Shown here piece by piece: positions 1 to 61,851 of a stretch of 61,851 bases of DNA. The position numbers were made by a program, and so were the translations under genes. The notes under the pieces were generated by a model. That model worked only from the letters and a program-made list of their open reading frames with translations. It ran no database searches and was not told where the DNA came from. How positions within the stretch are numbered: position 1 is the stretch's first letter; every line of letters starts with the position of its first letter. Source of the stretch: a virus; IMG/VR virus record IMGVR_UViG_3300048597_000294, positions 1 through 61,851 of that record. One strand, written 5' to 3'.

Positions 1-60
1 CTGATCGGCATGACGGTCGGGGAGGGGGATCCCCAGGTCGTCATGGGGATGGAGCTGCTC
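1..60. repeat. Terminal redundancy, left copy
   Basis: These 60 bases recur at 61792-61851 with two differences (T versus G at positions 30 and 56 of the repeat). The reading frame of the retropepsin-like gene continues without interruption when the right end is joined to the left end here. This is what an assembler leaves when it opens a circular or terminally redundant phage genome, so the window is probably one whole genome. The two mismatches may be assembly or read errors near contig ends, or population variants. Confidence 0.9.
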
Positions 61-144
61 GAGGGCGGCATCTTCACCGTGGACCACATCCATGCGGTGT
101 GGGACTGGCGGTACGTCGCGCCGGATGGCCCGGGGCCGGAGTAG
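1..144 (+). CDS. Retropepsin-like protein, C-terminal part (continues from 61444)
   Basis: This is the last 47 codons of a 163-residue protein that starts at 61444 and crosses the circular joint. The tail end carries a VVMGMELLEGGIFTVDH segment, resembling the conserved 'I-G-M-D-x-L-x-x-G-x-F-x-[IV]' block that follows the second half-barrel in bacterial clan AA (retroviral-type) aspartic proteases. The stop is TAG at 142-144. See the entry at 61444 for the altered catalytic motif. Confidence 0.8.
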   Translation: MIGMTVGEGDPQVVMGMELLEGGIFTVDHIHAVWDWRYVAPDGPGPE

Positions 145-148
145 GGCG

Positions 149-307
149 TCAGCTCGCCCGATTCTTCTTCCACCGCGCGGCCGAGGCCTTGCGCGAGATC
201 TCCAAGCGGCGCTCGGGCGACAGCTTCGCGGCGCGCGCGAGCCCGCCCTTCAAGCCGCCGAGACGGCCGAGCGCGACGGCGGCGGGGTTCTTCTTCGTGG
301 TGGTCAT
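149..307 (-). CDS. Small basic Ala/Lys/Arg-rich protein (52 aa)
   Basis: The protein begins MTTTKKNPAAVALGRLGGLK and ends in a KASAARWKK segment. This pattern (AVALGRLGG, then an RRLEISRKAS-type helix) recurs in very short bacterial and phage proteins of unknown function, sometimes thought to bind nucleic acid because they are strongly basic. The start is fixed by an ATGA overlap with the stop of the leftward gene at 304-999, so the two are probably translated together. Function unknown. Confidence 0.7.
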   Translation of the reverse strand: MTTTKKNPAAVALGRLGGLKGGLARAAKLSPERRLEISRKASAARWKKNRAS

Positions 308-999
308 GCCTGGGCCTGCGCCATAGTGACTGTGCCGTCCTCAGCCAGTTCGAACTCTTCGAGGTACACCGACTGCCGATCGATGACGTCCTTTCCGAAC
401 TCCGTCAGGTAAAACCGGTCTCCTTCGCGGCGCACGAGGTGCAGCATCGACAACTCGGCAAGGAACCCCAGGAGAGCCGCCTCGTTGTCCTGCTTCCGGG
501 CCCGTCGGCCATTGACGTACACGTCGCGCAAGAGCTTCGAGCACTCTTCGAGGGTGACTCCAACGGCGAGGTTCAACCGCAACTGAAAGAGGGCCTCGAG
601 CGCAGTCCCCGCCCCGTGCTCGTCAGGAGGATTCTCGAGCAACTGGGTGCGCAAGAGGCGACTCACGACTCGCGTGTGTTGGTCGTCGAATGGAGGCATG
701 AGCTTCTCGGCATCGCGGCGCCAGAGGTGCGGACCGATCAGGAAGCCGATCAGCCAGACGGTGACTCCGATCGCAGTAGCAACGCCCATTGCAGCTAGAG
801 TTTGCACGAGTGCAGGGTCCTCTTTTCTGACGACGACGGTGAGGACGGCTGAGCCAACCTCGACGGCCCAGAACCACGCCGAATCACGCTGGCGCTTGAA
901 GAACTGCCAGGGGCGGTGCCACCAAGGCTCTCGACGGAGCGCTGCAACGGTGTCGTAGTACGAGGGCTTGGAAGGCGAGCGTTCGTGGGAAGAGTGCAT
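304..999 (-). CDS. Two-TM membrane protein with C-terminal soluble domain (231 aa)
   Basis: After about 45 soluble residues there are two hydrophobic stretches (roughly residues 44-57 and 68-90), followed by a soluble region of about 140 residues that ends in a winged-helix-like segment (LAELSMLHLVRREGDRFYLT). It is the first gene of a two-gene leftward unit opposing the late operon, in a position where temperate siphophages often carry lysogenic-conversion (moron) genes. A membrane location and a role in superinfection exclusion or signalling are conceivable but not shown. No family is recognised. Confidence 0.7.
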   Translation of the reverse strand: MHSSHERSPSKPSYYDTVAALRREPWWHRPWQFFKRQRDSAWFWAVEVGSAVLTVVVRKEDPALVQTLAAMGVATAIGVTVWLIGFLIGPHLWRRDAEKLMPPFDDQHTRVVSRLLRTQLLENPPDEHGAGTALEALFQLRLNLAVGVTLEECSKLLRDVYVNGRRARKQDNEAALLGFLAELSMLHLVRREGDRFYLTEFGKDVIDRQSVYLEEFELAEDGTVTMAQAQA

Positions 1000-1152
1000 C
1001 CCGCCACGCTACCGGCGCCCCTTGCCCGGTCAAGGAAGCCACCCGAAGGCGATCCGCCCTTGACTTGACCGCGACCCGGAAGTGCGTGCGCCGTGCTCAT
1101 CCGTGTGCGCTCTAGGATACCAAGCGCTTCGTATCAGTGATAACTTCGCGGC
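1000..1152. promoter_or_regulatory. Divergent intergenic control region with palindromes
   Basis: This region separates the leftward gene starting at 999 from the rightward gene starting at 1153. A perfect 11-base palindrome, TATCAGTGATA, lies at 1132-1142, ten bases before the rightward start codon, and AAGCGCTT lies at 1122-1129. A TAGGAT hexamer at 1113-1118 could be a -10 element, but no good -35 is seen. The palindromes are operator-like; this is inference from position and symmetry only. Confidence 0.35.
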
Positions 1153-1479
1153 ATGAAGACGAGTCTGACGCCTGCGCAACGTCGTGCCGCATTCCTCCGT
1201 GGCGCGGAGTCTGGTTGTCGATCGGCTGGCCCGCTCGCGCTCGCAACGGCTGCGTGGTTCGCGATGGACGCGAACGCTCCCGTGTGGTTCCGCGTGCTCT
1301 TCGGTGTCGCGGCCGCGCTGCTCGTGGTCGTGCTGACGGTCTACGTGTGGCGCGCGGAGGAGCGCGCGGGTGCTGACCCGTTCGCGATCACGCGGTTCGA
1401 CCCGACGATGGACGAAAAGGGTCCGATCGGTTCTGGCTGGCGTCGCATCCACGGGTCGAGTGCACGGCCGCCCCCGTGA
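1153..1479 (+). CDS. Small membrane protein (108 aa)
   Basis: The protein has hydrophobic stretches at about residues 26-38 and 45-64, the latter flanked by a WFR aromatic cap and an Arg-rich cytoplasmic side (WRAEERAG). The C-terminal 40 residues are soluble. No recognised family. It lies in the accessory segment between the tail tube gene and the tail chaperones, beside a lipoprotein gene, which suggests a cell-envelope role during lysogeny or infection. A Shine-Dalgarno sequence is not obvious. Confidence 0.65.
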   Translation: MKTSLTPAQRRAAFLRGAESGCRSAGPLALATAAWFAMDANAPVWFRVLFGVAAALLVVVLTVYVWRAEERAGADPFAITRFDPTMDEKGPIGSGWRRIHGSSARPPP

Positions 1480-1564
1480 TCACACCCCCGTCGCGCTCTC
1501 GGTCGACGGTTTCGTCAGAATGCCCCGCTCCCGGTAGAGTAGGAAGCCGCAAAGGAGCCTCCCC

Positions 1565-2005
1565 ATGGACAGATTGCTCGCGTTCGTTCTCGCACTCGTG
1601 GCTGTGGCCGCGTCGTCGTGCACTGCGTTCAACCCTCAGGCGCGTCTAGCTGCCGTTGACCCTGCGGAAATCGCGTCGGCGCCGATCGGAGACGAGCCTA
1701 ATCTGGAGTCGTTCAAGCAACAGATCGAGGAGCAGGTTCGCTTGCGGCTCCGCGATCCCGACTCCGCCAGGTTTCGCTGGACCAAGAAGTTCTGGCGTGA
1801 GCCCTACATCTACAGTCCCACGGACACGGTGCGCATCGGCTGGCGCACCGACTTCTTCGTCAACTCCAAGAACGGGTTCGGTGGGTACGGCGGAGAGCTG
1901 CGCTGGGCGGCAGTCGTCGTAGATGGAACCCTGATCGCGATCGGCGTCCCTCCCGACTATGGTGGCCGCCCCAACGGTGAGCCCTACTTCGGGCCGCTGA
2001 AGTAG
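1565..2005 (+). CDS. Predicted lipoprotein (146 aa)
   Basis: A short signal peptide (MDRLLAFVLALVAVAASSC) ends in a lipobox-type AASSC with Cys19 as the lipidation site. The mature part contains a helix rich in Glu/Gln (about residues 42-60) and a compact domain with Trp/Tyr and glycines (FGGYGGELRW). An AAAGGAG ribosome binding site precedes the ATG. Phage lipoproteins expressed from prophages, such as Cor of T1-like phages, often block receptors. That role is only an analogy here. It could also be a lysis-related lipoprotein. Confidence 0.75.
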   Translation: MDRLLAFVLALVAVAASSCTAFNPQARLAAVDPAEIASAPIGDEPNLESFKQQIEEQVRLRLRDPDSARFRWTKKFWREPYIYSPTDTVRIGWRTDFFVNSKNGFGGYGGELRWAAVVVDGTLIAIGVPPDYGGRPNGEPYFGPLK

Positions 2006-2018
2006 AAGTCCGCGCTCC

Positions 2019-2046
2019 GTCCTACAACGGCCACTGACCGCGCGCG
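2019..2046 (+). promoter_or_regulatory. Intergenic motif GTCCTACAACG, copy 1
   Basis: GTCCTACAACGGCCAC followed by TGACCGC lies 14 bases after one stop codon and 73 bases before the chaperone start at 2092. The same core occurs at 18243 and 51165, also in leaders of late genes. The copies at 2019 and 18243 share nearly 30 bases with two one-base insertions. No classical -35/-10 pair fits around it. It may be a binding site for a late activator or repressor, or part of an unusual promoter. Confidence 0.5.
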
Positions 2047-2091
2047 CCGCGGCAGACTCCCGTCTCCATCCCGTCACCAGGAGACCAGGAC

Positions 2092-2517
2092 ATGGCCAAG
2101 GCTTCGCCGTTCAAGCGCAACCCGCGCATCGAGTACGTCCCCAAGTGCGACCGTGAGCTTCCGCCCGAGCAGCGGACCACGTTCCACCTCTCGCAATTCG
2201 ACCTCTTCGACGACCTCGCCGTCGCGTCCGAGGTGGCCGCATCGAGTGGCGCCGACGTCACCGAAGGCGTCGAGCAGGTCGTCAATGCCGTGCGACGCGT
2301 GAATCCGGCGACCTACATGCGCGCCGTGCTCGAGCACGGGCTGAAGGGCTGGGACAACTTCCAGATGCCCGACGGTAGCCCGGCCGTGTTCAAGTCGAAC
2401 CCCGACGGCACCGCGTCACTGGAGTCCCTGAACCTGCTGGGCTCGCTGGCGTCCGAGATCTTCGCGGAGATCCTCGAGGCGAACCGCGTGTCGCGCGAGC
2501 AGGTGGGAAAACCCTAG
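2092..2517 (+). CDS. Tail assembly chaperone, short form (lambda G-like)
   Basis: This 141-residue protein lies immediately before the tape measure gene, the fixed place for tail assembly chaperones in long-tailed phages. It binds the tape measure and recruits tail tube subunits in such systems. The sequence itself is divergent; the call rests on position, size and the frameshift signal GGGAAAA at 2505-2511, two codons before its TAG stop. The start ATG at 2092 follows an AGGAGACCAGGAC ribosome binding region. Confidence 0.8.
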   Translation: MAKASPFKRNPRIEYVPKCDRELPPEQRTTFHLSQFDLFDDLAVASEVAASSGADVTEGVEQVVNAVRRVNPATYMRAVLEHGLKGWDNFQMPDGSPAVFKSNPDGTASLESLNLLGSLASEIFAEILEANRVSREQVGKP

Positions 2518-2891
2518 CGGCGACGCACGCGGCCTACGGGCTCCAGAAGGCCCGATGCCCCGATTGCCGGCGGGACCCGCGTCGCCGTCTCGCCTGGGGC
2601 TGTGACAAGCCGGCCCCGCAGCCCGTGTGGACGGGCACCTGCCCCGCGTGCATGCGCGGGGATCTGTCGTGCCCCGAATGCCAGGGCCGCGGGGAGGTCG
2701 TGCACTTCCGTTGTCCCGCCAGCATGACCGATGCGGAGGGGCGCGCGGCCGTGCGCGGCTACGCCCACGCGTCCTACGGATCACCACCTGACGAGGGAGG
2801 TTGGGCACAACAGAACGCCATGGGCGCCGCGCTGATCGACGTGGTGGCCTTCGAGGTCGCGGTGATTCGCGACGCGGACTCCGAGGACTGA
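2092..2891 (+). CDS. Tail assembly chaperone, frameshift product (lambda GT-like)
   Basis: A -1 slip on GGGAAAA (zero-frame codons GGA AAA) moves translation from the frame of 2092 into an open frame that ends at 2891, four bases before the tape measure start. The added part has paired cysteines (CPDC, CPAC, CPEC and a later Cys), which look like a zinc-ribbon, and a C-terminal 'YGSPPDEGGWAQQ' segment. In lambda the GT fusion is made by the same kind of slip and bridges the tape measure and tube protein. The T part has no convincing independent start; a GTG at 2625 is possible but would remove the first cysteine pair. Confidence 0.8.
2505..2511 (+). promoter_or_regulatory. -1 programmed frameshift site GGGAAAA
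   Basis: The heptamer fits X-XXY-YYZ with X=G and Y=A in the correct phase (G GGA AAA), close to the lambda G/T slippery site GGGAAAG. It lies two codons before the zero-frame stop at 2515-2517. The -1 frame remains open from here to 2891. Confidence 0.85.
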
Positions 2892-2894
2892 CGC

Positions 2895-5800
2895 ATGGCC
2901 ACCGCCCAAACCGACCTGAACATCATCGCGCGGCTCGTCGACGAGGTCTCCGGCCCGCTCGCGAAGCTCCGCGCGAACATCCAGGCCCTGGGAACGGCCA
3001 AGGTCGGTGACGTCGGGGAACTCGCGAAGCTGCGCGTGCAGTCCGAGGACGCGGCGAAGGCCATCGAGGAGATCGCCGTCAAGGCGGCGCCCGCGCTCGC
3101 GGTCGTGCAGCAGTCGGCGCAACGTGTTGAGCAGGAGCTGGCCACGATCACGACCGCGGCCACGACCGCCGCTGCCGCGCAGGCCGAGGCGGATCGGCTG
3201 CTCGCCGACCTCGAACAGACCAGCGTCGGACGGCTGCAACGCGAGCGCGCGGAGGCCGCCGCGTCGGTCGAGACGATCAAGGCGCGCGTCGATGCGCTGA
3301 AGCTCGAAGGCGCGCAGGTCGACAAGCTGAAGGAGGCCGCTGCGCGGTTCCAGCAGGACCTCACGCTGCGCGTGGACACGCGTGCCGCGCAGGAGGCGCT
3401 CGAGCTCGAGGCGCGCACGGAGCAGATCCGCACGACCGTGCTCTCGCGCGAGCGCGAGCTGGCACGCCTGCGCGGCCAGACCGCCAACGTCGCCAAGCTC
3501 GACGCCGCGATCGCCGACCAGGCCGCGCGCGCACTGGACGCCGCCGCCAACCGCCAGATCGCCGCGCTGCGCGAGCAGTACCGAGGGCGCGCGGACCTCA
3601 ACGCCCTGCTCGACGAGGCGACCAAAAAGCTGCGCGAGCAGGTGGAACTCGACAAGCGCATCGTCCGCGCGACGTCGTCGACCGCCACGGGACGAGGAGC
3701 GAACATCCAGGCCGCCGGCGCGGGCCTGAGCCAAGCCGCGCAGGGCCTGTCCATCTTCGGCGCGAACGGCGCGGCGCGCATCGCGCAGACCGGATCGGCG
3801 CTCTCGAGCATCTCGACCGAACTCAGCGGGATCGGGGCAGCGGCGACGGGCGCCGGCATCGCGCTGGGTGCCGCCGCTGCCGGGGTCATCGCCGTGGGGG
3901 CGGCCTCCGCTGGCCTCGTCGCCGCCGCGCGCTCGGCCGCGTCGTTCGACGAGGAGTTCTCGCGCCTGCCCGGCGTGATCAAGCTCTCGCGCGAGGAGGC
4001 GAAGGAACTCCGCGCGCAGATCTTCGATCTCTCGCGCACGTTCGACCTCGATGCCACGGCCACCGCCAATGCCTACTTCACGGCGTTCGCCGAGGGCGCG
4101 CGCAACGCCGCCGAGGCGACGGAGCTCGTGGTCGCGGCCTCGAAGCTCGAAGCGGCGGGCCTCGCGACGCAGCAGCAAGCCATCCAGGCTGTCAGCGACG
4201 CCTACGACACGTTTGGCGCGAGCATCGGCAGCGCGACCGAGGTCACGGCCAAGCTCAACGCGACCGCCCTCGCCGCGGGCCTGCCGCTCCAGGTCGTCGC
4301 CAACAACATCGGCGCGCTCGGCCGTTCCGCGAAGCTGATCAACGCCGACTTCGAGGAGACGCTGGGCCTCTTCGCGCAACTCAAGAACGATGGCGCCAAG
4401 CCGCGCCAGGCCGTGTCCGAGATCGATGCCGCGTTCCGCGCGCTGGCCGATCCGTCGGTGCGCCAAGCCTTGGCGCGCAACGGCGTGATCATCTCCGACT
4501 ACTCGATCCAATCGAAGGGCGCCACGTCCGCCCTGCGCGAGATCGGCAAGGTGATCGGCACGAATCGCGACGCGCTCGCGGCCGTGAGCCCGGAACTGGC
4601 GCGCGCGCAGGGCGCCATCCGCACGGTGACCGGCAGCGCGCAGAAGCTCGCGGAGACCACGGCCTCGATCCAGGTCGGCAAGGACATCGACCTCTCGCGA
4701 CTCCAGGAGTCGTTCAAGGTCATCGAGGGTGCGGCCAACAGCCTGAAGTCGGTCCTCGTCGAGGTGTTCGGCCCGATCGTCCTTGACTCGCTGGCGACGA
4801 TGATCAGGTCGCTTCGCGAGAACGAGGGGCTGGTGCGCGCCGTCGCTACCGCGATCGCCGTCGCCGCCGTCGCGACCAAGCTCTGGTTCGACTACCTCGA
4901 ACTCGTGGTCGAGAAGCTCAAGTTCCTCAACCCCGCGTACTACGCCGGGTCGCTGATCCAGAAGCTGCTCCCGGACGGTTCGAAGGAGACCATCAAGGGG
5001 GTTGCCGGCGCAGCGGGCGAGGCGAAGACGATCTTCGATCAGTTCACCGAGGCCTTCAACACCGCCCAACGCGCGCTGTCACAGCCCAAGACTTCGCCTG
5101 CGCTGAAGGAGACGGTCGAGAAGGTCAGGGAGCTGCGCGAAATCGCCGCGATCGACATCAACGGCCTGCTGCGTGTTGGCGATCTCGACCAAGCGCAGAA
5201 GCGCGCTGACGAGCTTCTCGCGACGTTCAACGAACTGCGAAAGACGTCCATCCTGCCGTCCGACATTGAGCAGACGCAGGCCGACGTGCTGGTCTCAGCG
5301 GTCAAGCGCTCCGTCGCGAACGCCCGCAGCTACCTGTCCGGAGAGATCAAGCAGCTCATCACGGACGGGGACTTCGAAAAGGCGACGGCGGCGGCTGCCC
5401 GGTTCGGGAAGACCCTTGAGGGCCTGATCGGCCGCGTCACCGTCGACCCCGAGGCCAATCGTGCGTTCGTCGAAGCCACCGAGCTCCTAAACGAGGCGAT
5501 CCTCGCTGCCGGCAATCCGATCGTCCAGATTGGAACCGACATCAGCCAAGTGATGGCGGCTGCCGGCAAGGACGTCAACTCCTTGTCCATCAACGTGACG
5601 CGCCTTCAGGGCGTGCTCGGCCAGACGCCCGCGAGCATCTTCGCGCAGACCGACATCCAGCGAGAGCTGGACCGCGTCTTCGCGACGCTGACCAAGGAGG
5701 TCCCGCCACCGCTCAAGATCCCGCTGGAGATCGAGCCGGACCAGGCTGTGAACGACGCGCTCGCGACCGTGCGACGCCTGTCCCAAGAGGCCACGCAGGA

Positions 5801-7598
5801 CGGCATCGTCAAGATCGAGCTGCTCGAGCCGAACAAGAAGGCCGAGTTCGACCGCGCGCTCGAGGTCGTGCGCCGCTTCGCCGCCTCGTTGAAGGAGGTG
5901 TCCGCGATCAAGGGCGACGTCTCCCTGTCGCTCAAGAACGTGAAGCTCGACGACGCGGACATCCGCCGCACGTTCGACGCGTTGCGCACGCGCATCGAGG
6001 CGTCCGTGGTACCCGTCGAGGTCAAGGCGCGTCTCACGCTCGAGGCGAACCAGGCTGAAGCCGACGCGCTCAAGGCCGCGGGCCTCGCGCGCGTGCAAGC
6101 CGAGGTCGAGAAGTGGCGCAACGTCACGCGCGAGATCGCCCAGCAACGCGTGCGCGTCACGCAGGCATCGATCCAGGCCGCGCGCGAGGTGCGCGAGATC
6201 CTCTCGGGGTTCGGCGCGGACATCAGCCGGCAAGCCGTGTCGGCGCAGGACTCGATCCGGCAGGCCGTGGCGAAGGCGTCCGACGACCTCGTCGCGTCGT
6301 TCCTGCGCGCGCCGAGCTTCAACCCGGGTCCGGTTCTCCGCGCGCTCGCCGAAGTGCAGGAGGCGGGTCGCCAGGCCATCGCGCGCGCCGGGCTCCAGTC
6401 GTTCCAGGACGACCTCATCGAACTGCGCTCGGCTCAGATCGGCCTCTTCGATCCGTTCAGCAACTCGCTCGCACAGGTGCAACTCGAGCTGGACCGCACG
6501 CGGGTCGGCATCGAGCGGATGCTGGAGGCGAGCCCGGAGAAGACCGACCTCGCGCAGCAACTCAAGGAGGCCGCGGAGAAGCGAGCGGACGCCGAGCGTG
6601 GCCGTATCGCGGTCGAGTTCGCGCTGCGACCCAAGATCGAGTTCGACCAACTGCTCGTGCAGGCGGAGATCGCGCGCAAGCTGAAGCCGGACATCGACGA
6701 ACTCGCCGAGGGTGTGCGCATTCTCCTGTCCGGTGATCCGTTGCCTGACGGCCTCGCCAAGCGCATCGACGAGCTGCGCGAGAAGGTGCGCGCGCTCCAA
6801 CGTCAGGCGGACGAGACGGCTGAGCGCTTCCGCTTGGGGTTCGGCGAAGGCCTCCAACAGGCCATCGACGACCTCAACAACAAGTACCGCCAGGGCTTCA
6901 CGCTCGCGCAGGACGCGGTCAGCGCGCTCACCGACAACTTCGCGGACTTCATCTACAAGCTCGGGCAGGGGAAGGCCTCGTTCAAGGACTTCGCCAACAG
7001 CGTGCTCCAGGACATCCAGCGCATCCTCTCGCGCAACCTCGCGGAGAACCTGCTGGGGAACCTCCTCGGCTTCTTCACGGGCGGCGCCAACGTCCTCGGT
7101 GGACTGGCCCCGGCATCTGCGTCCGCGGCGGTGGTGCCCGGTCTCGGATCCACGTTCTACGGAACCGGATTCGAGCGCGGCGGGGTGATGGCTGGCCAGA
7201 TGCTCTCGCCGCGCGGCATCGAGGCCTACGGCGCCTTCACCCGCTCGTTCGAGAAGGGCGGGATCATGCCGGGCGGGATGATGCCCGTTCGCGCGTACGC
7301 ATCCGGCGGCGTCGCGACGTCTCCGCAGATGGCGATCTTCGCCGAGCGCCCGGGCATGGCCGAGGCGTTCGTCCCGTTGCCCGGCGTGGGGCGCGGCATC
7401 CCGGTGGAGTTCCCCCGCGGCGCACCTGGCGGCGGCGGGAACACCGTGCACGTGTCCATCCACATGAGCGCGATCGACTCGCGCTCCGGTGCCGAGTTCC
7501 TCCAACAGCACGCGCGCGAGATCGGTGACCTCGTGCAGGGCCAGATCTCCAGCGGATCGAACAACCGCCTGCGCCGGAGCGTTGGGGGGCAGCGATGA
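2895..7598 (+). CDS. Tape measure protein (1567 aa)
   Basis: This is the longest, mostly helical protein of the late operon and follows the chaperones directly. It has long Ala/Glu/Arg coiled-coil regions, Gly/Ala-rich hydrophobic stretches (about residues 310-345 and 650-670) that could insert into the host membrane, and a C-terminal segment of the lambda-H/tail-tip type: residues near 1350-1420 read KDFANSVLQDIQRILSRNLAENLL, and the end carries FAERPGMAEAFVPLPG, typical of tape measure C-termini. At about 0.15 nm per residue, the family rule, the tail would be near 230 nm. It sets tail length and is thought to enter the cell with the DNA. Confidence 0.95.
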   Translation: MATAQTDLNIIARLVDEVSGPLAKLRANIQALGTAKVGDVGELAKLRVQSEDAAKAIEEIAVKAAPALAVVQQSAQRVEQELATITTAATTAAAAQAEADRLLADLEQTSVGRLQRERAEAAASVETIKARVDALKLEGAQVDKLKEAAARFQQDLTLRVDTRAAQEALELEARTEQIRTTVLSRERELARLRGQTANVAKLDAAIADQAARALDAAANRQIAALREQYRGRADLNALLDEATKKLREQVELDKRIVRATSSTATGRGANIQAAGAGLSQAAQGLSIFGANGAARIAQTGSALSSISTELSGIGAAATGAGIALGAAAAGVIAVGAASAGLVAAARSAASFDEEFSRLPGVIKLSREEAKELRAQIFDLSRTFDLDATATANAYFTAFAEGARNAAEATELVVAASKLEAAGLATQQQAIQAVSDAYDTFGASIGSATEVTAKLNATALAAGLPLQVVANNIGALGRSAKLINADFEETLGLFAQLKNDGAKPRQAVSEIDAAFRALADPSVRQALARNGVIISDYSIQSKGATSALREIGKVIGTNRDALAAVSPELARAQGAIRTVTGSAQKLAETTASIQVGKDIDLSRLQESFKVIEGAANSLKSVLVEVFGPIVLDSLATMIRSLRENEGLVRAVATAIAVAAVATKLWFDYLELVVEKLKFLNPAYYAGSLIQKLLPDGSKETIKGVAGAAGEAKTIFDQFTEAFNTAQRALSQPKTSPALKETVEKVRELREIAAIDINGLLRVGDLDQAQKRADELLATFNELRKTSILPSDIEQTQADVLVSAVKRSVANARSYLSGEIKQLITDGDFEKATAAAARFGKTLEGLIGRVTVDPEANRAFVEATELLNEAILAAGNPIVQIGTDISQVMAAAGKDVNSLSINVTRLQGVLGQTPASIFAQTDIQRELDRVFATLTKEVPPPLKIPLEIEPDQAVNDALATVRRLSQEATQDGIVKIELLEPNKKAEFDRALEVVRRFAASLKEVSAIKGDVSLSLKNVKLDDADIRRTFDALRTRIEASVVPVEVKARLTLEANQAEADALKAAGLARVQAEVEKWRNVTREIAQQRVRVTQASIQAAREVREILSGFGADISRQAVSAQDSIRQAVAKASDDLVASFLRAPSFNPGPVLRALAEVQEAGRQAIARAGLQSFQDDLIELRSAQIGLFDPFSNSLAQVQLELDRTRVGIERMLEASPEKTDLAQQLKEAAEKRADAERGRIAVEFALRPKIEFDQLLVQAEIARKLKPDIDELAEGVRILLSGDPLPDGLAKRIDELREKVRALQRQADETAERFRLGFGEGLQQAIDDLNNKYRQGFTLAQDAVSALTDNFADFIYKLGQGKASFKDFANSVLQDIQRILSRNLAENLLGNLLGFFTGGANVLGGLAPASASAAVVPGLGSTFYGTGFERGGVMAGQMLSPRGIEAYGAFTRSFEKGGIMPGGMMPVRAYASGGVATSPQMAIFAERPGMAEAFVPLPGVGRGIPVEFPRGAPGGGGNTVHVSIHMSAIDSRSGAEFLQQHAREIGDLVQGQISSGSNNRLRRSVGGQR

Positions 7599-7849
7599 GC
7601 GACACGACCGACATGCGTGACCAAGCGGCCGTCCTGAACGGCGGGCCGATGGACGGACTGCTCGTGGCGAACCGCGGGCGCCCGATGGCGGTGGTCCGGC
7701 AGGGCGCATTCGGCGGCGGCGAGCCGCTGTGGTGGCTCTACGTGCCGACGCAGGGCGAGACGGAGCGCGACGTCGAGGGACAGGGGCGCACGCGCGTCGC
7801 GGTGCTCGCGTACCACGGCCCGATCGAGGTGGGGGCCTACGTGGGATGA
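7595..7849 (+). CDS. Small conserved tail-region protein (84 aa)
   Basis: The ATG overlaps the tape measure stop (ATGA), and the gene's own stop overlaps the next start in the same way, so it is tightly coupled in the tail operon. It begins with a GGPMDGL segment and ends with a short beta-rich domain. Proteins of this type (a 'NGGPMDG' motif) are frequent in phage tail operons as small unknowns. A minor tail or assembly role is inferred from position only. Confidence 0.75.
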   Translation: MSDTTDMRDQAAVLNGGPMDGLLVANRGRPMAVVRQGAFGGGEPLWWLYVPTQGETERDVEGQGRTRVAVLAYHGPIEVGAYVG

Positions 7850-9870
7850 CCCAGCTCTGGCCCGCCACGGACTCCTTCGGGAGCGGCCCGACGTCGGCGC
7901 CGCCCTCGCCGCTCGCGTACTACGTGCGCCTCGTGCCCTGGTCCACCGACCCGGTGCACGCGAGTGGGGGCACGGGCTTCGGCTACTCGAGCACGGTGTT
8001 CGCCACGCGGGGCCAGCTCTACAACGGGTGGTTCGCGCAGCAGGGCCCCACGCCCGGTGCCTCGGTCGCGCCGGCAGCGTGCAACACGGGGTTCAGCGCG
8101 CTCACGACGCCGCGCCCGAGCGGCTTCCTGCTGCGATCGCAGAGCTTCGTGGACGTCACCGTCACCGCTTCCTACCAGGTGCAGTCCAGCGACCCCGCGT
8201 ACATCGTGGCGAACGGCGCGACCTTCATGGCGGGCGTGGGCGCGCGCGTGCGAGGCGGATCGACGCAGGGCTCCACGATCGACGACTGGCGTCTCCTTGG
8301 CGGCGACGGCTACTGGATGCTGGAGATCTGCGACACGGGCGGCGGCTTGGGTCGCAAGTTCGTGCTCGTGCGCGTGAACAGCGGCACGGTGACCCGGCTG
8401 GCGGAGTCGCCTGTCGGCGCGTCGACGTTCGACGCGGTCACGACGATCGCCGCCTCGACGCCGCGCCAGATCTCGATCCAGGTCGAGGACGAGAGCGGGG
8501 ACGTGCGCGTGATCGGTCGCTGGCGCCGCCACACCTCGAGCGCGGACGAGGTCGTGCTGAACGTCCTGGACTCCTCCGGATCCAAGCTGACCTCGACCGG
8601 ACGCGTGGGGGTGATGCTGGGCAGCGAGTACCAGCGCACGACTTCGCCCGTGCGCACCGTCGCGCCGTGCATGAACTGGTGGACGATCGACGATGGGACC
8701 GACGTGCTGTTCCGCGAGGAGTGGCAGCGGCTCGTCCCGACGCTGTGCCACCAGCGCGACCCGTCCTTCAGCTCGGGCAACCAGTCCGAGCGCGTGGGGC
8801 GGTCGCTCATGTCGGCCTGGTACGGCGACGCGCAGACCTTCGGGACGGCGGTGATCCCATCGCCCTCGTCCGACAACCTCACCTTCCTGCCGAACACGGA
8901 CCTATGGTCGTTCTCCCAGCGGCGTGCCGAGGACGCGCGGCGGCAGGATCGATCGATCGTCGGGCGCTTCGACTCCACCGGCCTGGCGAACGCGGCCGTG
9001 CGCGGGTTCGGGATCATCGTGCGCGCGACGCAGACCGGCACCTCGCCGACGTCGTGCTACTACACACGCGTCACCTACGACGACGTCACGACGGCGAGCC
9101 AGGTCGAGCTCCGCCGGGTGAGCGTCGATGGTGACAAGGTGATCGCGCGCAAGACCGGCCTGTCCCTCGGCCTGGACGCGGACATCCTGCACCGCGTGGT
9201 GATCTACACGCGCGCGCCCGACACCACGAACGGCCCGGCCGTGATCGTGGTGGAGCTGGGCGGCGTGGCCGTGGCCCTGGTGCCCGCGGCTGTGCCGGTG
9301 TCCGGAGTCAGCGTGTCGGCGACCGGTGTCGTGACCGACGCTTCCAGCAACCGCGTGCTGTCGGGGTGGGGGGAGGGCTTCCGCGTCTTCGCCGCCTCCG
9401 CGAACCCGCGTTCGATGATCCTCGACACGTGGTCTCAGGGCGTCGACGCAGGGCCTGACGAGGTCCTCCCGCGCGACCAGGAGACCATCAACGTCCTGCC
9501 CGAGTACTCCACGACCGTGGGCACGCTCACGCTGCCGACGGAGACGGACATCCGCGTCGTGCCCGCGGCGTCCACGATCCGCCACGACCTCGACTCCGAC
9601 CACGTCTACATGTCGGAGATGCACGCCGAGCGGCCGGCCTGGGAGGTCGCGATCGTGGGCATGACCGACGCGCAGAAGGCGACGATGCTGGATCTGATCG
9701 AGGACGCGCGCGGGGTGCAGGGCGCTGTGAACTGGACGGCACCTGGCGCCACGCCGCGCGCCGTCGTCGTGCACTTCGTCGAGGACTCGATCGAGATCGA
9801 GCAGGCCGGGTCGCCTGACCTGTGGTCCATGCGCTTCACCCTGCGGGAGCTGATCATCAATGCCCATTGA
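7846..9870 (+). CDS. Tail protein, lambda M-like C-terminus with large beta-rich N-terminal part (674 aa)
   Basis: Start chosen at the ATGA overlap. The last ~100 residues (MTDAQKATMLDLIEDARG, AVNWTAPG, then WSMRFTLREL) resemble the gpM minor tail protein that follows the tape measure in lambda. Ahead of it are two repeated beta-sandwich-like regions (about residues 90-270 and 330-540), each with a lectin/laminin-G look (for instance RQISIQVEDESGDVRVIGRW and DILHRVVIYTRA). Lambda gpM is only about 109 residues, so this protein is about six times longer and may display carbohydrate-binding domains on the tail tip. The domain call is by pattern only. Confidence 0.7.
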   Translation: MTQLWPATDSFGSGPTSAPPSPLAYYVRLVPWSTDPVHASGGTGFGYSSTVFATRGQLYNGWFAQQGPTPGASVAPAACNTGFSALTTPRPSGFLLRSQSFVDVTVTASYQVQSSDPAYIVANGATFMAGVGARVRGGSTQGSTIDDWRLLGGDGYWMLEICDTGGGLGRKFVLVRVNSGTVTRLAESPVGASTFDAVTTIAASTPRQISIQVEDESGDVRVIGRWRRHTSSADEVVLNVLDSSGSKLTSTGRVGVMLGSEYQRTTSPVRTVAPCMNWWTIDDGTDVLFREEWQRLVPTLCHQRDPSFSSGNQSERVGRSLMSAWYGDAQTFGTAVIPSPSSDNLTFLPNTDLWSFSQRRAEDARRQDRSIVGRFDSTGLANAAVRGFGIIVRATQTGTSPTSCYYTRVTYDDVTTASQVELRRVSVDGDKVIARKTGLSLGLDADILHRVVIYTRAPDTTNGPAVIVVELGGVAVALVPAAVPVSGVSVSATGVVTDASSNRVLSGWGEGFRVFAASANPRSMILDTWSQGVDAGPDEVLPRDQETINVLPEYSTTVGTLTLPTETDIRVVPAASTIRHDLDSDHVYMSEMHAERPAWEVAIVGMTDAQKATMLDLIEDARGVQGAVNWTAPGATPRAVVVHFVEDSIEIEQAGSPDLWSMRFTLRELIINAH

Positions 9871-10546
9871 TCTGTCCGACCTCTCGACCGCGCACGCGCG
9901 CCAGCTCCGCGACGAGCAGCCGTGGATCTGGCTATACGAGTTCGAGGTCGATACCGACCCGCCGACGCGGTACCGCATCACGAACTACACCTCGCGCGTG
10001 ACGTTCGGCACGTCGAGCCGCGGCGAGCCGCTCGTGTACTACCCGTTCCCCGTGGTGCACTCCGAGCTGCGCGAGACCCTCGACGGCGACCTGCCCACGT
10101 TCCAGATCCAGTGCGGCCACGCCTCGCTCGAGCTGGCGCAGGTCCTTGAGGACCACGACGGCCTGCGCGGCCGCGACGTGCGCGTCATGCTCGTGAACAG
10201 CGAGGAACTCGCCGCCGGCGTGCCCGCGTTGGAGGTGGTGGCCCAGGTGACCGGCTGCAAGGTGACGCACGAGCGCGTGGCCATGTCGATCGGCTCCAAG
10301 AACCTCGTCGACGCGATCATCCCGCCGACGCGCTACTCGCGCACGCACTGCGGACACGCCTACGGCGACGCGGGCTGCGGCTACGACCTCACGAACCCGA
10401 CGCTGCTCTCGGCCTTCACCTCGTGCTCTCACCAGCGCGACGACGCGAATGGGTGCGTGGCGCACGGGGACGCCGAGGTAGACGCCGGCCTGCCGCGCCT
10501 CCACCCGGGAAACTTCGGCGCGGATCCCTCGATCCCGCGCGCCTGA
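9860..10546 (+). CDS. Minor tail protein L
   Basis: This 228-residue protein matches the lambda L family in size and architecture: a beta-rich N-terminal part and a C-terminal part with four cysteines (C164, C173, C189 and C199) in an HCGH...GCGYD...SCSH...GCVAHG arrangement, ending with HPGNFGADPSIP. In lambda L the equivalent cysteines bind an iron-sulfur cluster, and the protein joins the tube to the tip. The gene overlaps the previous one by 11 bases and is followed by the K-like and I-J-like genes, the order seen in lambda. Confidence 0.88.
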   Translation: MPIDLSDLSTAHARQLRDEQPWIWLYEFEVDTDPPTRYRITNYTSRVTFGTSSRGEPLVYYPFPVVHSELRETLDGDLPTFQIQCGHASLELAQVLEDHDGLRGRDVRVMLVNSEELAAGVPALEVVAQVTGCKVTHERVAMSIGSKNLVDAIIPPTRYSRTHCGHAYGDAGCGYDLTNPTLLSAFTSCSHQRDDANGCVAHGDAEVDAGLPRLHPGNFGADPSIPRA

Positions 10547-10547
10547 C

Positions 10548-11006
10548 ATGCCGCGCAAGGACGTGATCGAGGTGCCCTACCTGGACCTCGTGCACCTGCC
10601 GTACAAGCGTGGCGGCACGACCATGGAGGGCCTGGACTGCCGCGGCGTCACGCTGATCGTGCTGCAGCGCATGGGTCGCACGGTGCCGCCCGGGGCGTTC
10701 CCCGCGACGCTCGACCAGATGCTGTCCGACTGCGGGTCGATCGCCGCACGCGCCGACGTCGAGGAGGTCGTCGACCCGCGCGCGCCCTGGGCCAAGCACT
10801 GGAAGCGCGTGCGCCTGGCGTCGGCCAACGTGGGTGACGTGGCCTTCTGCTACGACGGCGAGGAGGCGCACGTCGCGCCGCTGCTGTCCAAGCCCAAGCA
10901 CGGGCGGCCGTCCTACGTTCTCAGCGCGACCCGGGAACATGGCGTAGTGGTGGTGCCCACCGCGAAGCTCAAGAACCTGATCGGGTTCTACGCGCTGGTC
11001 CCCTGA
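10548..11006 (+). CDS. Tail tip peptidase, NlpC/P60 family (lambda K-like, no JAB domain)
   Basis: The 152 residues hold an NlpC/P60-type core: Cys31 in GLDCRGVT and His108 in GDVAFCYDGEEAHVAPLL. These cysteine peptidases cut peptide links in peptidoglycan, and in phage tails they help the tip pass the cell wall. Lambda K also has an N-terminal JAB domain, which is absent here. The gene lies between L and the I-J fusion, as K does in lambda. It is the only recognisable peptidoglycan hydrolase in the genome. Confidence 0.82.
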   Translation: MPRKDVIEVPYLDLVHLPYKRGGTTMEGLDCRGVTLIVLQRMGRTVPPGAFPATLDQMLSDCGSIAARADVEEVVDPRAPWAKHWKRVRLASANVGDVAFCYDGEEAHVAPLLSKPKHGRPSYVLSATREHGVVVVPTAKLKNLIGFYALVP

Positions 11007-14000
11007 TGATCTTCGTCCACGAAGTTCCGAACCCGTTCGAACCGACCTGTCGCACCACCGTGGTCGATCGAACGGCAGCGTCCGTCGCCGACCTCGTGCC
11101 GGCGAAGTGGCGCCAGACCCGCAGCGTCGCGCCGTACGTGAACGGGCGGGCCGCGAGGATGGACACGGCGGTCGGCGATGGGGATCACGTGACGTTCACG
11201 CTGCAGCCGCACGGAGCCGAGGCCGTGTTGCTGTTCTCGAAGGCCTTCGTCTACCTGTTCCTCGCCGTGGCGCTGAACTCGTTCCGGCCCAAGCTGCGCG
11301 CGGCGTCCGACCGCAACGAGGATCGATCGCAGCACTACGGCTTCGACGGCATCCAGTCGACGCGCACCGAGGGGCTGCCCGTTCCTCGGATCTACGGCCG
11401 CTTCCGATCAGGCGGCCAGATCGTCAACGAGTTCGTCGAGAGCAAGGGCTCTCTCGGGAGCTGGTACAACGTCATCATCGACTTCGGGTGGGGGCCGTAT
11501 CAGTCGATCGCGGGCATCACGACGAACACGCACCCGTCGAGCCCCCGTCGCACGCGTGCATCCAGCGCCAACGGCATCCCGGCCGGGCTGTTCATCAACG
11601 ACACGCCCGCGTCCCAGTTCGACGACGTCGAGCTGCACACGCGCCTGGGCACCAACGAGCAGGACTGGATCCCCGGCTTCGATCGCGACACGTTCACCAT
11701 CCCGATCCAGCGGGACCTGTCGGCGCCCGAGGGGACGACGACCAGCTTCGATCCGTTCATCTCGACGACCGCGCCGAGCACGGGCGAGGACTCGCTGTGG
11801 ACCACGTACGCCGAGGAGTACGACGTCACCGATCGGGAGATCGACGCGTTCACGATCAAGACGCGGTTCCCCGCCGGCCTGTACTCGATCAACACGTCCT
11901 CGAACTCGATCAACACCATGCCCTTCGCGCTGGCGGTGCGTTACCGCGAGCTCGACGGGTCCAACCTGCCGATCACGACGGGGGGCCTCGACGGGGACGG
12001 ATGGGTGCGCCCGCTGCCGACGCGCGTGCTGTACGCGGCCGAGCAGAGCGACATGCGGGTCGACTACACGTTCCCGACCTACGACCCGCAGACGTGGACG
12101 CGGCCGACGCTGAACGGACTCCTGCGCTGCTCGCCGGTCGATGGGGGCATTGTCTCCGCTGTCACCGGCTACCTGACCCGCTCGGCCGCCAACGTCGCAT
12201 CCGATGGCGTGCCCTCGGGATGGAGCGAGGCCAACGGCATCCGCGAGCTGACCGTCATGGGCTGGGTCGCGTTGCGTGCGAACGGCACGTTCCACGGCTA
12301 CAGCGCGGACGCGAACCAGGACCGACTGCAGACGGCGGCGCCGGTGTTCGCGTGGCTCAACGAGTCGACCCTGCGCGGCTTCGAGCTGCTGTTCCAGACG
12401 AAGACCTTCACCCTTTCGCCCGGCCAGACGCGCACGCGCATCACGCCGATCGCGCGCGTCGGGGACGGTGGAACGGTGCGGGAGTTCTATCCGCGCAACC
12501 CCGGCGGCGGCGCCGGCTCGACAGCGCAAGAGATCGGGGACGTCCCGATCCTCATCGGCCTGTCGCAGTTCGACAACCTCTCGACCGCGGGCTTCTACCA
12601 CGTCGGCTTCACCTACAAGCAGGATGTCGACGGCACGAACGATCGCCTGCGCATCTTCATCAACGGTGAGGTCGTGTTCGAGCTCGTGGGCCCGCTGACG
12701 ATCCGCCCGCCGCAAGTCGCGTCGCCCGCGGCGGTCTTCGTCGCGACCGACGGCCGCAACACGGGTGGCGAGGCGTTCACGCTGCGAGGCTGGCTGGCCG
12801 AGGTGTCGGTGCAGCCGACCGAGCTGAGCCAGGCCGAGATGGCGCGGCGCTACAACAACGGCGCGGGCCTGTACGAGCCGAACGACGCGTCCTCCTTCGC
12901 GACGTTCCACTTCGAGGAGAACTACCCCTCGGGCGTGCAGGGCAACGGCCAGACGATCCTGAACAGCGGCGCCGTGCTGGGCAGCCTCACGAGCATCTTC
13001 AACGGCGGCACCGCCTCGCACTTCTCCAGCGGCGTCCAGAAGGGCTTCATCGACCGCGAGGTCGCGACCAACACGCCCAAGCGCGCGAAGTACCGGATCC
13101 AGGTCATGCGCGCGACGCGCAACTACACCGGCTCCAACGGCTCGGACGACTGCCAGTGGGAAGCGCTCCTCACGCACGTGGAGCAGAAGTACCGCGCGCC
13201 CGGCCGCGTGCGCATGGGCCTGCGCGTGAAGGCCCAGGAGCAGCTCGCGGGCTCGCCGCCGAAGATCTCGGCTGTCATCGAGGGGGCACTCGTGCGCGTC
13301 TGGGACGGCGTCGACGCGAACGAGCCGTACATGCCGCTGGTCTTCTCGCGCAACCCGGCGTGGGTGGCCTACGACGTGTGCACGCACCCGCGCGGCGGGA
13401 TGGGCGCGCACGTGAGTCCGAAGGACCCCGACCTGGTGTCGCTGAAGGAGTGGGCGGACCGGAACGACGAGTGGGTCTACGACCTGCGGGGGAACCTCCT
13501 CGAGGTGGACGACTCGGACACGGCCAAGGCGATCAGCGACATCGGCTACACGAGCCTCGGCGGCCTGGTCAGCTCGTTCTTCGTGATCCTGCGCTCGGCC
13601 TACATCGGGAACATCCCCGACAACTACAAGGTCGGCGCGTTCGTTGGCTTCTCCGGCATCCCCACGCCCGACGACTCGGCGCAGATCCTGCTGGACATCA
13701 ACGAGGACAGCGTCGGTGGGTGGGAGATCGTGTCCGTCGACAACGGCTTGGTGAGCGGCACGCCACGCATCTATCTGCGCTACGACACGTTGACCTTGCC
13801 GGCGCTGCCGTGGACGCCCTCCGGCTCGCTCGTGTCCTCGGCATCGCCGCTTGCGATCACCGGCACGATGCGCGGGGTCGAGCGCCGCCACCGCTACGAC
13901 GGAGCCTTCGACGAGGCCGAGGGTGGGTGGGATGCGCTCATCTCGTTGTGCGACACGGCCGGGGCGGTGCCGCTGCGGAGCGGCCGGAAGATCTTCTTTC

Positions 14001-16054
14001 GCGTCGACGCGCCGCGGCTCCCCACGGACATGATCACGCCCGCGAACATCCTGCGCGACTCGTTCGAGTACGAGTTCACGGGCCCGGACGACAAGCCGAA
14101 CGCGTTGGACATCGAGATCCTCGACGAGGAGGCCAACTTCGAGCGCGCGACGGTCTCCGACGAGCACCCGAGCATCACGGGCAGCGTGTCACTCTCGGAG
14201 ATCCGGCGCAGCAGCGTCCGCCTCAAGGGCGTCACGCGGCGCAGCCAGGCGAAGCGCTGGGCGCGCGAGGCGCTGAACCAGAACTACCTCATCCGGCGAG
14301 CGGGCAAGCACGTCGCGAGCGCGGACGCGTTGCCGCACCGTCCCGGCGACGTGTTGCAGATCGCGCACGACATCATCCCGCGCGGCAATGGCGGGCGCGT
14401 CCTCGACGGCTCGACGTCATCCTCGATCCTGCTCGATCGCCCGATCACGCTCGCGGCCGCGACGACCTACAAGCTCGCCGTGCGCAGCGCGACCGCGGGC
14501 GTCGCTGCCGCGTTCGAGACGCGAACGGTGACGAACAGCGCGGGGACGTACGAAGGCCTCGAGGGCGAGGCGATCACGGTCTCCTCGGCGTTCTCCTTCA
14601 CGCCCGCCGCCGAGGACGTGTTCATCCTCTGCCAAGTGGGCAAGGAGCTGCGCGTCACCCTGCGCTCGATCGGTCTGACGCGCGACCTGCGGCGGGAGGA
14701 GACCTGGGTCGAAGCGCCCGAGGGGATCCACATCGAGGACGGCTCGGAGATCGACGACCTGCCCGCGTCGACGCTGTCGAGTTCCTCGAGCGCGATCACG
14801 TTCGGCGCTTCCTCGGACACGGGCCAGCTCCCCGACAACGTCGACATGCTGCCGCCCGCTGAGCGCGTGCTGCGGGACAACGCGGGCTCGTTCACGACCG
14901 GCGTGCAGCTCTCGTGGGTCGCCCCGACCTCGCGCGCCATCAGCGAGCAGATCGTGTGGGCGTCGCGCGAGCGTGGACCGTGGCGCGAGGTTGCGCGCGT
15001 GGGGCCGTCGGTCGCGACCACGTTCGTTCCGGTTCCGCGTGTGGAGCCTGGCGCGTCGCTGTCGTTCGCGATCCAGCCTGTGACGCGCAGCGGCGCGCGC
15101 CGCGAACCGGCCGACTGCGGCCCGCGCAGCCTGCGCCTCGTGGGCGTGGGGCCCGCCCCCTCCGCGCCGACGGGCTTGGCCGCGTCGATCGTCAGCGAGC
15201 GGGTCGTGTACTCGTGGGACGCGGTCTCCGACGACATCACCGCGATCGAGCTGCGCCGAGGTGGCTGGATCCTGGGCCAGCCCATCGCCACGGTGCCGCG
15301 CGGCTCCAACAGCTTCGGCCCGACCTCCGACTTCGTCTCCGTCCCCGCCGGCGAACCGGGCGCCCTCGTGGTCATGCGCACGCGCAACGGCGCCGGCGCG
15401 CTCTCTCCTCCCGTTGCGATCCGATTCGCCCCCTCGATCCTCGACTCGACGACGCTCGAAGACCTGGACGCGAGCGTGCTCGCGAGCCAGGAGTGGTCCG
15501 AGTTCGGCGACGGCTGGGTCGACGACTCGTTCCCCACGCAGAACGGAACCCTTCTCGACATGATCCGGCGCGACGACGGCGCGATCGAGTTCGACGGGTC
15601 CTCGCTGACCGGTTCGTACACGGCCGCGGCGCCGGACCTCGAGGTGGGTGGGCAGGCCGAGGCCCTGTACCTGTCGGCGACGGTCGAGGCGTACCAGGTG
15701 CACCCCATGACCTGGGACCAGGCTACGTGGACCTGGGCGGATCCCGCCGCGCAGCAGTTGTCGTGGGAGGGCCCGGTCAACGAGATCGGAGACGGCGCCG
15801 ACGAGCGCTGCACGCTGGCGATCGAGGTCCGCTTCCGCAACCGCGCGCGCGACTGGTCGGCGTGGACGCCATTCAAGCCGGGGCGCACGGTCGCGCTGGG
15901 GGTGCAGTTCCGCCTCGTCGCGACGCGACCTTCCGCGTCCTACCAAATCCGGGTGACCCGCTTCGCGACGGTATTGGTGCGCGAGCCCACGACGAAGTTC
16001 GATCGGGACGAGACCACCGTGTACCTCGAGAGGATGATCCATGGCAGCCGGTAG
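11006..16054 (+). CDS. Tail tip attachment protein, I-J fusion with a LamG-like insert (1682 aa)
   Basis: Residues 1-70 look like a ubiquitin-like beta-grasp domain (VVDRTAASVADLVPAKW, then GDGDHVTFTLQP), followed by a hydrophobic stretch (about 72-91), which together match tail assembly protein I. From residue 100 on the protein is a J-like central hub: IYGRFRSGG at the start, and the 'WDALISLCDTAGAVPLRSG' hub region near residues 970-990. Residues ~398-640 form an inserted laminin-G/concanavalin-like domain. Fibronectin-type segments lie near 1300-1480. J proteins bind the receptor and form the tip. The start overlaps the previous stop (TGATG). Confidence 0.88.
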   Translation: MIFVHEVPNPFEPTCRTTVVDRTAASVADLVPAKWRQTRSVAPYVNGRAARMDTAVGDGDHVTFTLQPHGAEAVLLFSKAFVYLFLAVALNSFRPKLRAASDRNEDRSQHYGFDGIQSTRTEGLPVPRIYGRFRSGGQIVNEFVESKGSLGSWYNVIIDFGWGPYQSIAGITTNTHPSSPRRTRASSANGIPAGLFINDTPASQFDDVELHTRLGTNEQDWIPGFDRDTFTIPIQRDLSAPEGTTTSFDPFISTTAPSTGEDSLWTTYAEEYDVTDREIDAFTIKTRFPAGLYSINTSSNSINTMPFALAVRYRELDGSNLPITTGGLDGDGWVRPLPTRVLYAAEQSDMRVDYTFPTYDPQTWTRPTLNGLLRCSPVDGGIVSAVTGYLTRSAANVASDGVPSGWSEANGIRELTVMGWVALRANGTFHGYSADANQDRLQTAAPVFAWLNESTLRGFELLFQTKTFTLSPGQTRTRITPIARVGDGGTVREFYPRNPGGGAGSTAQEIGDVPILIGLSQFDNLSTAGFYHVGFTYKQDVDGTNDRLRIFINGEVVFELVGPLTIRPPQVASPAAVFVATDGRNTGGEAFTLRGWLAEVSVQPTELSQAEMARRYNNGAGLYEPNDASSFATFHFEENYPSGVQGNGQTILNSGAVLGSLTSIFNGGTASHFSSGVQKGFIDREVATNTPKRAKYRIQVMRATRNYTGSNGSDDCQWEALLTHVEQKYRAPGRVRMGLRVKAQEQLAGSPPKISAVIEGALVRVWDGVDANEPYMPLVFSRNPAWVAYDVCTHPRGGMGAHVSPKDPDLVSLKEWADRNDEWVYDLRGNLLEVDDSDTAKAISDIGYTSLGGLVSSFFVILRSAYIGNIPDNYKVGAFVGFSGIPTPDDSAQILLDINEDSVGGWEIVSVDNGLVSGTPRIYLRYDTLTLPALPWTPSGSLVSSASPLAITGTMRGVERRHRYDGAFDEAEGGWDALISLCDTAGAVPLRSGRKIFFRVDAPRLPTDMITPANILRDSFEYEFTGPDDKPNALDIEILDEEANFERATVSDEHPSITGSVSLSEIRRSSVRLKGVTRRSQAKRWAREALNQNYLIRRAGKHVASADALPHRPGDVLQIAHDIIPRGNGGRVLDGSTSSSILLDRPITLAAATTYKLAVRSATAGVAAAFETRTVTNSAGTYEGLEGEAITVSSAFSFTPAAEDVFILCQVGKELRVTLRSIGLTRDLRREETWVEAPEGIHIEDGSEIDDLPASTLSSSSSAITFGASSDTGQLPDNVDMLPPAERVLRDNAGSFTTGVQLSWVAPTSRAISEQIVWASRERGPWREVARVGPSVATTFVPVPRVEPGASLSFAIQPVTRSGARREPADCGPRSLRLVGVGPAPSAPTGLAASIVSERVVYSWDAVSDDITAIELRRGGWILGQPIATVPRGSNSFGPTSDFVSVPAGEPGALVVMRTRNGAGALSPPVAIRFAPSILDSTTLEDLDASVLASQEWSEFGDGWVDDSFPTQNGTLLDMIRRDDGAIEFDGSSLTGSYTAAAPDLEVGGQAEALYLSATVEAYQVHPMTWDQATWTWADPAAQQLSWEGPVNEIGDGADERCTLAIEVRFRNRARDWSAWTPFKPGRTVALGVQFRLVATRPSASYQIRVTRFATVLVREPTTKFDRDETTVYLERMIHGSR

Positions 16055-16451
16055 AATCACACCCATCTTCCCCAGCAACGGCTCCCTCGGAGAGGACGGC
16101 CGCCGCGTTCTGATCGGCTGGGACGACTTCGACGACGCGCCGGTGCTGCACGAGTCCAGCGACGAGACGTCGACGGATCCGGCGTTCGCGGAGATGCCCT
16201 GGCGGTTCGTCGACTACATCACGATCGACGCGCACTGCCGCCACACGGCGCCGGTCACGTTGACCATCTCGATGGGGGAGGCCGGCGCGAGCGCGGCGAA
16301 CATCGTCGTGGAGATCGCGCCCAACCAGCCGCCGATCACGATCGTGAACGCGATGCCGCTGGGCGGAGGGGCCGACCTGCGCATCATCGCGAGCGTGATC
16401 GACGTCGTGTCGTGCGGGCTTCGCCTCGAGCGGTCGCAGGTCGCGGCCTGA
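16041..16451 (+). CDS. Beta-rich tail tip or fibre-associated protein (136 aa)
   Basis: This gene overlaps the end of the tip gene by 14 bases. The protein is mostly short beta strands with a central AEMPWRFVDYITIDAH segment and resembles small structural proteins that follow J in siphophages. No specific family is recognised. Its position between the hub and the fibre suggests a linker or a decoration of the tip. Confidence 0.65.
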   Translation: MAAGRITPIFPSNGSLGEDGRRVLIGWDDFDDAPVLHESSDETSTDPAFAEMPWRFVDYITIDAHCRHTAPVTLTISMGEAGASAANIVVEIAPNQPPITIVNAMPLGGGADLRIIASVIDVVSCGLRLERSQVAA

Positions 16452-16457
16452 TCGCGG

Positions 16458-18233
16458 ATGCGCGCATGGCGGACACTGGCCGATCTTGGGCGCGTGCTTC
16501 GGCTCGTACCCAAGGCCTCCGGCGCGAACACCGGGGTCGTGGTCACGGAGACCGCGGCTCCGAACGGTCCGTCCATCGCGCCGTTCTGCTCGGACTCGTC
16601 CGTCGCGAACCTGAACCTCGAACTGTCCGGCTTGGGCACGGGCATCGTGCGCGCGAACGGCTCGGCCGTCGTCACGAACGCGACATTCCCCGCGCACGCC
16701 ACGCGCCACAAGCACGGCGGCTCGGACGAGGTCGCGACCGAAACGCCGGCCGCGTACGCGATTCCCAAGGCGGGCAGCGCGGGCACGCTCGCCGCCGGCT
16801 GGCTCCCGGCCTACGACGTGACCAACACGGCGGACCCGCAAGTCGAGATCGTGTCCAGCGACGGCACGTGCAGCGACGTGGCCTTGACGCACATCATCGT
16901 GCTCATCGATGCGTCGCGGAACGACGTTGCCTTCGTGCTGCCCGACACGGGCGCGAACACCGGCCGCATCGTGCACGTCGTCTACTATCTCGACGACCCG
17001 GCGTACGTCGCGACGATCGGGTCGCCTGAGAACATCAACGGCGCACCGAGTGTTCCGCTGACGTACCTGGGCCAGGTGCGCTCGTTCACCTCTGACGGGT
17101 CCACCTGGTACGAGCTCACCGAGGACGCTCTGCAAGCCGCGACGGCCTACCGTGTTCCTCGGGCGGGATCGTCGGGAGCACTGCACATCGGCTGGATTCC
17201 GACCGGGAGCTCGGGATCGACCGTCTGCGTGGGCAACGACTCGCGCCTCTCGGACTCGCGCGCGCCGTCGGGCAGCGCTGGTGGCGCACTGGCCGGCACG
17301 TACCCCAACCCCACGCTCTCGAACGCCAACCTCAACGCCATCGGCGGATTGACCAGTGCGGCGAACAAGGGGCTGCAGTTCACGGGCAGCGGCACCGCCG
17401 CAACCTTCGACCTCACGGCGTTCGCCCTGACATTCCTCGACGACGCGACGGCCTCTGACGTGCGCACGACGCTCGGACTCGTCATCGGGACGAACGTCCA
17501 AGCCTACGACGCCGAGCTGGCCGCTATCGCGGGACTCACCTCTGCCGCCGACAAGGCGCCGTACTTCACCGGCTCGGGCACGGCCGCGACGATGACGGTG
17601 ACCTCGTTCGCGCGCTCAATCCTCGACGACGCGGACGCGGCCACGGCGAAGCAAACGCTGCTGATCGGCTCGGCCGACGACGACTTCTATTCGGCGGTCA
17701 CGACGCAGTACACGTCATGGTACGTGGCCAACGCGCGCACAGGCGTCGCCTTGGGCACCTTCCCGATGACGGCCAACAGTCTGTACGCGGTTCCGTTCCG
17801 GGCACCTCGGCGCGGCGGCACGATCTCGGACCTGCGCCTGCGTGTGACGACTGGCGTCGCGGCCACGAACATCCGCGTGGGGATCTACACGAACAAGAGC
17901 GAGACGAACCCCTACCCCGACGCCAAGGTCCAGGACATCGGTGCGGGATCCTCGGCCACGAGCTCGACGTCGATCTCGACCTCGCCGAACCAAGCGCTCA
18001 CGCCGGGTGCGCTCTACTGGCTCGTGTGCGTGTCGGACGGCGCCCCCACGATCCGGGCTGGCTCGACGAACGCGGCCGGCATCACGCTCGGCTTCACAAA
18101 CGAAACGGCCACGGCTCCCAACACCAACCTGTGGGGGGCGCACACCTACGGCGCCCTCCCGAGCACGTTCCCCGCGAGTTGCACCGTGGCCACGGGCACG
18201 TTCCCGGCGTTCTTCCTGAAGTTCAGCGCCTGA
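16458..18233 (+). CDS. Tail fibre protein (591 aa)
   Basis: The protein contains an [13 protein letters not shown] segment, a signature of phage tail fibre shafts, and at least two related repeat units (near residues 285-345 and 350-400) of the form '[20 protein letters not shown]' followed by '[15 protein letters not shown]', common in trimeric fibres. A C-terminal globular region of about 160 residues, rich in Ser/Thr, probably carries the receptor-binding surface. The gene follows the tip protein and ends ten bases before regulatory motif copy 2. Confidence 0.85.
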
Positions 18234-18242
18234 CCCGGGTCT

Positions 18243-18272
18243 GTCCTACAACGGCCACCTGACCGCCGCGCG
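18243..18272 (+). promoter_or_regulatory. Intergenic motif GTCCTACAACG, copy 2
   Basis: GTCCTACAACGGCCAC, then CTGACCGCCGCGCG, begins ten bases after the fibre stop codon and 47 bases before the next GTG start. It matches copy 1 (2019) over nearly 30 bases apart from two one-base insertions. It may start a transcript for the distal tail, lysis and sulfatase genes. Confidence 0.5.
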
Positions 18273-18289
18273 CCTGTATCAACAGCGTC

Positions 18290-18676
18290 GTGCCGCTGAC
18301 CCAGGTCATCCCCGCCGTCGATCCCGTCGCCGATCGGCCGAGCGAATTCCCCGACGCGTTCAACGACGCGATGGAGAAGCGCGCGTCGCTCGACTACCGC
18401 ACGATCACGCATGCGGACTCGCCCTACAGCGTCGCGGAGGAGGACCAGCTCCTGATCGCCGACGCGTCCGGTGGAGCGATCACGATCAACCTGCGCCCCG
18501 TGGCCTCTTCGTCGGGGCGCGTCGTGCGCGTCAAGGCGATCTCCGTCGCCGGCGGCAACGTGACCATCGACGGCAACGCGTCCGAGACGATCGACGGCGC
18601 GACGACCAAGGTCCTCTCCGCGCAGTGGGCGAGCGCCGCCATGCACTGCAACGGGTCTTCGTGGCTCCTCATCTGA
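18290..18676 (+). CDS. Fibre-tip or tail accessory protein (128 aa)
   Basis: The N-terminal part resembles small phage proteins that begin with a 'FPDAFNDAMEKRA' helix. The C-terminal 80 residues have an 'AEEDQLLIADASGGAITINL' beta-solenoid-like strand pattern, also seen at the ends of many phage fibres. The start is GTG, 47 bases after motif copy 2. A structural role at the distal tail is inferred from both pattern and position. Confidence 0.7.
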   Translation: MPLTQVIPAVDPVADRPSEFPDAFNDAMEKRASLDYRTITHADSPYSVAEEDQLLIADASGGAITINLRPVASSSGRVVRVKAISVAGGNVTIDGNASETIDGATTKVLSAQWASAAMHCNGSSWLLI

Positions 18677-18772
18677 ACGGAGAAAGATGAACCGAACACG
18701 CCAGCAGCACTCGGAGGCAAGCCGCCACGCGGCGTGTTGCATGCGCGGTGAATCGCGCGCGGGAGGTCGACC

Positions 18773-19165
18773 GTGAGCGTGCCGAACGACCCGACCGTTC
18801 GCGAGCTGTCGCTCGTGATCAACAACGTCACCGAACGGCAGCGCGAGATGGCGGAGAACCAGCGCGAGATCACGAAGGCTCTCCAGGAGACCGCGCGCAC
18901 GCTCGAGGGAGTGACCGAACGCCTCGAAGGCCTCGAGACGCGCGTCTCCGACAAGGCCACATCCATGGACGAGATCAAGGAGCACGTCGAGAAGGCGCGC
19001 ACCGACCTCGCCGACCACGACAAACGGATCGACCGCATCGAGCAGTCGTCCCTCCGCAACCAACGGATCGCCAACTGGATCTTCGGCGGTGGCCTGATCG
19101 CGGCCGTCTCCACCGTCGTCCTGCTCTGGAAGATCGTCCAGGCCCTGCCCGACAGCACCCCGTGA
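18773..19165 (+). CDS. Coiled-coil protein with C-terminal TM helix, XhlA/holin-like (130 aa)
   Basis: Residues 1-95 are a charged helix with heptads (RQREMAENQREITKALQE, then TERLEGLETRVSDK), and residues ~100-125 are a single membrane helix (WIFGGGLIAAVSTVVLLW). This is the architecture of XhlA, a helper of phage-type lysis, and of some holins or pinholins. The next gene encodes a lipoprotein, consistent with a lysis cassette. The family match is by architecture; identity as a holin is not proven. Start GTG at 18773. Confidence 0.65.
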   Translation: MSVPNDPTVRELSLVINNVTERQREMAENQREITKALQETARTLEGVTERLEGLETRVSDKATSMDEIKEHVEKARTDLADHDKRIDRIEQSSLRNQRIANWIFGGGLIAAVSTVVLLWKIVQALPDSTP

Positions 19166-19173
19166 GGAACCCC

Positions 19174-19674
19174 ATGCTGAACCCGATCACCTGCAATCGC
19201 CCCCGCGCCACCATCGCCTTCTTGCTGGTCTGCCTCTTCGCCGCCGCTCTCGCGCTGTCGTTCTCCTCGTGCGGCGTGACGCCGGCACGATTCGACGACT
19301 ACCAGCGCGCCGTCGAGCGCAAGGACAAGGCCATCGCGAACTCGACGGTCGCGTTCGTCGAGGAGCGGATCGACGAGAAGCAGCACCTCGACAACGTCGA
19401 CAAGGCGCAGAAGGAACCGGAAGCCATCGTCACGGCCGCGAAGAACGACCTCGGTGCGCTCACCGAGTGGGGCGACTTCGCGCTCGCGATCGGCAAGACG
19501 CTCGGCGTGCCGGGCATCGTCACGGGTGCCGGGATGCTTGCCCTCGACCGCATCCGGAACAACCGCCGCCGCAAGCGTGGCGAGCCCGTGGACACCGACG
19601 GCGACGGCATCCCCGACGCGCAAGACGACCAGCCGCTCGTGCCCAACGCGCCAGCGCCCGCTCCAACGACCTGA
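19174..19674 (+). CDS. Predicted lipoprotein with Ca-binding-like tail, lysis-region (166 aa)
   Basis: A hydrophobic signal region (AFLLVCLFAAALALSFSSC) ends in a lipobox with Cys near residue 33. A helical, charged segment follows (ERIDEKQHLDNVDKAQKEPE), then a hydrophobic Gly/Ala stretch (about 106-126), then DTDGDGIPDAQDD, a calcium-binding repeat as in thrombospondin type 3/dockerin-like modules. The upstream ATG at 19174 is preferred. Position next to the XhlA-like gene suggests an outer-membrane spanin-like role, but the acidic calcium-binding end is unusual for spanins. Confidence 0.6.
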   Translation: MLNPITCNRPRATIAFLLVCLFAAALALSFSSCGVTPARFDDYQRAVERKDKAIANSTVAFVEERIDEKQHLDNVDKAQKEPEAIVTAAKNDLGALTEWGDFALAIGKTLGVPGIVTGAGMLALDRIRNNRRRKRGEPVDTDGDGIPDAQDDQPLVPNAPAPAPTT

Positions 19675-19689
19675 TCGAGGAGACCTGAC

Positions 19690-20385
19690 ATGAACCTGCT
19701 TCGACCCTTCATCGCGATGTTCCTGCTCGTGGCCGCGCTCGCGGCGACGGCTCCCGCCGGCACGGCCCCTCCGTGGGGCACCGGTCCCGGCAACGCGCAG
19801 TACACGGCGTTCTTCTCGAACCAGCGGCAGGCCACGGTGTTCAACACCGGCCCGCAGTTCGTCATGCCGCGCTTGCCGATCGGCTACAACTGCACCGAGA
19901 TCCAGGTGCGGGTGTACTGGACCGTGCAGCGTGACGTGACGCTGGACGAGGTCTCGGGCGACGCGCCCGGCGTCGTCGAGTTCAGCTCGACCGACGTGAA
20001 CGGCCGCTCGAGCTGGCAGGGCGTGACCTTCCGCACGAACGACGGCGTCGACTTCGCGTGCGTGCGCGCGGCCGTGCCGCCCTTCACGATCTTCGTGCCT
20101 CCTGGCGGGTCGTTCGGAGGCAACAACGGCTTCGAGCAACAGCTCGGCGGCGGGCTCACGGGCACGCCGTACGAGATGATCCAGGACTTCGTGTTCCCGG
20201 TCACCACGCCGGGCTTCCTCGAGGGCCCGACGCCGGGCCTGCTCGATCCGTCCGTGCCGTGGCGCGCGACGTTCCACGGGCTCTTCTCGCAGCGGACGTA
20301 CTCGGGCGTGGTCAACACCACCGCGCGCACCGTCGTCGGCGGCTCCCTCCAGTTCACCTTCGTGCGCGCGCCCGCCGCGCCCTGA
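19690..20385 (+). CDS. Secreted beta-rich protein with signal peptide (231 aa)
   Basis: A signal peptide (about residues 1-24, ending ATAPAGTA) is followed by a beta-sandwich-like domain with WTVQRDVTLDEVSG and TARTVVGGSLQFTF strands. It resembles the 'choice-of-anchor' extracellular domains of environmental bacteria rather than a phage structural protein, though no anchor motif is seen at the C-terminus. Two cysteines (in YNCTE and FACVRA) may pair. A secreted protein here is odd for a virion gene and might be acquired from a host; an endolysin role is not supported by any motif. Confidence 0.6.
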   Translation: MNLLRPFIAMFLLVAALAATAPAGTAPPWGTGPGNAQYTAFFSNQRQATVFNTGPQFVMPRLPIGYNCTEIQVRVYWTVQRDVTLDEVSGDAPGVVEFSSTDVNGRSSWQGVTFRTNDGVDFACVRAAVPPFTIFVPPGGSFGGNNGFEQQLGGGLTGTPYEMIQDFVFPVTTPGFLEGPTPGLLDPSVPWRATFHGLFSQRTYSGVVNTTARTVVGGSLQFTFVRAPAAP

Positions 20386-20400
20386 TCGGAGCCGACGCCC

Positions 20401-20814
20401 GTGACTTGGACCACCGGAACGCTGCAGCCGCTCGAGGTCAACCTCACCGGCGTGGATACGATCCTGCAGGGAGCGACGTACTACCGTGAGATCCCGCTCA
20501 CGAAGAACGGCTCCCCGCTGGATCTGACGCAGTTGACCGGTGGATCGCCGGGCCAGAAGGGGCTTCGCGTGCAGCTCCGCAAGACGGCGGGCGATCCAGG
20601 AACGGCTGGCGTCGCGACGGCGACGATCAAGAGCCCGGCGACCGCGGGCATCGTCGTGCTCGTCATGGAAGCGGTCGACACCGCGCAGATGACGGAGGCG
20701 GAGGGGGTCTACGACGTCGAGGGCTACGACAAGACGATGTCCCCCGAGGGCGTCGACCGCCTGATCCAGGGATCCTGGAAGCTGAGCCTCGAGGTTACGA
20801 AGTCCACCTCATGA
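20401..20814 (+). CDS. BppU-like baseplate/tail adaptor protein (137 aa)
   Basis: The order of strands and the end 'GVYDVEGYDKTMSPEGVDRL' plus 'IQGSWKLSLEVTKS' resemble the N-terminal domain of phage baseplate upper proteins, which connect receptor-binding enzymes to the tail. It starts with GTG, and its stop overlaps the start of the sulfatase gene (ATGA), so the two are translationally coupled. Inference: it may attach the sulfatase to the virion. Confidence 0.6.
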   Translation: MTWTTGTLQPLEVNLTGVDTILQGATYYREIPLTKNGSPLDLTQLTGGSPGQKGLRVQLRKTAGDPGTAGVATATIKSPATAGIVVLVMEAVDTAQMTEAEGVYDVEGYDKTMSPEGVDRLIQGSWKLSLEVTKSTS

Positions 20815-22385
20815 CGAAGCTCGAGGGATCGATCACCGGCGCGCGCGTCCTTGGTGGAAGCGTCACGCTCGGCGCAACGCTGGGCGGATCGGTCACGCTG
20901 GGCTCGCAGCTCGGCGGATCGATCTCCGCGACGCCCGATCCCACGGACCTTTCCGTGATCGTCGTGATGCTCGACGACCTCGGCACCGAACTGCTCGACT
21001 GGATGGGCGTCGGCGAGATCTACACGACCGACCCCGCCTTCGAGTACGCGCCCACGCCGTTCCTGTCGCAGATGGCCGTCGACGGGATCTGGTGGTCGCA
21101 GTTCTACGCCACGCCGCTGTGCAGCCCGTCGCGCGGCCGCTTGCACACGGGGCTGCGAAGCGACCAGACCGGCATCGGTCAGAACTGCCGCCAGCCGTCG
21201 CGCAACCTCGACGTTCAGTATCCGGCCTACGGCTTCACGCCCTCGTCGTCGATCACCTACCTCGCCAAGAAGGTGCGCACCGTGCGCCCCGCGGTCTCGA
21301 CCGCGTACTTCGGCAAGTGGCACATCAACGACATGTGGGGCTACGACGCCGCCAACGCGCGCGAGGACTACCCTCCGAACGTCAACCTCACCGACTACTG
21401 GAAGTTCGGCTTCCAGGAGTTCCTCGGCGGCCCGCTGCCGTACGGCGGCTCCTACGAGTGGTGGAAGGTCTCGGGCTCGGGCGGCACCGCGAACGCACCG
21501 GAGTACGTGAAGCCTGGCACGCCCGCGGTCTACGACGAGACCAACTTCGTCGGCGCCGTCGAGTGCGCGGCCGCGACGTCCTGGCTGTCGGCGCGCACGT
21601 CGCAGTTCTTCTGCGTCGTCTCGATCGACCCGCCGCACAGCCCCGTGACCATCCCGCCCTTCACGATGCTGTCGAGCGCCACGCAGACGGCGCTGACGAC
21701 CGCGGGCCTGGCTGCGGGCGACGCCGTCACGTTCTCGGCCTCGGCGCCGAACTTCCGCCTGGCTTACCGCACGGCCGTCGAATGCGCCGACACGATCGTG
21801 AAGCGCGTGTGGGACTCGGTCCCCGTCGCGCTGAAGCCCAAGACGGTCCTGATCGTGGTGAGCGACAACGGCACCCAGCTCGACGCCGTGCCGTTGGGCT
21901 TCTCGCACTGGAAGGACACCCTGTACTGGGGCGGCACGCGCGTGCCGTGCCTCATGAAGGGCCCCGCGATCGTCTCGCCGAACCGCGAGGTCCGACAGAT
22001 CGCCGACATCGCCGACCTCTACAACACCGTCGTGGACCTGATGGGGTGCAAGACCACCACGACCACGGCGCCGGAGTCGATCTCGCTACTGCCCGCGATG
22101 CAGGACCTGCTCGACCGCGAGCACGTCCAGGCCATCAAGCCCTTCGTGATCGAGCAGATGTTCTATCCGCTCGGCGCGACGAACCCGGCCACGTTCCAGG
22201 TGAGCACGCGCGGCCGGAGCGTGACGGACGGTCGGTACCGCATCGTCTACTCGCCCGACATCGCCGGCGGGATCGGCTTCTACGACACGGCCACGGACCC
22301 GCTCGAGGTCACGAACATCTACGGCTCGCAGACGAGCGAGTTCAACCGGCTGAACGCGGCCCTGGTGGCGAAGCTCCCGGTCTGA
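20811..22385 (+). CDS. Type I (formylglycine) sulfatase with N-terminal decapeptide repeats
   Basis: The 524-residue protein has all core motifs of the sulfatase/alkaline phosphatase superfamily: metal Asp55-Asp56 (VVMLDDLG), the Cys104-Ser-Pro-Ser-Arg108 formylglycine site continuing LHTG, Lys169 and His171 (GKWH), His276 (PPHSP), Asp352-Asn353 (SDNG) and Lys368. It hydrolyses sulfate esters, most likely on a polysaccharide. Cys104 must be oxidised to formylglycine by a host enzyme, since no maturase gene is seen here. There is no signal peptide; instead residues 4-43 form four decapeptide repeats (LGGSVTLGAT type). Its place after the tail fibre and adaptor genes suggests a virion enzyme acting on the host surface or matrix. 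Confidence 0.9.
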   Translation: MTKLEGSITGARVLGGSVTLGATLGGSVTLGSQLGGSISATPDPTDLSVIVVMLDDLGTELLDWMGVGEIYTTDPAFEYAPTPFLSQMAVDGIWWSQFYATPLCSPSRGRLHTGLRSDQTGIGQNCRQPSRNLDVQYPAYGFTPSSSITYLAKKVRTVRPAVSTAYFGKWHINDMWGYDAANAREDYPPNVNLTDYWKFGFQEFLGGPLPYGGSYEWWKVSGSGGTANAPEYVKPGTPAVYDETNFVGAVECAAATSWLSARTSQFFCVVSIDPPHSPVTIPPFTMLSSATQTALTTAGLAAGDAVTFSASAPNFRLAYRTAVECADTIVKRVWDSVPVALKPKTVLIVVSDNGTQLDAVPLGFSHWKDTLYWGGTRVPCLMKGPAIVSPNREVRQIADIADLYNTVVDLMGCKTTTTTAPESISLLPAMQDLLDREHVQAIKPFVIEQMFYPLGATNPATFQVSTRGRSVTDGRYRIVYSPDIAGGIGFYDTATDPLEVTNIYGSQTSEFNRLNAALVAKLPV

Positions 22386-22388
22386 GCG

Positions 22389-22583
22389 TCACGCGCGCGG
22401 CGTGAACCGGATCCCGGTCTCGGTGCGCTCGACGGTCGCGATCGGGGCGCGCGCGGCCGGAGGAGCCTTGCGCACGATGGCGCGCTCGAGCATCGCCTCG
22501 CGGTCGCGCGTGGGCATGCGCTCGAAGTCTCGCGCGCTGGGCGCGGGGAGGGGGAAGTGGCAGCGGGGGCACTTGTCGGGCAT
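22389..22583 (-). CDS. Small zinc-finger-like protein (64 aa)
   Basis: The protein starts MPDKCPRCHFPLP, a CxxC pair that could bind zinc, then a basic helix. It is encoded against the sulfatase gene with only three bases between the two stop codons, so it is a convergent small gene. A longer upstream reading exists but reads as low-complexity Arg; the Met at 22583 is the best start. Confidence 0.5.
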   Translation of the reverse strand: MPDKCPRCHFPLPAPSARDFERMPTRDREAMLERAIVRKAPPAARAPIATVERTETGIRFTPRA

Positions 22584-22643
22584 GCCCCGAGGGTACGCGC
22601 GAACCCGCGTGCCGCCACGCCGTAGGACACGGGTTCCGGTTCG

Positions 22644-22669
22644 AACCGTCCTTACCGTCCCTACCGTCC
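22644..22669 (+). repeat. Triple ACCGTCC direct repeat
   Basis: ACCGTCC occurs at 22645-22651, 22654-22660 and 22663-22669, exactly nine bases apart, in the intergenic leader before the ParB-methyltransferase gene. Such evenly spaced short repeats can be operator arrays or iterons. No protein partner is identified, and the spacing of nine is not a full helical turn. Confidence 0.4.
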
Positions 22670-22795
22670 GACGTCGGCTGTGTTCGAATCCGCACACCCG
22701 ATTCCGAGTTCCTGAAATCAGTAACCGCCTCGCGTCGTCCCGATACCTTCGGCCCGCCCAGCGGTTGTGGCGGTCCCATCCAACAGGAGGAGCGC

Positions 22796-24082
22796 ATGAC
22801 GACGAAACTCGCAGTCGAGATGGTCCCGATCCAGAAGCTGTTCCCGAGCCCCTCGAACCCCAGGCACAACGAGCCCGGCGTCCCGCACGTGGCCGCGTCG
22901 CTCAGGCGATTCGGCTGGAAGCAGCCCGTGGTCGCGAAGCCGAGCGGCGAGGTGATCGCCGGCAACACGAGGCTGAAGGCAGCGCAGTCCCTCGGGATGA
23001 CGGAGGTCCCGGTCGTGTGGTTCGACGGGAGCGAGATGGACGCCACCGCGTACTCGATCGCCGACAACCGCACGCACGAGTTCTCCACGTGGGATGACGA
23101 GGCGCTCGCGAAGCTGCTGTCGACGCTGCGCACTGAGGACGACCTCGACGGCGTCGGGTTCACCGCGGCCGAGCTGGACGAGCTCGTGATGAGCATCGAC
23201 ACGGGGCCGAGCAACCTGGTCGACCCGGGCGCGCAAGTGCCGCCCGCGCAAGCCGTCACTCGTCGCGGCGACCTGTGGATCCTCGGGCGCCACCGGCTTC
23301 TGTGTGGCGACTCGACGAGCGCAGAGGACATGCAGCGCTTGATGGGAGAGGAGCGCGCAGTGCTGCTCGCGACCGACCCGCCCTACCTCGTCGACTACCA
23401 GGGCGGCAACCACCCGCAGAGCTGGGCCAACAAGCCGGAGGTGCGCGACAAGCACTGGGACGACTACCAGGACCCGACGAGCGGCGTGGAGTTCTTCCGC
23501 AAGTTCCTCGAGGTGGCGCTGCGCCACTGCATCGAACGCGTCCCCGTGTATCAGTGGCACGCGACGCGCCGGCAGGTGATAGTCGAGGAGGCGTGGAAGG
23601 CGAACGGCCTGCTCGTGCACCAGACCATCATCTGGGTCAAGGCGCGCGCGGTGCTCACGCGATCGCACTTCATGTGGAAGCACGAGCCGTGCTTCTACGG
23701 ATGGCCGGAGGGCTCCATGCCCGAGTCCGATCAGCGTCCGCCGCCCAGCGAGACCACGGTGTGGGAGATCGACCAGGTGGGGCAGCAGGACGGGATCCAT
23801 CCCACCCAGAAGCCGCTCGCGATCTTCGAGCGCCCGATGCAGTTCCACACGCGGCAGCACGAACTTGTGCTTGAGCCGTTCTCGGGCAGCGGATCGCAGC
23901 TCATCGCGGCCGAGCGGATGGGGCGGCGCTGCAACGCGATGGAGATCTCGCCGGCGTTCGTCGATGCGGCGATCGCGCGGTGGGAGAAGGCGACCGGGCT
24001 CAAGGCCACGCTGCCGGACGGCGAGACCTTCGAGCAGACGCGCGAGGCGCGGGGCGTTGCGGGACCCTCGGAGCCGGGCTAG
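22796..24082 (+). CDS. ParB-domain DNA methyltransferase (428 aa)
   Basis: Residues ~8-120 are a ParB/Srx-like nuclease domain (PSPSNPRHNEPG, then GEVIAGNTRLKAA, then DNRTHEFSTWDDEAL). Residues ~185-400 form a DNA methyltransferase with DPPY (near 191) before the SAM-binding FSGSGSQLIAAERMG (near 361), the beta-class motif order for N6-adenine or N4-cytosine enzymes. It acts on phage or host DNA, probably for protection against restriction. An AGGAGG ribosome binding site precedes the ATG. It stands alone between two control regions and ends before a strong bidirectional terminator. Confidence 0.9.
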   Translation: MTTKLAVEMVPIQKLFPSPSNPRHNEPGVPHVAASLRRFGWKQPVVAKPSGEVIAGNTRLKAAQSLGMTEVPVVWFDGSEMDATAYSIADNRTHEFSTWDDEALAKLLSTLRTEDDLDGVGFTAAELDELVMSIDTGPSNLVDPGAQVPPAQAVTRRGDLWILGRHRLLCGDSTSAEDMQRLMGEERAVLLATDPPYLVDYQGGNHPQSWANKPEVRDKHWDDYQDPTSGVEFFRKFLEVALRHCIERVPVYQWHATRRQVIVEEAWKANGLLVHQTIIWVKARAVLTRSHFMWKHEPCFYGWPEGSMPESDQRPPPSETTVWEIDQVGQQDGIHPTQKPLAIFERPMQFHTRQHELVLEPFSGSGSQLIAAERMGRRCNAMEISPAFVDAAIARWEKATGLKATLPDGETFEQTREARGVAGPSEPG

Positions 24083-24170
24083 GATCCGGGCCTGCGGGAT
24101 CGTTCGAGAGAGGCCCCACTTCGCGAGCGGTGGCGGTCTCCGGGAAGCTCGACCGGTCCACTCTCCCTCC

Positions 24171-24210
24171 GCGGGCCGCCCTGCCACTCGATGTGGTGCG
24201 GGCGGCCCGC
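24171..24210. terminator. Strong bidirectional terminator between convergent genes
   Basis: GCGGGCCGCCC (24171-24181) and GGGCGGCCCGC (24200-24210) form a perfect 11-bp stem, with a smaller CCAC/GTGG hairpin in the loop. A TCCTTTC tract follows on the + strand. It sits between the methyltransferase stop (24082) and the stop of the leftward gene at 24216, where a convergent terminator is expected. Confidence 0.8.
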
Positions 24211-24215
24211 TCCTT

Positions 24216-24476
24216 TCACACGCTCAGCACGAGCCACACGGCCTGGCTCGCGGCGTCGCGCACGGCGGTGTCCAGCTTCCAGTAGCGGCGCTGCGCGGCG
24301 CGCAACTGGCCAGCCTGCAGGAGCTCGGCGACGGCCATGAGGTCCGCCACGTCCTTGGCGATCTGCGCGCGGAACTCGGGATCGGAGTCCCGGCGGAACG
24401 GAGCCGCGTAGGCGCGCGCGTCGCGCCGCAGTTGCGCGGCGAGCTGGCGGTTGGTGGGTTCGGTCGACTTCGTCAT
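24216..24476 (-). CDS. Small helical protein (86 aa)
   Basis: The protein (MTKSTEPTNRQLAAQLRRDA...) is wholly helical with many Arg and Ala and no recognised domain. Start chosen at ATG 24474-24476, since further upstream residues read as low-complexity sequence. It is the last leftward gene, isolated from the main leftward operon by the two tRNA genes. Function unknown. Confidence 0.6.
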   Translation of the reverse strand: MTKSTEPTNRQLAAQLRRDARAYAAPFRRDSDPEFRAQIAKDVADLMAVAELLQAGQLRAAQRRYWKLDTAVRDAASQAVWLVLSV

Positions 24477-24605
24477 TGGGTGCCCTTCTACGCGGCCGTG
24501 GGCCACGTGGCGGGACACACGCGCGGGGCGGGGGAATGCCTCGGCGAATCCGGGGATTCCGGCGCGCGGCCGGACACCCTCACGTGCGAGTCGAGTCGGG
24601 AACCC

Positions 24606-24634
24606 TTGCCCAGGTCTGCGCCGCCAAGTACCCT
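24606..24634 (+). promoter_or_regulatory. Possible promoter for the tRNA genes
   Basis: TTGCCC (24606-24611), a 17-base spacer, then TACCCT (24629-24634) matches TTGACA/TATAAT at four and three positions. It lies 17 bases before the mature end of the tRNA-Met gene, a common spacing. The fit is modest, but the position and spacing are suitable. Confidence 0.4.
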
Positions 24635-24651
24635 CCCGACACAAAGCGGTT

Positions 24652-24727
24652 GCCGGGGTGGAGCAGTTGGCAGCTCGTCAGGCTCATAACCTGAAGGTCG
24701 TCGGTTCGAGTCCGACCCCCGCCACCA
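24652..24727 (+). tRNA. tRNA-Met (anticodon CAT), initiator-like
   Basis: A full cloverleaf with encoded CCA: acceptor stem with a C:C mismatch at 2:71, D-arm GAGC/GCTC, anticodon stem TCAGG/CCTGA with loop CTCATAA, T-arm GTCGG TTCGAGT CCGAC. The body (GGGGTGGAGCAG, then GCTCGTC, then GGTCGTCGGTTC) closely matches bacterial initiator tRNAs, which have a 1:72 mismatch and three G:C pairs in the anticodon stem. Here the first of those three pairs is A:T, and 1:72 is paired, so it mixes initiator body and elongator features. Whether it serves initiation is unknown. Confidence 0.9.
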
Positions 24728-24736
24728 ACCGCGATC

Positions 24737-24809
24737 GCTGGGGTAGCTCAACGGTAGAGCGTCGCGCCGACGTGCGATGATCCAGGTTCGACTCCTGGCC
24801 CTTGCTCCA
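24737..24809 (+). tRNA. Degenerate tRNA-like gene, isotype uncertain
   Basis: D-arm GCTC AACGGTA GAGC, T-arm CCAGG TTCGACT CCTGG and encoded CCA (24807-24809) are clear. The acceptor stem has a T:T mismatch at 3:70 and a G:T pair at 4:69. The anticodon stem pairs well only if the loop has eight bases (GCCGACGT) and position 26 is missing, and the variable loop is then three bases. A seven-base reading gives GAC (Val), but the normal U33 is absent. It may be a decaying tRNA, an unusual one, or a tRNA-like element. Confidence 0.55.
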
Positions 24810-24810
24810 A

Positions 24811-25584
24811 TCACGTTCGCGGATGCATCGCCATGTAGGCGCCGACCACGAACGCCTCGACGCTCGCCACGTCGGGCTTGCCGAGCGCGTGCGAGTCGCG
24901 CAACGCGAGCAAGCGCGTCTCCAGTTGCTCCGCATCCTTCAGGCACTCCTCCATCGAGTACTTGCCCGTGCGCACGTCGAGGATGTGCTGGCGTTGCGGT
25001 TCAGGCATGGGAAACGTCAAGCGGCCGGTCTCCGCGAGTTCGATCCCTTGGTACCCGAGGCGCAGCATGTGACCGGCGTACTTCGTGTCGAAGCCGTACT
25101 TCTCGACGAGTTCGGGACGCGGCGCTCCGTGCCCGCTCCGGTTGTGCATGTGAGTCCGCTGTTGGCGCATGTAGCCCAGGTGGGGCGCGAAGATGTTCTC
25201 GCCGATGAAGCAGGGCGCGAGCGCGCGCAGGGCCTTGGCGATGTCCGTGTCGATCAGCATCGCGTGCTCCGGGATGAAGAGGAGCTGGAGGATCGTCGGG
25301 TTCCCGTCGAGCGCGAGGCGCGCCCACTTGGCGAGGCTGTACGTCACGCGGTCGAGATCGCCGGGGCCGGAACGTTCGCCGTCCGGCTTCGTGCGCTCGA
25401 TGTGCTGCTCGAAGCGCCCGCGCAGGCCGAAGAAGTGGGTCCAGGGCTCGATGCAGATGCCCATCTCGTCCCGATCCGCGACGTCCGAGACGGACAGGCC
25501 GTAGAGCGTGGAGCCCACGACCGCGCGCATGATCGTCTCTCGCGTGGTGGGCCGGTACGAGGTCGGTTGTTCGGAGATCTTCAC
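24811..25584 (-). CDS. Predicted nucleotidyltransferase, RlaP/DNA-polymerase-beta type (257 aa)
   Basis: Residues 24-45 carry GSTLYGLSVSD then ADRDEMGI, the Gly-Ser and Asp-x-Asp motif of pol-beta nucleotidyltransferases; the rest (FFGLRGRFEQH, ALDGNPTILQLLF, YAGHMLRLGYQG) fits the phage/bacterial RlaP family (PF10127), linked to RNA repair by comparative studies. It is followed two bases later by the tRNA-like gene end on the opposite strand, so a role in tRNA end repair or modification is attractive but inferred. The start is a GTG that overlaps the previous stop (GTGA). Confidence 0.75.
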   Translation of the reverse strand: MKISEQPTSYRPTTRETIMRAVVGSTLYGLSVSDVADRDEMGICIEPWTHFFGLRGRFEQHIERTKPDGERSGPGDLDRVTYSLAKWARLALDGNPTILQLLFIPEHAMLIDTDIAKALRALAPCFIGENIFAPHLGYMRQQRTHMHNRSGHGAPRPELVEKYGFDTKYAGHMLRLGYQGIELAETGRLTFPMPEPQRQHILDVRTGKYSMEECLKDAEQLETRLLALRDSHALGKPDVASVEAFVVGAYMAMHPRT

Positions 25585-26351
25585 GCGCGCGGCTCTCGCC
25601 CGATGAACATCCCCGGCACGAGGCCCCGCGCGATCTGGTCGCGGAACACAGGGTCGAGCGACGCCATGCACTCTCGGATGATCGTCGACCATTCGACTTT
25701 CAGGTCGTACTCCATGTCGCGCCCGATGCTCTTGTACCACTGAACCGTAGACCCGCTCGGCTTGTGCAAGAACGTCGGCCGCGAGAACGCGTACCAGTCG
25801 CACGCCGTGGTGTGCGTGTACTTCGAATCGCCCTCCTCGTCGAAGGACTGGGGGACGGGCCCGTTGCGCGCGACCCACTCAGCCTCCTTGCCGCAGGAAC
25901 AGGACGGAGCCGGGTTGACCTTCAACCACGCATCGCGTTCGGCGTTGGTGGTGGGCGTGCTGTGCCAACTGCCCTCGGAGAAGATACGCATCATCTCCTC
26001 CGTGGGGGTCTCCTCCCGCCCTTCGGGCTTCGGAATCGACTTGCCCTTCACCATGCCGACACATTGGAACGCTCTGCTCCACGCGTCGAACTTGGTCACA
26101 GTGTCACAGTTGGCGTCGTGGATGGGTAGTCCGCCGCCGCAGTCGCAGCGAGGCATCCATCGATACCAGTGCATCTCGAACGTGTCGTTCTCGAAGTCGC
26201 ATCCGTAGCCGAACTCGCCGGCAAACCCGAAGTGCGAGGCGTCGGCGAGTCCGAGCTTGTGGATCTTCTCGGTGAGCCTGCGGAGATCCCGGTTGGCGTC
26301 TGAGCCGTCGTGGCCTGGGAGAACGATGTGGATCTGGCTGTGCTCGCTCAT
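25581..26351 (-). CDS. Hypothetical protein with cysteine clusters (256 aa)
   Basis: The N-terminal part (IHIVLPGHDGSDANRDLRR) looks like a compact alpha/beta start, followed by a Cys/His group (CDCGGGLPIHDANCDT) and a second SCSCGKE cluster, both possible zinc sites. Trp and Tyr are frequent. No family is recognised. Both ends are coupled by ATGA and GTGA overlaps to the neighbouring genes of the leftward operon. Confidence 0.7.
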   Translation of the reverse strand: MSEHSQIHIVLPGHDGSDANRDLRRLTEKIHKLGLADASHFGFAGEFGYGCDFENDTFEMHWYRWMPRCDCGGGLPIHDANCDTVTKFDAWSRAFQCVGMVKGKSIPKPEGREETPTEEMMRIFSEGSWHSTPTTNAERDAWLKVNPAPSCSCGKEAEWVARNGPVPQSFDEEGDSKYTHTTACDWYAFSRPTFLHKPSGSTVQWYKSIGRDMEYDLKVEWSTIIRECMASLDPVFRDQIARGLVPGMFIGREPRA

Positions 26352-26773
26352 CGCGGCGGCTCCTGAACTCGTTCGGACCACCACTCGCCGCCCATGTCCT
26401 TGAGCTCCTCGGGGTAGTGCGTGTCGTACTCGTAGACGGCCGGGACCCCGATGTGGCTGTCGATCACCACGAGGACGCACGATGCCTCGGCGAGGCTGTC
26501 GCGACGCCAGAAGTAGTGACCCGTCACCGTGGGCGGCGTGGTCGACCAGCGGGGAGGGGACGCGAGGCGGTCGAGCGTGGCCTGGAGAGCGCGCGCGTAG
26601 CGGTCGTGCTCCTCCTGCGAGGGGAACGTGATCGCGAGGCTCAGGTTCGGCGGGACCTTCAGCGGGACGGTGACGATGCCGCTCGATGCGAGGACGGGCT
26701 GCGACGGCGCGAGGCCCGGCGCCGTCTCCTTCACGTAGTGGATCGACTGGGTTCGGTCGCTTCGATCTTCCAT
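26348..26773 (-). CDS. Hypothetical protein (141 aa)
   Basis: Start MEDRSDR at 26771-26773 rather than an upstream Arg-rich reading. The protein has a beta-rich centre (SGIVTVPLKVPPNLSLAITF) and a C-terminal 'YYPEELKDMGGEWWSERV'-type helix. No recognised family. Its stop overlaps the next start (ATGA). Confidence 0.6.
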   Translation of the reverse strand: MEDRSDRTQSIHYVKETAPGLAPSQPVLASSGIVTVPLKVPPNLSLAITFPSQEEHDRYARALQATLDRLASPPRWSTTPPTVTGHYFWRRDSLAEASCVLVVIDSHIGVPAVYEYDTHYPEELKDMGGEWWSERVQEPPR

Positions 26774-26783
26774 GCCCCGGATC

Positions 26784-27482
26784 CTACCCAGCCTCCGCCG
26801 CGCTCGCACCTGAGACGAGGTTGGCGCGGCGCTGGGCTTCCACGGCCTCTTCGATGGTCGCGAAGGTCCCCAGCTCCAGACGCTGGCCGTTCACGCACGC
26901 GCGCACGCGCCAGCGCTGCTTCGTGCTGTTCCAGTGGATGTTGCGGATGCCGCTCCGTGCCGGCGGGCGGATGCGAGGCGGCGGCGGCTTCGCGTGGCCC
27001 TTCGGCGACTTGGGGCGCACGGGCGTCGTGAACGTCCGCTCGGCGTCCCATCCCAGCTCTTCCATGCGGTGCTTCGCAGTGTCCGCCCTGATCCCGAACT
27101 CGTCGCAGAGTTCGACGAAGAGCCGGCGCGCGCCTCGGAACTCGATCCACTTGGAGCTGCGCCGGTTGCGGCAGTTCGTCTTGCGCAGCACCCAGCGGCA
27201 GTTCCCGGGCTCGTAGCCGCGGTCGTTGTCGATGCGGTCGAGCTCGTGCTTCCTCGACGGCTTCGGCCCCATGTCGGCCACGAACGCGGCGACGTCGTCG
27301 CGCCAGCGGTCGCACACGGAGATCCCGCGACCGCCGTAGTCCTTCCACGCGGGGTTCGTGGGGACGGTGCAGCGCAGGCGCATCGTCTGCCACGCGCGGT
27401 ACTCGGGCCGATAGCTCAAGCCGTGCTTGCGGGTGATCCGCCCCTTCCTGGGGCTCGGGAAGGGCAGCTCAGCGGTTCGCAT
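26784..27482 (-). CDS. HNH-type endonuclease with AP2 DNA-binding domain (232 aa)
   Basis: Residues ~25-110 hold an HNH-like nuclease segment: YRAWQTMRLRC, YGGRGISVCDRW, then HELDRIDNDRGYEPGNCRW and a Cys/Arg end, matching a common phage HNH subfamily. Residues ~176-222 (SGIRNIHWNSTKQRWRVRA, then ELGTFATIEEAVEA) are an AP2/ERF-like DNA-binding domain, often attached to such endonucleases. It may act as a homing endonuclease or in DNA processing. The gene overlaps the preceding one by 14 bases. Confidence 0.85.
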   Translation of the reverse strand: MRTAELPFPSPRKGRITRKHGLSYRPEYRAWQTMRLRCTVPTNPAWKDYGGRGISVCDRWRDDVAAFVADMGPKPSRKHELDRIDNDRGYEPGNCRWVLRKTNCRNRRSSKWIEFRGARRLFVELCDEFGIRADTAKHRMEELGWDAERTFTTPVRPKSPKGHAKPPPPRIRPPARSGIRNIHWNSTKQRWRVRACVNGQRLELGTFATIEEAVEAQRRANLVSGASAAEAG

Positions 27483-27642
27483 GTGCCATCTCCCGTAGGC
27501 ACCGCGCGACCTTGCGGCGGCGGTAGGCGGCTCGTCCGATCGTACGAGCGCGAGAACGGACGCACTCGGGGGACGTGCACGAGACGCGGCGGCGGTTCGA
27601 GCGGATCGCGGCGCCGCAGTGCTGGCAGCGGGGAGGGGTCAC
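27469..27642 (-). CDS. Small zinc-finger protein (57 aa)
   Basis: CxxC pairs CQHC and SCTSPEC at the start (after VTPPR), then a basic helical tail, give a short zinc-ribbon followed by an Arg-rich segment. Start chosen at GTG 27640-27642, which overlaps the previous stop (GTGA). Likely nucleic-acid binding; function unknown. Confidence 0.6.
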   Translation of the reverse strand: MTPPRCQHCGAAIRSNRRRVSCTSPECVRSRARTIGRAAYRRRKVARCLREMAHANR

Positions 27643-28091
27643 GGGGAGACCTCGCTTCCTCTGCTCGCGCGCTGAATCAGCACCTTGCACCACACGTTCG
27701 GATGCCCCTTCGCGTACACGTCCGCGTCGTTCCATCCGTGGACACTCGCCAAGCCCGCGAGGATCCCGCGCGAACGCGAGATGCCGCCGTAGCACGCGGC
27801 GTAGATCGTCGAGACCTCGCCGCGCCACTTGTTCACGAAGTCCAGCACGTCGATCGCTTGTCCGCGCGTCATGGGCATCGCCACCTGATCGTCCTTTGCC
27901 TCGGGGAACGACCAGCGACCCTCGCCGTCGCAGTCAGAGAACCGCAGGTGCAGCACGGCCCGGAGCGATCCGATCGGCGCGACCTTGTGCAAGCGCCCCG
28001 TGGGGTACGCGATGCAGATCGCAACGCACGGGCTTTGCGCGGTGAGGTCGGCCGCTTCGATTTCGCGGCGCGACATGGCGACGAGCTTCAC
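27639..28091 (-). CDS. Protein tyrosine/dual-specificity phosphatase-like protein (150 aa)
   Basis: The core is VLHLRFSDCD, then MTRGQAIDVLDFVNKW, then the P-loop C100-YGGIS-R106 (signature C-x5-R followed by SRG). This matches a phage/bacterial dual-specificity phosphatase group with 'VHC.AGISRS' in the same place; here the usual His before Cys is Ala (AAC). It may remove phosphate from host proteins or nucleotides; the target is unknown. The GTG start overlaps the previous stop (GTGA), so it belongs to the leftward operon. Confidence 0.75.
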   Translation of the reverse strand: MKLVAMSRREIEAADLTAQSPCVAICIAYPTGRLHKVAPIGSLRAVLHLRFSDCDGEGRWSFPEAKDDQVAMPMTRGQAIDVLDFVNKWRGEVSTIYAACYGGISRSRGILAGLASVHGWNDADVYAKGHPNVWCKVLIQRASRGSEVSP

Positions 28092-29842
28092 GGCGCGACC
28101 TCGATGCCCACGGCAGCGAGGGCGGATTGCAGCCGATCCTGGATGCTCGGCTCGCGGTCGAGCCACTCATGGACGAGGCGTTCCAACTCCTGCCCCGTCA
28201 CGCTGCGCTTCGCGGTACCCGGCGAGCAGATGGAGAGCACGGTCGCGACGGCCACCTCGGCGAGCTTCGACTCCGCGTCGGCGCTCCACACCAAGGGGAT
28301 GTGCGGATGCATCGCGCGACGGACCTCGTTCTCCAGGTACGCCGTGTCGACGGTGACGCGCTTCGCCGTGGGGCTCGGCTTCTCGGGCAGCTCGTGCAGG
28401 TTCTGACGCAGCACGCGCTCGATGGCGAGTGCGTTCGGGCTGCCCATCTCCGCGATGACCTGGGCCGCCTTCTCGATCGCGACGCCCCACGTCTGCTTGC
28501 GCTCCAGATCGGCGACTCGGTCGCGAAGCCGCTCGCGCTCCGGGATCGCCTTGTCGAGCAATGCGGCTGCTTCCGCCAGCCGGCCGTGCAAGTAGTCGCG
28601 ATCCTCCCGCAGCTTGCGGACGTCCACGACCAGCGGATCGCTCTCCTTGGCTCCGGGGCCGACGGCCTCTTGGACTTGGGCAAGCAAGTCGGCATACGAG
28701 CGCCGGTCCCTCAGCGCCGCCTCGACGGCGCCGACCAGGCTCCGCTCGACTTGGGGCGAGCCCACGACGGGGCGGAGCGCCTCGGCGATCGCGTCGCGCT
28801 CTGCGACAATCGGGGCGAAGCTGGCGATCGCGGCGTCGGCCTGTCGGTATCGAAGGGCGATGATGTCCTGGCGGCAGTCGTGCAGCGGCGCTACGGCATC
28901 GTTCGGGTGCTTGGCGAGAGCGAGCTGCATCAAGTTCGCCAGCGCCTCGCGGTCGGGCGCGAACGGCGCGGCGGGGGCGGGAGACGGGGCGGGGTCTTTC
29001 GGACCCTGAGGCGTGCTTGTCTCTCGGTCGGCGTGGTGATCGCTAGCCGGGCAGCCGCTTCCACGCTCCATGTTGTGACCCGCTTTCAGACCTGAGTCAC
29101 CGGGCACGCTCGCCCCGTCTCCCTGTTCTCCGATGCACAGCGCGCGGACGGCTGCGGTGATCTTGTCCATGTGTTCGCGCGAGAGCTGCCAGCCAGTGCT
29201 CACACGAGAGAGCATCGACAGGGTGCTCTTGCTGCTCCCTGTGAGCGATCGAAGGATGGCGGTTCCGATCTCTTCGTCGCTCGGAACCGCGCGCGGACGT
29301 GCGCTCGGTCGCGCCGCGTCGAAGCGCAAGCGCCAGTAGCCGTCCACGCTCGGCGGAATCCAGTTGCCAAAGCTGATCGAGCGACCTGTCGCGGCCTCTT
29401 CCACCTCGACGAATCGGCCAGCCTCGGGGCCTGGAGGGCCATCGAAGAGCACGTCGATCTCGCGCTGCTCCACGAACAGCGGAGCGACGCGGGCGATCTC
29501 CTTGCACGTCGCGTGCACACTCGGCGCACCCGCAACCGAAAGCGCGGCACGTTTCTGCTCCTCGCTCCACGTGGAAGGCGGAGACGCGACGGTCTTCCCG
29601 AGGTCCGACGGTCTCGCATCCGCCGCACCACCCGCCGCGTCTCCGTTCAAATCGGCGCCGACCTCCAACGATCGCAGGCTCGGCGCCGTGGACGGCACGG
29701 TGCCGCCCTGTGAGGTGGGCGCGGGAGCCTCCCCGCTCGCCGCGCCCGTGAGGCCCCCCGACCTCTGTTCGAGTTCCTCGCGCACGACCGCACGCGCGAT
29801 CTCGCGGATGTCCAGCACTTGCTCTTCGATGAACGATGACAT
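28088..29842 (-). CDS. Large helical phage protein (584 aa)
   Basis: The start ATG at 29840-29842 (MSSFIEEQVLDIREIARAV) is preferred over an upstream reading. There is a long coiled-coil (LREDRDYLHGRLAEAAALLD, then ERERLRDRVADLERKQ) near residues 420-470, and a helix-rich centre with a 'LTGSSKSTLSMLSRVSTGWQLS' segment. Low-complexity Pro/Ser regions separate them. Not recognised. Its size and position in the leftward early operon suggest a host-takeover or nucleoprotein role, but this is not supported by motifs. Confidence 0.6.
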   Translation of the reverse strand: MSSFIEEQVLDIREIARAVVREELEQRSGGLTGAASGEAPAPTSQGGTVPSTAPSLRSLEVGADLNGDAAGGAADARPSDLGKTVASPPSTWSEEQKRAALSVAGAPSVHATCKEIARVAPLFVEQREIDVLFDGPPGPEAGRFVEVEEAATGRSISFGNWIPPSVDGYWRLRFDAARPSARPRAVPSDEEIGTAILRSLTGSSKSTLSMLSRVSTGWQLSREHMDKITAAVRALCIGEQGDGASVPGDSGLKAGHNMERGSGCPASDHHADRETSTPQGPKDPAPSPAPAAPFAPDREALANLMQLALAKHPNDAVAPLHDCRQDIIALRYRQADAAIASFAPIVAERDAIAEALRPVVGSPQVERSLVGAVEAALRDRRSYADLLAQVQEAVGPGAKESDPLVVDVRKLREDRDYLHGRLAEAAALLDKAIPERERLRDRVADLERKQTWGVAIEKAAQVIAEMGSPNALAIERVLRQNLHELPEKPSPTAKRVTVDTAYLENEVRRAMHPHIPLVWSADAESKLAEVAVATVLSICSPGTAKRSVTGQELERLVHEWLDREPSIQDRLQSALAAVGIEVAP

Positions 29843-29844
29843 GC

Positions 29845-30216
29845 TCAGCTCGCCTTCTTCGGTTCGTACACGTTCGACTTCCACAGAACTTTCAACGATC
29901 CATTCGACGACAGTGCGCTTGCCGCGCCGCCCGCTCGGATCCAGCCGTTGCGCTTCGCTGCCTGGATCACCGCGCCCCACGCTCGTCCATCCGCTCCCGC
30001 CGGCGTCGGGCAGAGCTTGCGCACGTCCTCCGCGAGGAACGTCTCGTGCTCGAGCGCGAACTGGCGCACGGCCTCGAGCGCGCGTTCATTCCAGCCGTCG
30101 CTCACGCGCTCGGCCTTCGTCGCGGCTCGCGTCATGCCGACCTCGGCGCGCAGCTTCGCGTTCTCGCGCGCGAGGCGCTCAGGGTCGAAGAGGTCGGGCT
30201 GGCGGATGTCAGCCAC
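29845..30216 (-). CDS. Small winged-helix-like protein (123 aa)
   Basis: Residues ~38-110 (RALEAVRQFALEHETFLAED, DGRAWGAVIQAAKRNGWIRAG) resemble a winged-helix DNA-binding domain found in phage replication-region proteins. The GTG start at 30214-30216 overlaps the previous stop by eight bases. A DNA-binding role is plausible; the exact family is not recognised. Confidence 0.6.
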   Translation of the reverse strand: MADIRQPDLFDPERLARENAKLRAEVGMTRAATKAERVSDGWNERALEAVRQFALEHETFLAEDVRKLCPTPAGADGRAWGAVIQAAKRNGWIRAGGAASALSSNGSLKVLWKSNVYEPKKAS

Positions 30217-30811
30217 GGCTCGCCTCCACGCGCTCGAACGTGATCGCCCACACCCACGGGTTCGATGCCCACGGCGCGCGCTTGCCGTTGATCGAGTCCC
30301 ACAGGCTCTCGAAGATGCACTCCGGGGGGAGATCGTCGTCGTGGATGCCCTCGGCGCACGCGTCATCCGCGCTGATATCCTGCAACCGCTGCACGCGCAC
30401 GTCAGTCACGCGCAGCGTCAGACGCGAGGCGCGGCGCGGCATGTGGATCGACGGACGCCAGCGGTCGATCTCGTCGTGCAGCGGATCGTCGTCCTGGTAG
30501 TCGGCTCGGTAGAAACACCCGGAGGCGAGTGCATGCAATCCGGGATCCCTGCCGCGATAGGACGCACGCGGCGCCCACGTCTCGCGCACCCACAACGTCT
30601 CGCCAGCCGTGCCGTGGGGGCACCAGTACTGTGCGGCGAGTCGACGCCAGTCGGCGTCCTCGACGTTGCCAGGAGTCCAGCCATCGCGGCCGCTCGTCCC
30701 ACGTCGCGTTTGCATCCGCTCGACGTTGAGCACGCGCCGCGTCTGCGTCTTGCGCCCTTCGAGGATCGCGCGGACCATCGGAGCGGAAAAGAGAATGGGC
30801 TTTTCAGCCAC
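30209..30811 (-). CDS. ASCH/PUA-like domain protein (200 aa)
   Basis: The N-terminal KPILFSAPMVRAILEGRKTQ followed by TRRV, and the C-terminal 'RLTLRVTDVRVQRLQDIS' plus 'FESLWDSINGKRAPW', match the ASCH/YqfB-like phage protein group, a PUA-related fold thought to bind RNA or nucleotides. The GTG start at 30809-30811 overlaps the previous stop by eight bases. Known in many temperate phages; the molecular role is not established. Confidence 0.85.
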   Translation of the reverse strand: MAEKPILFSAPMVRAILEGRKTQTRRVLNVERMQTRRGTSGRDGWTPGNVEDADWRRLAAQYWCPHGTAGETLWVRETWAPRASYRGRDPGLHALASGCFYRADYQDDDPLHDEIDRWRPSIHMPRRASRLTLRVTDVRVQRLQDISADDACAEGIHDDDLPPECIFESLWDSINGKRAPWASNPWVWAITFERVEASRG

Positions 30812-31070
30812 GCTTCGCCTCCCGGTACGCGCGGACGGTGACGTGAACGCGCTTGTACGCCTCGCCCATGTTGCGGCCCCGGTTCTTGTCTCCCCAACGG
30901 TCCGCGTCGACGTACGCCTCCGCTGCCTCCACGACCGGATGCGCTGCGACAAGCTCGCGCGCCATCGCGCACTTGGGGTTCGCGCACGGTTGGTCGTCGA
31001 AGATCCGGCACGCCTCGGCTTCGCCGCGTGCCAGCGCGTAGACGTCAGAGGTCGTGACTTCGGCGCTCAC
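30804..31070 (-). CDS. Small hypothetical protein (88 aa)
   Basis: The protein has Cys residues at ACRIFDD and CANPKCAMA and an Arg-rich helical end (MGEAYKRVHVTVRAYREAK). The GTG start overlaps the previous stop (GTGA). No family recognised. Confidence 0.55.
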   Translation of the reverse strand: MSAEVTTSDVYALARGEAEACRIFDDQPCANPKCAMARELVAAHPVVEAAEAYVDADRWGDKNRGRNMGEAYKRVHVTVRAYREAKRG

Positions 31071-31249
31071 AGCCACCCCCAAGCGCACACGAGCGCGACG
31101 ACGAGCGAGGCGATCACCCCGAGGGCGAGCCACAACACGGCCGCCATCCAGTCGTCACGGTGGTACGCCTGCGCGACCTTCCACCCCATCACGCACGCAA
31201 TGGCGATCACCAGCGCGAGCCACACGGGGATCGTGAACGTGGAGTCCAT
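31067..31249 (-). CDS. Small membrane protein (60 aa)
   Basis: Two hydrophobic helices (about residues 6-24 and 36-58) with a short charged loop (KVAQAYHRDD) between them. The start ATG at 31247-31249 is preferred over a longer soluble-looking upstream reading. Early-region membrane proteins of this size can be exclusion or holin-type proteins; nothing here decides. Confidence 0.6.
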   Translation of the reverse strand: MDSTFTIPVWLALVIAIACVMGWKVAQAYHRDDWMAAVLWLALGVIASLVVALVCAWGWL

Positions 31250-31381
31250 CACGCGCTCCTCGGCGAAGGCAAAACGGTCGCGACGAGCAGATTTCGGCCA
31301 CCCGCCGCGACCGTACGGTGTTGCCAGGGCAATGTGGTCCAAACCCCGACCCCGAGAACTTGACCGATCGTGGTAGCGGAA

Positions 31382-31615
31382 TCAAGCAACATCGTTCTTC
31401 TTCTTCCGCCCGTACAGCTCCTCCAGGGTGATGCCCAGCCCGTCCGCGAGACGGTCGGGATTGCGCGGCGACGACACGAGGCCCGCCTCGATCTTCTGAA
31501 TCGTGGCCTCGGTGCAGCCCACGCGTGTCGCGAGTGCGCGGTGCGTCAGATCCAGTTCCTTCCGGCGCGCGCGCACGATCGCGGCGATGGTGCGGGCCCT
31601 CGTGAGGTTCGTCAC
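31382..31615 (-). CDS. XRE-family transcriptional regulator (77 aa)
   Basis: A complete Cro/C1-type helix-turn-helix: IAAIVRARRKELDLTHRAL, then ATRVGCTEATIQKIEAG, then PDRLADGLGITLEELYG. The GTG start overlaps the stop of the SMC-like ATPase gene (GTGA). It lies inside the leftward operon, ahead of a 130-base gap, and may regulate the distal part of that operon; it is separate from the repressor at 35689. Confidence 0.85.
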   Translation of the reverse strand: MTNLTRARTIAAIVRARRKELDLTHRALATRVGCTEATIQKIEAGLVSSPRNPDRLADGLGITLEELYGRKKKNDVA

Positions 31616-33138
31616 TGGAAGGCCTCCGCGCGCAGGTCGCCGTCGTCCGCCGACGCGGTGAGGATGATGAGGCCCTCCTCGCGGGCCATGCGGTCGACCT
31701 CGTGCTGCGTCGTGGGGTCGAGCGCGTCCCACCCCTCCTGGCGGCACGTGAGGAGTCCGCGCGTGCGGTCCGAGATCGCGCGCGACGAGATGTTGATGGC
31801 CCACCGCCAGCGCTCGCCGTGCGACAGCTCGTCGAACGGTTCGAGGCCGCGGTCGGTCTCGACCACCAACATGCCCTCGTGCACGGACATCCCTTGCGGG
31901 CAGACCTTGGCGAGCGCGGCCGTGATGACCAGCTCGCAGCCGCGGGCGGCGTCGCGCAGGCGTTCGGCGCGCGACAGCGCCTCGCCAGCTTGCTCGGCCT
32001 TGGCGCGGGCTCGCTGGCGCTGCTCGATGGCGCGGCGCACGACCTCGGCGCGTTGGAGTGTCGTGCGCGCGGCGGTCTGGCGCTTCTCCAGGGCGGCGAT
32101 CGACTCGGGGTCGACGTCGGCCGCGGACTCCGCCGCGGTGACCGCCTGCTGGAGTTGCTTGCGGCGCGTGAAGTCCTCGAACGCCTGTTCGACGGCGGCG
32201 CTCGCGTTCTTCTCGGCGGTCTGCGCGGCGCGCATCTCGGCCTTGGCCTCGGCCTCCTCCTGCTCGGCTTGCCGCAGCGCCGCGCGAGCTGCCGATGCAC
32301 GTTCCGTCGCGTCGTCTGCCGCCTTGACCGCGAGCTCCGATTTCGTCTTCGCTTCCGCGAGCGCTTCCTCGGCTGCCTTCCCGGCGTCGACCGTGCCCTT
32401 CGTGCCGTAGCTATCGAGCGTCTCCCTCGCGCGCTTCGCCGCGGCGCGCAGCTCGTCCGCGTTCCGTTGCCGGCCGCGCAGCTCGCCCAACTCCGCGCTC
32501 GCCGATTCGAGCTCGATCTGTAGCGCGCGCTCGTCGAGCAGCTCCGTTTCGGGCACGTCCTGGGCGGCGCTGGCGATGCCGTTCGCTTCGTTCTGGATGT
32601 TGCCGGCCTCGGCTTCGGCCGCGCGCGCGGCGGCCTCGAAGTCCCGCTTCACGGCAGCGGCCACGCTGGGCACGTCGCCCTTCTCCAAGGACGACGCCTT
32701 CACGACCCGCTCGAACTCGTCGACGCTTCCGGCGAGCTTCACGAACGGTTCGCGTTCCACCTGGGCGCCCGCGATCTTGCACAGCGCACGGATGCGCTCC
32801 GCGTGTGCGGCGCCGCGGTCCTTGATGCCGGGGTCCACGAGCAGGGACGGGTCCGGGCCTTCGAGCCCGACCACCTCGCACTCGCCGGCTGCGCTCTTGC
32901 GACGCCCGACGTGGACGCGCGCGCCGAAGCCCTCGACCATCGCGCCCAGCGCGCCGTCGCGCGTGCGCACGTCGCCGTTCCCGGTCACGAGGGCGTTCAC
33001 GGCCTCGAGCGCCGTCGACTTGCCCGAGCCGTTGCGGCCTCGCAGCACGATCACCCCGCCCTCGCCCGGCTCCGGCACCGCGATGGTGAGGGCCTCGATC
33101 GCGCCCACGTCCTTCAGCTTGATCTCGCGCTTGACCAT
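31612..33138 (-). CDS. SMC/Rad50-like AAA ATPase (508 aa)
   Basis: Walker A is GRNGSGKST at residues 34-42. Two long coiled coils (about 160-390) with Ala/Glu heptads flank a hinge-like region, and an ABC-type signature LSHGERWRW lies near residue 450. The Walker B region is weak (GLLTCRQEGWDALDPTTQ), as in some phage SbcC-like proteins, so hydrolysis may be altered. It follows an exonuclease and a putative annealing protein, so a DNA end-processing or replication role fits. The gene is coupled to the next one (GTGA). Confidence 0.82.
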   Translation of the reverse strand: MVKREIKLKDVGAIEALTIAVPEPGEGGVIVLRGRNGSGKSTALEAVNALVTGNGDVRTRDGALGAMVEGFGARVHVGRRKSAAGECEVVGLEGPDPSLLVDPGIKDRGAAHAERIRALCKIAGAQVEREPFVKLAGSVDEFERVVKASSLEKGDVPSVAAAVKRDFEAAARAAEAEAGNIQNEANGIASAAQDVPETELLDERALQIELESASAELGELRGRQRNADELRAAAKRARETLDSYGTKGTVDAGKAAEEALAEAKTKSELAVKAADDATERASAARAALRQAEQEEAEAKAEMRAAQTAEKNASAAVEQAFEDFTRRKQLQQAVTAAESAADVDPESIAALEKRQTAARTTLQRAEVVRRAIEQRQRARAKAEQAGEALSRAERLRDAARGCELVITAALAKVCPQGMSVHEGMLVVETDRGLEPFDELSHGERWRWAINISSRAISDRTRGLLTCRQEGWDALDPTTQHEVDRMAREEGLIILTASADDGDLRAEAFQ

Positions 33139-33141
33139 GGA

Positions 33142-34215
33142 TCAGCCCTCGAAGCGCGACTGACCGCGCGGCTTGGCGTTGGTGGGGGCGGGTTCGGCCT
33201 TGACCTCGCGCGGCGCGGGCTTCGCGTCGGGCTTCGCTTCCTCGGCCTTGGGCTCGGTCTTGGTGGCGTTGGCCTTGGCCGCCATGCGGTCGGCGAGCGA
33301 CCCGTTGCCGTTCGCGTCGATCGGACCGGCCTGCGGCTGCGCGCCGCGCTCGGCCCGGATGGCGTCCATCACTTCGGCCCAGGTGGTCTCCTTGTCCTTC
33401 AGCGCGTGGTACATCGAACGCGCCGAGTCGATCTCCTCGGGCGTGATCTCTTCGAGGGAGTGGCCGAAGTACTCAGCGAGCTGGGTCGCCTTGATGCCGA
33501 GGTCGCCGAACGCGTCGACGAGCTTCTTGAGCGCGAGCGCCGGGTCCTTCTTCACCTCACCCCGCCGCGTCTCGTAGCACTGCTCGATCGCCTCCTCTTG
33601 GAGGTCGCCGGGGATCACCCGCAGGAGGCAGGAGCGCATCGCCTTGCTGCACAGCGCGTTCTCCTTGTCCAGGATCTCGTCGGAGGTCGCCTCGATGATG
33701 AAGACGTCCCGTCCCTTGGAGTTCTTGCGCGTGCCCAGGATCTTGCGCCCAGGCGGCGGGCTGGAGCGCTCGATCGTCTTCTCGATCGTGACGTCCTTCG
33801 GGTACGTGATGTTGGCTTCGAGGTCCGTCACCGAGACGCGCACGATGCGCTTCTGGACGTCGTCGTAGATCGCGGTGACCTCGGCGAGGATGTTGCCCAT
33901 CGCGCGCGCAGCGGCCTCCGCGAAGCGGATGCTGGGACCCTTGACGCCGTCCCCGACGGGCTTGTTGTAGATCGCGGCCTCCGCGAACAGCGGGCGCTTG
34001 CAGTCGGCGAGCAGCTTCTGCCGCACGATCATCAGGTCGCGCGGGCGTTGCAGCGCCATGATGTAACGCGCGCTGACGGCGGCCTTCGCCTGCTCGGCGA
34101 GCGCGACGGACGAGGTCTCAGCGACGCGCGCGAGCGACGTCTCACCGAATCCTGCGCGCGCCTCTTGGCCGGCGTCCACGCGTTGGGGTTGTTCCTGGTA
34201 CATGGGTTCTCTCAC
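33142..34215 (-). CDS. Putative single-strand annealing recombination protein (357 aa)
   Basis: The central part (RYIMALQRPRDLMIVRQKLL, GPSIRFAEAAARAMGNI) belongs to a family often placed beside YqaJ-type exonucleases in phages; many of these act as single-strand annealing proteins. The family is not certain here. The C-terminal 80 residues are a Lys/Ala/Pro-rich tail. The ATG overlaps the exonuclease stop (ATGA), so both are made together. The recombinase role is inferred mainly from this pairing. Confidence 0.6.
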   Translation of the reverse strand: MREPMYQEQPQRVDAGQEARAGFGETSLARVAETSSVALAEQAKAAVSARYIMALQRPRDLMIVRQKLLADCKRPLFAEAAIYNKPVGDGVKGPSIRFAEAAARAMGNILAEVTAIYDDVQKRIVRVSVTDLEANITYPKDVTIEKTIERSSPPPGRKILGTRKNSKGRDVFIIEATSDEILDKENALCSKAMRSCLLRVIPGDLQEEAIEQCYETRRGEVKKDPALALKKLVDAFGDLGIKATQLAEYFGHSLEEITPEEIDSARSMYHALKDKETTWAEVMDAIRAERGAQPQAGPIDANGNGSLADRMAAKANATKTEPKAEEAKPDAKPAPREVKAEPAPTNAKPRGQSRFEG

Positions 34216-35204
34216 TTCCGCTTCGTGGTCTTGGGGGACTTGGGTGCGCTGAATCGGAGGTCGCGGTACTTCGTCGCGCCGACGGAATAGGCGTCCTTCT
34301 CGATGGTCTTGAGGCTGTATGTGCCTCGTCCGTTCGGCAGGACGCCGAACGTGTTCTTGCCGATCGCGTCCTTGAGCAGCGTTCGCACGCGCTGGTACTC
34401 GGCCTCGGTGTTCGACTTGAGCGCGGCCAGCTCTCGTTCGCGCTCGGCGAGCGCGGCAACCTCGTCGGACAGGACGATCGACTGGCCGTTGTCGTCGGGG
34501 TGGAGGATCTTCAGCGTCTTCGCGCTGCTCTCGGATCCGTCTGCCGGCGGTGCGTCGTTCTCCTGAACGCGCCGCCAGAACTCACGCTCGAGCTGCACGA
34601 GCGGATCGATCGGAGCCGCTGCGCGTTCGACGCGCGGGGAGATGAACAGCTTGTTCCCGCCGACGAGGCCCGCGACCAGGGCGCTCGGGATCGACGTGGC
34701 GACCGCGAGTTGGTGCGACACCTGGAGCAGGTGGTGCTCGGGGAACTTGCCGTCCTCCCACTCGTCGCGGTGCCACTCGCCCGTGGTCTTCGCCTCGATC
34801 GCGACGAGCTCACCATTGCCCGCGACCGCGATCCCGTCGAGTGTTGCGCTCATCCACGGGTGGATGCGGCTGCGCAGGAAGAGCTGGCGCCCCTCGACGA
34901 CACCGACGATGTCGAAATCGTCGTGGCCGCGCAGCCTCGTGATGGCCGGGCCCACGTCGAGTAGGTCGAGGCCCTCGCGCCGGCACGTCTCCTTGACGAT
35001 CGCGGGCTCGTGCACGTTGCCCCAGAAGATGTGCTCGACGTCCGACAGGTCGGGCGCCTCGACGAGCCCGGTCTTGTACGACCACAGCTCGATCGCGGAC
35101 TGGTAGGGGGATTCTCCGCAGGCGGCGGCGGCCTCGCTCGCGCCGAGCGTCTCGCGTCGGAGGGCGAGCCACTCGTCGCGGCTGAGTTCGCGGATGGTCG
35201 TCAC
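34212..35204 (-). CDS. YqaJ-family viral exonuclease (330 aa)
   Basis: GASEAAAACGESPYQSAIEL matches the start of the YqaJ/lambda-exonuclease fold. The metal-site residues are Asp123 (MSATLDG) and Glu137-x-Lys139 (AIEAKTT), with Glu66 as a further candidate. It should chew 5' ends of duplex DNA and feed an annealing protein. The C-terminal part is a coiled-coil plus beta tail. A GTG start at 35202-35204 overlaps the previous stop (GTGA). Confidence 0.88.
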   Translation of the reverse strand: MTTIRELSRDEWLALRRETLGASEAAAACGESPYQSAIELWSYKTGLVEAPDLSDVEHIFWGNVHEPAIVKETCRREGLDLLDVGPAITRLRGHDDFDIVGVVEGRQLFLRSRIHPWMSATLDGIAVAGNGELVAIEAKTTGEWHRDEWEDGKFPEHHLLQVSHQLAVATSIPSALVAGLVGGNKLFISPRVERAAAPIDPLVQLEREFWRRVQENDAPPADGSESSAKTLKILHPDDNGQSIVLSDEVAALAERERELAALKSNTEAEYQRVRTLLKDAIGKNTFGVLPNGRGTYSLKTIEKDAYSVGATKYRDLRFSAPKSPKTTKRK

Positions 35205-35521
35205 TCCTCGCACTCCTGCAGGCAGTCGCAAGGGACGCCCTCGTGGTTGCGGTGTCCGCAGTGGCCACCATGTTCTTCGTGGCCACACGCGCACAGGATC
35301 GTTGCGCCAGCCTGGAGCGCGTTCCCGATGCAAGAGGCCGGGATGCGGAAGCCGCAGATCACACAGTAGGCGTCGGGCTGGCCACCGAAGCCATCGGCGC
35401 GCCTGGCGTACACGTGGCGGTGCGGGCGCCGGGCTTCCGCAATGCGGGCCCGTGAGCCCAGTTCTTGCGCACGACCTGCGGGGTCGACGTCTTCGAGGGG
35501 ATGCGTGTCGTTTTGGACCAT
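35201..35521 (-). CDS. Cys/His-rich zinc-binding protein (106 aa), first gene of the leftward operon
   Basis: The C-terminal half has many Cys and His pairs (YCVICGFRIP, then CACGHEEHGGHCGHR, then CDCLQECEE), suggesting one or two zinc-ribbon modules. It starts at ATG 35521, just left of the divergent control region, so it is the first leftward early gene. It may bind DNA or a host protein; no family is recognised. Confidence 0.65.
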   Translation of the reverse strand: MVQNDTHPLEDVDPAGRAQELGSRARIAEARRPHRHVYARRADGFGGQPDAYCVICGFRIPASCIGNALQAGATILCACGHEEHGGHCGHRNHEGVPCDCLQECEE

Positions 35522-35688
35522 GGCGTAGGCGCGTCCTTGGCGCGCGATTCGTTACCAACGTTTCTACGCCAACATATCACGATCGTTCAACACCGATCCG
35601 GATAATCCGCTAGGCTGTTGCCAAATGGCCACGCATTCGTCACTTATGGCGCCCGTCGCGACCCGCCCCCGCGACGGAGAACCCGCCA
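35522..35688. promoter_or_regulatory. Divergent control region between early operons
   Basis: This lies between the leftward early operon and the rightward repressor gene. A near-consensus -10 hexamer GATAAT is at 35601-35606 on the + strand. On the - strand TTGAAC, 17 bases, then GTAGAA could form a promoter. Short symmetrical elements (CGATCG, ATCCGGAT) are present, as expected for repressor operators. Binding by the XRE protein at 35689 is inferred. Confidence 0.55.
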
Positions 35689-35967
35689 ATGCCTGGGAAG
35701 AAGAAGACCGGATCCGCCTCGAAGGCCCCCGTCGTGCCGAAGTTCGGCCTCGACGGGGCTCGCGTGTTCGAGCGGCGGAAACACCTGAAGCTGTCGCAGA
35801 TGGATCTGGCCATGCGCCTCAACGCGCACGGCTGGAAGGCGACGCCGCAGGTGATCTCCCGTGTGGAGAACGGTCACAAGGACTTGGTCTCGGGGTGTGT
35901 CGCGGCCTACGCGCGCGCCCTGGAATGCTCCTCGGACTTCTTACTGCGGCTCAACGAGAAGCCCTGA
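35689..35967 (+). CDS. XRE-family repressor (92 aa)
   Basis: A helix-turn-helix (residues ~24-80): ARVFERRKHLKLSQMDLAMR, then KATPQVISRVENG, then AALECSSDFLL-like end. GGAG precedes the ATG. It is divergent from the leftward early operon and just before the integrase gene, which is the usual place for a lysogeny repressor. It is short, with no cleavage domain, so induction is probably not of the LexA/CI type. Confidence 0.85.
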   Translation: MPGKKKTGSASKAPVVPKFGLDGARVFERRKHLKLSQMDLAMRLNAHGWKATPQVISRVENGHKDLVSGCVAAYARALECSSDFLLRLNEKP

Positions 35968-36052
35968 AACCAAGTCTATCCCGCCGGTTAGATCCGCCCG
36001 CGACGCCGCGCTCCCCACACGGCGTTGTTATCTACACCTGGGAGTTGCTCGC

Positions 36053-37225
36053 ATGAACGGTCGAGGGCCGGGGCGCGGAACGCTGCGTCCCGTGATAGAT
36101 GCTATGGGCCTGCGTGTGTGGCAGGCGGACTGGCGCGGCGCGGACGGGCGCAGACATCGCAGGGTCCTGGGAGCGAACCGACGCGATGCGGAGCGGGCCC
36201 TGGCCAAGCTCATCGCGGAACGCGATTCTGAGCTCAACGGCGTGGCGCGGGTCTCCGGGCTCGACCTTCCGATCGCGGAAATCGTCGACCACTACCTCGA
36301 GCACCTGCGCGCGACCGCACGAAAGCAGACCGCCCACGACGCCGAGGTCGCTCTCCGCAGGATTGTCCGGGATGCACCCCTCCGGTTCGTCCGTGACGTC
36401 TCGAAAGCGCGCATCATGGCCTGGCGAGGCCGGCGGGTGCACGGCGGGATCAGCCACAAGACCGCGAACACAGAGGTCGCGACTCTCCAGGCGGCCCTCA
36501 ACCACGCGATCAAGTACGACCGAATCGCCTCGAACCCGCTGCTCGGGCTGGAGACGCTCCCCACGACCGAGCCGTACCGCAAGCGCATCGCACGCGCGCT
36601 GACGGACGCGGAGGCGGTCAAGATCGTCTACGCCGCATCCGTCTACGACAGCACGCACTCGGGCCTGCCGCGAACGCCGATGCTCCGGACGCTCATCGAG
36701 ACGGGGGCCCGCTGGAACGAAGTCCGCTCCGCCACGTGGGGCGACCTGGACTTCGATGTCGGCCAGATCCGGTACCGGGCGGTAACCACGAAGACGAAAC
36801 ACGAGCGAATCGTGCCGATCATGCCGTCCTTGCTCGACCTGTTGGCGGACCTGCGCCAACAGCAGACGATCCGGATGGGGGTCGAGCCGCGGCAGGAGGA
36901 TGCCATCTTCTTGACACCGGAGGGCAAGAACTGGCCCAGGAACGGCGCGCGCTTCCGGGAGTGGCTGGCGAAGATCCTGGTGCGCGCCGGGGTCCGCAAG
37001 GTGGACGTTTACGGCAAGGTTCTGCACATCCACGCCATGCGGCACACGTTCACGACCCGGATGATTTTGGGCGGAGTCCCGATCCCCATCGTGGCCGCGA
37101 TGACCGGCCACAGGTGCTACCAGACGTTGTGGGGGACCTACGTCCATCTCGCGACGGCCGACGCGAGGAAAGCGATGAAGGCCTTGCCTCCGTTGCCGTA
37201 CGACGGCAATGTTCCTCCTGTCTAG
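36053..37225 (+). CDS. Tyrosine integrase (390 aa)
   Basis: The catalytic set is complete: Arg220 (ETGARWNEVR), Lys247/249 (TTKTKH), His327 and Arg330 (HAMRHTF), His353 (TGHRCYQ) and Tyr363 (GTYVHL). An N-terminal arm-binding domain (LRVWQADWRGADGRRHRR) and a core-binding domain (about 70-160) precede it. It recombines attP with attB, and a tRNA-derived attP core lies 80 bases downstream. A longer reading upstream is unlikely; the ATG at 36053 fits the protein start. Confidence 0.93.
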   Translation: MNGRGPGRGTLRPVIDAMGLRVWQADWRGADGRRHRRVLGANRRDAERALAKLIAERDSELNGVARVSGLDLPIAEIVDHYLEHLRATARKQTAHDAEVALRRIVRDAPLRFVRDVSKARIMAWRGRRVHGGISHKTANTEVATLQAALNHAIKYDRIASNPLLGLETLPTTEPYRKRIARALTDAEAVKIVYAASVYDSTHSGLPRTPMLRTLIETGARWNEVRSATWGDLDFDVGQIRYRAVTTKTKHERIVPIMPSLLDLLADLRQQQTIRMGVEPRQEDAIFLTPEGKNWPRNGARFREWLAKILVRAGVRKVDVYGKVLHIHAMRHTFTTRMILGGVPIPIVAAMTGHRCYQTLWGTYVHLATADARKAMKALPPLPYDGNVPPV

Positions 37226-37305
37226 CGCGAGCGCTTGTTCAGACGCGCGCGCAGTGGCAATGCGGAAAAGGCCTGATTTCCTCGGTGAAAACCGCAGGAA
37301 GTGAG

Positions 37306-37353
37306 TGGTGGGCGATACTGGACTCGAACCAGTGACCCTGGCAGCGAGCCAGT
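37306..37353 (-). other. attP core: 3' end of a tRNA gene
   Basis: Read on the - strand this is a tRNA 3' half: anticodon-stem-like ACTGG...CCAGG with an anticodon loop CTCGCTG, T-arm ACTGG TTCGAGT CCAGT, acceptor 3' strand ATCGCCC, then A and CCA. The 5' half and D-arm are missing, so it is not a tRNA gene. Phage attP sites often copy the 3' end of the host tRNA gene used as attB, and the integrase gene ends 80 bases away. The host tRNA isotype (CGC anticodon if read directly) is uncertain. Confidence 0.8.
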
Positions 37354-37455
37354 GCCTACCTACCACCCACGGGGTCTCGACCAAGTTTCCACGGACCGGG
37401 TAGCGCGGTTGCTTCCCGAATTCTGGACGCCCGAAGGCATGAGCCTGGCGTCACG

Positions 37456-37923
37456 GTGGCGCCCGCTCCTCGGCCTTCCCCGAAGTCCGTGGTCCAGACC
37501 GCTTTCCTCCGACGCGCACGCGTCGCTCGCCCGTCCGAGTTCAACCGGGCCATCTCCGAGGTCCTCGCCCATTTCCGGCGGCGCTACCGCCAAGCGACCG
37601 GCGAGGAGTACGAGCTCGACGTACTTCGCGACACCGAGTCGCTGATCGATATCACACACAACCAGGCCGCTGGCTCGGTGGCTCGGGCCCGGCGCATCGT
37701 CGACGAGATGTTCGATGCCGCTGGCGGCGCCCTCTACGGCGACACGCTCGCCCGCCGTTTCGCATCGCTCCTGGCGTGGTACGGACACGGACGCCCGCGT
37801 TCGCCCCGACCCATGACCTCGCGCGAGCTGCGCGAGTGCCGGGAGGTCATCGCCGACAACGCGATGGCGGCCGCAGCAAAGGAGAGCCGTCGCGCCGCGC
37901 GCGGATCGCGAGGTGCCGCGTGA
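37456..37923 (+). CDS. Helical early protein (155 aa), paralogue of 40115-40540
   Basis: The core (FNRAISEVLAHFRRRYRQAT, then AGSVARARRIVDEMFDAAGG) aligns in pattern with that of the protein at 40115, suggesting paralogues in one operon. GTG 37456 or GTG 37489 may be the start; neither has a clear ribosome binding site. The stop overlaps the next start (GTGA). Function unknown. Confidence 0.6.
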   Translation: MAPAPRPSPKSVVQTAFLRRARVARPSEFNRAISEVLAHFRRRYRQATGEEYELDVLRDTESLIDITHNQAAGSVARARRIVDEMFDAAGGALYGDTLARRFASLLAWYGHGRPRSPRPMTSRELRECREVIADNAMAAAAKESRRAARGSRGAA

Positions 37924-38045
37924 AGGAGCTCACCATCGCCGCGACCGTCTTCGGCGCGATCTTCGGCGGGCCGTTCACCGCGCTCGCGTTCTTCGTCCTG
38001 GGCCTCGTGACGGGCGCGGTCGCGCGCCGGGTTGGTGTCGCGTGA
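37920..38045 (+). CDS. Very small membrane protein (41 aa)
   Basis: A single hydrophobic stretch with a Gly/Pro break (TVFGAIFGGPFTALAFFVLG) covers most of the protein. It starts with GTG overlapping the previous stop and ends overlapping the next start (both GTGA), so it is clearly part of the rightward operon. Function unknown. Confidence 0.6.
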   Translation: MKELTIAATVFGAIFGGPFTALAFFVLGLVTGAVARRVGVA

Positions 38046-38401
38046 TCCAAACGAGAAACGCCCGCATCGTGTCGACGCAGCTCGGCGCGGCCGGTTCGAA
38101 CGTGATGTCCGTCTGGATCCACCTGGACTTCGGTGGTTCCGGGCAAGCCTTCGGCGGACTCTCCCTTGATCGCTACGACCCCAGCACACGGACGCGCGTG
38201 GGCACGGCGTTCGGCTGCGAGTTCGTCCGCCGCGTGCTCGAAGTGCTGAAGGTCGAGGACTGGGAGCAGCTCCCCGGCACACCGGTTCGCGTGCGCGCCG
38301 AACACGAGAAGGTCCACGCCATCGGCCACTTCATCGAGGACCGCTGGTTCGAGCCCGGGAAGGACCTCGCGTTCCTCCTCGAGAAGGGCGGTGCCTCGTG
38401 A
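38042..38401 (+). CDS. Conserved phage protein (119 aa)
   Basis: The pattern MSVWIHLDFGGSGQAFGGLS, then GTAFGCEFVRRVLEVLKV, then WEQLPGTPVRVR, occurs in a widespread phage protein of unknown function in early operons. The GTG start and stop overlap neighbours (GTGA). It probably acts early in infection; no enzymatic motif is seen. Confidence 0.75.
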   Translation: MIQTRNARIVSTQLGAAGSNVMSVWIHLDFGGSGQAFGGLSLDRYDPSTRTRVGTAFGCEFVRRVLEVLKVEDWEQLPGTPVRVRAEHEKVHAIGHFIEDRWFEPGKDLAFLLEKGGAS

Positions 38402-38631
38402 AGCCCACCAGCAGCGGCAACGCGCTTGCTCTCGTCGCGGCCATGCTCGGCATCGGGCCGCGGGCAAACCCGTTCAACGAGCTTCTCCACGAGAAGCGAA
38501 AGGTCGGTCCGCTCGGCCGTCCGCACCGCACTCGCGGCGACCAGCCGGTCCGTGACGCGCGCCGTGAGAAGCGGAAGTCCGCGCGCGCAGCTCGCAAGGC
38601 GAATCGTCGCAGCAAGGGCGGTGCCTCTTGA
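38398..38631 (+). CDS. Small basic protein (77 aa)
   Basis: The protein has a hydrophobic start (ALALVAAMLGI) and a highly basic C-terminal tail (RREKRKSARAARKANRRSK). It may bind nucleic acid or RNA. Coupled to both neighbours by NTGA overlaps. No family recognised. Confidence 0.5.
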   Translation: MKPTSSGNALALVAAMLGIGPRANPFNELLHEKRKVGPLGRPHRTRGDQPVRDARREKRKSARAARKANRRSKGGAS

Positions 38632-39242
38632 AGCCCCTCACCTGGAAGCTCGAGCAAATCGGTGTGATGGAGTTCGCCTGGGTCGCGCGCCACACCGAAG
38701 GCGACGTCGAGTTCGAGCTGTACGTCTCGGATGGATCCGACGGCGAGCCGGGACTGTGCGATGCCAGCCCATCCGAATCGGTGTGGCACGCGTGGGTCGC
38801 GTGCGGCGACGACGTCGTGCAGACGGACACGTGGATGGGCGAGACGGGCTTCGCGCCCACGAACTTGCCCGAGGCGATCGTGCGCGCCGAGCGCTACTTG
38901 CTCGACGAGATGACTCCGCTGGCGACGGCGGAGCAGATCGCGGCTGCGCGAACGTTGTGGGTCGGCGATCGCATGGACGTCTGCGTGCACGACGATGCGC
39001 GATCGGTTCACTCGTCAGAGGGCATTGCCGACGAGGGCGACTGGATTCAAGCGTGGGTGTACGTCTCGAACGACGCCGAGTTCGACGCGGCCCTCTCGGA
39101 ATCGATCGAGCGCGAGCAACCCGTCACCGACCCCGAGTACCCGATCACGTCTCGCGGATCCGCGAGCGAGGTCGTGTGCGAAGTGTGCGACGCGATCGAC
39201 CACGCGACGGAAGCGCACGCGGGCGTGGGAGGTGCGACGTGA
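38628..39242 (+). CDS. Hypothetical acidic protein (204 aa)
   Basis: Acidic alpha/beta protein (WVARHTEGDVEFELYVSDGS, then AERYLLDEMTPLATAEQIAA, and CEVCDAIDHA near the end). The TTG start overlaps the previous stop (TTGA). No domain recognised; the size and acidity are typical of early anti-host or regulatory proteins, which is only a guess. Confidence 0.6.
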   Translation: MKPLTWKLEQIGVMEFAWVARHTEGDVEFELYVSDGSDGEPGLCDASPSESVWHAWVACGDDVVQTDTWMGETGFAPTNLPEAIVRAERYLLDEMTPLATAEQIAAARTLWVGDRMDVCVHDDARSVHSSEGIADEGDWIQAWVYVSNDAEFDAALSESIEREQPVTDPEYPITSRGSASEVVCEVCDAIDHATEAHAGVGGAT

Positions 39243-39553
39243 GACGCCACGGCGATCGGGTGTTCCTCACCTTCGAAGAGGCGGTCTCGCTGCTCCCCAC
39301 CGGCGACACGATCCACACCTTCACGAACCCCGGCATGGGCCTGCTCGTGGGCGCGGACTGGACCCGTGACGAGGTGCTCGACCTCCTTCGCTCGTGTCCT
39401 GACGCTGAATGCGCGGAGGTCACCGGGCCGCAAGCGCAAGCGATGCAGCACGGGCTCGCCGTGCACCGTGCAGGACATCCACTGTTGTACATCGAGGCTT
39501 CGACGTGGCCCGACGAACAGCAGGCGCGCGTCGAAGGGACGGTGGCGCCGTGA
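39239..39553 (+). CDS. Hypothetical protein (104 aa)
   Basis: Compact alpha/beta protein (TFEEAVSLLPTGDTIHTFTN, then WTRDEVLDLLRSCPDAECAE) with no recognised family. The GTG start overlaps the previous stop. It lies in the chain of coupled early genes. Confidence 0.6.
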   Translation: MRRHGDRVFLTFEEAVSLLPTGDTIHTFTNPGMGLLVGADWTRDEVLDLLRSCPDAECAEVTGPQAQAMQHGLAVHRAGHPLLYIEASTWPDEQQARVEGTVAP

Positions 39554-39795
39554 GCACCGCACCGATCGACGACGGCGGGGCGGCATTCCCCGTGCCCGAG
39601 ATCATCGGGTGCCTTGGAGTCCCGCAGCCCGCGAGCGCCTTCGGCATGTCGCTGCGCGACTACTTCGCGGGGCAGGTACTCGCTGGCTGGTGCGTGTCGG
39701 AACGCACGCTTGGCGACCACGCCGACGAAGTCGCGAAGACCAGCTACAAGTTCGCCGACGCGATGCTCCGCGCGCGGAAGGCGGTGCAACCTTGA
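39550..39795 (+). CDS. Small conserved phage protein (81 aa)
   Basis: A GMSLRDYFAGQVLAGWCV segment is a frequent phage motif of unknown function, in short proteins located beside HNH and replication genes. The GTG start and TTG of the next gene are overlaps of four bases. Function unknown. Confidence 0.7.
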   Translation: MSTAPIDDGGAAFPVPEIIGCLGVPQPASAFGMSLRDYFAGQVLAGWCVSERTLGDHADEVAKTSYKFADAMLRARKAVQP

Positions 39796-40118
39796 AGCGC
39801 ACCGCTCTCAAGCGCGTCTCCCCGTTGAAGCGCGGCGCGCGCCTGCGGCAAGTGGGCAAGCGCGGCCGAGCTATCGGCGACCTGCTCCGCGCCGTCCGTC
39901 CGTTCGTGCTCGGGCGCGATCGGCACCTGTGCCAGCGATGCAAGAGCGCGCTCTGCAAGCCGCTCGAAGTGCATCACCGTCGAAGCCGCGCCCAAGGTGG
40001 CGGGCACACCCCGGACAACCTCGTGACTCTCGGGAAGCGCTGCCATGCGGCCGTCACCGACAAGAGCGCGCCGGACTGGCAGATGTGGGTCGTGACGAGG
40101 AAGGGGCGTGCGTCTTGA
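39792..40118 (+). CDS. HNH endonuclease (108 aa)
   Basis: Cys47-x2-Cys50 (LCQRCKSALC), His61-His62 (VHHRRSRAQGG), Asn76 (TPDNLVTL) and Cys84-His85 (KRCHAAV) make a full HNH plus zinc site. Phage HNH proteins are often linked to packaging or homing; here the gene is in the early operon, not beside the terminase. A TTG start overlaps the previous stop. Confidence 0.88.
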   Translation: MKRTALKRVSPLKRGARLRQVGKRGRAIGDLLRAVRPFVLGRDRHLCQRCKSALCKPLEVHHRRSRAQGGGHTPDNLVTLGKRCHAAVTDKSAPDWQMWVVTRKGRAS

Positions 40119-40540
40119 GCGGCTGCGCATCCGGCCGCCAGCTCGGCCCCGACGACGTCGACCCGTTCGAGGACCTCCTCGACACGGTGCGTGCGTACTT
40201 CGTCCAGCGGTACCGCGAGGGAAACGGGCGCCTGCCCGAGGCGCACCCGGGCGACCGCCAAGCCCTGCTCGTGCTCGTCTACGACGAGGCCGGCGGGCGG
40301 ATCGACGTCGCGCGTGCGTACGTCGACGAGCTGTTCGCCGCTGGGTTCGGCGGGGCCCCGTCGCTGTTCGAGATGTGGCTCGTCCGCGAGTGGTGGGTTG
40401 AGTGCAACGACCACGTCCCCCGGCAGCCGCTCTCGCAGAAGCTCCGCACGATGCTCGGCGAGCGCGTCCTGCGCGAGGGCGCGATCGTCCAGCAGGTCCA
40501 CGACAAGCGGCTCGGTCGGATGTGGAGGGGGACCGCGTGA
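40115..40540 (+). CDS. Helical early protein (141 aa), paralogue of 37456-37923
   Basis: [20 protein letters not shown], then [20 protein letters not shown], resemble the core of the protein at 37456 in order and residue pattern. It has no known motif. The start TTG overlaps the HNH stop (TTGA) and the stop overlaps the methyltransferase start. Confidence 0.65.
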
Positions 40541-41658
40541 GCGCCTTCGAGATCCGCGTCGGCGATTCCGCAGCTCTGCTGCGCGGGTTGCCGGACGAGT
40601 CCGTGAACTGCGTCGTGACGTCGCCGCCGTACTGGGCGCTGCGCAACTACGAAGCGGCGGGCCAGATCGGCCTCGAGACCTCGATCGAGGAGTACTTGGC
40701 GCGCATCGTCGACGTGTTCGAGCAGGTGCGCCGCGTGCTCACGCTCGACGGCACCTGCTGGGTGAACATGGGCGACAAGTACGCCCAGACCGGGCGCGGC
40801 GGCATTGGGACCGCTTCGACCCTCACCGGCGGCCGTCGATCGCAGGAGCAGAGCCGCGCGGAACACGTGACCGAGAAGCGCGTGCCGATCGGACTCAAGA
40901 ACAAGGACCTGATCGGGCTGCCGTGGCGTGTTGCGTTCGCGCTCCAAGCCGCGGGCTGGTACCTCCGATCCGAGATCATCTGGCACAAGCCGGCGCCGAT
41001 GCCGGAGTCGTGCGTCGATCGGCCGACGCGATCGCGCGAGCAGGTGTTCCTGCTCGCGAAGCGCAGCCGGTACTTCTACGACGCGGCCGCGGTGCGGGAG
41101 CCGACGACGGACGGCCGCGCGATCCGCGAAGAGGAATACACGCGCCTCAACTCGAAGCGTGACGGCCAGCGGGAGCAGACGCGCCGCCTCGTCCCGATCT
41201 CCGGTTGGATGCACAAGCCAGGCGCTTCGCACCACGCGCACCGATTGACCGCCGCGGACCGCCAGGTCATGCGCTGCTTCAGCCGCAAGCGCGCGACCGA
41301 TGCGAACCCGCGACAGCAGCCAATCGAGGCGAACGACGACGGCACCGCCAAGTACTCGGAGCGGTCGACGTTGCGGAACCGGCGCACCGTGTGGGCGATC
41401 GCGAGCGTCCCGTTCAAGGGCGGGCACTACGCGACGTTCCCCCCGAAGCTCGTCGAGCCGTGCATCCTCGCCGGCTGCCCGCGCGGTGGCGTCGTGCTCG
41501 ACCCGTTCATGGGCGCCGGAACGACGGGCGTCGTCGCGTTGCGACACGGCCGCCGCTTCATCGGCATCGAGATCAATCCCGAGTACGCGGAGCTGGCGCG
41601 TCGGCGGATCGTCGAGGACGTGCCGCTCTACAACGTGGAAGGACGGGTGTTCGCGTGA
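40537..41658 (+). CDS. DNA methyltransferase, N4-cytosine/N6-adenine beta class (373 aa)
   Basis: Motif [10 protein letters not shown] lies near residues 28-35 and the SAM motif [10 protein letters not shown] near residue 321, the beta-class order. SPPYW points to cytosine-N4 methylation more often than adenine. The sequence between ([20 protein letters not shown], then [14 protein letters not shown], and [10 protein letters not shown]) is typical of phage orphan methyltransferases. No restriction enzyme gene is adjacent. It probably protects phage DNA or alters its regulation. Confidence 0.92.
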
Positions 41659-42725
41659 GCGCACCCCTTGACCAGGGGGATAACCCCAAGGCCAACCCCA
41701 TCCGTCGGCGGCACTTCGTCAAGTGGGAGCCGAAGCACTGGCGCGACGACAAGCCGCTCCAGTCGTGCTCGCTGGCGGCGCGCGGCCTGTGGACGGAGAT
41801 CCTGATGATCGTCCACGACTGCACACCGTACGGGCACCTGGTGCTCGGTGGTCGCGCGCCCGACAACGCGGAGATCGCGCGCCTCGTCGGCTCCACGCCG
41901 ACCGAAGTGAAGCGATGCCTCGCTGAGCTCGAGTCGAAGAACGTCTTCTCGCGCACGCCGGACGGCGTCATCTACTCGCGCCGGTACGTGCGCGACGAGA
42001 AGGCCTACGCCGAGGCGATCGTCAACGGCAAGAAGGGTGGGAATCCGGCGTTGAAACAGCCCGAACCCTTGGATGGGGGGATAACCCCCCCGCCAACCCA
42101 GGGGGATAACAGGTCCCTTCGTGCGCGCGATCGCGCGAGATCTTCAGATCTCCAGAAGGCTCAGAGCAACGGCAGTAGTTCGGTTCCTCTGACCGAATCC
42201 CAAGGGAACTCCTCGCGCTCAGCGCGCGCGCGAGAGGACTCGCCGCTGGCGTCGGAGGATCCGCCCACAGGCGAACACACCGCGTTCTGCACGTGGTGGG
42301 TCGAGCGCTACCGGGTGGCCACCACGACGCCCACGTGCCCACAGGGCGCGCGGTACGCGATGGACGCGACCGAGGGCGCGAAGGTCCGCGATCTGCTCGC
42401 CAGGGCGCGCGCGAACGGGCGTGGCGCGGACCTCGTGCGCGAGGTCGTCGATCGGTTCATCGCGCACCCGACGTTCGGGCGTGAGGCCCCGACCCTCGGG
42501 CGGATCCTCGCGAACTGGAACTCGCTCGTCGTGGCCGCGCCGGCCGCAGCCCTGCCGAAGCCATCGGCACCCGTCGAGACGCAGGAACAGCTCGACCTCC
42601 GCAATCGCTGGTTCGTCGTGCACTCGCGGCGCAACGGCGCGGTCCCCCCGTACCCCGGACACGAAGCCGCGAAGACGTGGCTCGAGCAACAAGCGCGCGA
42701 AGGCGCGAGCAAGGCATCGGCATGA
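41655..42725 (+). CDS. Replication protein with DnaD-like/winged-helix N-terminus (356 aa)
   Basis: The N-terminal 130 residues ([54 protein letters not shown]) form the winged-helix found in phage replisome-organiser proteins. A Ser/Gln/Arg-rich linker follows, then a helical C-terminal part with [12 protein letters not shown]. It likely binds the origin or a host helicase loader, since no phage helicase or polymerase is recognised. The GTG start overlaps the methyltransferase stop. Confidence 0.75.
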
Positions 42726-44209
42726 ACCCCGTCGAACTCCGCCTCATCGACCAGCGCCAGCGAGTCGTCGTCGACGAGGACCTGAACCCGCTCGGCTGGA
42801 CTCCGCTCGACCGACTGCACGGCGGGGTCATGGCGCACGACGTCGGGCTGTCGTACGAGAACTCGTGTCCCGGCGCCGGCGAGTTGTTCCTCGACCGGAT
42901 GGAGATCACGTTCGACGGACCGGTGACGGGCGTCTTGCCGTGCGCGAACTGGACCGCGCGCGGCAACGTCCTCGTCATCGGCGCCGGCGGCGAGTACCTC
43001 GCGCCTCGTTCGTCGCTCGTCGTGCGGTGGGACTACACCGCCACCGCGCCGACCGAGGTTCCGTACGGGAGCGCAACGGTGCGCTGGCACCCGTCGCAGA
43101 AGCGCGACGTCTTCGGACCGCTGAAGGCGTACCTCGAGAAGCCGCGGCCGACCGGCATGGTGCCGGTCTACGGTGGCGAGCAGGTCGCCCCGCCGGGCGC
43201 GCACGATCGTGACGGCGTGCCGGGACACGAGCAGGACGGTCCGGGCTTCCTGCTCCGCTCCGACCTGGTCATCAACCGCATGCCGATCGGGTGCGTGGAC
43301 CAGAGGACGGGCGAACCGCTCCTGCTGAACGATCCGGACTACACGCTCGTGCGCGGGTGGTCGAAGGCGACGCAGCTCGCCGAGTTCTCGCGCGCCTTCG
43401 CCCGCTACCAGGAATCGCGTGACCCCATCGTGACCTTGAAGGGCGCGTCGCGGTCACGGGAGCTGTTGCTGGGCACGCGGCGCGACAAGTGCGCGTCGGC
43501 GTTCGACGGGCAGCACCTGGGCAACGCGCTGGGCCACCTGCGCGCCGCGGCGCAATGCGGAGACCCGATCGCGATCCGCCACCTCGCGCTCATCGCGAAC
43601 GACTGCGCGATGGCCCGCCAGGACCCGTCCTCGATGGTTCGCGGCGGTCGCGACATGGCGTGGCGCATCGACGCGTGGGCGCACGCTCGCCAGCACTGGT
43701 TCCGCGCGGAGAGCTTCGCGGACGACCTCGTGGCGCGGCAGACGGGATCGGGTGCGTTCCTCCGCGCGCCCAAGGACTACCCGTTCAGCCCGACGCCGCA
43801 GAGCTTCGGGATGCCGCCCGACTTCGACACCGACGCGACGATGGAGCGGTGGCTGACCTGCTACGCGCTGGGCCTCTTCGGCCACACCGAGCCGATCCGG
43901 AAGGCGATCAGCGGGTGCCCCTGGCCAGTACCGAAATTCCTCGGCGTGGGCCGAAACCAGACCGAGAAGTTCCCGACGTACCAGCACCCCTGCGGGCCGG
44001 GCGACTACTTCCCCGACCTCGCGCTTGGCGTCCTCGCGACGCTCGATCCGGCCTCGACGGACTGGCAGTACCGCGCGCTCACGCAGCCGACGCCCGACGG
44101 CGTGCTGTGCGACTCGCTTCGGAAGCGGCGCGACGTGATGCGCGCGGCGACGTTGGGGCGAGAGCAGTCAGCCGTCCTCCTGTCGGTGCTCGAGCAGGTG
44201 CTCGCGTGA
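42722..44209 (+). CDS. Unknown 495-aa protein with beta N-terminus and helical C-terminus
   Basis: The first 150 residues are beta-rich (MEITFDGPVTGVLPCANWTA), and the C-terminal 250 residues are helical with Trp, His and Tyr in turns (MAWRIDAWAHARQHWFRAES, MERWLTCYALGLFGHTE), resembling an alpha/alpha-toroid enzyme. It is large for an early-operon gene. The ATG overlaps the previous stop (ATGA). No family can be named; it could be an enzyme, or a structural protein out of its usual place. Confidence 0.65.
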   Translation: MNPVELRLIDQRQRVVVDEDLNPLGWTPLDRLHGGVMAHDVGLSYENSCPGAGELFLDRMEITFDGPVTGVLPCANWTARGNVLVIGAGGEYLAPRSSLVVRWDYTATAPTEVPYGSATVRWHPSQKRDVFGPLKAYLEKPRPTGMVPVYGGEQVAPPGAHDRDGVPGHEQDGPGFLLRSDLVINRMPIGCVDQRTGEPLLLNDPDYTLVRGWSKATQLAEFSRAFARYQESRDPIVTLKGASRSRELLLGTRRDKCASAFDGQHLGNALGHLRAAAQCGDPIAIRHLALIANDCAMARQDPSSMVRGGRDMAWRIDAWAHARQHWFRAESFADDLVARQTGSGAFLRAPKDYPFSPTPQSFGMPPDFDTDATMERWLTCYALGLFGHTEPIRKAISGCPWPVPKFLGVGRNQTEKFPTYQHPCGPGDYFPDLALGVLATLDPASTDWQYRALTQPTPDGVLCDSLRKRRDVMRAATLGREQSAVLLSVLEQVLA

Positions 44210-45135
44210 AGTCCCCGCTGTGCATCTACCACGGCAACTGTGCCGACGGATTCGGCGCCGCGTGGGCCGTGTGGAAAGCGTTTGACGGCAAGGTCGACCT
44301 GGTTCCCGGCGTCTACCAGAACGATCCTCCTGACGTTGCCGGGCGCGACGTGATCCTCGTCGACTTCTCGTACAAGCGCGATGCCATGAAGGGTGTAGCG
44401 ATGCGCGCGGCGTCGGTGCTCGTGCTCGACCACCACAAGAGCGCGATCGAAGACCTCGTTCCGATCTGCGTTCCGGGCAAGGCGCGGGGATCGCACGGTC
44501 TCCTCGAACCGAAGGACTGGGACCACCACCTCACCAACGTCGCCCAGGACTCTTGCGAGGGGATCCCTTGGGCGGTCTACGCGATCTTCGACACGCGCCG
44601 TAGCGGAGCCACGATCGCGTGGGACTTCTTCAATCCGGGACGCGAGCGCCCCAAGCTGCTCGACCACATCGAAGACCGCGACTTGTGGACGTTCCGCTTG
44701 CCCGGAACCCGCGAGATCCAGGCCGCGCTGTTCAGCTTTCCCTACGACATGCAGCGATGGGACGACCTCATCATGCGTGGCGACCTCGCGAAGCTGCGCG
44801 CCGAGGGCGAGGCGATCGAGCGCAAGCACCACAAGGACGTGGCCGAGCTCGTGGCCGTCACGCAGCGCCCGATGCGAATCGGCGGACACGTGGTGCCCGT
44901 CGCGAACCTGCCCTACACGCTGACCTCGGACGCCGGGCACCTCATGGCGCAGGGCCAGCCGTTCGCCGCGTGCTACTGGGACACGCCCGCTGGGCGCGTG
45001 TTCTCGCTGCGTTCGACCGACGCTGGCCTCGACGTCTCGGAGATCGCGAAGCTGTACGGGGGCGGTGGACACCGCAACGCGAGCGGCTTCCGCGTGGCCT
45101 TCGACCAGCTCGCGCAGTTCGAGGTGCTCGCGTGA
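44206..45135 (+). CDS. DHH-family phosphohydrolase (309 aa)
   Basis: Motif I YHGNCADGFGAAW is near residue 8, the DHH motif VLDHHK covers Asp75-His76-His77, and the DHHA1 end GGGGHRNASGF lies near residue 290. The family includes RecJ-like exonucleases, oligoribonucleases and cyclic-dinucleotide phosphodiesterases. Its size is close to stand-alone DHH phosphohydrolases, so a nucleotide substrate such as a short RNA or signalling dinucleotide is as likely as DNA. GTG start overlaps the previous stop. Confidence 0.88.
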   Translation: MKSPLCIYHGNCADGFGAAWAVWKAFDGKVDLVPGVYQNDPPDVAGRDVILVDFSYKRDAMKGVAMRAASVLVLDHHKSAIEDLVPICVPGKARGSHGLLEPKDWDHHLTNVAQDSCEGIPWAVYAIFDTRRSGATIAWDFFNPGRERPKLLDHIEDRDLWTFRLPGTREIQAALFSFPYDMQRWDDLIMRGDLAKLRAEGEAIERKHHKDVAELVAVTQRPMRIGGHVVPVANLPYTLTSDAGHLMAQGQPFAACYWDTPAGRVFSLRSTDAGLDVSEIAKLYGGGGHRNASGFRVAFDQLAQFEVLA

Positions 45136-45536
45136 CCCGCCCCCTCCCTCCCGCGATCCGCGCGGCGATCGCAGCGCACAAGCCGAACGGATCCTCGACG
45201 CCTCGCGCGCCGCGCCGTGGACGCATGAACCGCACCGAGGCCGCGTACGCCGCCGAGCTTTCGATCCGCAAGGCAGCGGGCGAGGTCATCGACTTCGGCT
45301 TCGAGCGCATGAAGCTGCGCCTCGCGGACGGCGCGTGGTACTGCCCCGACTTCCTCCTCGTGATGGCCGACCGCTCGATCGAGCTGCACGAGGTCAAGGG
45401 CTTCGAGCGCGAGGCCGCGATCGTGCGGCTCAAGGTCGCCGCCGAGCTGTACCCGCACTTCCGCTTCTACCTCGTGAAGAAGGTGGACGCGGGGTGGTCG
45501 CGGCGCTGGATCGGACCGGCGAGCGATTCGAACTGA
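45132..45536 (+). CDS. DUF1064 endonuclease-like protein (134 aa)
   Basis: MNRTEAAYAAELSIRKAAGE, then AWYCPDFLLVMADRSIELHE, then VKGF, match the DUF1064 family of phage VSR/endonuclease-like proteins, with the Asp, Glu-x-Lys metal-site pattern. It may nick or resolve DNA during replication. The start overlaps the DHH stop (GTGA). Confidence 0.85.
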   Translation: MTRPLPPAIRAAIAAHKPNGSSTPRAPRRGRMNRTEAAYAAELSIRKAAGEVIDFGFERMKLRLADGAWYCPDFLLVMADRSIELHEVKGFEREAAIVRLKVAAELYPHFRFYLVKKVDAGWSRRWIGPASDSN

Positions 45537-45556
45537 ACCACCAACACGAGGCCCCG

Positions 45557-46399
45557 ATGAAGACGTTTGAACTGCGAATCACTCCCGACAAGGCCCGCGA
45601 GTTCCTCAAGAAGAACAAGGGCAACCGTCCGATCCGCGCGTCCTGGGTCGAGAACTTGGCCGGGATGATCCAGCGCGGTGAGTGGGAGACGACACACCAA
45701 GGCATTGCCTTCGACGAGGACGGAAACCTCCTCGACGGACAGCACCGATTGAACGCGATCATAGCGGCGGGAAAGGCCGTCGACATGCTCGTGACGACGG
45801 GGCTCGACAAGGACGTGTTCAAGCACATCGACGGCGGTCGCGTCCGCACACCAGCCGACCGGCTCAAGCTGCTGAGCGACGAGCACGACAACACGCTGGC
45901 GGTCGGGTGTGTGCGGGCCTATCTCACCGCAGCGGTGGTCAAGAACCTCCCATCGGTGACGATCGACATGACGGACAACGCGTTCCTCGAAATGGCCGAC
46001 GAGTTCACGGCGGTCGCGGAGGCGTTTCACCGCCGCATCCCAGGCATCACCGTTGCGCCGGTCGGAGCCGCGATCGCGTGCTACATGAGCGTGCACAAGA
46101 TGCGCGGGCGCGCGTTCCTGGCGAGCATGGTCAGCGGAGAGGGGTTGTCGTCCAAGTCGCCCGTGCTCGTCCTGCGCGAAGCCCTTGTCGCCAAGCGCGT
46201 CGGATCCCTGCACGATCAGTATTGGAAGACCATCCAGGCGACGAAGTCACACTACGGCGACCGCCAGATGGTGAAGGTGCAGGCCGCGACCGAAGACTGG
46301 CGCGGGAACAAGTATTCGACCCTGGCCTACGCCCGTTCGCGTGCAGCGACGCGTGGAGCGGAGTCGGCGAAGGTCTTGAAGATGCGCCAGCGCGCCTGA
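45557..46399 (+). CDS. ParB/Srx-like phage protein with DGQHRL motif (280 aa)
   Basis: The N-terminal part (RPIRASWVENLAGMIQRGEW, then DEDGNLLDGQHRLNAIIAA) carries the DGQHRL signature of a ParB-like phage family. The C-terminal 150 residues are helical. These proteins are common in phages and may be nucleases or DNA-partition-like regulators. The gene starts a short cluster; its ATG is 20 bases after the DUF1064 stop. Confidence 0.78.
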   Translation: MKTFELRITPDKAREFLKKNKGNRPIRASWVENLAGMIQRGEWETTHQGIAFDEDGNLLDGQHRLNAIIAAGKAVDMLVTTGLDKDVFKHIDGGRVRTPADRLKLLSDEHDNTLAVGCVRAYLTAAVVKNLPSVTIDMTDNAFLEMADEFTAVAEAFHRRIPGITVAPVGAAIACYMSVHKMRGRAFLASMVSGEGLSSKSPVLVLREALVAKRVGSLHDQYWKTIQATKSHYGDRQMVKVQAATEDWRGNKYSTLAYARSRAATRGAESAKVLKMRQRA

Positions 46400-46499
46400 C
46401 CCACACACCCGCCGAGCCGTGGTGCGCGGGGAGATCCCGCGACGCCTGGGATGGGTCATGAATCACTCGGCGGACCTACCAAGACGAAGGAGAGACACG

Positions 46500-46811
46500 A
46501 TGCGGACAACGGTCGATGGGATTGAACTGATCCGCGCATTCGACGCTGCGCAGAGACGCGTCAAGTCGGCAGAAGACCAGGCGTATCGGGCTCAGAGCGC
46601 GCTCACTGAGGCGAAGTGCGCGCTCGGAGAGTGGCTGGTCCCCAAGGATGCCACGATCGGTGACGTGTTCTGTCTCGCCGTCGGCGACGCGTTCCTGGAG
46701 GTGCGCGTGATCGATAGGCGCGCCTTTCAAGAGGGTGGCGGCGAGGTGTCGCTCGGCCTGGACTACGTCGTCGGGTGGCGCAACGGCGTCGCGCCGCGAA
46801 AGGGGCTGTGA
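46500..46811 (+). CDS. Hypothetical protein (103 aa)
   Basis: GAAGGAGAGACACG is a clear ribosome binding site before the ATG. The protein is helical (RRVKSAEDQAYRAQSALTE) and then beta-rich (AVGDAFLEVRVIDRRAFQ). No family recognised. It is separated from the upstream gene by about 100 bases. Confidence 0.65.
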   Translation: MRTTVDGIELIRAFDAAQRRVKSAEDQAYRAQSALTEAKCALGEWLVPKDATIGDVFCLAVGDAFLEVRVIDRRAFQEGGGEVSLGLDYVVGWRNGVAPRKGL

Positions 46812-46814
46812 TCC

Positions 46815-47330
46815 ATGAACGCAGCCAACATCGCCCTGCTCTCGCTCTTCACGATCCTCGGGTTCGCCATCGGCGTGTTCAGCACGCGGACCGCCACACG
46901 TCGCGGCCTGCGCGAGTACCTCGATCGCGCGATCGTCAACTGGCGCGTGCATCGCGATAAGGCCTGGGACGCCGAAACGCGAGAGACGGCGGAGTGCTAC
47001 GTCGACGCCTTCCAGAGCGTGCGTGTCTCGATCTTTGGTTCGAGGCTTCCGCCCGTCCTGCTCTGCGCCCTGCTGTTCGCGGGGTGCGGGCCCGAAACGG
47101 ACATCCCCAGGAAGACTCTCGTCGTCCCGAGCCAAGACGGCACGGGCCGGTTCGTGCTCGAGGCCGTCGATCGCTACAGCGACGGCAACGCATACAACAG
47201 CACGCGCACGGTCTACGTCCTGCGCGACACCGAGACGGGACGCGAGTTCGTGGGAGTTTCGGGCGTCGGCATCGCGGAGATCGGCTCCCACTCCACCGGC
47301 AAGAACCACACTGCGACGGACGAGCGATGA
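46815..47330 (+). CDS. Membrane protein with an embedded lipoprotein signal (171 aa)
   Basis: The protein has an N-terminal membrane helix (about residues 4-24) and a charged helix, then an internal stretch LPPVLLCALLFAGCGPET, which is a full lipoprotein signal with lipobox and Cys near residue 92. An in-frame GTG at 47019 could start a separate lipoprotein. The end (VLEAVDRYSDG, then VYVLRDTETGREFVGVSGVG) looks like a DUF6440-type domain. It may make two proteins from one frame, or be a fused pair. Confidence 0.6.
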   Translation: MNAANIALLSLFTILGFAIGVFSTRTATRRGLREYLDRAIVNWRVHRDKAWDAETRETAECYVDAFQSVRVSIFGSRLPPVLLCALLFAGCGPETDIPRKTLVVPSQDGTGRFVLEAVDRYSDGNAYNSTRTVYVLRDTETGREFVGVSGVGIAEIGSHSTGKNHTATDER

Positions 47331-47487
47331 ACGATCCGCAGCACGAAACCCAGGTTGAGCCGGTGCCGGAAGCTCTGCCGCGCCCGCCTCGCATGAACGC
47401 CGCGACGCTCATGGCATTCGCGGCAGCGGCGATTGGCGGAGGACCGATCGCACGCGAGCAGATCCAACGCCGCCGTCGCGCGGACTC
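47327..47487 (+). other. N-terminal coding fragment, possibly frameshifted into 47488-47670
   Basis: ATG at 47327 overlaps the previous stop (ATGA), and the reading (NDPQHETQVEPVPEALPR, then AATLMAFAAAAIGGGP) is plausible to about residue 50, after which it turns Ser/Arg-rich like an out-of-frame reading. The frame at 47488 then reads well. A -1 shift near 47480 would fuse them; a sequencing error or a decayed gene is equally likely. Confidence 0.4.
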
Positions 47488-47670
47488 GTGCGGCCCCGCG
47501 ACGCGGTCGAAGACGTGGTCCCCGAGAAGATCCGTGTGCGCCGCATCATCGCGAACGAGTTCAAGGGCGCCGAGTACTGGCGGCACGGTCAGTGGCGATT
47601 CGTCACAGGCCCCCGCAACGGCCGTGTGCTGCTGTTCACGTGCGAGCGCCGGAAGCCCGAAGAGAACTGA
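47488..47670 (+). CDS. Small hypothetical protein (60 aa)
   Basis: Reading from GTG at 47488 gives a coherent short protein (EKIRVRRIIANEFKGAEYWR, ending in FTCERRKPEEN). It may be a separate gene or the second half of the reading that starts at 47327. No family recognised. Confidence 0.5.
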   Translation: MRPRDAVEDVVPEKIRVRRIIANEFKGAEYWRHGQWRFVTGPRNGRVLLFTCERRKPEEN

Positions 47671-47696
47671 GAATACCCCTTCGCAAGGAGATCCAA

Positions 47697-48053
47697 ATGA
47701 GCAAGAGCAGTGGCAAACCGTCGGGTGCGTCCTCGATCCCGGACACCGTGAGGCACAAGGCGTGCGAGGCACTTGCCATCATGGGCATCGATGCTCGGTT
47801 CGAGCCCGATGGGAAGACTCTGAGATTCCGTTGCCCTTGCGGCTGCGGACGCATCGGCGGCACTTGGATCGGAGCTTCCGACCGGCTTCTAGGGCTTGGC
47901 GCGAGCGGGGACGCCATGGTCGTGCATTCGCTCGCCAGCGCCCTATGCGGGAACGTCTCTCGCCTGACCCTCGCACCACACGCCCACGCGCCCATGTCGA
48001 CCGAGATCGACGTCGCAGCGTTCGAGGCGCTCACGCCGTTCCGTCTCGCCTGA
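47697..48053 (+). CDS. Hypothetical protein with CxCGCG motif (118 aa)
   Basis: AAGGAG precedes the ATG. The protein has a CPCGCGRIGGTW cluster, perhaps a metal site, and a hydrophobic, helical centre (GDAMVVHSLASALCGNVSRL). No family recognised. It sits just ahead of the zinc-ribbon and packaging genes. Confidence 0.6.
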   Translation: MSKSSGKPSGASSIPDTVRHKACEALAIMGIDARFEPDGKTLRFRCPCGCGRIGGTWIGASDRLLGLGASGDAMVVHSLASALCGNVSRLTLAPHAHAPMSTEIDVAAFEALTPFRLA

Positions 48054-48061
48054 TCGACCCC

Positions 48062-48295
48062 ATGCCCGCCCGAGTCCTCGTCGACGCCACCCTGGGCAAC
48101 CCCACGCGCGCGCGCTACGCCTGCACGTCGTGCTCCCAGCTCGTGTACCTCGACCAGATCGATCGCCCGAACCCCGTCACGTTCGCCGACTACGTCCTAC
48201 GCCGGGACTGCCCACGCAAGCCGCGGTGCCAGCCGTGGAAGGATAGGGGCTGCGTGTTCGTGACACTCGATCCACGCCCCGCCGCGTCGACGTAA
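48062..48295 (+). CDS. Small zinc-ribbon protein (77 aa)
   Basis: A Cys-x2-Cys at YACTSCSQLVYL and a later RDCPRKPRCQPW pair can bind zinc. The ATG at 48062 follows the previous stop by eight bases. It lies directly before the small terminase, so a packaging-related role is possible but not shown. Confidence 0.6.
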   Translation: MPARVLVDATLGNPTRARYACTSCSQLVYLDQIDRPNPVTFADYVLRRDCPRKPRCQPWKDRGCVFVTLDPRPAAST

Positions 48296-48299
48296 CCCC

Positions 48300-48989
48300 A
48301 TGCAGCTACCAAACCCCATGCGTTCTCCGGAGAAGCCCGCAGACCCCCGGTCAGCCCGAATCAAGTGCGCGGGCCAGAAGAAGCGCGGCGGGCCCTGCGG
48401 ATCCTGGGCCCTCCACGGTGAGGCCAAGTGCCGGATGCACCTGGGCAAGAAGCCCGGCACGCACGGCGGGCGACCGCTCGTCAACGGCATCCGTTCCTCC
48501 CTCCCGCAGCGGCTCCGCGAGCGCGCCGACGCGGCGGCAGCGGACGAGCGCCTCACCGACCTGCGCGAGCTGATCGCAGTCCTCTCCGCCCTCGTGCAGA
48601 CCGTCGCCTCGCGCATCGAGGAGGGGGACACGCCGGAATTCCGCCGCCGCGCGCTCGAGCTGGTCGACGACATGGTGTCGAAGAAGGGCCAGCCCGACGG
48701 CGAAGCTGGCAAGGCTCTGCACGCGTTGATCACGCACATTCGCACCGGACACTCCGACGTGCTGGCCGAAGCACTCCTGTGGGACCGCATCGAGCGCATG
48801 GGCAAGCGCGTCGAGGAGCTGAAGAAGATCGAGCTCTCCGCCAAGAACGCGATCAGCATCGACGAGCAGACGAAGCAGTGGGTGCGTGTGCTCTCCATCC
48901 TCGAGCGTCTCATCCCCGCCGAACTCTTCCCGACGGTGCGCGACGGCCTCGCGCGCGAAGTGCTGCCACCGGCTACGTCGCTGAACTAG
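48300..48989 (+). CDS. Terminase small subunit (229 aa)
   Basis: The N-terminus (CAGQKKRGGPCGSWALHGEA, then KCRMHLGKKPGTHGG) has the Cys/His/Gly pattern common in small terminases of this group. The remainder is helical with a DELRELIAVL-type oligomer core and a coiled-coil before the C-terminus. It would recognise the packaging site and bind the large subunit. The ATG at 48300 is four bases after the previous stop. Confidence 0.82.
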   Translation: MQLPNPMRSPEKPADPRSARIKCAGQKKRGGPCGSWALHGEAKCRMHLGKKPGTHGGRPLVNGIRSSLPQRLRERADAAAADERLTDLRELIAVLSALVQTVASRIEEGDTPEFRRRALELVDDMVSKKGQPDGEAGKALHALITHIRTGHSDVLAEALLWDRIERMGKRVEELKKIELSAKNAISIDEQTKQWVRVLSILERLIPAELFPTVRDGLAREVLPPATSLN

Positions 48990-48998
48990 GATCGGGGC

Positions 48999-50735
48999 GT
49001 GATCGAACGTGTCCCCTGGTCTCCCGCATTCGCCAACGCGTTCGCGGCCGCGCACGCAAAGGCGGTCGAGGCGGTACGCGATCGCGGGATGATGGAGCGC
49101 CTTCGGGCGGACCTGCTGAAACTCCGAGACCGCCCTTTGCCGTTCGTGCGCGAGTGGCTCGGCGGGCAGACGTGGAGCGCGCCCCGTGGAATCCTGCGCG
49201 CGGTGCACAAGCACAAGCGCGTCGCCGTGTGCGGCTGCCGCAAGTCCACGAAGAGCCACACGGCGTGCTACGCGGGCCTGAGCTTCTTCTGCACAGGGCC
49301 CTGCCGGGTGATCGTGACGGGCTCGACCTACTCTCAGGTCCGCGAGAACATCTTCGCCCGCATGCGCAAGATGCACGCCGCCTCGAGGAAGATCCTGCCC
49401 GGTCGCGCCGGGGTGACGTCGTTCCGAATGGAGCACGACGCCAACTGGTTCATGATCGGGATCTCGACCAACAAGCCCGGCTACATCCAGGGCTTCCACG
49501 GGGACATCCACCTCGACCCCGCGCTCGAGTTCGACGACCAGTGGGTGGACGAGGACTCGCTGCTCGCTCCCGACCCGCGCGCCCTGGACCTCGACCTCGC
49601 GCTGGCCGAGCAGGCCGAGAAGGATCCGGAGGGCACACTCGACCGGCAACTGTGGGAAGCGAAAAAGGTACGGGCGCGCCTCTTCCTCATCCTCGACGAG
49701 TCGGCCGAGATGCGCGCGCCGATCATCGAGACGCTCGAGGGCTCGTTGATGGGCGACGACGCCTACGCCCTCCAACAGTTCAACCCGACGTTCATGCCGG
49801 AGAGCGACCATCCGGCCGCGCGCGCGCTGCTTCCAGGCTCGCAATGGCACCGCATCCACATCGCTGGCCGCGAGCCTCCGGAGGGAACGCACGGGCCCGC
49901 TGCCGGCGAACCAGAAGCGAAGTTTGACGAGTGCTACCACGGCATCCCGACGTCGATCATGGATGACGCGTGGGTCGCTGGGCGCATCGCCGACCCGTCG
50001 TGGGGACCGACCGGCGCCATGACCATGTGCCATGTCTACGGCCTGCCCGCCGGCGTTGACGCGGAGCGCCAGTTCATCCCGCCGCGCCTGATCCGCATCG
50101 AGCCGGAGCTCGCGGTCTCGGGCGAGCTCGACGACCGCCACATCGGGATCGACGTGGGTGCGTCCGACGGCGGCGACCCGTCCGTCGCAACGCTGTGGGT
50201 CGGCGGAATGCTCGCGGCCCAGGTCGCGTGGCAGACGCACAACACCATGGCGACCGTGGGCAAGATCCTCGAGCTGCGCCGCAAGTGGGGCGTCGGTGGT
50301 GAACCGGTTCTCGCGCGCAACGTGCACGTCGACCGCACGGGCGTTGGGCACGGCGTCGTGGACCGCCTGATCGAGATGGGGCACTGGGTCGACGGGATCG
50401 ACTTCGGCAAGGGGCCGCGCTACGCGCACGTGGCGCTGACCGGAGGCCTGCGCTTCGCCAACCTCAAGTCGGAGCTGTTCTGGGTGTTCCGCCGCCTGCT
50501 CGAGGAGCAGCAAGTCTGCGTCCCCAGCACGTACCACAAGACCCGCGAGCAATCCGGCTGGTACACCTACAAGTTCTCGGTGAAGATGGGGGAGACGGTG
50601 ATCGCGGTGAAAGAGGACAAGCCCACGATCAAGACGACGTTTGGCAAGTCGCCGGACCACTTCGAGTCGGCCGCGATCGGCCTCGCGCGCGGCGGTGCGA
50701 GCTACTCCTCGATCACGCTGGTCGACAGCCTCTGA
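48999..50735 (+). CDS. Terminase large subunit (578 aa)
   Basis: An ATPase domain has a deviant Walker A, CGCRKSTKS (residues ~78-86), and Walker B LFLILDE (Asp233-Glu234). The nuclease domain carries Asp385 (HIGIDVGASD), Asp near VHVDRTGVGHG and a C-terminal FESAAIG. It packages and cuts phage DNA through the portal. The start is GTG. The next gene starts within its stop (TGATG). Confidence 0.93.
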   Translation: MIERVPWSPAFANAFAAAHAKAVEAVRDRGMMERLRADLLKLRDRPLPFVREWLGGQTWSAPRGILRAVHKHKRVAVCGCRKSTKSHTACYAGLSFFCTGPCRVIVTGSTYSQVRENIFARMRKMHAASRKILPGRAGVTSFRMEHDANWFMIGISTNKPGYIQGFHGDIHLDPALEFDDQWVDEDSLLAPDPRALDLDLALAEQAEKDPEGTLDRQLWEAKKVRARLFLILDESAEMRAPIIETLEGSLMGDDAYALQQFNPTFMPESDHPAARALLPGSQWHRIHIAGREPPEGTHGPAAGEPEAKFDECYHGIPTSIMDDAWVAGRIADPSWGPTGAMTMCHVYGLPAGVDAERQFIPPRLIRIEPELAVSGELDDRHIGIDVGASDGGDPSVATLWVGGMLAAQVAWQTHNTMATVGKILELRRKWGVGGEPVLARNVHVDRTGVGHGVVDRLIEMGHWVDGIDFGKGPRYAHVALTGGLRFANLKSELFWVFRRLLEEQQVCVPSTYHKTREQSGWYTYKFSVKMGETVIAVKEDKPTIKTTFGKSPDHFESAAIGLARGGASYSSITLVDSL

Positions 50736-50983
50736 TGAAGGCCAGCGACTACGACGACAAGGAGCTGGCGCTGCTCATGACGCTCCAGGCGCTCCATGCC
50801 GGGAAGCTCGACTGCGACCCGGTCGCACGCGACAACGCGCTGATCCTGCTCTCGGGCAAGGGATGGGTGACGGTCAGGCGCCCGGACGACCCACCGGATG
50901 CGCCTGCGACCTGGGCCGTAACACGGGCGGGAGCGCGTGAAATCGCCCTGTTGAAAAGGTCGAGGCCGCCCTGGCTGCTGTGA
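50735..50983 (+). CDS. Small hypothetical protein (82 aa)
   Basis: The ATG overlaps the terminase stop. The protein is helical then Pro-rich (RPDDPPDAPATWAVTRAGAR). Its last 110 bases overlap the leftward gene that starts at 51149, so one of the two may be shorter than called. No family recognised. Confidence 0.55.
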   Translation: MKASDYDDKELALLMTLQALHAGKLDCDPVARDNALILLSGKGWVTVRRPDDPPDAPATWAVTRAGAREIALLKRSRPPWLL

Positions 50984-51149
50984 GGCGCCGCATCTCCAGG
51001 TCCAGCTCGGCGCGCTCCACGCTGACCTCGCGCAGGTAGGTCGACGGTTCGCGATCGCTGAGCCGCGCCGCGCGCGCGATCGAGTCGAATTGCTCGAAGC
51101 TCATCCGGACGCGGATGATCTCTTTCAGCTTCCCCTTGCGCTCGGCCAC
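50874..51149 (-). CDS. Ribbon-helix-helix-like regulator (91 aa)
   Basis: The N-terminal IIRVRMSFEQFDSIARAARL, then SDREPSTYLREVSVERA, matches the strand plus two-helix layout of RHH (CopG/Arc-type) DNA-binding proteins. The C-terminus is a long, Arg/Pro-rich tail that overlaps the preceding rightward gene. It is divergent from the portal gene, and motif copy 3 (GTCCTACAACG) lies between the two, 16 bases before this start. Control of that motif is inferred. Confidence 0.6.
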   Translation of the reverse strand: MAERKGKLKEIIRVRMSFEQFDSIARAARLSDREPSTYLREVSVERAELDLEMRRLTAARAASTFSTGRFHALPPVLRPRSQAHPVGRPGA

Positions 51150-51164
51150 AGCCTCGGCCTCCCT

Positions 51165-51178
51165 GTCCTACAACGCCG
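51165..51178. promoter_or_regulatory. Intergenic motif GTCCTACAACG, copy 3
   Basis: GTCCTACAACGCCG lies in the short divergent gap between the RHH-type regulator start (51149, leftward) and the portal start (51211, rightward). The distance to the downstream start codon (46 bases) is nearly the same as for copy 2 (47 bases). The first 11 bases equal copies 1 and 2. An identical 14-mer also occurs inside the portal gene at 53634. Confidence 0.5.
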
Positions 51179-51210
51179 CCCAGTCCTTGCGCCGAGCATA
51201 GGCTCCGCGC

Positions 51211-53754
51211 GTGACTCGTACCAAGCCCGAAGCTCGGCGCGCGCCGAACAAGACCGCGAAGCAGGCGCAGTCGTTCCCGCACCTGAACCTGCGCAGCAAC
51301 GTCGCGCAGTCCGATGGCTACGAGGTCACGAGCCTCGACAGCTACATCGCGCGCTCGTTCGGCGCGGCCGCGGTGCCGACGCTGTTCTCGATCGCGCCGA
51401 AGACCGCTGGCAAGCGCGAGCCGGACGTCCCGTTCATCGACAACTGGACCGTGTTCGCGTGCCTCCGCGCGCTCGAGCAAGGCGTCGCCGGCGTGCGATT
51501 GCGCGTGTGGGAGAGTGCCGACCCGAAGGCGAGGGAGGTCGGTGAAGACCACCCGCTGGTCAAGCTGCTGCGCAAGCCCAACCGCTCGCAGTCGTGGTCC
51601 CAGCTCGCCGCGGCGGGCATCGTCCACCGCCGGCTGACGGGCGAGGACTTCTGGTTCCTGATGGACGCTGCGGGCAAGCCCGCGGCTCCGATGATCGAGG
51701 GCCAGAGCCCGACGACGCTCGTCCCGCCGGTTCCGTTCGACTACCCGTCGCAGATCGTCTCGGTGAGCGGCGGCGCGACCGTCAGCGACCAGCGCGACAA
51801 CCTCGGTCGCGTCGCGACATGGCAGTACGGCAGCGCGAAGGGCAGCTCCGCGATCTTCCCGCGCCACAGCGTCGTCCACTTCAAGGACTACAACCCGGCC
51901 GACCCCGAGCGGGGTCTGGGTGCCGTCGCCGTCGCCGATCGCCAGATCCGCATCGCGTTCCAGGCCGAGCGGTACATGGACTCGATGCTCCGCGGCGGAG
52001 GTCCCGGCGCGTTCGCGATCCGCGAAGACCCGATCGACCCGAAGGAGCACGCCCGTCAGCAGCGCGAACTCAACTCGATGTCGCGTGATCCCGAGGCCCC
52101 GGGGCAGACGAAGCTCCTGCAGGGCAAGTGGACGATCACGGCGAACCCGGCCTCGACGAAGAACCTCGGCGTCTTCGATCAGCTCCGCTGGTCGCGCGAC
52201 GTCATCGCGACGCTGCTCCAGGTCCCGCTCCCGGTCATCAACGTCCTGGAGAACGCGACCTACGCGAACGGCCAGGAGTCGTGGCGCCAGTTCTTCCTCG
52301 GCATCGCGGCCTACCTCGTTGGCGTGGCCGACGTCATCAACTCGCAGTTCCTGCCCAACCTGAAGGACCCGCAGGCGCAGAAGTTCCGGGTGTCGTTCGC
52401 GATCGACGAGATCGAGTCGCTCAAGAAGGACAACGTCGAGCGCTACAAGGCGGCGGCGGAGATGTCGCGCCCGCCGTCGACGATCTCGTTCGAGGAGGCG
52501 TGCGAGATCCTCGACTTGCCGATCCGCCCCACGAAGTTCGGCAAGCACGTCCTCGTTTCGTCGACTCTCGTGCCCATCGAGTACCTGCTCGAGGACCCTG
52601 CCGGGGCTTCGGGCGCCGTGGATCCGTCGAAGGATGCAGCCGTCGCCGCGCTGCCTGGCGGGACTGCGGTTCAGGACCAGGCCATGAACGGCGCGCAGAC
52701 GGCGTCGTTGCTCGAGATCCTGGGCGCCGTTTCAGAGGGCAAGCTGACCCCCGATGGAGCGGTCGCCGTCATCGTGGTCGCCTTCCCGGCGATCTCCGAG
52801 GAGGAGGCCCGGCGCATGGTCGACGGCGTCAACGAGAAGCCGCCCGAGCCCACGCCGACGCCCGCAGACCCGAAGGTCGACCCTAAGAAGGACTTCGACG
52901 CGACCGAACGCGCGGCCCTGTTCGGCCACCTCGAGCCGCTGGGCGAGGCGGCGCGCAAGGAGTACGCCCGCTCCTTCGAGCAGCGAATCCTGCGCAAGGG
53001 CGATCGCGCGATCTACGCGGGCGCCAAGAAGTGGTTCGCCCAGATCCAGCGAGCCACCCTCGCGCGCTGGCAGGCCTTCGCCAACGAGGCGGGGAAGTCC
53101 CTCGCCGGCGCGACGAAGTCCACCGAGACGGAGATCGAGCTGCTCCTGATCGAGCGGCGCACCAAATGGGAGCAGCTCCTCGCCGACTACACGGGTCCGG
53201 CCATCGACCAGGTCTACGAGCTGTCCCTGAACGACGCGGCGGACGAGTTCGGCGGGATCTCCATCCCCATGACGGACGTGCGCGTGCAGGAAGCGCTGCG
53301 CACGCAGAAGCTCGCCCTGTCGGAAGGCGTCACCTCGACGGTTTCGAACCGCGTCAAGAAGGTCATCCTCGACGTGCTGGGCGATCCGGCCACGATCGGT
53401 GATCTGCAGCTCGCCGTGCGCGAGTACCTGCCCGAGCTGACCGACGAGCTGAACCGCGTCTTCGGCACCAAGGAGGCGCGCGCCCTCACGATCGCGCGTA
53501 CGGAGTCGGGGCACGCCGCCAGCTCGGCCAAGTTCCTCCAGTACGGAGAGATGGGCGCCGAGCGCCTGCAGTGGGTCACGGCGCACGACGACCACGTGCG
53601 GGATTCGCACCGGGAACTCGACGGAACAGTCGTGTCCTACAACGCCGAGTTCGCTTCCGGGCTCCGATACCCTCGCGACTCGAACGGGCCCGCAGACGAG
53701 GTCATCAACTGCCGGTGCACGTTCATCGGCCTGTTCCCCGAGGAAGAACCTTGA
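51211..53754 (+). CDS. Portal protein fused to a MuF-type minor head protein (847 aa)
   Basis: Residues ~30-470 are an HK97-type portal: FIDNWTVFACLRALEQGVAG, then RHSVVHFKDYNPAD, and RDVIATLLQVPLPVINVLEN. A linker and long helices follow, and residues ~600-845 match the Mu gpF/SPP1 gp7 family: TIARTESGHAASSAKF, then RLQWVTAHDDHVRDSH, LDGTVV and NCRC. The MuF part is normally a separate minor head protein involved in early infection or DNA ejection. Start GTG at 51211. The stop overlaps the protease start (TTGA). Confidence 0.9.
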   Translation: MTRTKPEARRAPNKTAKQAQSFPHLNLRSNVAQSDGYEVTSLDSYIARSFGAAAVPTLFSIAPKTAGKREPDVPFIDNWTVFACLRALEQGVAGVRLRVWESADPKAREVGEDHPLVKLLRKPNRSQSWSQLAAAGIVHRRLTGEDFWFLMDAAGKPAAPMIEGQSPTTLVPPVPFDYPSQIVSVSGGATVSDQRDNLGRVATWQYGSAKGSSAIFPRHSVVHFKDYNPADPERGLGAVAVADRQIRIAFQAERYMDSMLRGGGPGAFAIREDPIDPKEHARQQRELNSMSRDPEAPGQTKLLQGKWTITANPASTKNLGVFDQLRWSRDVIATLLQVPLPVINVLENATYANGQESWRQFFLGIAAYLVGVADVINSQFLPNLKDPQAQKFRVSFAIDEIESLKKDNVERYKAAAEMSRPPSTISFEEACEILDLPIRPTKFGKHVLVSSTLVPIEYLLEDPAGASGAVDPSKDAAVAALPGGTAVQDQAMNGAQTASLLEILGAVSEGKLTPDGAVAVIVVAFPAISEEEARRMVDGVNEKPPEPTPTPADPKVDPKKDFDATERAALFGHLEPLGEAARKEYARSFEQRILRKGDRAIYAGAKKWFAQIQRATLARWQAFANEAGKSLAGATKSTETEIELLLIERRTKWEQLLADYTGPAIDQVYELSLNDAADEFGGISIPMTDVRVQEALRTQKLALSEGVTSTVSNRVKKVILDVLGDPATIGDLQLAVREYLPELTDELNRVFGTKEARALTIARTESGHAASSAKFLQYGEMGAERLQWVTAHDDHVRDSHRELDGTVVSYNAEFASGLRYPRDSNGPADEVINCRCTFIGLFPEEEP

Positions 53755-54791
53755 CCACCGTCATCGACAAGCAGTCGGAGCTGAGGACGCTCGCGCGAGC
53801 GATCTTCGCCGGTGTCGCCACGCAAGAGGACCTCGCGCGCGTCAAGGCCGAGGAGGTCTACGCGATCAAGTCCGACACGTCGGAGCCGCGCCGCTCCCTG
53901 CACGTGTTCGGCAAGGCCGAGAAGGGCAAGGGCGAGCGCACGCGCCGCTTCATCGCCAGCACCGAACGCGTCGACCGCCAGGGCGACATCATTCGCGTCA
54001 AGGGCTGGGACCTCTCCGACTTCAAGCAGAACCCCGTGGCGCTGTGGTGCCACATGTCCCGCGATCTGCCGCTCGGACTCGTCTCGGAGTTCGTGAAGGA
54101 CACCAAGGCAGACACCCCCGCGCTCGTGGAGTCGATCGATTTCCACGAGCCGGACCTCTACCCGTTCGCCGACCAGGTCTTGCGCTTCATCGACGCGGGC
54201 GGGATCCGCGCGACGTCGGTGGGGTACATCCCGCTCGCGGGCGGCGTGAAGTACCCGGCCACGCCCGAGGAGCGCGACGCGCTCGGCCTCGGACCGTGGG
54301 GCGTCGAGTACACGAAGGTCTCGCAGCTCGAGCTCTCGGTGTGCCCCGTGCCCGCGCAAGCCGACGCGCTGGGCGTGAAGGACATCGAGAAGGCGCTGGG
54401 CGATCTCGTGCGCGAGAAGAAGCTCACCGCCGCTCAGGCCAAGTCGCTGCTCGAAGCCGCCGCCGAACCGACCGTGTTCGCGCTGGGCGGCATCGGCAAG
54501 GACGGCGAAGAAGAACACGAGGAGGACGAGCACAAGCCGTCCGCCCTCGACAAGACGCTCGAGCTGCTCAACGCGACGCTCGAAGCCGTCAACCGAACGC
54601 TCGATGCGAACAGCGCGCTGCAGGGGCGCGTGGACCAACTCGAGCGGGACCTCGCGGACCTCAAGAAGAAGTCCGCCGCGCCGGGCACCAGTCGCGAGCC
54701 CGAATCGCAGCCCGCCACCAGCGACACGCGCGCCAACGCGCCCGAGGACTTCTACGCGAAGGCCCTCGGCGACGTGGTCGCGAAGCTCTGA
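53751..54791 (+). CDS. HK97-type prohead protease with scaffold tail (346 aa)
   Basis: The N-terminal 200 residues are the protease: FIASTERVDRQGDIIRVKGW, the His of LWCHMSRDLPLG near residue 102, and the Ser in IRATSVGYIP near residue 155, which pair as in S78 family proteases. The C-terminal part holds an Ala/Glu coiled coil (LLNATLEAVNRTLDANSALQ) that probably acts as an internal scaffold, cleaved during maturation. The TTG start overlaps the portal stop. Confidence 0.88.
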   Translation: MTTVIDKQSELRTLARAIFAGVATQEDLARVKAEEVYAIKSDTSEPRRSLHVFGKAEKGKGERTRRFIASTERVDRQGDIIRVKGWDLSDFKQNPVALWCHMSRDLPLGLVSEFVKDTKADTPALVESIDFHEPDLYPFADQVLRFIDAGGIRATSVGYIPLAGGVKYPATPEERDALGLGPWGVEYTKVSQLELSVCPVPAQADALGVKDIEKALGDLVREKKLTAAQAKSLLEAAAEPTVFALGGIGKDGEEEHEEDEHKPSALDKTLELLNATLEAVNRTLDANSALQGRVDQLERDLADLKKKSAAPGTSREPESQPATSDTRANAPEDFYAKALGDVVAKL

Positions 54792-54824
54792 AACGCCCAC
54801 GCCAACCCTGCACGGAGTACGCAC

Positions 54825-56039
54825 ATGACCGCCACGCTCACGCCCGAACAGATGACCGAGAACCTCCTCGCGCGAGTGAAGGAGATCGTGTCGACGTCCA
54901 ACACCGAGACCATCGCGAAGATGAAGGCCGACCAGGAGGCGTTCGCCGCCTCGTTCAAGGCCGACATGCTCGCCGCGCAGGCGAAGCACGTCGTCTCGGG
55001 CCTCGACCCCAAGTCCAAGGAGGTCAAGGAGTACTCGGTGATGCGCCTCATCAAGGGCGCGCAGGCCGCCAACAAGCGCGGCGACATCGCGATGAAGGAG
55101 ATCTGCCCGATGGAGTTCGAGCTCCACGAGGCGACCCTCAAGCAGATGAAGGACATGAACGCGAGCACGGATAGCCTGGGCGGCTACCTCGTGCCGGCGC
55201 AGGTCATGCAGGCCAACATCCTGCCGCTGATGCAGGAAGCGCTGATCCTGCAGTCCCTCGGCGTGACGTTCATGGACGGCCTCTCCGGTTCTCCGGTCGA
55301 GATCCCGAAGGACACCGGCGCGCTGACGGGCTTCTGGGTCAACCACGACACCACGTCGAGCCCGAGCGCCGTCACGTCGAGCGACTCGTCGTTCGGCCAG
55401 ATCAAGATGACGCCGAAGACGGCCGCCGCGCGCACGGTGCTGTCGGATCGCCTCATCAACCAGTCGACGCCGGCGGCCGAGGGCATCATCCGCACGAAGA
55501 TCGCCCGCGACCTGAACCTGCTCATCGAGATCGCCGCGATCAACGGTACGGGCGCCGACGGTCAACCGCGCGGCCTCCTGCAGACGGACGGCATCGACAC
55601 GTCGGTGTCGGTGGGCAGCGTCTCGGCCGCGACGTCGTACGACAAGTTCATCGACATGATCGTGGCCCTGTTCACGAACACGAAGGGCAACGTCATGAGC
55701 CCGAAGTGGCTCATGGACCGCACCACGTGGGGCTCCCTGATGAAGGTCAAGGACCCGACGGACAACACCCAACCGAAGGCCCGTCGCCTGCTGACGGCCG
55801 CGCCGGAGAAGTACCTGATCGGCTACGAGTACGTCGCGAGCGGCAACGCGCCGGCGTCGACCCTCGTGCTGGGCGACTGGTCGAACATGATCGTCGGTCG
55901 CTGGGGTGGCCTCGTGATCAAGGTCGACTCCCTCTCGGTCCTCGGCCGCCTGCAGACGCAGGTGCTCGCCTCGACGGAACTCGACACCCAGGTGTCGTAC
56001 GGCCAGTCCTTCGTCAAGGGCACGAGCGTCTCGGCCTGA
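54825..56039 (+). CDS. Major capsid protein, HK97 fold (404 aa)
   Basis: The N-terminal 110 residues are a helical, charged delta-like domain (KADQEAFAASFKADMLAAQA), followed by the HK97 fold: GGYLVPAQVMQANILPLMQE, DRLINQSTPAAEGII, and WLMDRTTWGSLMKVKD. It forms the icosahedral shell after the N-terminal part is cut off by the protease. It is followed by a hairpin terminator. AGTACGCAC precedes the ATG, with no strong Shine-Dalgarno. Confidence 0.93.
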   Translation: MTATLTPEQMTENLLARVKEIVSTSNTETIAKMKADQEAFAASFKADMLAAQAKHVVSGLDPKSKEVKEYSVMRLIKGAQAANKRGDIAMKEICPMEFELHEATLKQMKDMNASTDSLGGYLVPAQVMQANILPLMQEALILQSLGVTFMDGLSGSPVEIPKDTGALTGFWVNHDTTSSPSAVTSSDSSFGQIKMTPKTAAARTVLSDRLINQSTPAAEGIIRTKIARDLNLLIEIAAINGTGADGQPRGLLQTDGIDTSVSVGSVSAATSYDKFIDMIVALFTNTKGNVMSPKWLMDRTTWGSLMKVKDPTDNTQPKARRLLTAAPEKYLIGYEYVASGNAPASTLVLGDWSNMIVGRWGGLVIKVDSLSVLGRLQTQVLASTELDTQVSYGQSFVKGTSVSA

Positions 56040-56054
56040 TCCAGGAACGGCAAT

Positions 56055-56082
56055 GCCCGACCGCGCTTCGGTGCGGTCGGGC
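56055..56082 (+). terminator. Hairpin terminator after the major capsid gene
   Basis: GCCCGACCGC...GCGGTCGGGC pairs over 10-12 bp around a TTCG-type tetraloop. No clear T-run follows, so it may work as a partial or Rho-assisted terminator or as an mRNA-stabilising hairpin. Its place just after the capsid gene agrees with tuning of capsid expression. Confidence 0.65.
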
Positions 56083-56129
56083 GCCACACATCCACCACCA
56101 GCACACGACCCCTTCGGAGATCTCGGAAC

Positions 56130-56561
56130 ATGGAAGGCAACCCGAACACCTGCACCAAGACCGTGCAGGCCATCAAGAGCGCGGCGCACGCCGCGACCGT
56201 CACGCCCTCGACCGGCATCGACTGCCGCGGCTGGGACGAGCTGCTCATCGTCATCAACGCGGGCACGTGCGTCGGCGCGGGCTCCGCGACGGTCACGATC
56301 CAGGAGTCGTCGGCCTCGGACGGAACGGGCGACGCGTTCGCCACGATCGGCACGTTCACGGCCATCACGACCGCGAACGACGACGCGATCCACGTCGGCC
56401 GCATCAAGCTCTCGCAGCGCAACCGCTACATCCGCGCGGTGCTGACCTACGCGGGCAACGGCTCGACGGAAGTCACGCCGATCGGCATCGCGTTCGTGCT
56501 CATGGGCCCGCGCGACACCGCGCTCGCCACCGACACGTTCGTCGTCAACACCGACAACTGA
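56130..56561 (+). CDS. Capsid-associated beta protein (143 aa), related to 57030
   Basis: Beta-rich protein (ATVTIQESSASDGTGDAFAT, then RNRYIRAVLTYAGNGSTEVT) with the look of head decoration or stabilising proteins near the capsid gene. The protein at 57030 has the same strand pattern (ALAVTLYDSDDNSNFSAVAA and RRYVRLRLAG). A structural role on the head is inferred from position and fold pattern. Confidence 0.7.
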   Translation: MEGNPNTCTKTVQAIKSAAHAATVTPSTGIDCRGWDELLIVINAGTCVGAGSATVTIQESSASDGTGDAFATIGTFTAITTANDDAIHVGRIKLSQRNRYIRAVLTYAGNGSTEVTPIGIAFVLMGPRDTALATDTFVVNTDN

Positions 56562-56594
56562 TCCCGCAAGGGCTCGGCTCGATCGAACGCCATT

Positions 56595-56625
56595 CGGGCC
56601 GGGGCGTCCAGCGCGCTCCGGCCCG
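56595..56625 (+). terminator. Hairpin terminator in the head region
   Basis: CGGGCCGG and CCGGCCCG form an 8-bp stem with a 15-base loop, followed by TTCTCTTC. It lies between two coupled head-gene units and may modulate downstream expression. Confidence 0.55.
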
Positions 56626-56653
56626 TTCTCTTCACCAGGAACCGAGAACCGCC

Positions 56654-57028
56654 ATGCCCCAGATCCACATCGTCGCCCCCGGCTACTACCTGCACTTGCC
56701 CGCCAACGTGGACGAGTTCCGCGGTTGCTGGCTGCGCCCCGGTGGGGTGCTGGACCTCGAAGACCCCTACATCGCCGACGCGGTGAAGGGCCAGGAATAC
56801 AAGCTCGTGCCGGCCGGCGAAGGGGATCCGCAGACGCCGGACCCGCTGCCCAACGAGCGCATGCGCATCGTGCGCGAGCAGTTCCTTGGCACCTACAAGG
56901 CGCCGAAGACCGACGAGGAAGAGATCACGGAGCGTGCCGAGAACGCGGCGCGCGACGAGCAGTTGACCGACGACATCCCCGAGCCGGTGCTGACGCTCCC
57001 TCGGGCCAAGGGAAAGAAGGGCAAGTGA
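56654..57028 (+). CDS. Hypothetical head protein (124 aa)
   Basis: Begins with IHIVAPGYYLHLPANVDEFR and a compact alpha/beta core, then a Lys/Glu-rich helical tail ending in AKGKKGK. Its place between capsid-region beta proteins suggests head-tail joining or head stabilisation. No family recognised. The ATG at 56654 lies 21 bases after the hairpin and its TTCTCTTC tract. Confidence 0.65.
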   Translation: MPQIHIVAPGYYLHLPANVDEFRGCWLRPGGVLDLEDPYIADAVKGQEYKLVPAGEGDPQTPDPLPNERMRIVREQFLGTYKAPKTDEEEITERAENAARDEQLTDDIPEPVLTLPRAKGKKGK

Positions 57029-57029
57029 C

Positions 57030-57428
57030 ATGACCGCACGCGACGGTTCTCTCGGCCTGGTGACGACGATGCTCCGCGGCCCCACCACGGTGGGCTCGAG
57101 CGTCGACACGGCGTCGATCGACATGTCCACCCACGCTCACGCGCTGTTCCACATCACCTCGACGGTGACCAGCGGCAAGGCGCTGGCTGTCACGCTGTAC
57201 GACAGCGACGACAACTCCAACTTCTCGGCCGTGGCGGCGCTCGACACGGTCAACTTCGCCGTCGACTCGAGCAGCATCACGCAGACCATCCTCGTCGCGT
57301 CTCGCCGCACGCGTCGCTACGTGCGCCTGCGCCTCGCCGGCACGTCCTCGCCGGCCACGTGCGTCACGGTGACCCAGCTCAACGCCCACAACCTCCGCTT
57401 CGACACGATCAACGCCAAGCTGCTGTGA
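57030..57428 (+). CDS. Capsid-associated beta protein (132 aa), related to 56130
   Basis: The protein reads as a beta sandwich (HALFHITSTVTSGKALAVTL, then RRTRRYVRLRLAGTSSPATC) and looks like a paralogue of the protein at 56130. The stop overlaps the next start (GTGA). Likely a capsid decoration or minor head protein. Confidence 0.65.
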   Translation: MTARDGSLGLVTTMLRGPTTVGSSVDTASIDMSTHAHALFHITSTVTSGKALAVTLYDSDDNSNFSAVAALDTVNFAVDSSSITQTILVASRRTRRYVRLRLAGTSSPATCVTVTQLNAHNLRFDTINAKLL

Positions 57429-58027
57429 ACCTCACGACGAAAGAGCGGGTCAAGGCCCTGATGAAGGAGGACAGCGCCACGCGCGATGCCCTCATCGATC
57501 AGCTCATCGCCTTCGTGTCCGCCGACATGGAGGCGTGGCTCCGTCGCGACGTGCAGATCGAGACGCGGCGCACGGACATCATCCCCGTCGAGTGGGGCGT
57601 CGTGGAGATCCCGCTGCAGGCCTACCCCGTCACGGCGATCACGTCGGTCCGCAACAACAGCGTGAACTCGTTCTCGGGGCGCCCGACCTGGGTGATCAAC
57701 GAGGACTACATCGCGCGCCTGGACATCGGGACGATCCAGCCGCTGACCGAGCCCGAATGGCTCGTCGACAGCACCGGGCGCCCGAAGGCTCCCACGTGGT
57801 TCGAGGTGCAGTACTCCGGCGGCATGGCCGCGGACACGGCCTCGTTCATCACGAACTACCCGGCCCTGGCTGGCGCCTGCGACATGCAGGTGCGCTACCT
57901 GTCCCAGCGCCTCGCCGCGCTCGGCGGCAACGTGCAGATCGGCGACAGTGGCACCGAGTTCGTGAAGGCCTACGACTGGTTGCCCGCGGTGGCCCGCGCC
58001 TTGGCGTACGAACGCCGGGAGGCGTGA
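57425..58027 (+). CDS. Head-tail connector protein, gp6-like (200 aa)
   Basis: The protein begins with a helical region (RVKALMKEDSATRDALIDQL, then IAFVSADMEAWL) and a beta-rich centre (EIPLQAYPVTAITSVRNNS), the layout of DNA-packaging/connector proteins (HK97 gp6 group). It joins portal to tail. The GTG start overlaps the previous stop. Confidence 0.75.
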   Translation: MNLTTKERVKALMKEDSATRDALIDQLIAFVSADMEAWLRRDVQIETRRTDIIPVEWGVVEIPLQAYPVTAITSVRNNSVNSFSGRPTWVINEDYIARLDIGTIQPLTEPEWLVDSTGRPKAPTWFEVQYSGGMAADTASFITNYPALAGACDMQVRYLSQRLAALGGNVQIGDSGTEFVKAYDWLPAVARALAYERREA

Positions 58028-58031
58028 CGCC

Positions 58032-58721
58032 GTGGGACTCTCCATCCAAGTCGACGCGCGCAAGCTCTCGCAGGCGCTGGAGCGCATGCCGGAGCTCATG
58101 GCTCGGCGCGGCCAGGCGGCGTTCAGTCGAGCGGGGAACGACTTCACGGGCGGCGTCATCAAGCGCATGGGGAAGTACCCCAACGCGCCAGGCGGCGGTC
58201 TGAACATCCGCTCGGCGCGGCTGCGCGACTCGATCGGCTTCGCGGTGACCGGCGACTCGCTCGGCACCTTGCAGCTCAAGGTGTTCTCGGCGGGCGTGCC
58301 CTACGCGAACCTCCAGGAGTACGGCGGCGTCGTGCGCCCGAAGACGGGCAAATTCCTGACGATCCCCACGCCCGCGAACCTGACCGGCGCAGGCGTGCCC
58401 CGTTTCCCGAGCGCGCGCGACTTCATCAACCAGCACAAGGGCGAGACGTTCTGGCTGCGCACCGAGGCCGGTGGGCGGCAGAACCTGCTGCTCATGTGGA
58501 AGAAGCCGGGGCTGGCGCAGCGCCGCTCCTTGAAGCTCGGCAACAGCAAGGCGGCCAAGGAGACGGCCGTGCCCATGTTCCGCTTGGTGCGATCCTCGAC
58601 CGTGCGCGGTCGCTTGGGCATGCGCGACACGTGGAACGAACTGTCGCAGGACCGCATGGACAAGCTCTCGGCCGCGATGCGCCTCGCCGTGCGCGACGCC
58701 CTGGGAGGTTCCGGTGGCTGA
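58032..58721 (+). CDS. Tail completion/HK97 gp10-like protein (229 aa)
   Basis: SIQVDARKLSQALERMPELM, then RSARLRDSIGFAVTGDSLGT, and YANLQEYGG, match the HK97 gp10 minor tail/neck family, which joins tail tube to connector. The start is GTG at 58032. The gene overlaps the next one by eight bases. Confidence 0.82.
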   Translation: MGLSIQVDARKLSQALERMPELMARRGQAAFSRAGNDFTGGVIKRMGKYPNAPGGGLNIRSARLRDSIGFAVTGDSLGTLQLKVFSAGVPYANLQEYGGVVRPKTGKFLTIPTPANLTGAGVPRFPSARDFINQHKGETFWLRTEAGGRQNLLLMWKKPGLAQRRSLKLGNSKAAKETAVPMFRLVRSSTVRGRLGMRDTWNELSQDRMDKLSAAMRLAVRDALGGSGG

Positions 58722-59049
58722 GATCGTGTGGGCGCTCGAGCCGGAGTTCAGCGTGCGTCGCCGCGGGCAACGTCGCGGCGTCGCAACGCCGCCCGACGGC
58801 GGGTTCGTGCAGCGCCGCCAGCTCGTCGACCGCGAGCTTCCGGCCTGGGTCCTCACCTGGAAGCACTGCCGCCGCTCGGCGATGGGCCTGCTCGAGTACT
58901 ACTGGGCCGAGACCAAACGCGGCGTAGTGCCGATGCTCTACACCCCGCCGGACGAGCCGCAGTTGCGCGTGTGCATCGCGTCGTTCACGCGTCGCTGGAC
59001 GAGCTCCCACGGCGGCGAGGCCGAGGTCGTGCTGGAGGCGATCCGCTGA
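58714..59049 (+). CDS. Small phage tail-region protein (111 aa)
   Basis: A short beta-rich protein (AWVLTWKHCRRSAMGLLEYY, then RVCIASFTRRWTSS) in the place of a neck/tail protein. GGGAGG precedes the GTG start. No family can be assigned with confidence. Confidence 0.65.
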   Translation: MAEIVWALEPEFSVRRRGQRRGVATPPDGGFVQRRQLVDRELPAWVLTWKHCRRSAMGLLEYYWAETKRGVVPMLYTPPDEPQLRVCIASFTRRWTSSHGGEAEVVLEAIR

Positions 59050-59345
59050 TGGCACGCGTCCGCAACCTCGACTACGGCGAAGGCGTCAAGGGCATCGCGT
59101 TCGAATGCCCCGGGTGCGAGAGCCATCACGCCGTGCCCACGACCGGCCCGAGGGCCTGGCGCTACAACGACGACATGGACGCTCCGACGCTGGAGCCGTC
59201 CATCCTTGTGCGCTGGCCGCAGGGCGATCCGCCCGTGAACAAGGTGTGCCACTCGTTCGTGCGCGCCGGCCGCATCGAGTTCCTGAGCGACTGCACCCAC
59301 AAGCTCGCGGGTCAGACCGTCGAGCTGATGGAGGTCGCGCCGTGA
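59049..59345 (+). CDS. DUF6527-like protein (98 aa)
   Basis: ECPGCESHH at the start, then WRYNDDMDAPTLEPSILVRW, then CHSFV and LSDCTHKLAGQTVELMEV, fit a small phage family labelled DUF6527 (often misnamed ammonia monooxygenase). The CxxC and the CHSF/DCTH pairs may bind zinc. Its ATG overlaps the previous stop (TGATG). Confidence 0.82.
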   Translation: MARVRNLDYGEGVKGIAFECPGCESHHAVPTTGPRAWRYNDDMDAPTLEPSILVRWPQGDPPVNKVCHSFVRAGRIEFLSDCTHKLAGQTVELMEVAP

Positions 59346-59806
59346 CCTACGACCCGACCCGCACGTCGATCCGCGAGCTGATCCTCCAGGACGTCGAGAC
59401 CGTGCTCGAGGCGATCGCGCCTCCGTCCTACGCCACGACGATCAACGCCGTCCGACGGTGGAATGCCAACCTGTCGCTCGACATGGAGGTGTTCCCGGCG
59501 GTCGCGATCGTTCCTGGCGAGGAGCATCACGACGACGGACGCAGCCAGGTCATCGAGCACACGATGCAGGTCCACCTGGTCTTCGGCACCCGAGGATCGG
59601 ACTGGCCCACGGCGATGAACAAGCTGCTCGCAGATCTGCGGGTGGCGCTGACGAACGACCCGAGCCGAGGTGGCAACGCCATCACGACTCGAATCACAGA
59701 CGACCGCATCTACGACGCAGACGGCCAACAGGAGGTCGGCGGCGGCGAGATGCTCCTCACCATCCTGTACCGCACGCGTTACGACGACCCGACCACCGCA
59801 CAGTAG
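59342..59806 (+). CDS. Tail terminator-like protein (154 aa)
   Basis: The protein has a helical start (REILILQDVETVLEAI-like) and a centre with VFPAVAIVPGEEHHDDGRSQ and HTMQVHLVFGTRG, typical of gpU/tail-terminator proteins before the major tail gene. It ends with a beta-hairpin (GGGEMLLTILYRTRYDD). The GTG start overlaps the previous stop. Confidence 0.78.
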   Translation: MTYDPTRTSIRELILQDVETVLEAIAPPSYATTINAVRRWNANLSLDMEVFPAVAIVPGEEHHDDGRSQVIEHTMQVHLVFGTRGSDWPTAMNKLLADLRVALTNDPSRGGNAITTRITDDRIYDADGQQEVGGGEMLLTILYRTRYDDPTTAQ

Positions 59807-59817
59807 GAGCACCGCCC

Positions 59818-61341
59818 ATGGCTCAGAAGAACCGCCAACAAGTTTTCCTCGCCGCCGAAGGCCAGGAGAACGTCTCGATCGCACTCGCGACCCTCGTGGT
59901 GTCGGGCGCGAAGAACTACCTCAACATCGACCCGTCCCTGGACTTCGACGTCGCGTCGATCCAGCGCAAGGTCAACCGCACGTCGCACACGCCCGCCCAA
60001 CCCATCCCGGGCCTGAAGACGGGCACGCTGAAGTTCGGCGTCGAAGTGACCGGCGCGCTGTCCCTCTCGGACCGCTCGATGCTGCACACGCCGCTCCAGA
60101 TCTGCGGCTTCCGCGCGGAGATCCTCAAGAAGGCCGCCATCGGCGCGATCACGCCCGGCACGTCCGCCTCGCCGGCCACGATCTACACGCGGTTCCTGCA
60201 CGGGGAGGGGATCGCGATCGACAGCGATCCGACCACGCGCATCGGCACGGTGTGTCGCGACACGTACGACGGTGACCCGCACATCTACTTCGCCGCGGGC
60301 TCGGAGCTGGGCAACGCGACGCTTCCCGTCTCGGGCGATACGCTCGTCGGCATGACCAGCAAGTGCGAGGTCGACCTCACCGCCGACGCGGTCGCGAACG
60401 CCGCGTGGGGCTACTGGCCGTCGAGCGAGCGACGCCTCACGATGGTGTTCTCGACGCTCTCGAACAGCCTCGCCGTCGGCGACGTGCTCCAGGGCGCGAC
60501 GAGCGGCGCGACCGCGCTCGTGCAGGTCGCGGCCAGCTCGGGCTCGACCATCAGCGTGTACGCGACGCCCACGGGCGGCACGTTCAGCGCCTCGGAGACC
60601 ATCAAGCGCCTGACGCCCAACGCCGACAGCGACGTCGGCACGACCTCGTCCGTCACGCTCACGATCTGCCCGACGGGCTCGGGCGCGCTGACGAACGACG
60701 GCGTGTGGGAGGGCTTGTACGGCCTGGCCGGCACGAGCACCCACCGCTTCCCGATCGGCGACCTGCCCATCACGACCTTCGAGATGAAGGGCAGCTACCT
60801 CGACTGCAAGGACGGCGCGAACGTCACGCCGACCAGCCCGGCGTCGTGGGCGCTCCCGGCTCCGTTCCTGCAGGCGGGCTTCCAGATCGGCAACACGAAC
60901 GCGGCCGGACGCTCGGCCTTCAAGTCGCCGTGCCTGGCCACGATCGAGGTCGCGATGAACAACGACCTGCAGCAGCGCCAGTGCGCGAACTCGAGCACCG
61001 GCGTGCTGGGCTACGAGATCGTCGGCCGCGCGCCGTCCTGCACGATCGACCCCGACCTCGACCTCGAGGCCATCTTCCCGGTCATCGGCAACCTGATCGG
61101 GAGCCAGAACGTGTGCCTCGACTGGATCGTGCGTCCGGTCGACATCACGCAGCGCGACAACCGCGTGTTCCTGTACCAGATCCCGCAGGCGGCCATCACC
61201 GTCAGCACGAAGGCGGACCGCAACGGCCGACTCGTGCGCAACCTGACGCTGGTCCCGAACTCGGGCGACACGAGCCTGGTCCACGACCACGACTTCGTCA
61301 TCGTGCACGACTTCACGATCGACTCGGGCACGGGCATCTGA
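59818..61341 (+). CDS. Major tail tube protein (507 aa)
   Basis: The last large gene before the tail chaperones. It has a beta-rich core (GTLKFGVEVTGALSLSDRSM, then TTFEMKGSYLDCKDG, and CLATIEVAMNNDLQQRQCAN) and is far longer than lambda V (246 residues), which suggests surface domains (about 180-290) added to the tube. It polymerises into the tail tube. A strong terminator follows at 61369. Confidence 0.85.
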   Translation: MAQKNRQQVFLAAEGQENVSIALATLVVSGAKNYLNIDPSLDFDVASIQRKVNRTSHTPAQPIPGLKTGTLKFGVEVTGALSLSDRSMLHTPLQICGFRAEILKKAAIGAITPGTSASPATIYTRFLHGEGIAIDSDPTTRIGTVCRDTYDGDPHIYFAAGSELGNATLPVSGDTLVGMTSKCEVDLTADAVANAAWGYWPSSERRLTMVFSTLSNSLAVGDVLQGATSGATALVQVAASSGSTISVYATPTGGTFSASETIKRLTPNADSDVGTTSSVTLTICPTGSGALTNDGVWEGLYGLAGTSTHRFPIGDLPITTFEMKGSYLDCKDGANVTPTSPASWALPAPFLQAGFQIGNTNAAGRSAFKSPCLATIEVAMNNDLQQRQCANSSTGVLGYEIVGRAPSCTIDPDLDLEAIFPVIGNLIGSQNVCLDWIVRPVDITQRDNRVFLYQIPQAAITVSTKADRNGRLVRNLTLVPNSGDTSLVHDHDFVIVHDFTIDSGTGI

Positions 61342-61368
61342 TCTCTGATCGGACGCCTGGCAGTTGGT

Positions 61369-61397
61369 GGGGCTCGCGATTCCTGGTCGCGGGCCCC
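61369..61397 (+). terminator. Strong terminator after the major tail gene
   Basis: GGGGCTCGCGA...TCGCGGGCCCC pairs over 11 bp with one G:T, around a seven-base loop, followed by GCCTCTTTCTTG. It separates the tail tube gene from the retropepsin-like gene, which therefore may be transcribed separately or by read-through. Confidence 0.85.
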
Positions 61398-61443
61398 GCC
61401 TCTTTCTTGACTGAGCCGAGAGCTTCGTCCAGGGTAGTGCTTC

Positions 61444-61851
61444 ATGGTGCAAAGCTGGGTCCGTGAGCTCCGCGCGATCGACGAGGCGCGCTTCGCCCTC
61501 AACGTCGTCTCCGTGTTTCGTGGGAGCATCACGGCCAACCGCCAGTGCCTGCTCCCGGTGACCGTCAGCGTGCCGCGGCCCGACGACGCGGTTCCGCGAG
61601 CGTTCCGCACCGTCAAGGCGATCTTCTCCACCGGGGCGTCACGCAGCGCCGTGAGCGTGTCCCTCGCGCGCGAGCTGGGGCTGCCGCTCGTCGGACCCAA
61701 GCGCGCGAAGGGCGCCTCGGCCGTGCGCGAGTTCGACGCCGCGATCGAGATGCTCGACGCGCAGGAGCGGCCTCACGTGTCGAACTGCCGGCTGATCGGC
61801 ATGACGGTCGGGGAGGGGGAGCCCCAGGTCGTCATGGGGATGGAGCGGCTC
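61444..61851 (+). CDS. Retropepsin-like protein with altered catalytic motif, N-terminal part (ends at 144)
   Basis: The 163-residue protein (joined across the circle) starts at ATG 61444. Residues ~56-75 read AIFSTGASRSAVSVSLAREL, then GLP: this is the 'D-T-G-A-x-x-x-x-[IV]-S-x-x-[LI]-A-x-x-L-G-L' motif of retropepsin-like proteins, with Ser instead of the catalytic Asp. The end of the gene matches the conserved GMDxL block. The fold is therefore expected, but aspartic protease activity is doubtful. It follows a strong terminator and is separated from the tail operon. Confidence 0.75.
   Translation, partial: MVQSWVRELRAIDEARFALNVVSVFRGSITANRQCLLPVTVSVPRPDDAVPRAFRTVKAIFSTGASRSAVSVSLARELGLPLVGPKRAKGASAVREFDAAIEMLDAQERPHVSNCRLIGMTVGEGEPQVVMGMERL
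61792..61851. repeat. Terminal redundancy, right copy
   Basis: Right copy of the 60-base terminal repeat (see 1-60), with G instead of T at two positions. Joining the ends keeps the retropepsin-like reading frame open; of the two encoded variants (E/D and R/L), the left copy reads GDP and MELL, the right GEP and MERL. Confidence 0.9.

Follow-up and report, generated by a model that had tools for sequence, protein, structure and literature searches.

Phages are known to act on polysaccharides with lyases, glycosidases and deacetylases. Phage G7C reportedly carries one such enzyme on its tail, an O-antigen deacetylase tailspike. Carbohydrate sulfatases of the S1 type, among them S1_16 (9fo1), S1_19 (PsS1_19B) and human GALNS (4fdi), are cellular proteins and are mostly exported. 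Among predicted viral structures, the sulfatase fold was found only in giant eukaryotic viruses (Satyrvirus, Yasminevirus and Tetraselmis virus 1). For phages, FGE-domain proteins have been reported as DGR targets (PMC12724379, PMC4605624); FGE-domain proteins also appear as AMGs in the literature, and a review includes sulfatase in its listing of viral AMGs (PMC10029852). The literature searched, whose scope took in few subscription papers, yielded no report of a sulfatase carried on a virion.

The window analyzed here comprises the whole 61,851 nucleotides of virus record IMGVR_UViG_3300048597_000294 and carries on its plus strand a gene of 524 codons with an ATG start (20811..22385) that, on the evidence of sequence and structural model, encodes an S1-type formylglycine sulfatase with every active-site residue and predicted activity. 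The Pfam family PF00884 (Sulfatase) matches residues 49–412 with an E-value of 7e-25 and 88 bits (cut-off 25), covering positions 3–300 of the 301 in the profile, and SGSH_C matches residues 370–518 weakly. The protein also matches phrog_19870, whose function is unannotated in PHROG (E 9e-16), and solved sulfatases by sequence (E 7e-11 to 3e-10). In alignments, the formylglycine signature C104-S-P-S-R108 lies at 21120..21134, the active-site motif G168-K169-W170-H171 at 21312..21323, the metal-binding motif S351-D352-N353-G354 at 21861..21872 and the active-site lysine K368 at 21912..21914, all on the plus strand; with D55, D56 and a PPHSP motif containing H276, the set of catalytic and metal residues is full. 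The preliminary description of this DNA had called the gene a complete formylglycine-type sulfatase, which the family match, active site and fold bear out, and had located these motifs correctly except for GKWH, which occupies residues 168–171 and not 169–172. When the protein is aligned with 15 bacterial sulfatases, C104, P106, R108, K169, H171, D352 and G354 are invariant and D55, H276 and K368 nearly so; K368 does not vary across 21 phage and 22 bacterial sulfatases.

The structure prediction and comparison with known sulfatases that had been suggested as a check returned an alkaline-phosphatase-like sulfatase fold. The AlphaFold2 model (32 sequences) reached a pTM of 0.85, its catalytic core scoring high in confidence and residues 1–33 low, and a Foldseek search of the PDB gave 370 matches at E ≤0.001, led by the carbohydrate sulfatases S1_16 and S1_19 (E 6.4e-24; best TM by target 0.72–0.74). 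A related hydrolase with the same formylglycine active site could instead act on phosphonate or phosphate esters or on another surface substituent: the phosphonate monoester hydrolase 4uph is among the fold matches, the solved sulfatases are remote (15–20% identity in fold alignments) and the nearest phage relative has an unusual CSTTR motif. This is improbable for an enzyme that has every sulfatase catalytic residue and that most closely matches carbohydrate sulfatases (GALNS, S1_16 and S1_19) both in sequence and in fold. The enzyme shares fold, active-site residues and the CxPxR signature with the S1-type carbohydrate sulfatases, but it comes from a phage gene coupled to an adaptor-like gene of the phage, and the protein has decapeptide repeats near its N-terminus and no clear signal peptide. 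With the giant-virus enzymes it has in common a virus-encoded sulfatase fold, although those belong to viruses of eukaryotes and have no tail context, unlike this tailed phage. The FGE-sulfatase-domain DGR targets (PMC12724379, PMC4605624) share only the word "sulfatase" in their annotations: they have the maturase-like/lectin fold of PF03781 with diversified loops, whereas the window enzyme is the sulfatase itself (PF00884).

Positions 1–60 of the window recur at 61792–61851 with two mismatches, so this 60-bp terminal repeat is something other than an exact assembly overlap. The gene order passes from the head set at the right end into the tail set at the left end and, together with the terminal repeat, makes the window look like a circularly permuted, near-complete phage genome. 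It has genes for a portal, an HK97-type capsid and an integrase (PF00589, E 3e-21) and is apparently the near-complete genome of a temperate siphophage, so the sulfatase gene is not host flank. It closes a co-directional late block on the plus strand that includes the genes for the tape measure protein (2895..7598; phrog_24, E 5e-17), a J-like tip/host-specificity protein (11006..16054; PF13550 Phage-tail_3, E 2e-15) and a tail fibre protein (16458..18233; phrog_24210 tail fiber, E 2e-16). Four small genes and an adaptor-like gene separate the fibre gene from the sulfatase gene. The first small gene (18290..18676, plus strand) has a weak baseplate match (phrog_20556, E 8e-4); the other three (18773..20385, plus strand), known from gene calls and their sequences, have no firm family match and probably encode a coiled-coil or membrane protein, a lipoprotein-like protein and an exported protein, which would make them lysis-type genes. 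The sulfatase gene had been described as downstream of the fibre genes, which it is, and as inside the distal tail module, which is not strictly so: it lies about 2.6 kb past the fibre gene, at the end of the late block. The next co-directional gene, about 400 bp on, is a ParB–methylase fusion (22796–24082) that joins a ParB N-terminal domain to an N6/N4 DNA methylase; another methylase is encoded at 40537–41658. A tRNA-Met gene and an adjoining tRNA-like gene, with a two-base anticodon and unassigned by ARAGORN, occupy 24652–24809.

With a GC content of 0.681 and a GC3 of 0.952, the sulfatase gene is within the range of the phage's own genes and matches its neighbors, and thus gives no sign of being a recent foreign insert. 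The preliminary description had named a separate host-derived insertion not expressed late among the cases that would undo its reading. In a metabolic explanation, the sulfatase of a temperate phage would be an auxiliary or lysogenic-conversion gene that aids the host in recovering sulfate or carbon from sulfated glycans. The integrase, the Planctomycetota chromosomal sulfatases that are the nearest bacterial relatives and the listing of sulfatase genes among viral AMGs (PMC10029852) are in keeping with such a role. The gene, however, sits in a late block with a 4-bp overlap to the gene before it, is composed like the neighboring late genes and has no promoter-like site in its region (a weak test), and during lysogeny an enzyme without a clear signal peptide would have little access to extracellular polymers; a metabolic role seems very unlikely.

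The sulfatase probably sits on the phage tail and takes sulfate off a glycan of the host surface. We infer that it is attached to the virion, that formylglycine forms in it, what its substrate is and that it serves in adsorption; the proposed steps would run as follows. Late in infection, the enzyme would be synthesized in the cytoplasm of the host, where a host maturase would convert Cys104 to formylglycine. The decapeptide repeats at its N-terminus, together with the adaptor to which it is coupled in translation, would fasten it to the tail of the assembling virion. At the next cell, the tail sulfatase would strip sulfate esters from a sulfated polysaccharide of the surface or capsule, and desulfation may expose a receptor or loosen the layer, akin to the action of tail-borne depolymerases and deacetylases with other chemistry. 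Those phage proteins resemble the proposed enzyme in altering host surface polysaccharide from the tail before injection. The window enzyme differs in its sulfate-ester chemistry, in the host-made cofactor residue and in not being a beta-helix tailspike, and its virion location is putative.

The proposed docking segment consists of four decapeptide repeats in residues 5–44 (20823..20942, plus strand), EGSITGARVL, GGSVTLGATL, GGSVTLGSQL and GGSISATPDP. They show 15 identities at lag 10 out of 30 comparisons, a number matched by none of 10,000 shuffles, and the segment has low pLDDT. Scanning for the decapeptide pattern gave three matches, all tail proteins of Firmicutes-type siphophages, and was uninformative. 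Immediately upstream, a gene for a 137-residue adaptor-like protein (20401..20814, plus strand; phrog_1084, E 2e-12) ends at 20814 and overlaps the sulfatase start at 20811 in an ATGA, just as had been reported. The label "BppU-like" given to this adaptor fared worse: phrog_1084 is unannotated as to function, and no Pfam family, BppU included, matches at E-values up to 10. A comparison with the L-shaped tail fibre assembly family reached only E 0.0097, and no meaningful PDB match was found. The adaptor's fold model (pTM 0.33) is too poor for use, which leaves room for a possible remote relation to BppU. BppU, the upper-baseplate adaptor of lactococcal phage TP901-1, is comparable as a small gene near the fibre whose product could hold a receptor-side protein, but the window adaptor is linked by family only to phrog_1084.

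The relatives of the adaptor point to what such a pair of genes may do. The sole relative found in viral contigs, in L107, is 45% identical; within L107:1144-3550, the gene after it encodes a protein with decapeptide repeats, and next comes a carbohydrate-esterase-like gene, an alpha/beta-hydrolase that matches BD-FAE carbohydrate esterases (E 2e-23). The repeat protein starts with its decapeptides, which give 38 identities at lag 10, many more than at any other lag. In Planctomycetota contigs, an adaptor-family gene is fused to repeats (L112) or lies ahead of a fibre-like gene whose product has short repeats at its N-terminus (L115); in L108, L112 and L115 alike, adaptor-family genes adjoin fibre-like genes or repeats. 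The L107 arrangement hints at a place in phage tails where one enzyme can be exchanged for another, and adaptor and repeats together may form a docking slot for varying surface-modifying enzymes. By analogy with L107 and L115, the repeats of the window sulfatase would have such a docking role.

The same stretch of genes can be read another way. The lysis-type genes between the fibre gene and the adaptor/sulfatase pair mean that the pair could be a late accessory unit. The sulfatase might then be a late, non-virion enzyme that builds up in the cytoplasm, is freed at lysis and desulfates envelope debris and polysaccharide outside the cell, which would keep progeny from being trapped and let them spread. 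A position after lysis-type genes and the lack of a clear signal peptide agree with this, and signal-peptide-like N-termini in other phage sulfatases make an extracellular, non-virion role plausible in the group. Release at lysis would, however, leave unexplained both the decapeptide repeats and the coupling to an adaptor that in L107 has a homologue followed by genes for a repeat protein and an esterase-like enzyme, and it is on balance rather unlikely. As the preliminary description had stated, the window sulfatase has no clear signal peptide, as judged by eye and hydropathy only. L152, on a Planctomycetota chromosome, is its nearest bacterial relative and also lacks one, so this absence is not specific to virion proteins.

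Sulfatase genes also occur in other phages. An exact-peptide search of viral contigs gave no close relatives of the window sulfatase or of the J protein. A motif-based search of viral contigs identified a phage (L034) whose sulfatase is 39% identical to that of the window over its whole length and overlaps a short upstream gene by one base. By BLASTP no other gene of the L034 locus matches the window, and the phage is otherwise unrelated; its short upstream gene has no PHROG match, so homology to the adaptor is unproven. Further scans showed sulfatases in many viral contigs, some of which are bacterial. The phage enzymes fall into at least three groups in a tree of 43 sulfatases: the window and L034 (support 100/99), beside Planctomycetota chromosomal enzymes; a second clade of 11 members (support 100/99), labeled phage-only provisionally because bacterial sampling was limited to Planctomycetota; and the T4-like marine phages L050 and L067 with one bacterial enzyme. 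Several candidates were set aside. A Salmonella record from an isolate-phage collection, with bacterial chromosomal genes around its sulfatase, is misfiled or contaminated, and Campylobacter phage A11a (MG065691.1, 76112-91434; L165), with enterobacterial-looking chromosomal genes, is apparently so; faecal contigs were discounted as evidence, and L039 is a bacterial enzyme with an anSME-like neighbor.

Members of the second clade often lie beside virion genes (phrog_3758, minor tail, head and connector families). A gene for the virion structural protein phrog_3758 adjoins the sulfatases of L076 and L035 (L035 being outside the 11-member clade), a minor tail protein gene that of L038, head protein and head closure genes that of L040, and portal and tail tube genes that of L050; other members have neighbors without a family match. 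In the T4-like marine phage contigs L050 (1461-2864), L061 and L100, the sulfatase is inserted beside the portal gene. D55, C104, R108, K169, W170, H171, H276, D352, G354 and K368 are invariant in all 21 phage sulfatases, across which the median column majority is only 0.38; that catalytic residues are kept while typical columns vary suggests that sulfatase activity in phages is under selection. Signal-peptide-like N-termini occur in the second-clade enzymes of L037, L065, L071, L076 and L081, and by their sequences would fit export more than virion assembly, so not all phage sulfatases need be virion-borne. Along with the lysis-type genes that separate fibre and adaptor, these N-termini weigh most against the tail-enzyme reading. 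For the window enzyme, the repeats, the adaptor–repeat–esterase order of L107, the coupling in L034 and the recurrence of sulfatases beside virion genes lend circumstantial support to a place on the virion.

Maturation of the window enzyme would fall to the host. None of the 14 sulfatase-bearing viral records, the window included and several of them fragments, has an FGE (PF03781) or anSME (TIGR03942) gene, so the enzyme, if active, would depend on a host maturase. The closest bacterial kin are Planctomycetota chromosomal sulfatases, Planctomycetota being the sole phylum sampled, and FGE-family genes are numerous in the genomes that hold them; one such gene lies about 290 bp away from a related sulfatase. 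Both results agree with the dependence on a host maturase already proposed for this phage. Searches with the J protein and the capsid in Planctomycetota gave weak matches only. The +2 position of the signature is proline in the window and in 13 other phage sulfatases. Non-canonical signatures with the other catalytic residues kept are CSTTR in the nearest phage relative (L034:9923-11479) and CSQSR in L058:2427-3617, L062:6215-7402 and L085:5335-6525.

Tailed phages may, as a tentative generalization, have repeatedly and independently recruited formylglycine sulfatases as tail desulfating enzymes against bacteria with sulfated glycans, through an adaptor and short-repeat slot that carries carbohydrate esterases in other phages, with progeny that depend on a modification made by the previous host. 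A phage sulfatase of this kind would widen the list of phage polysaccharide enzymes to sulfated surfaces and would suggest that some bacteria show sulfated coats as phage barriers. The phage sulfatases with CSQSR and CSTTR signatures offer a test of maturation rules. Infectivity would hinge on a host-installed formylglycine, and if this is true, the maturase of the previous host would decide whether the phage progeny are infectious.
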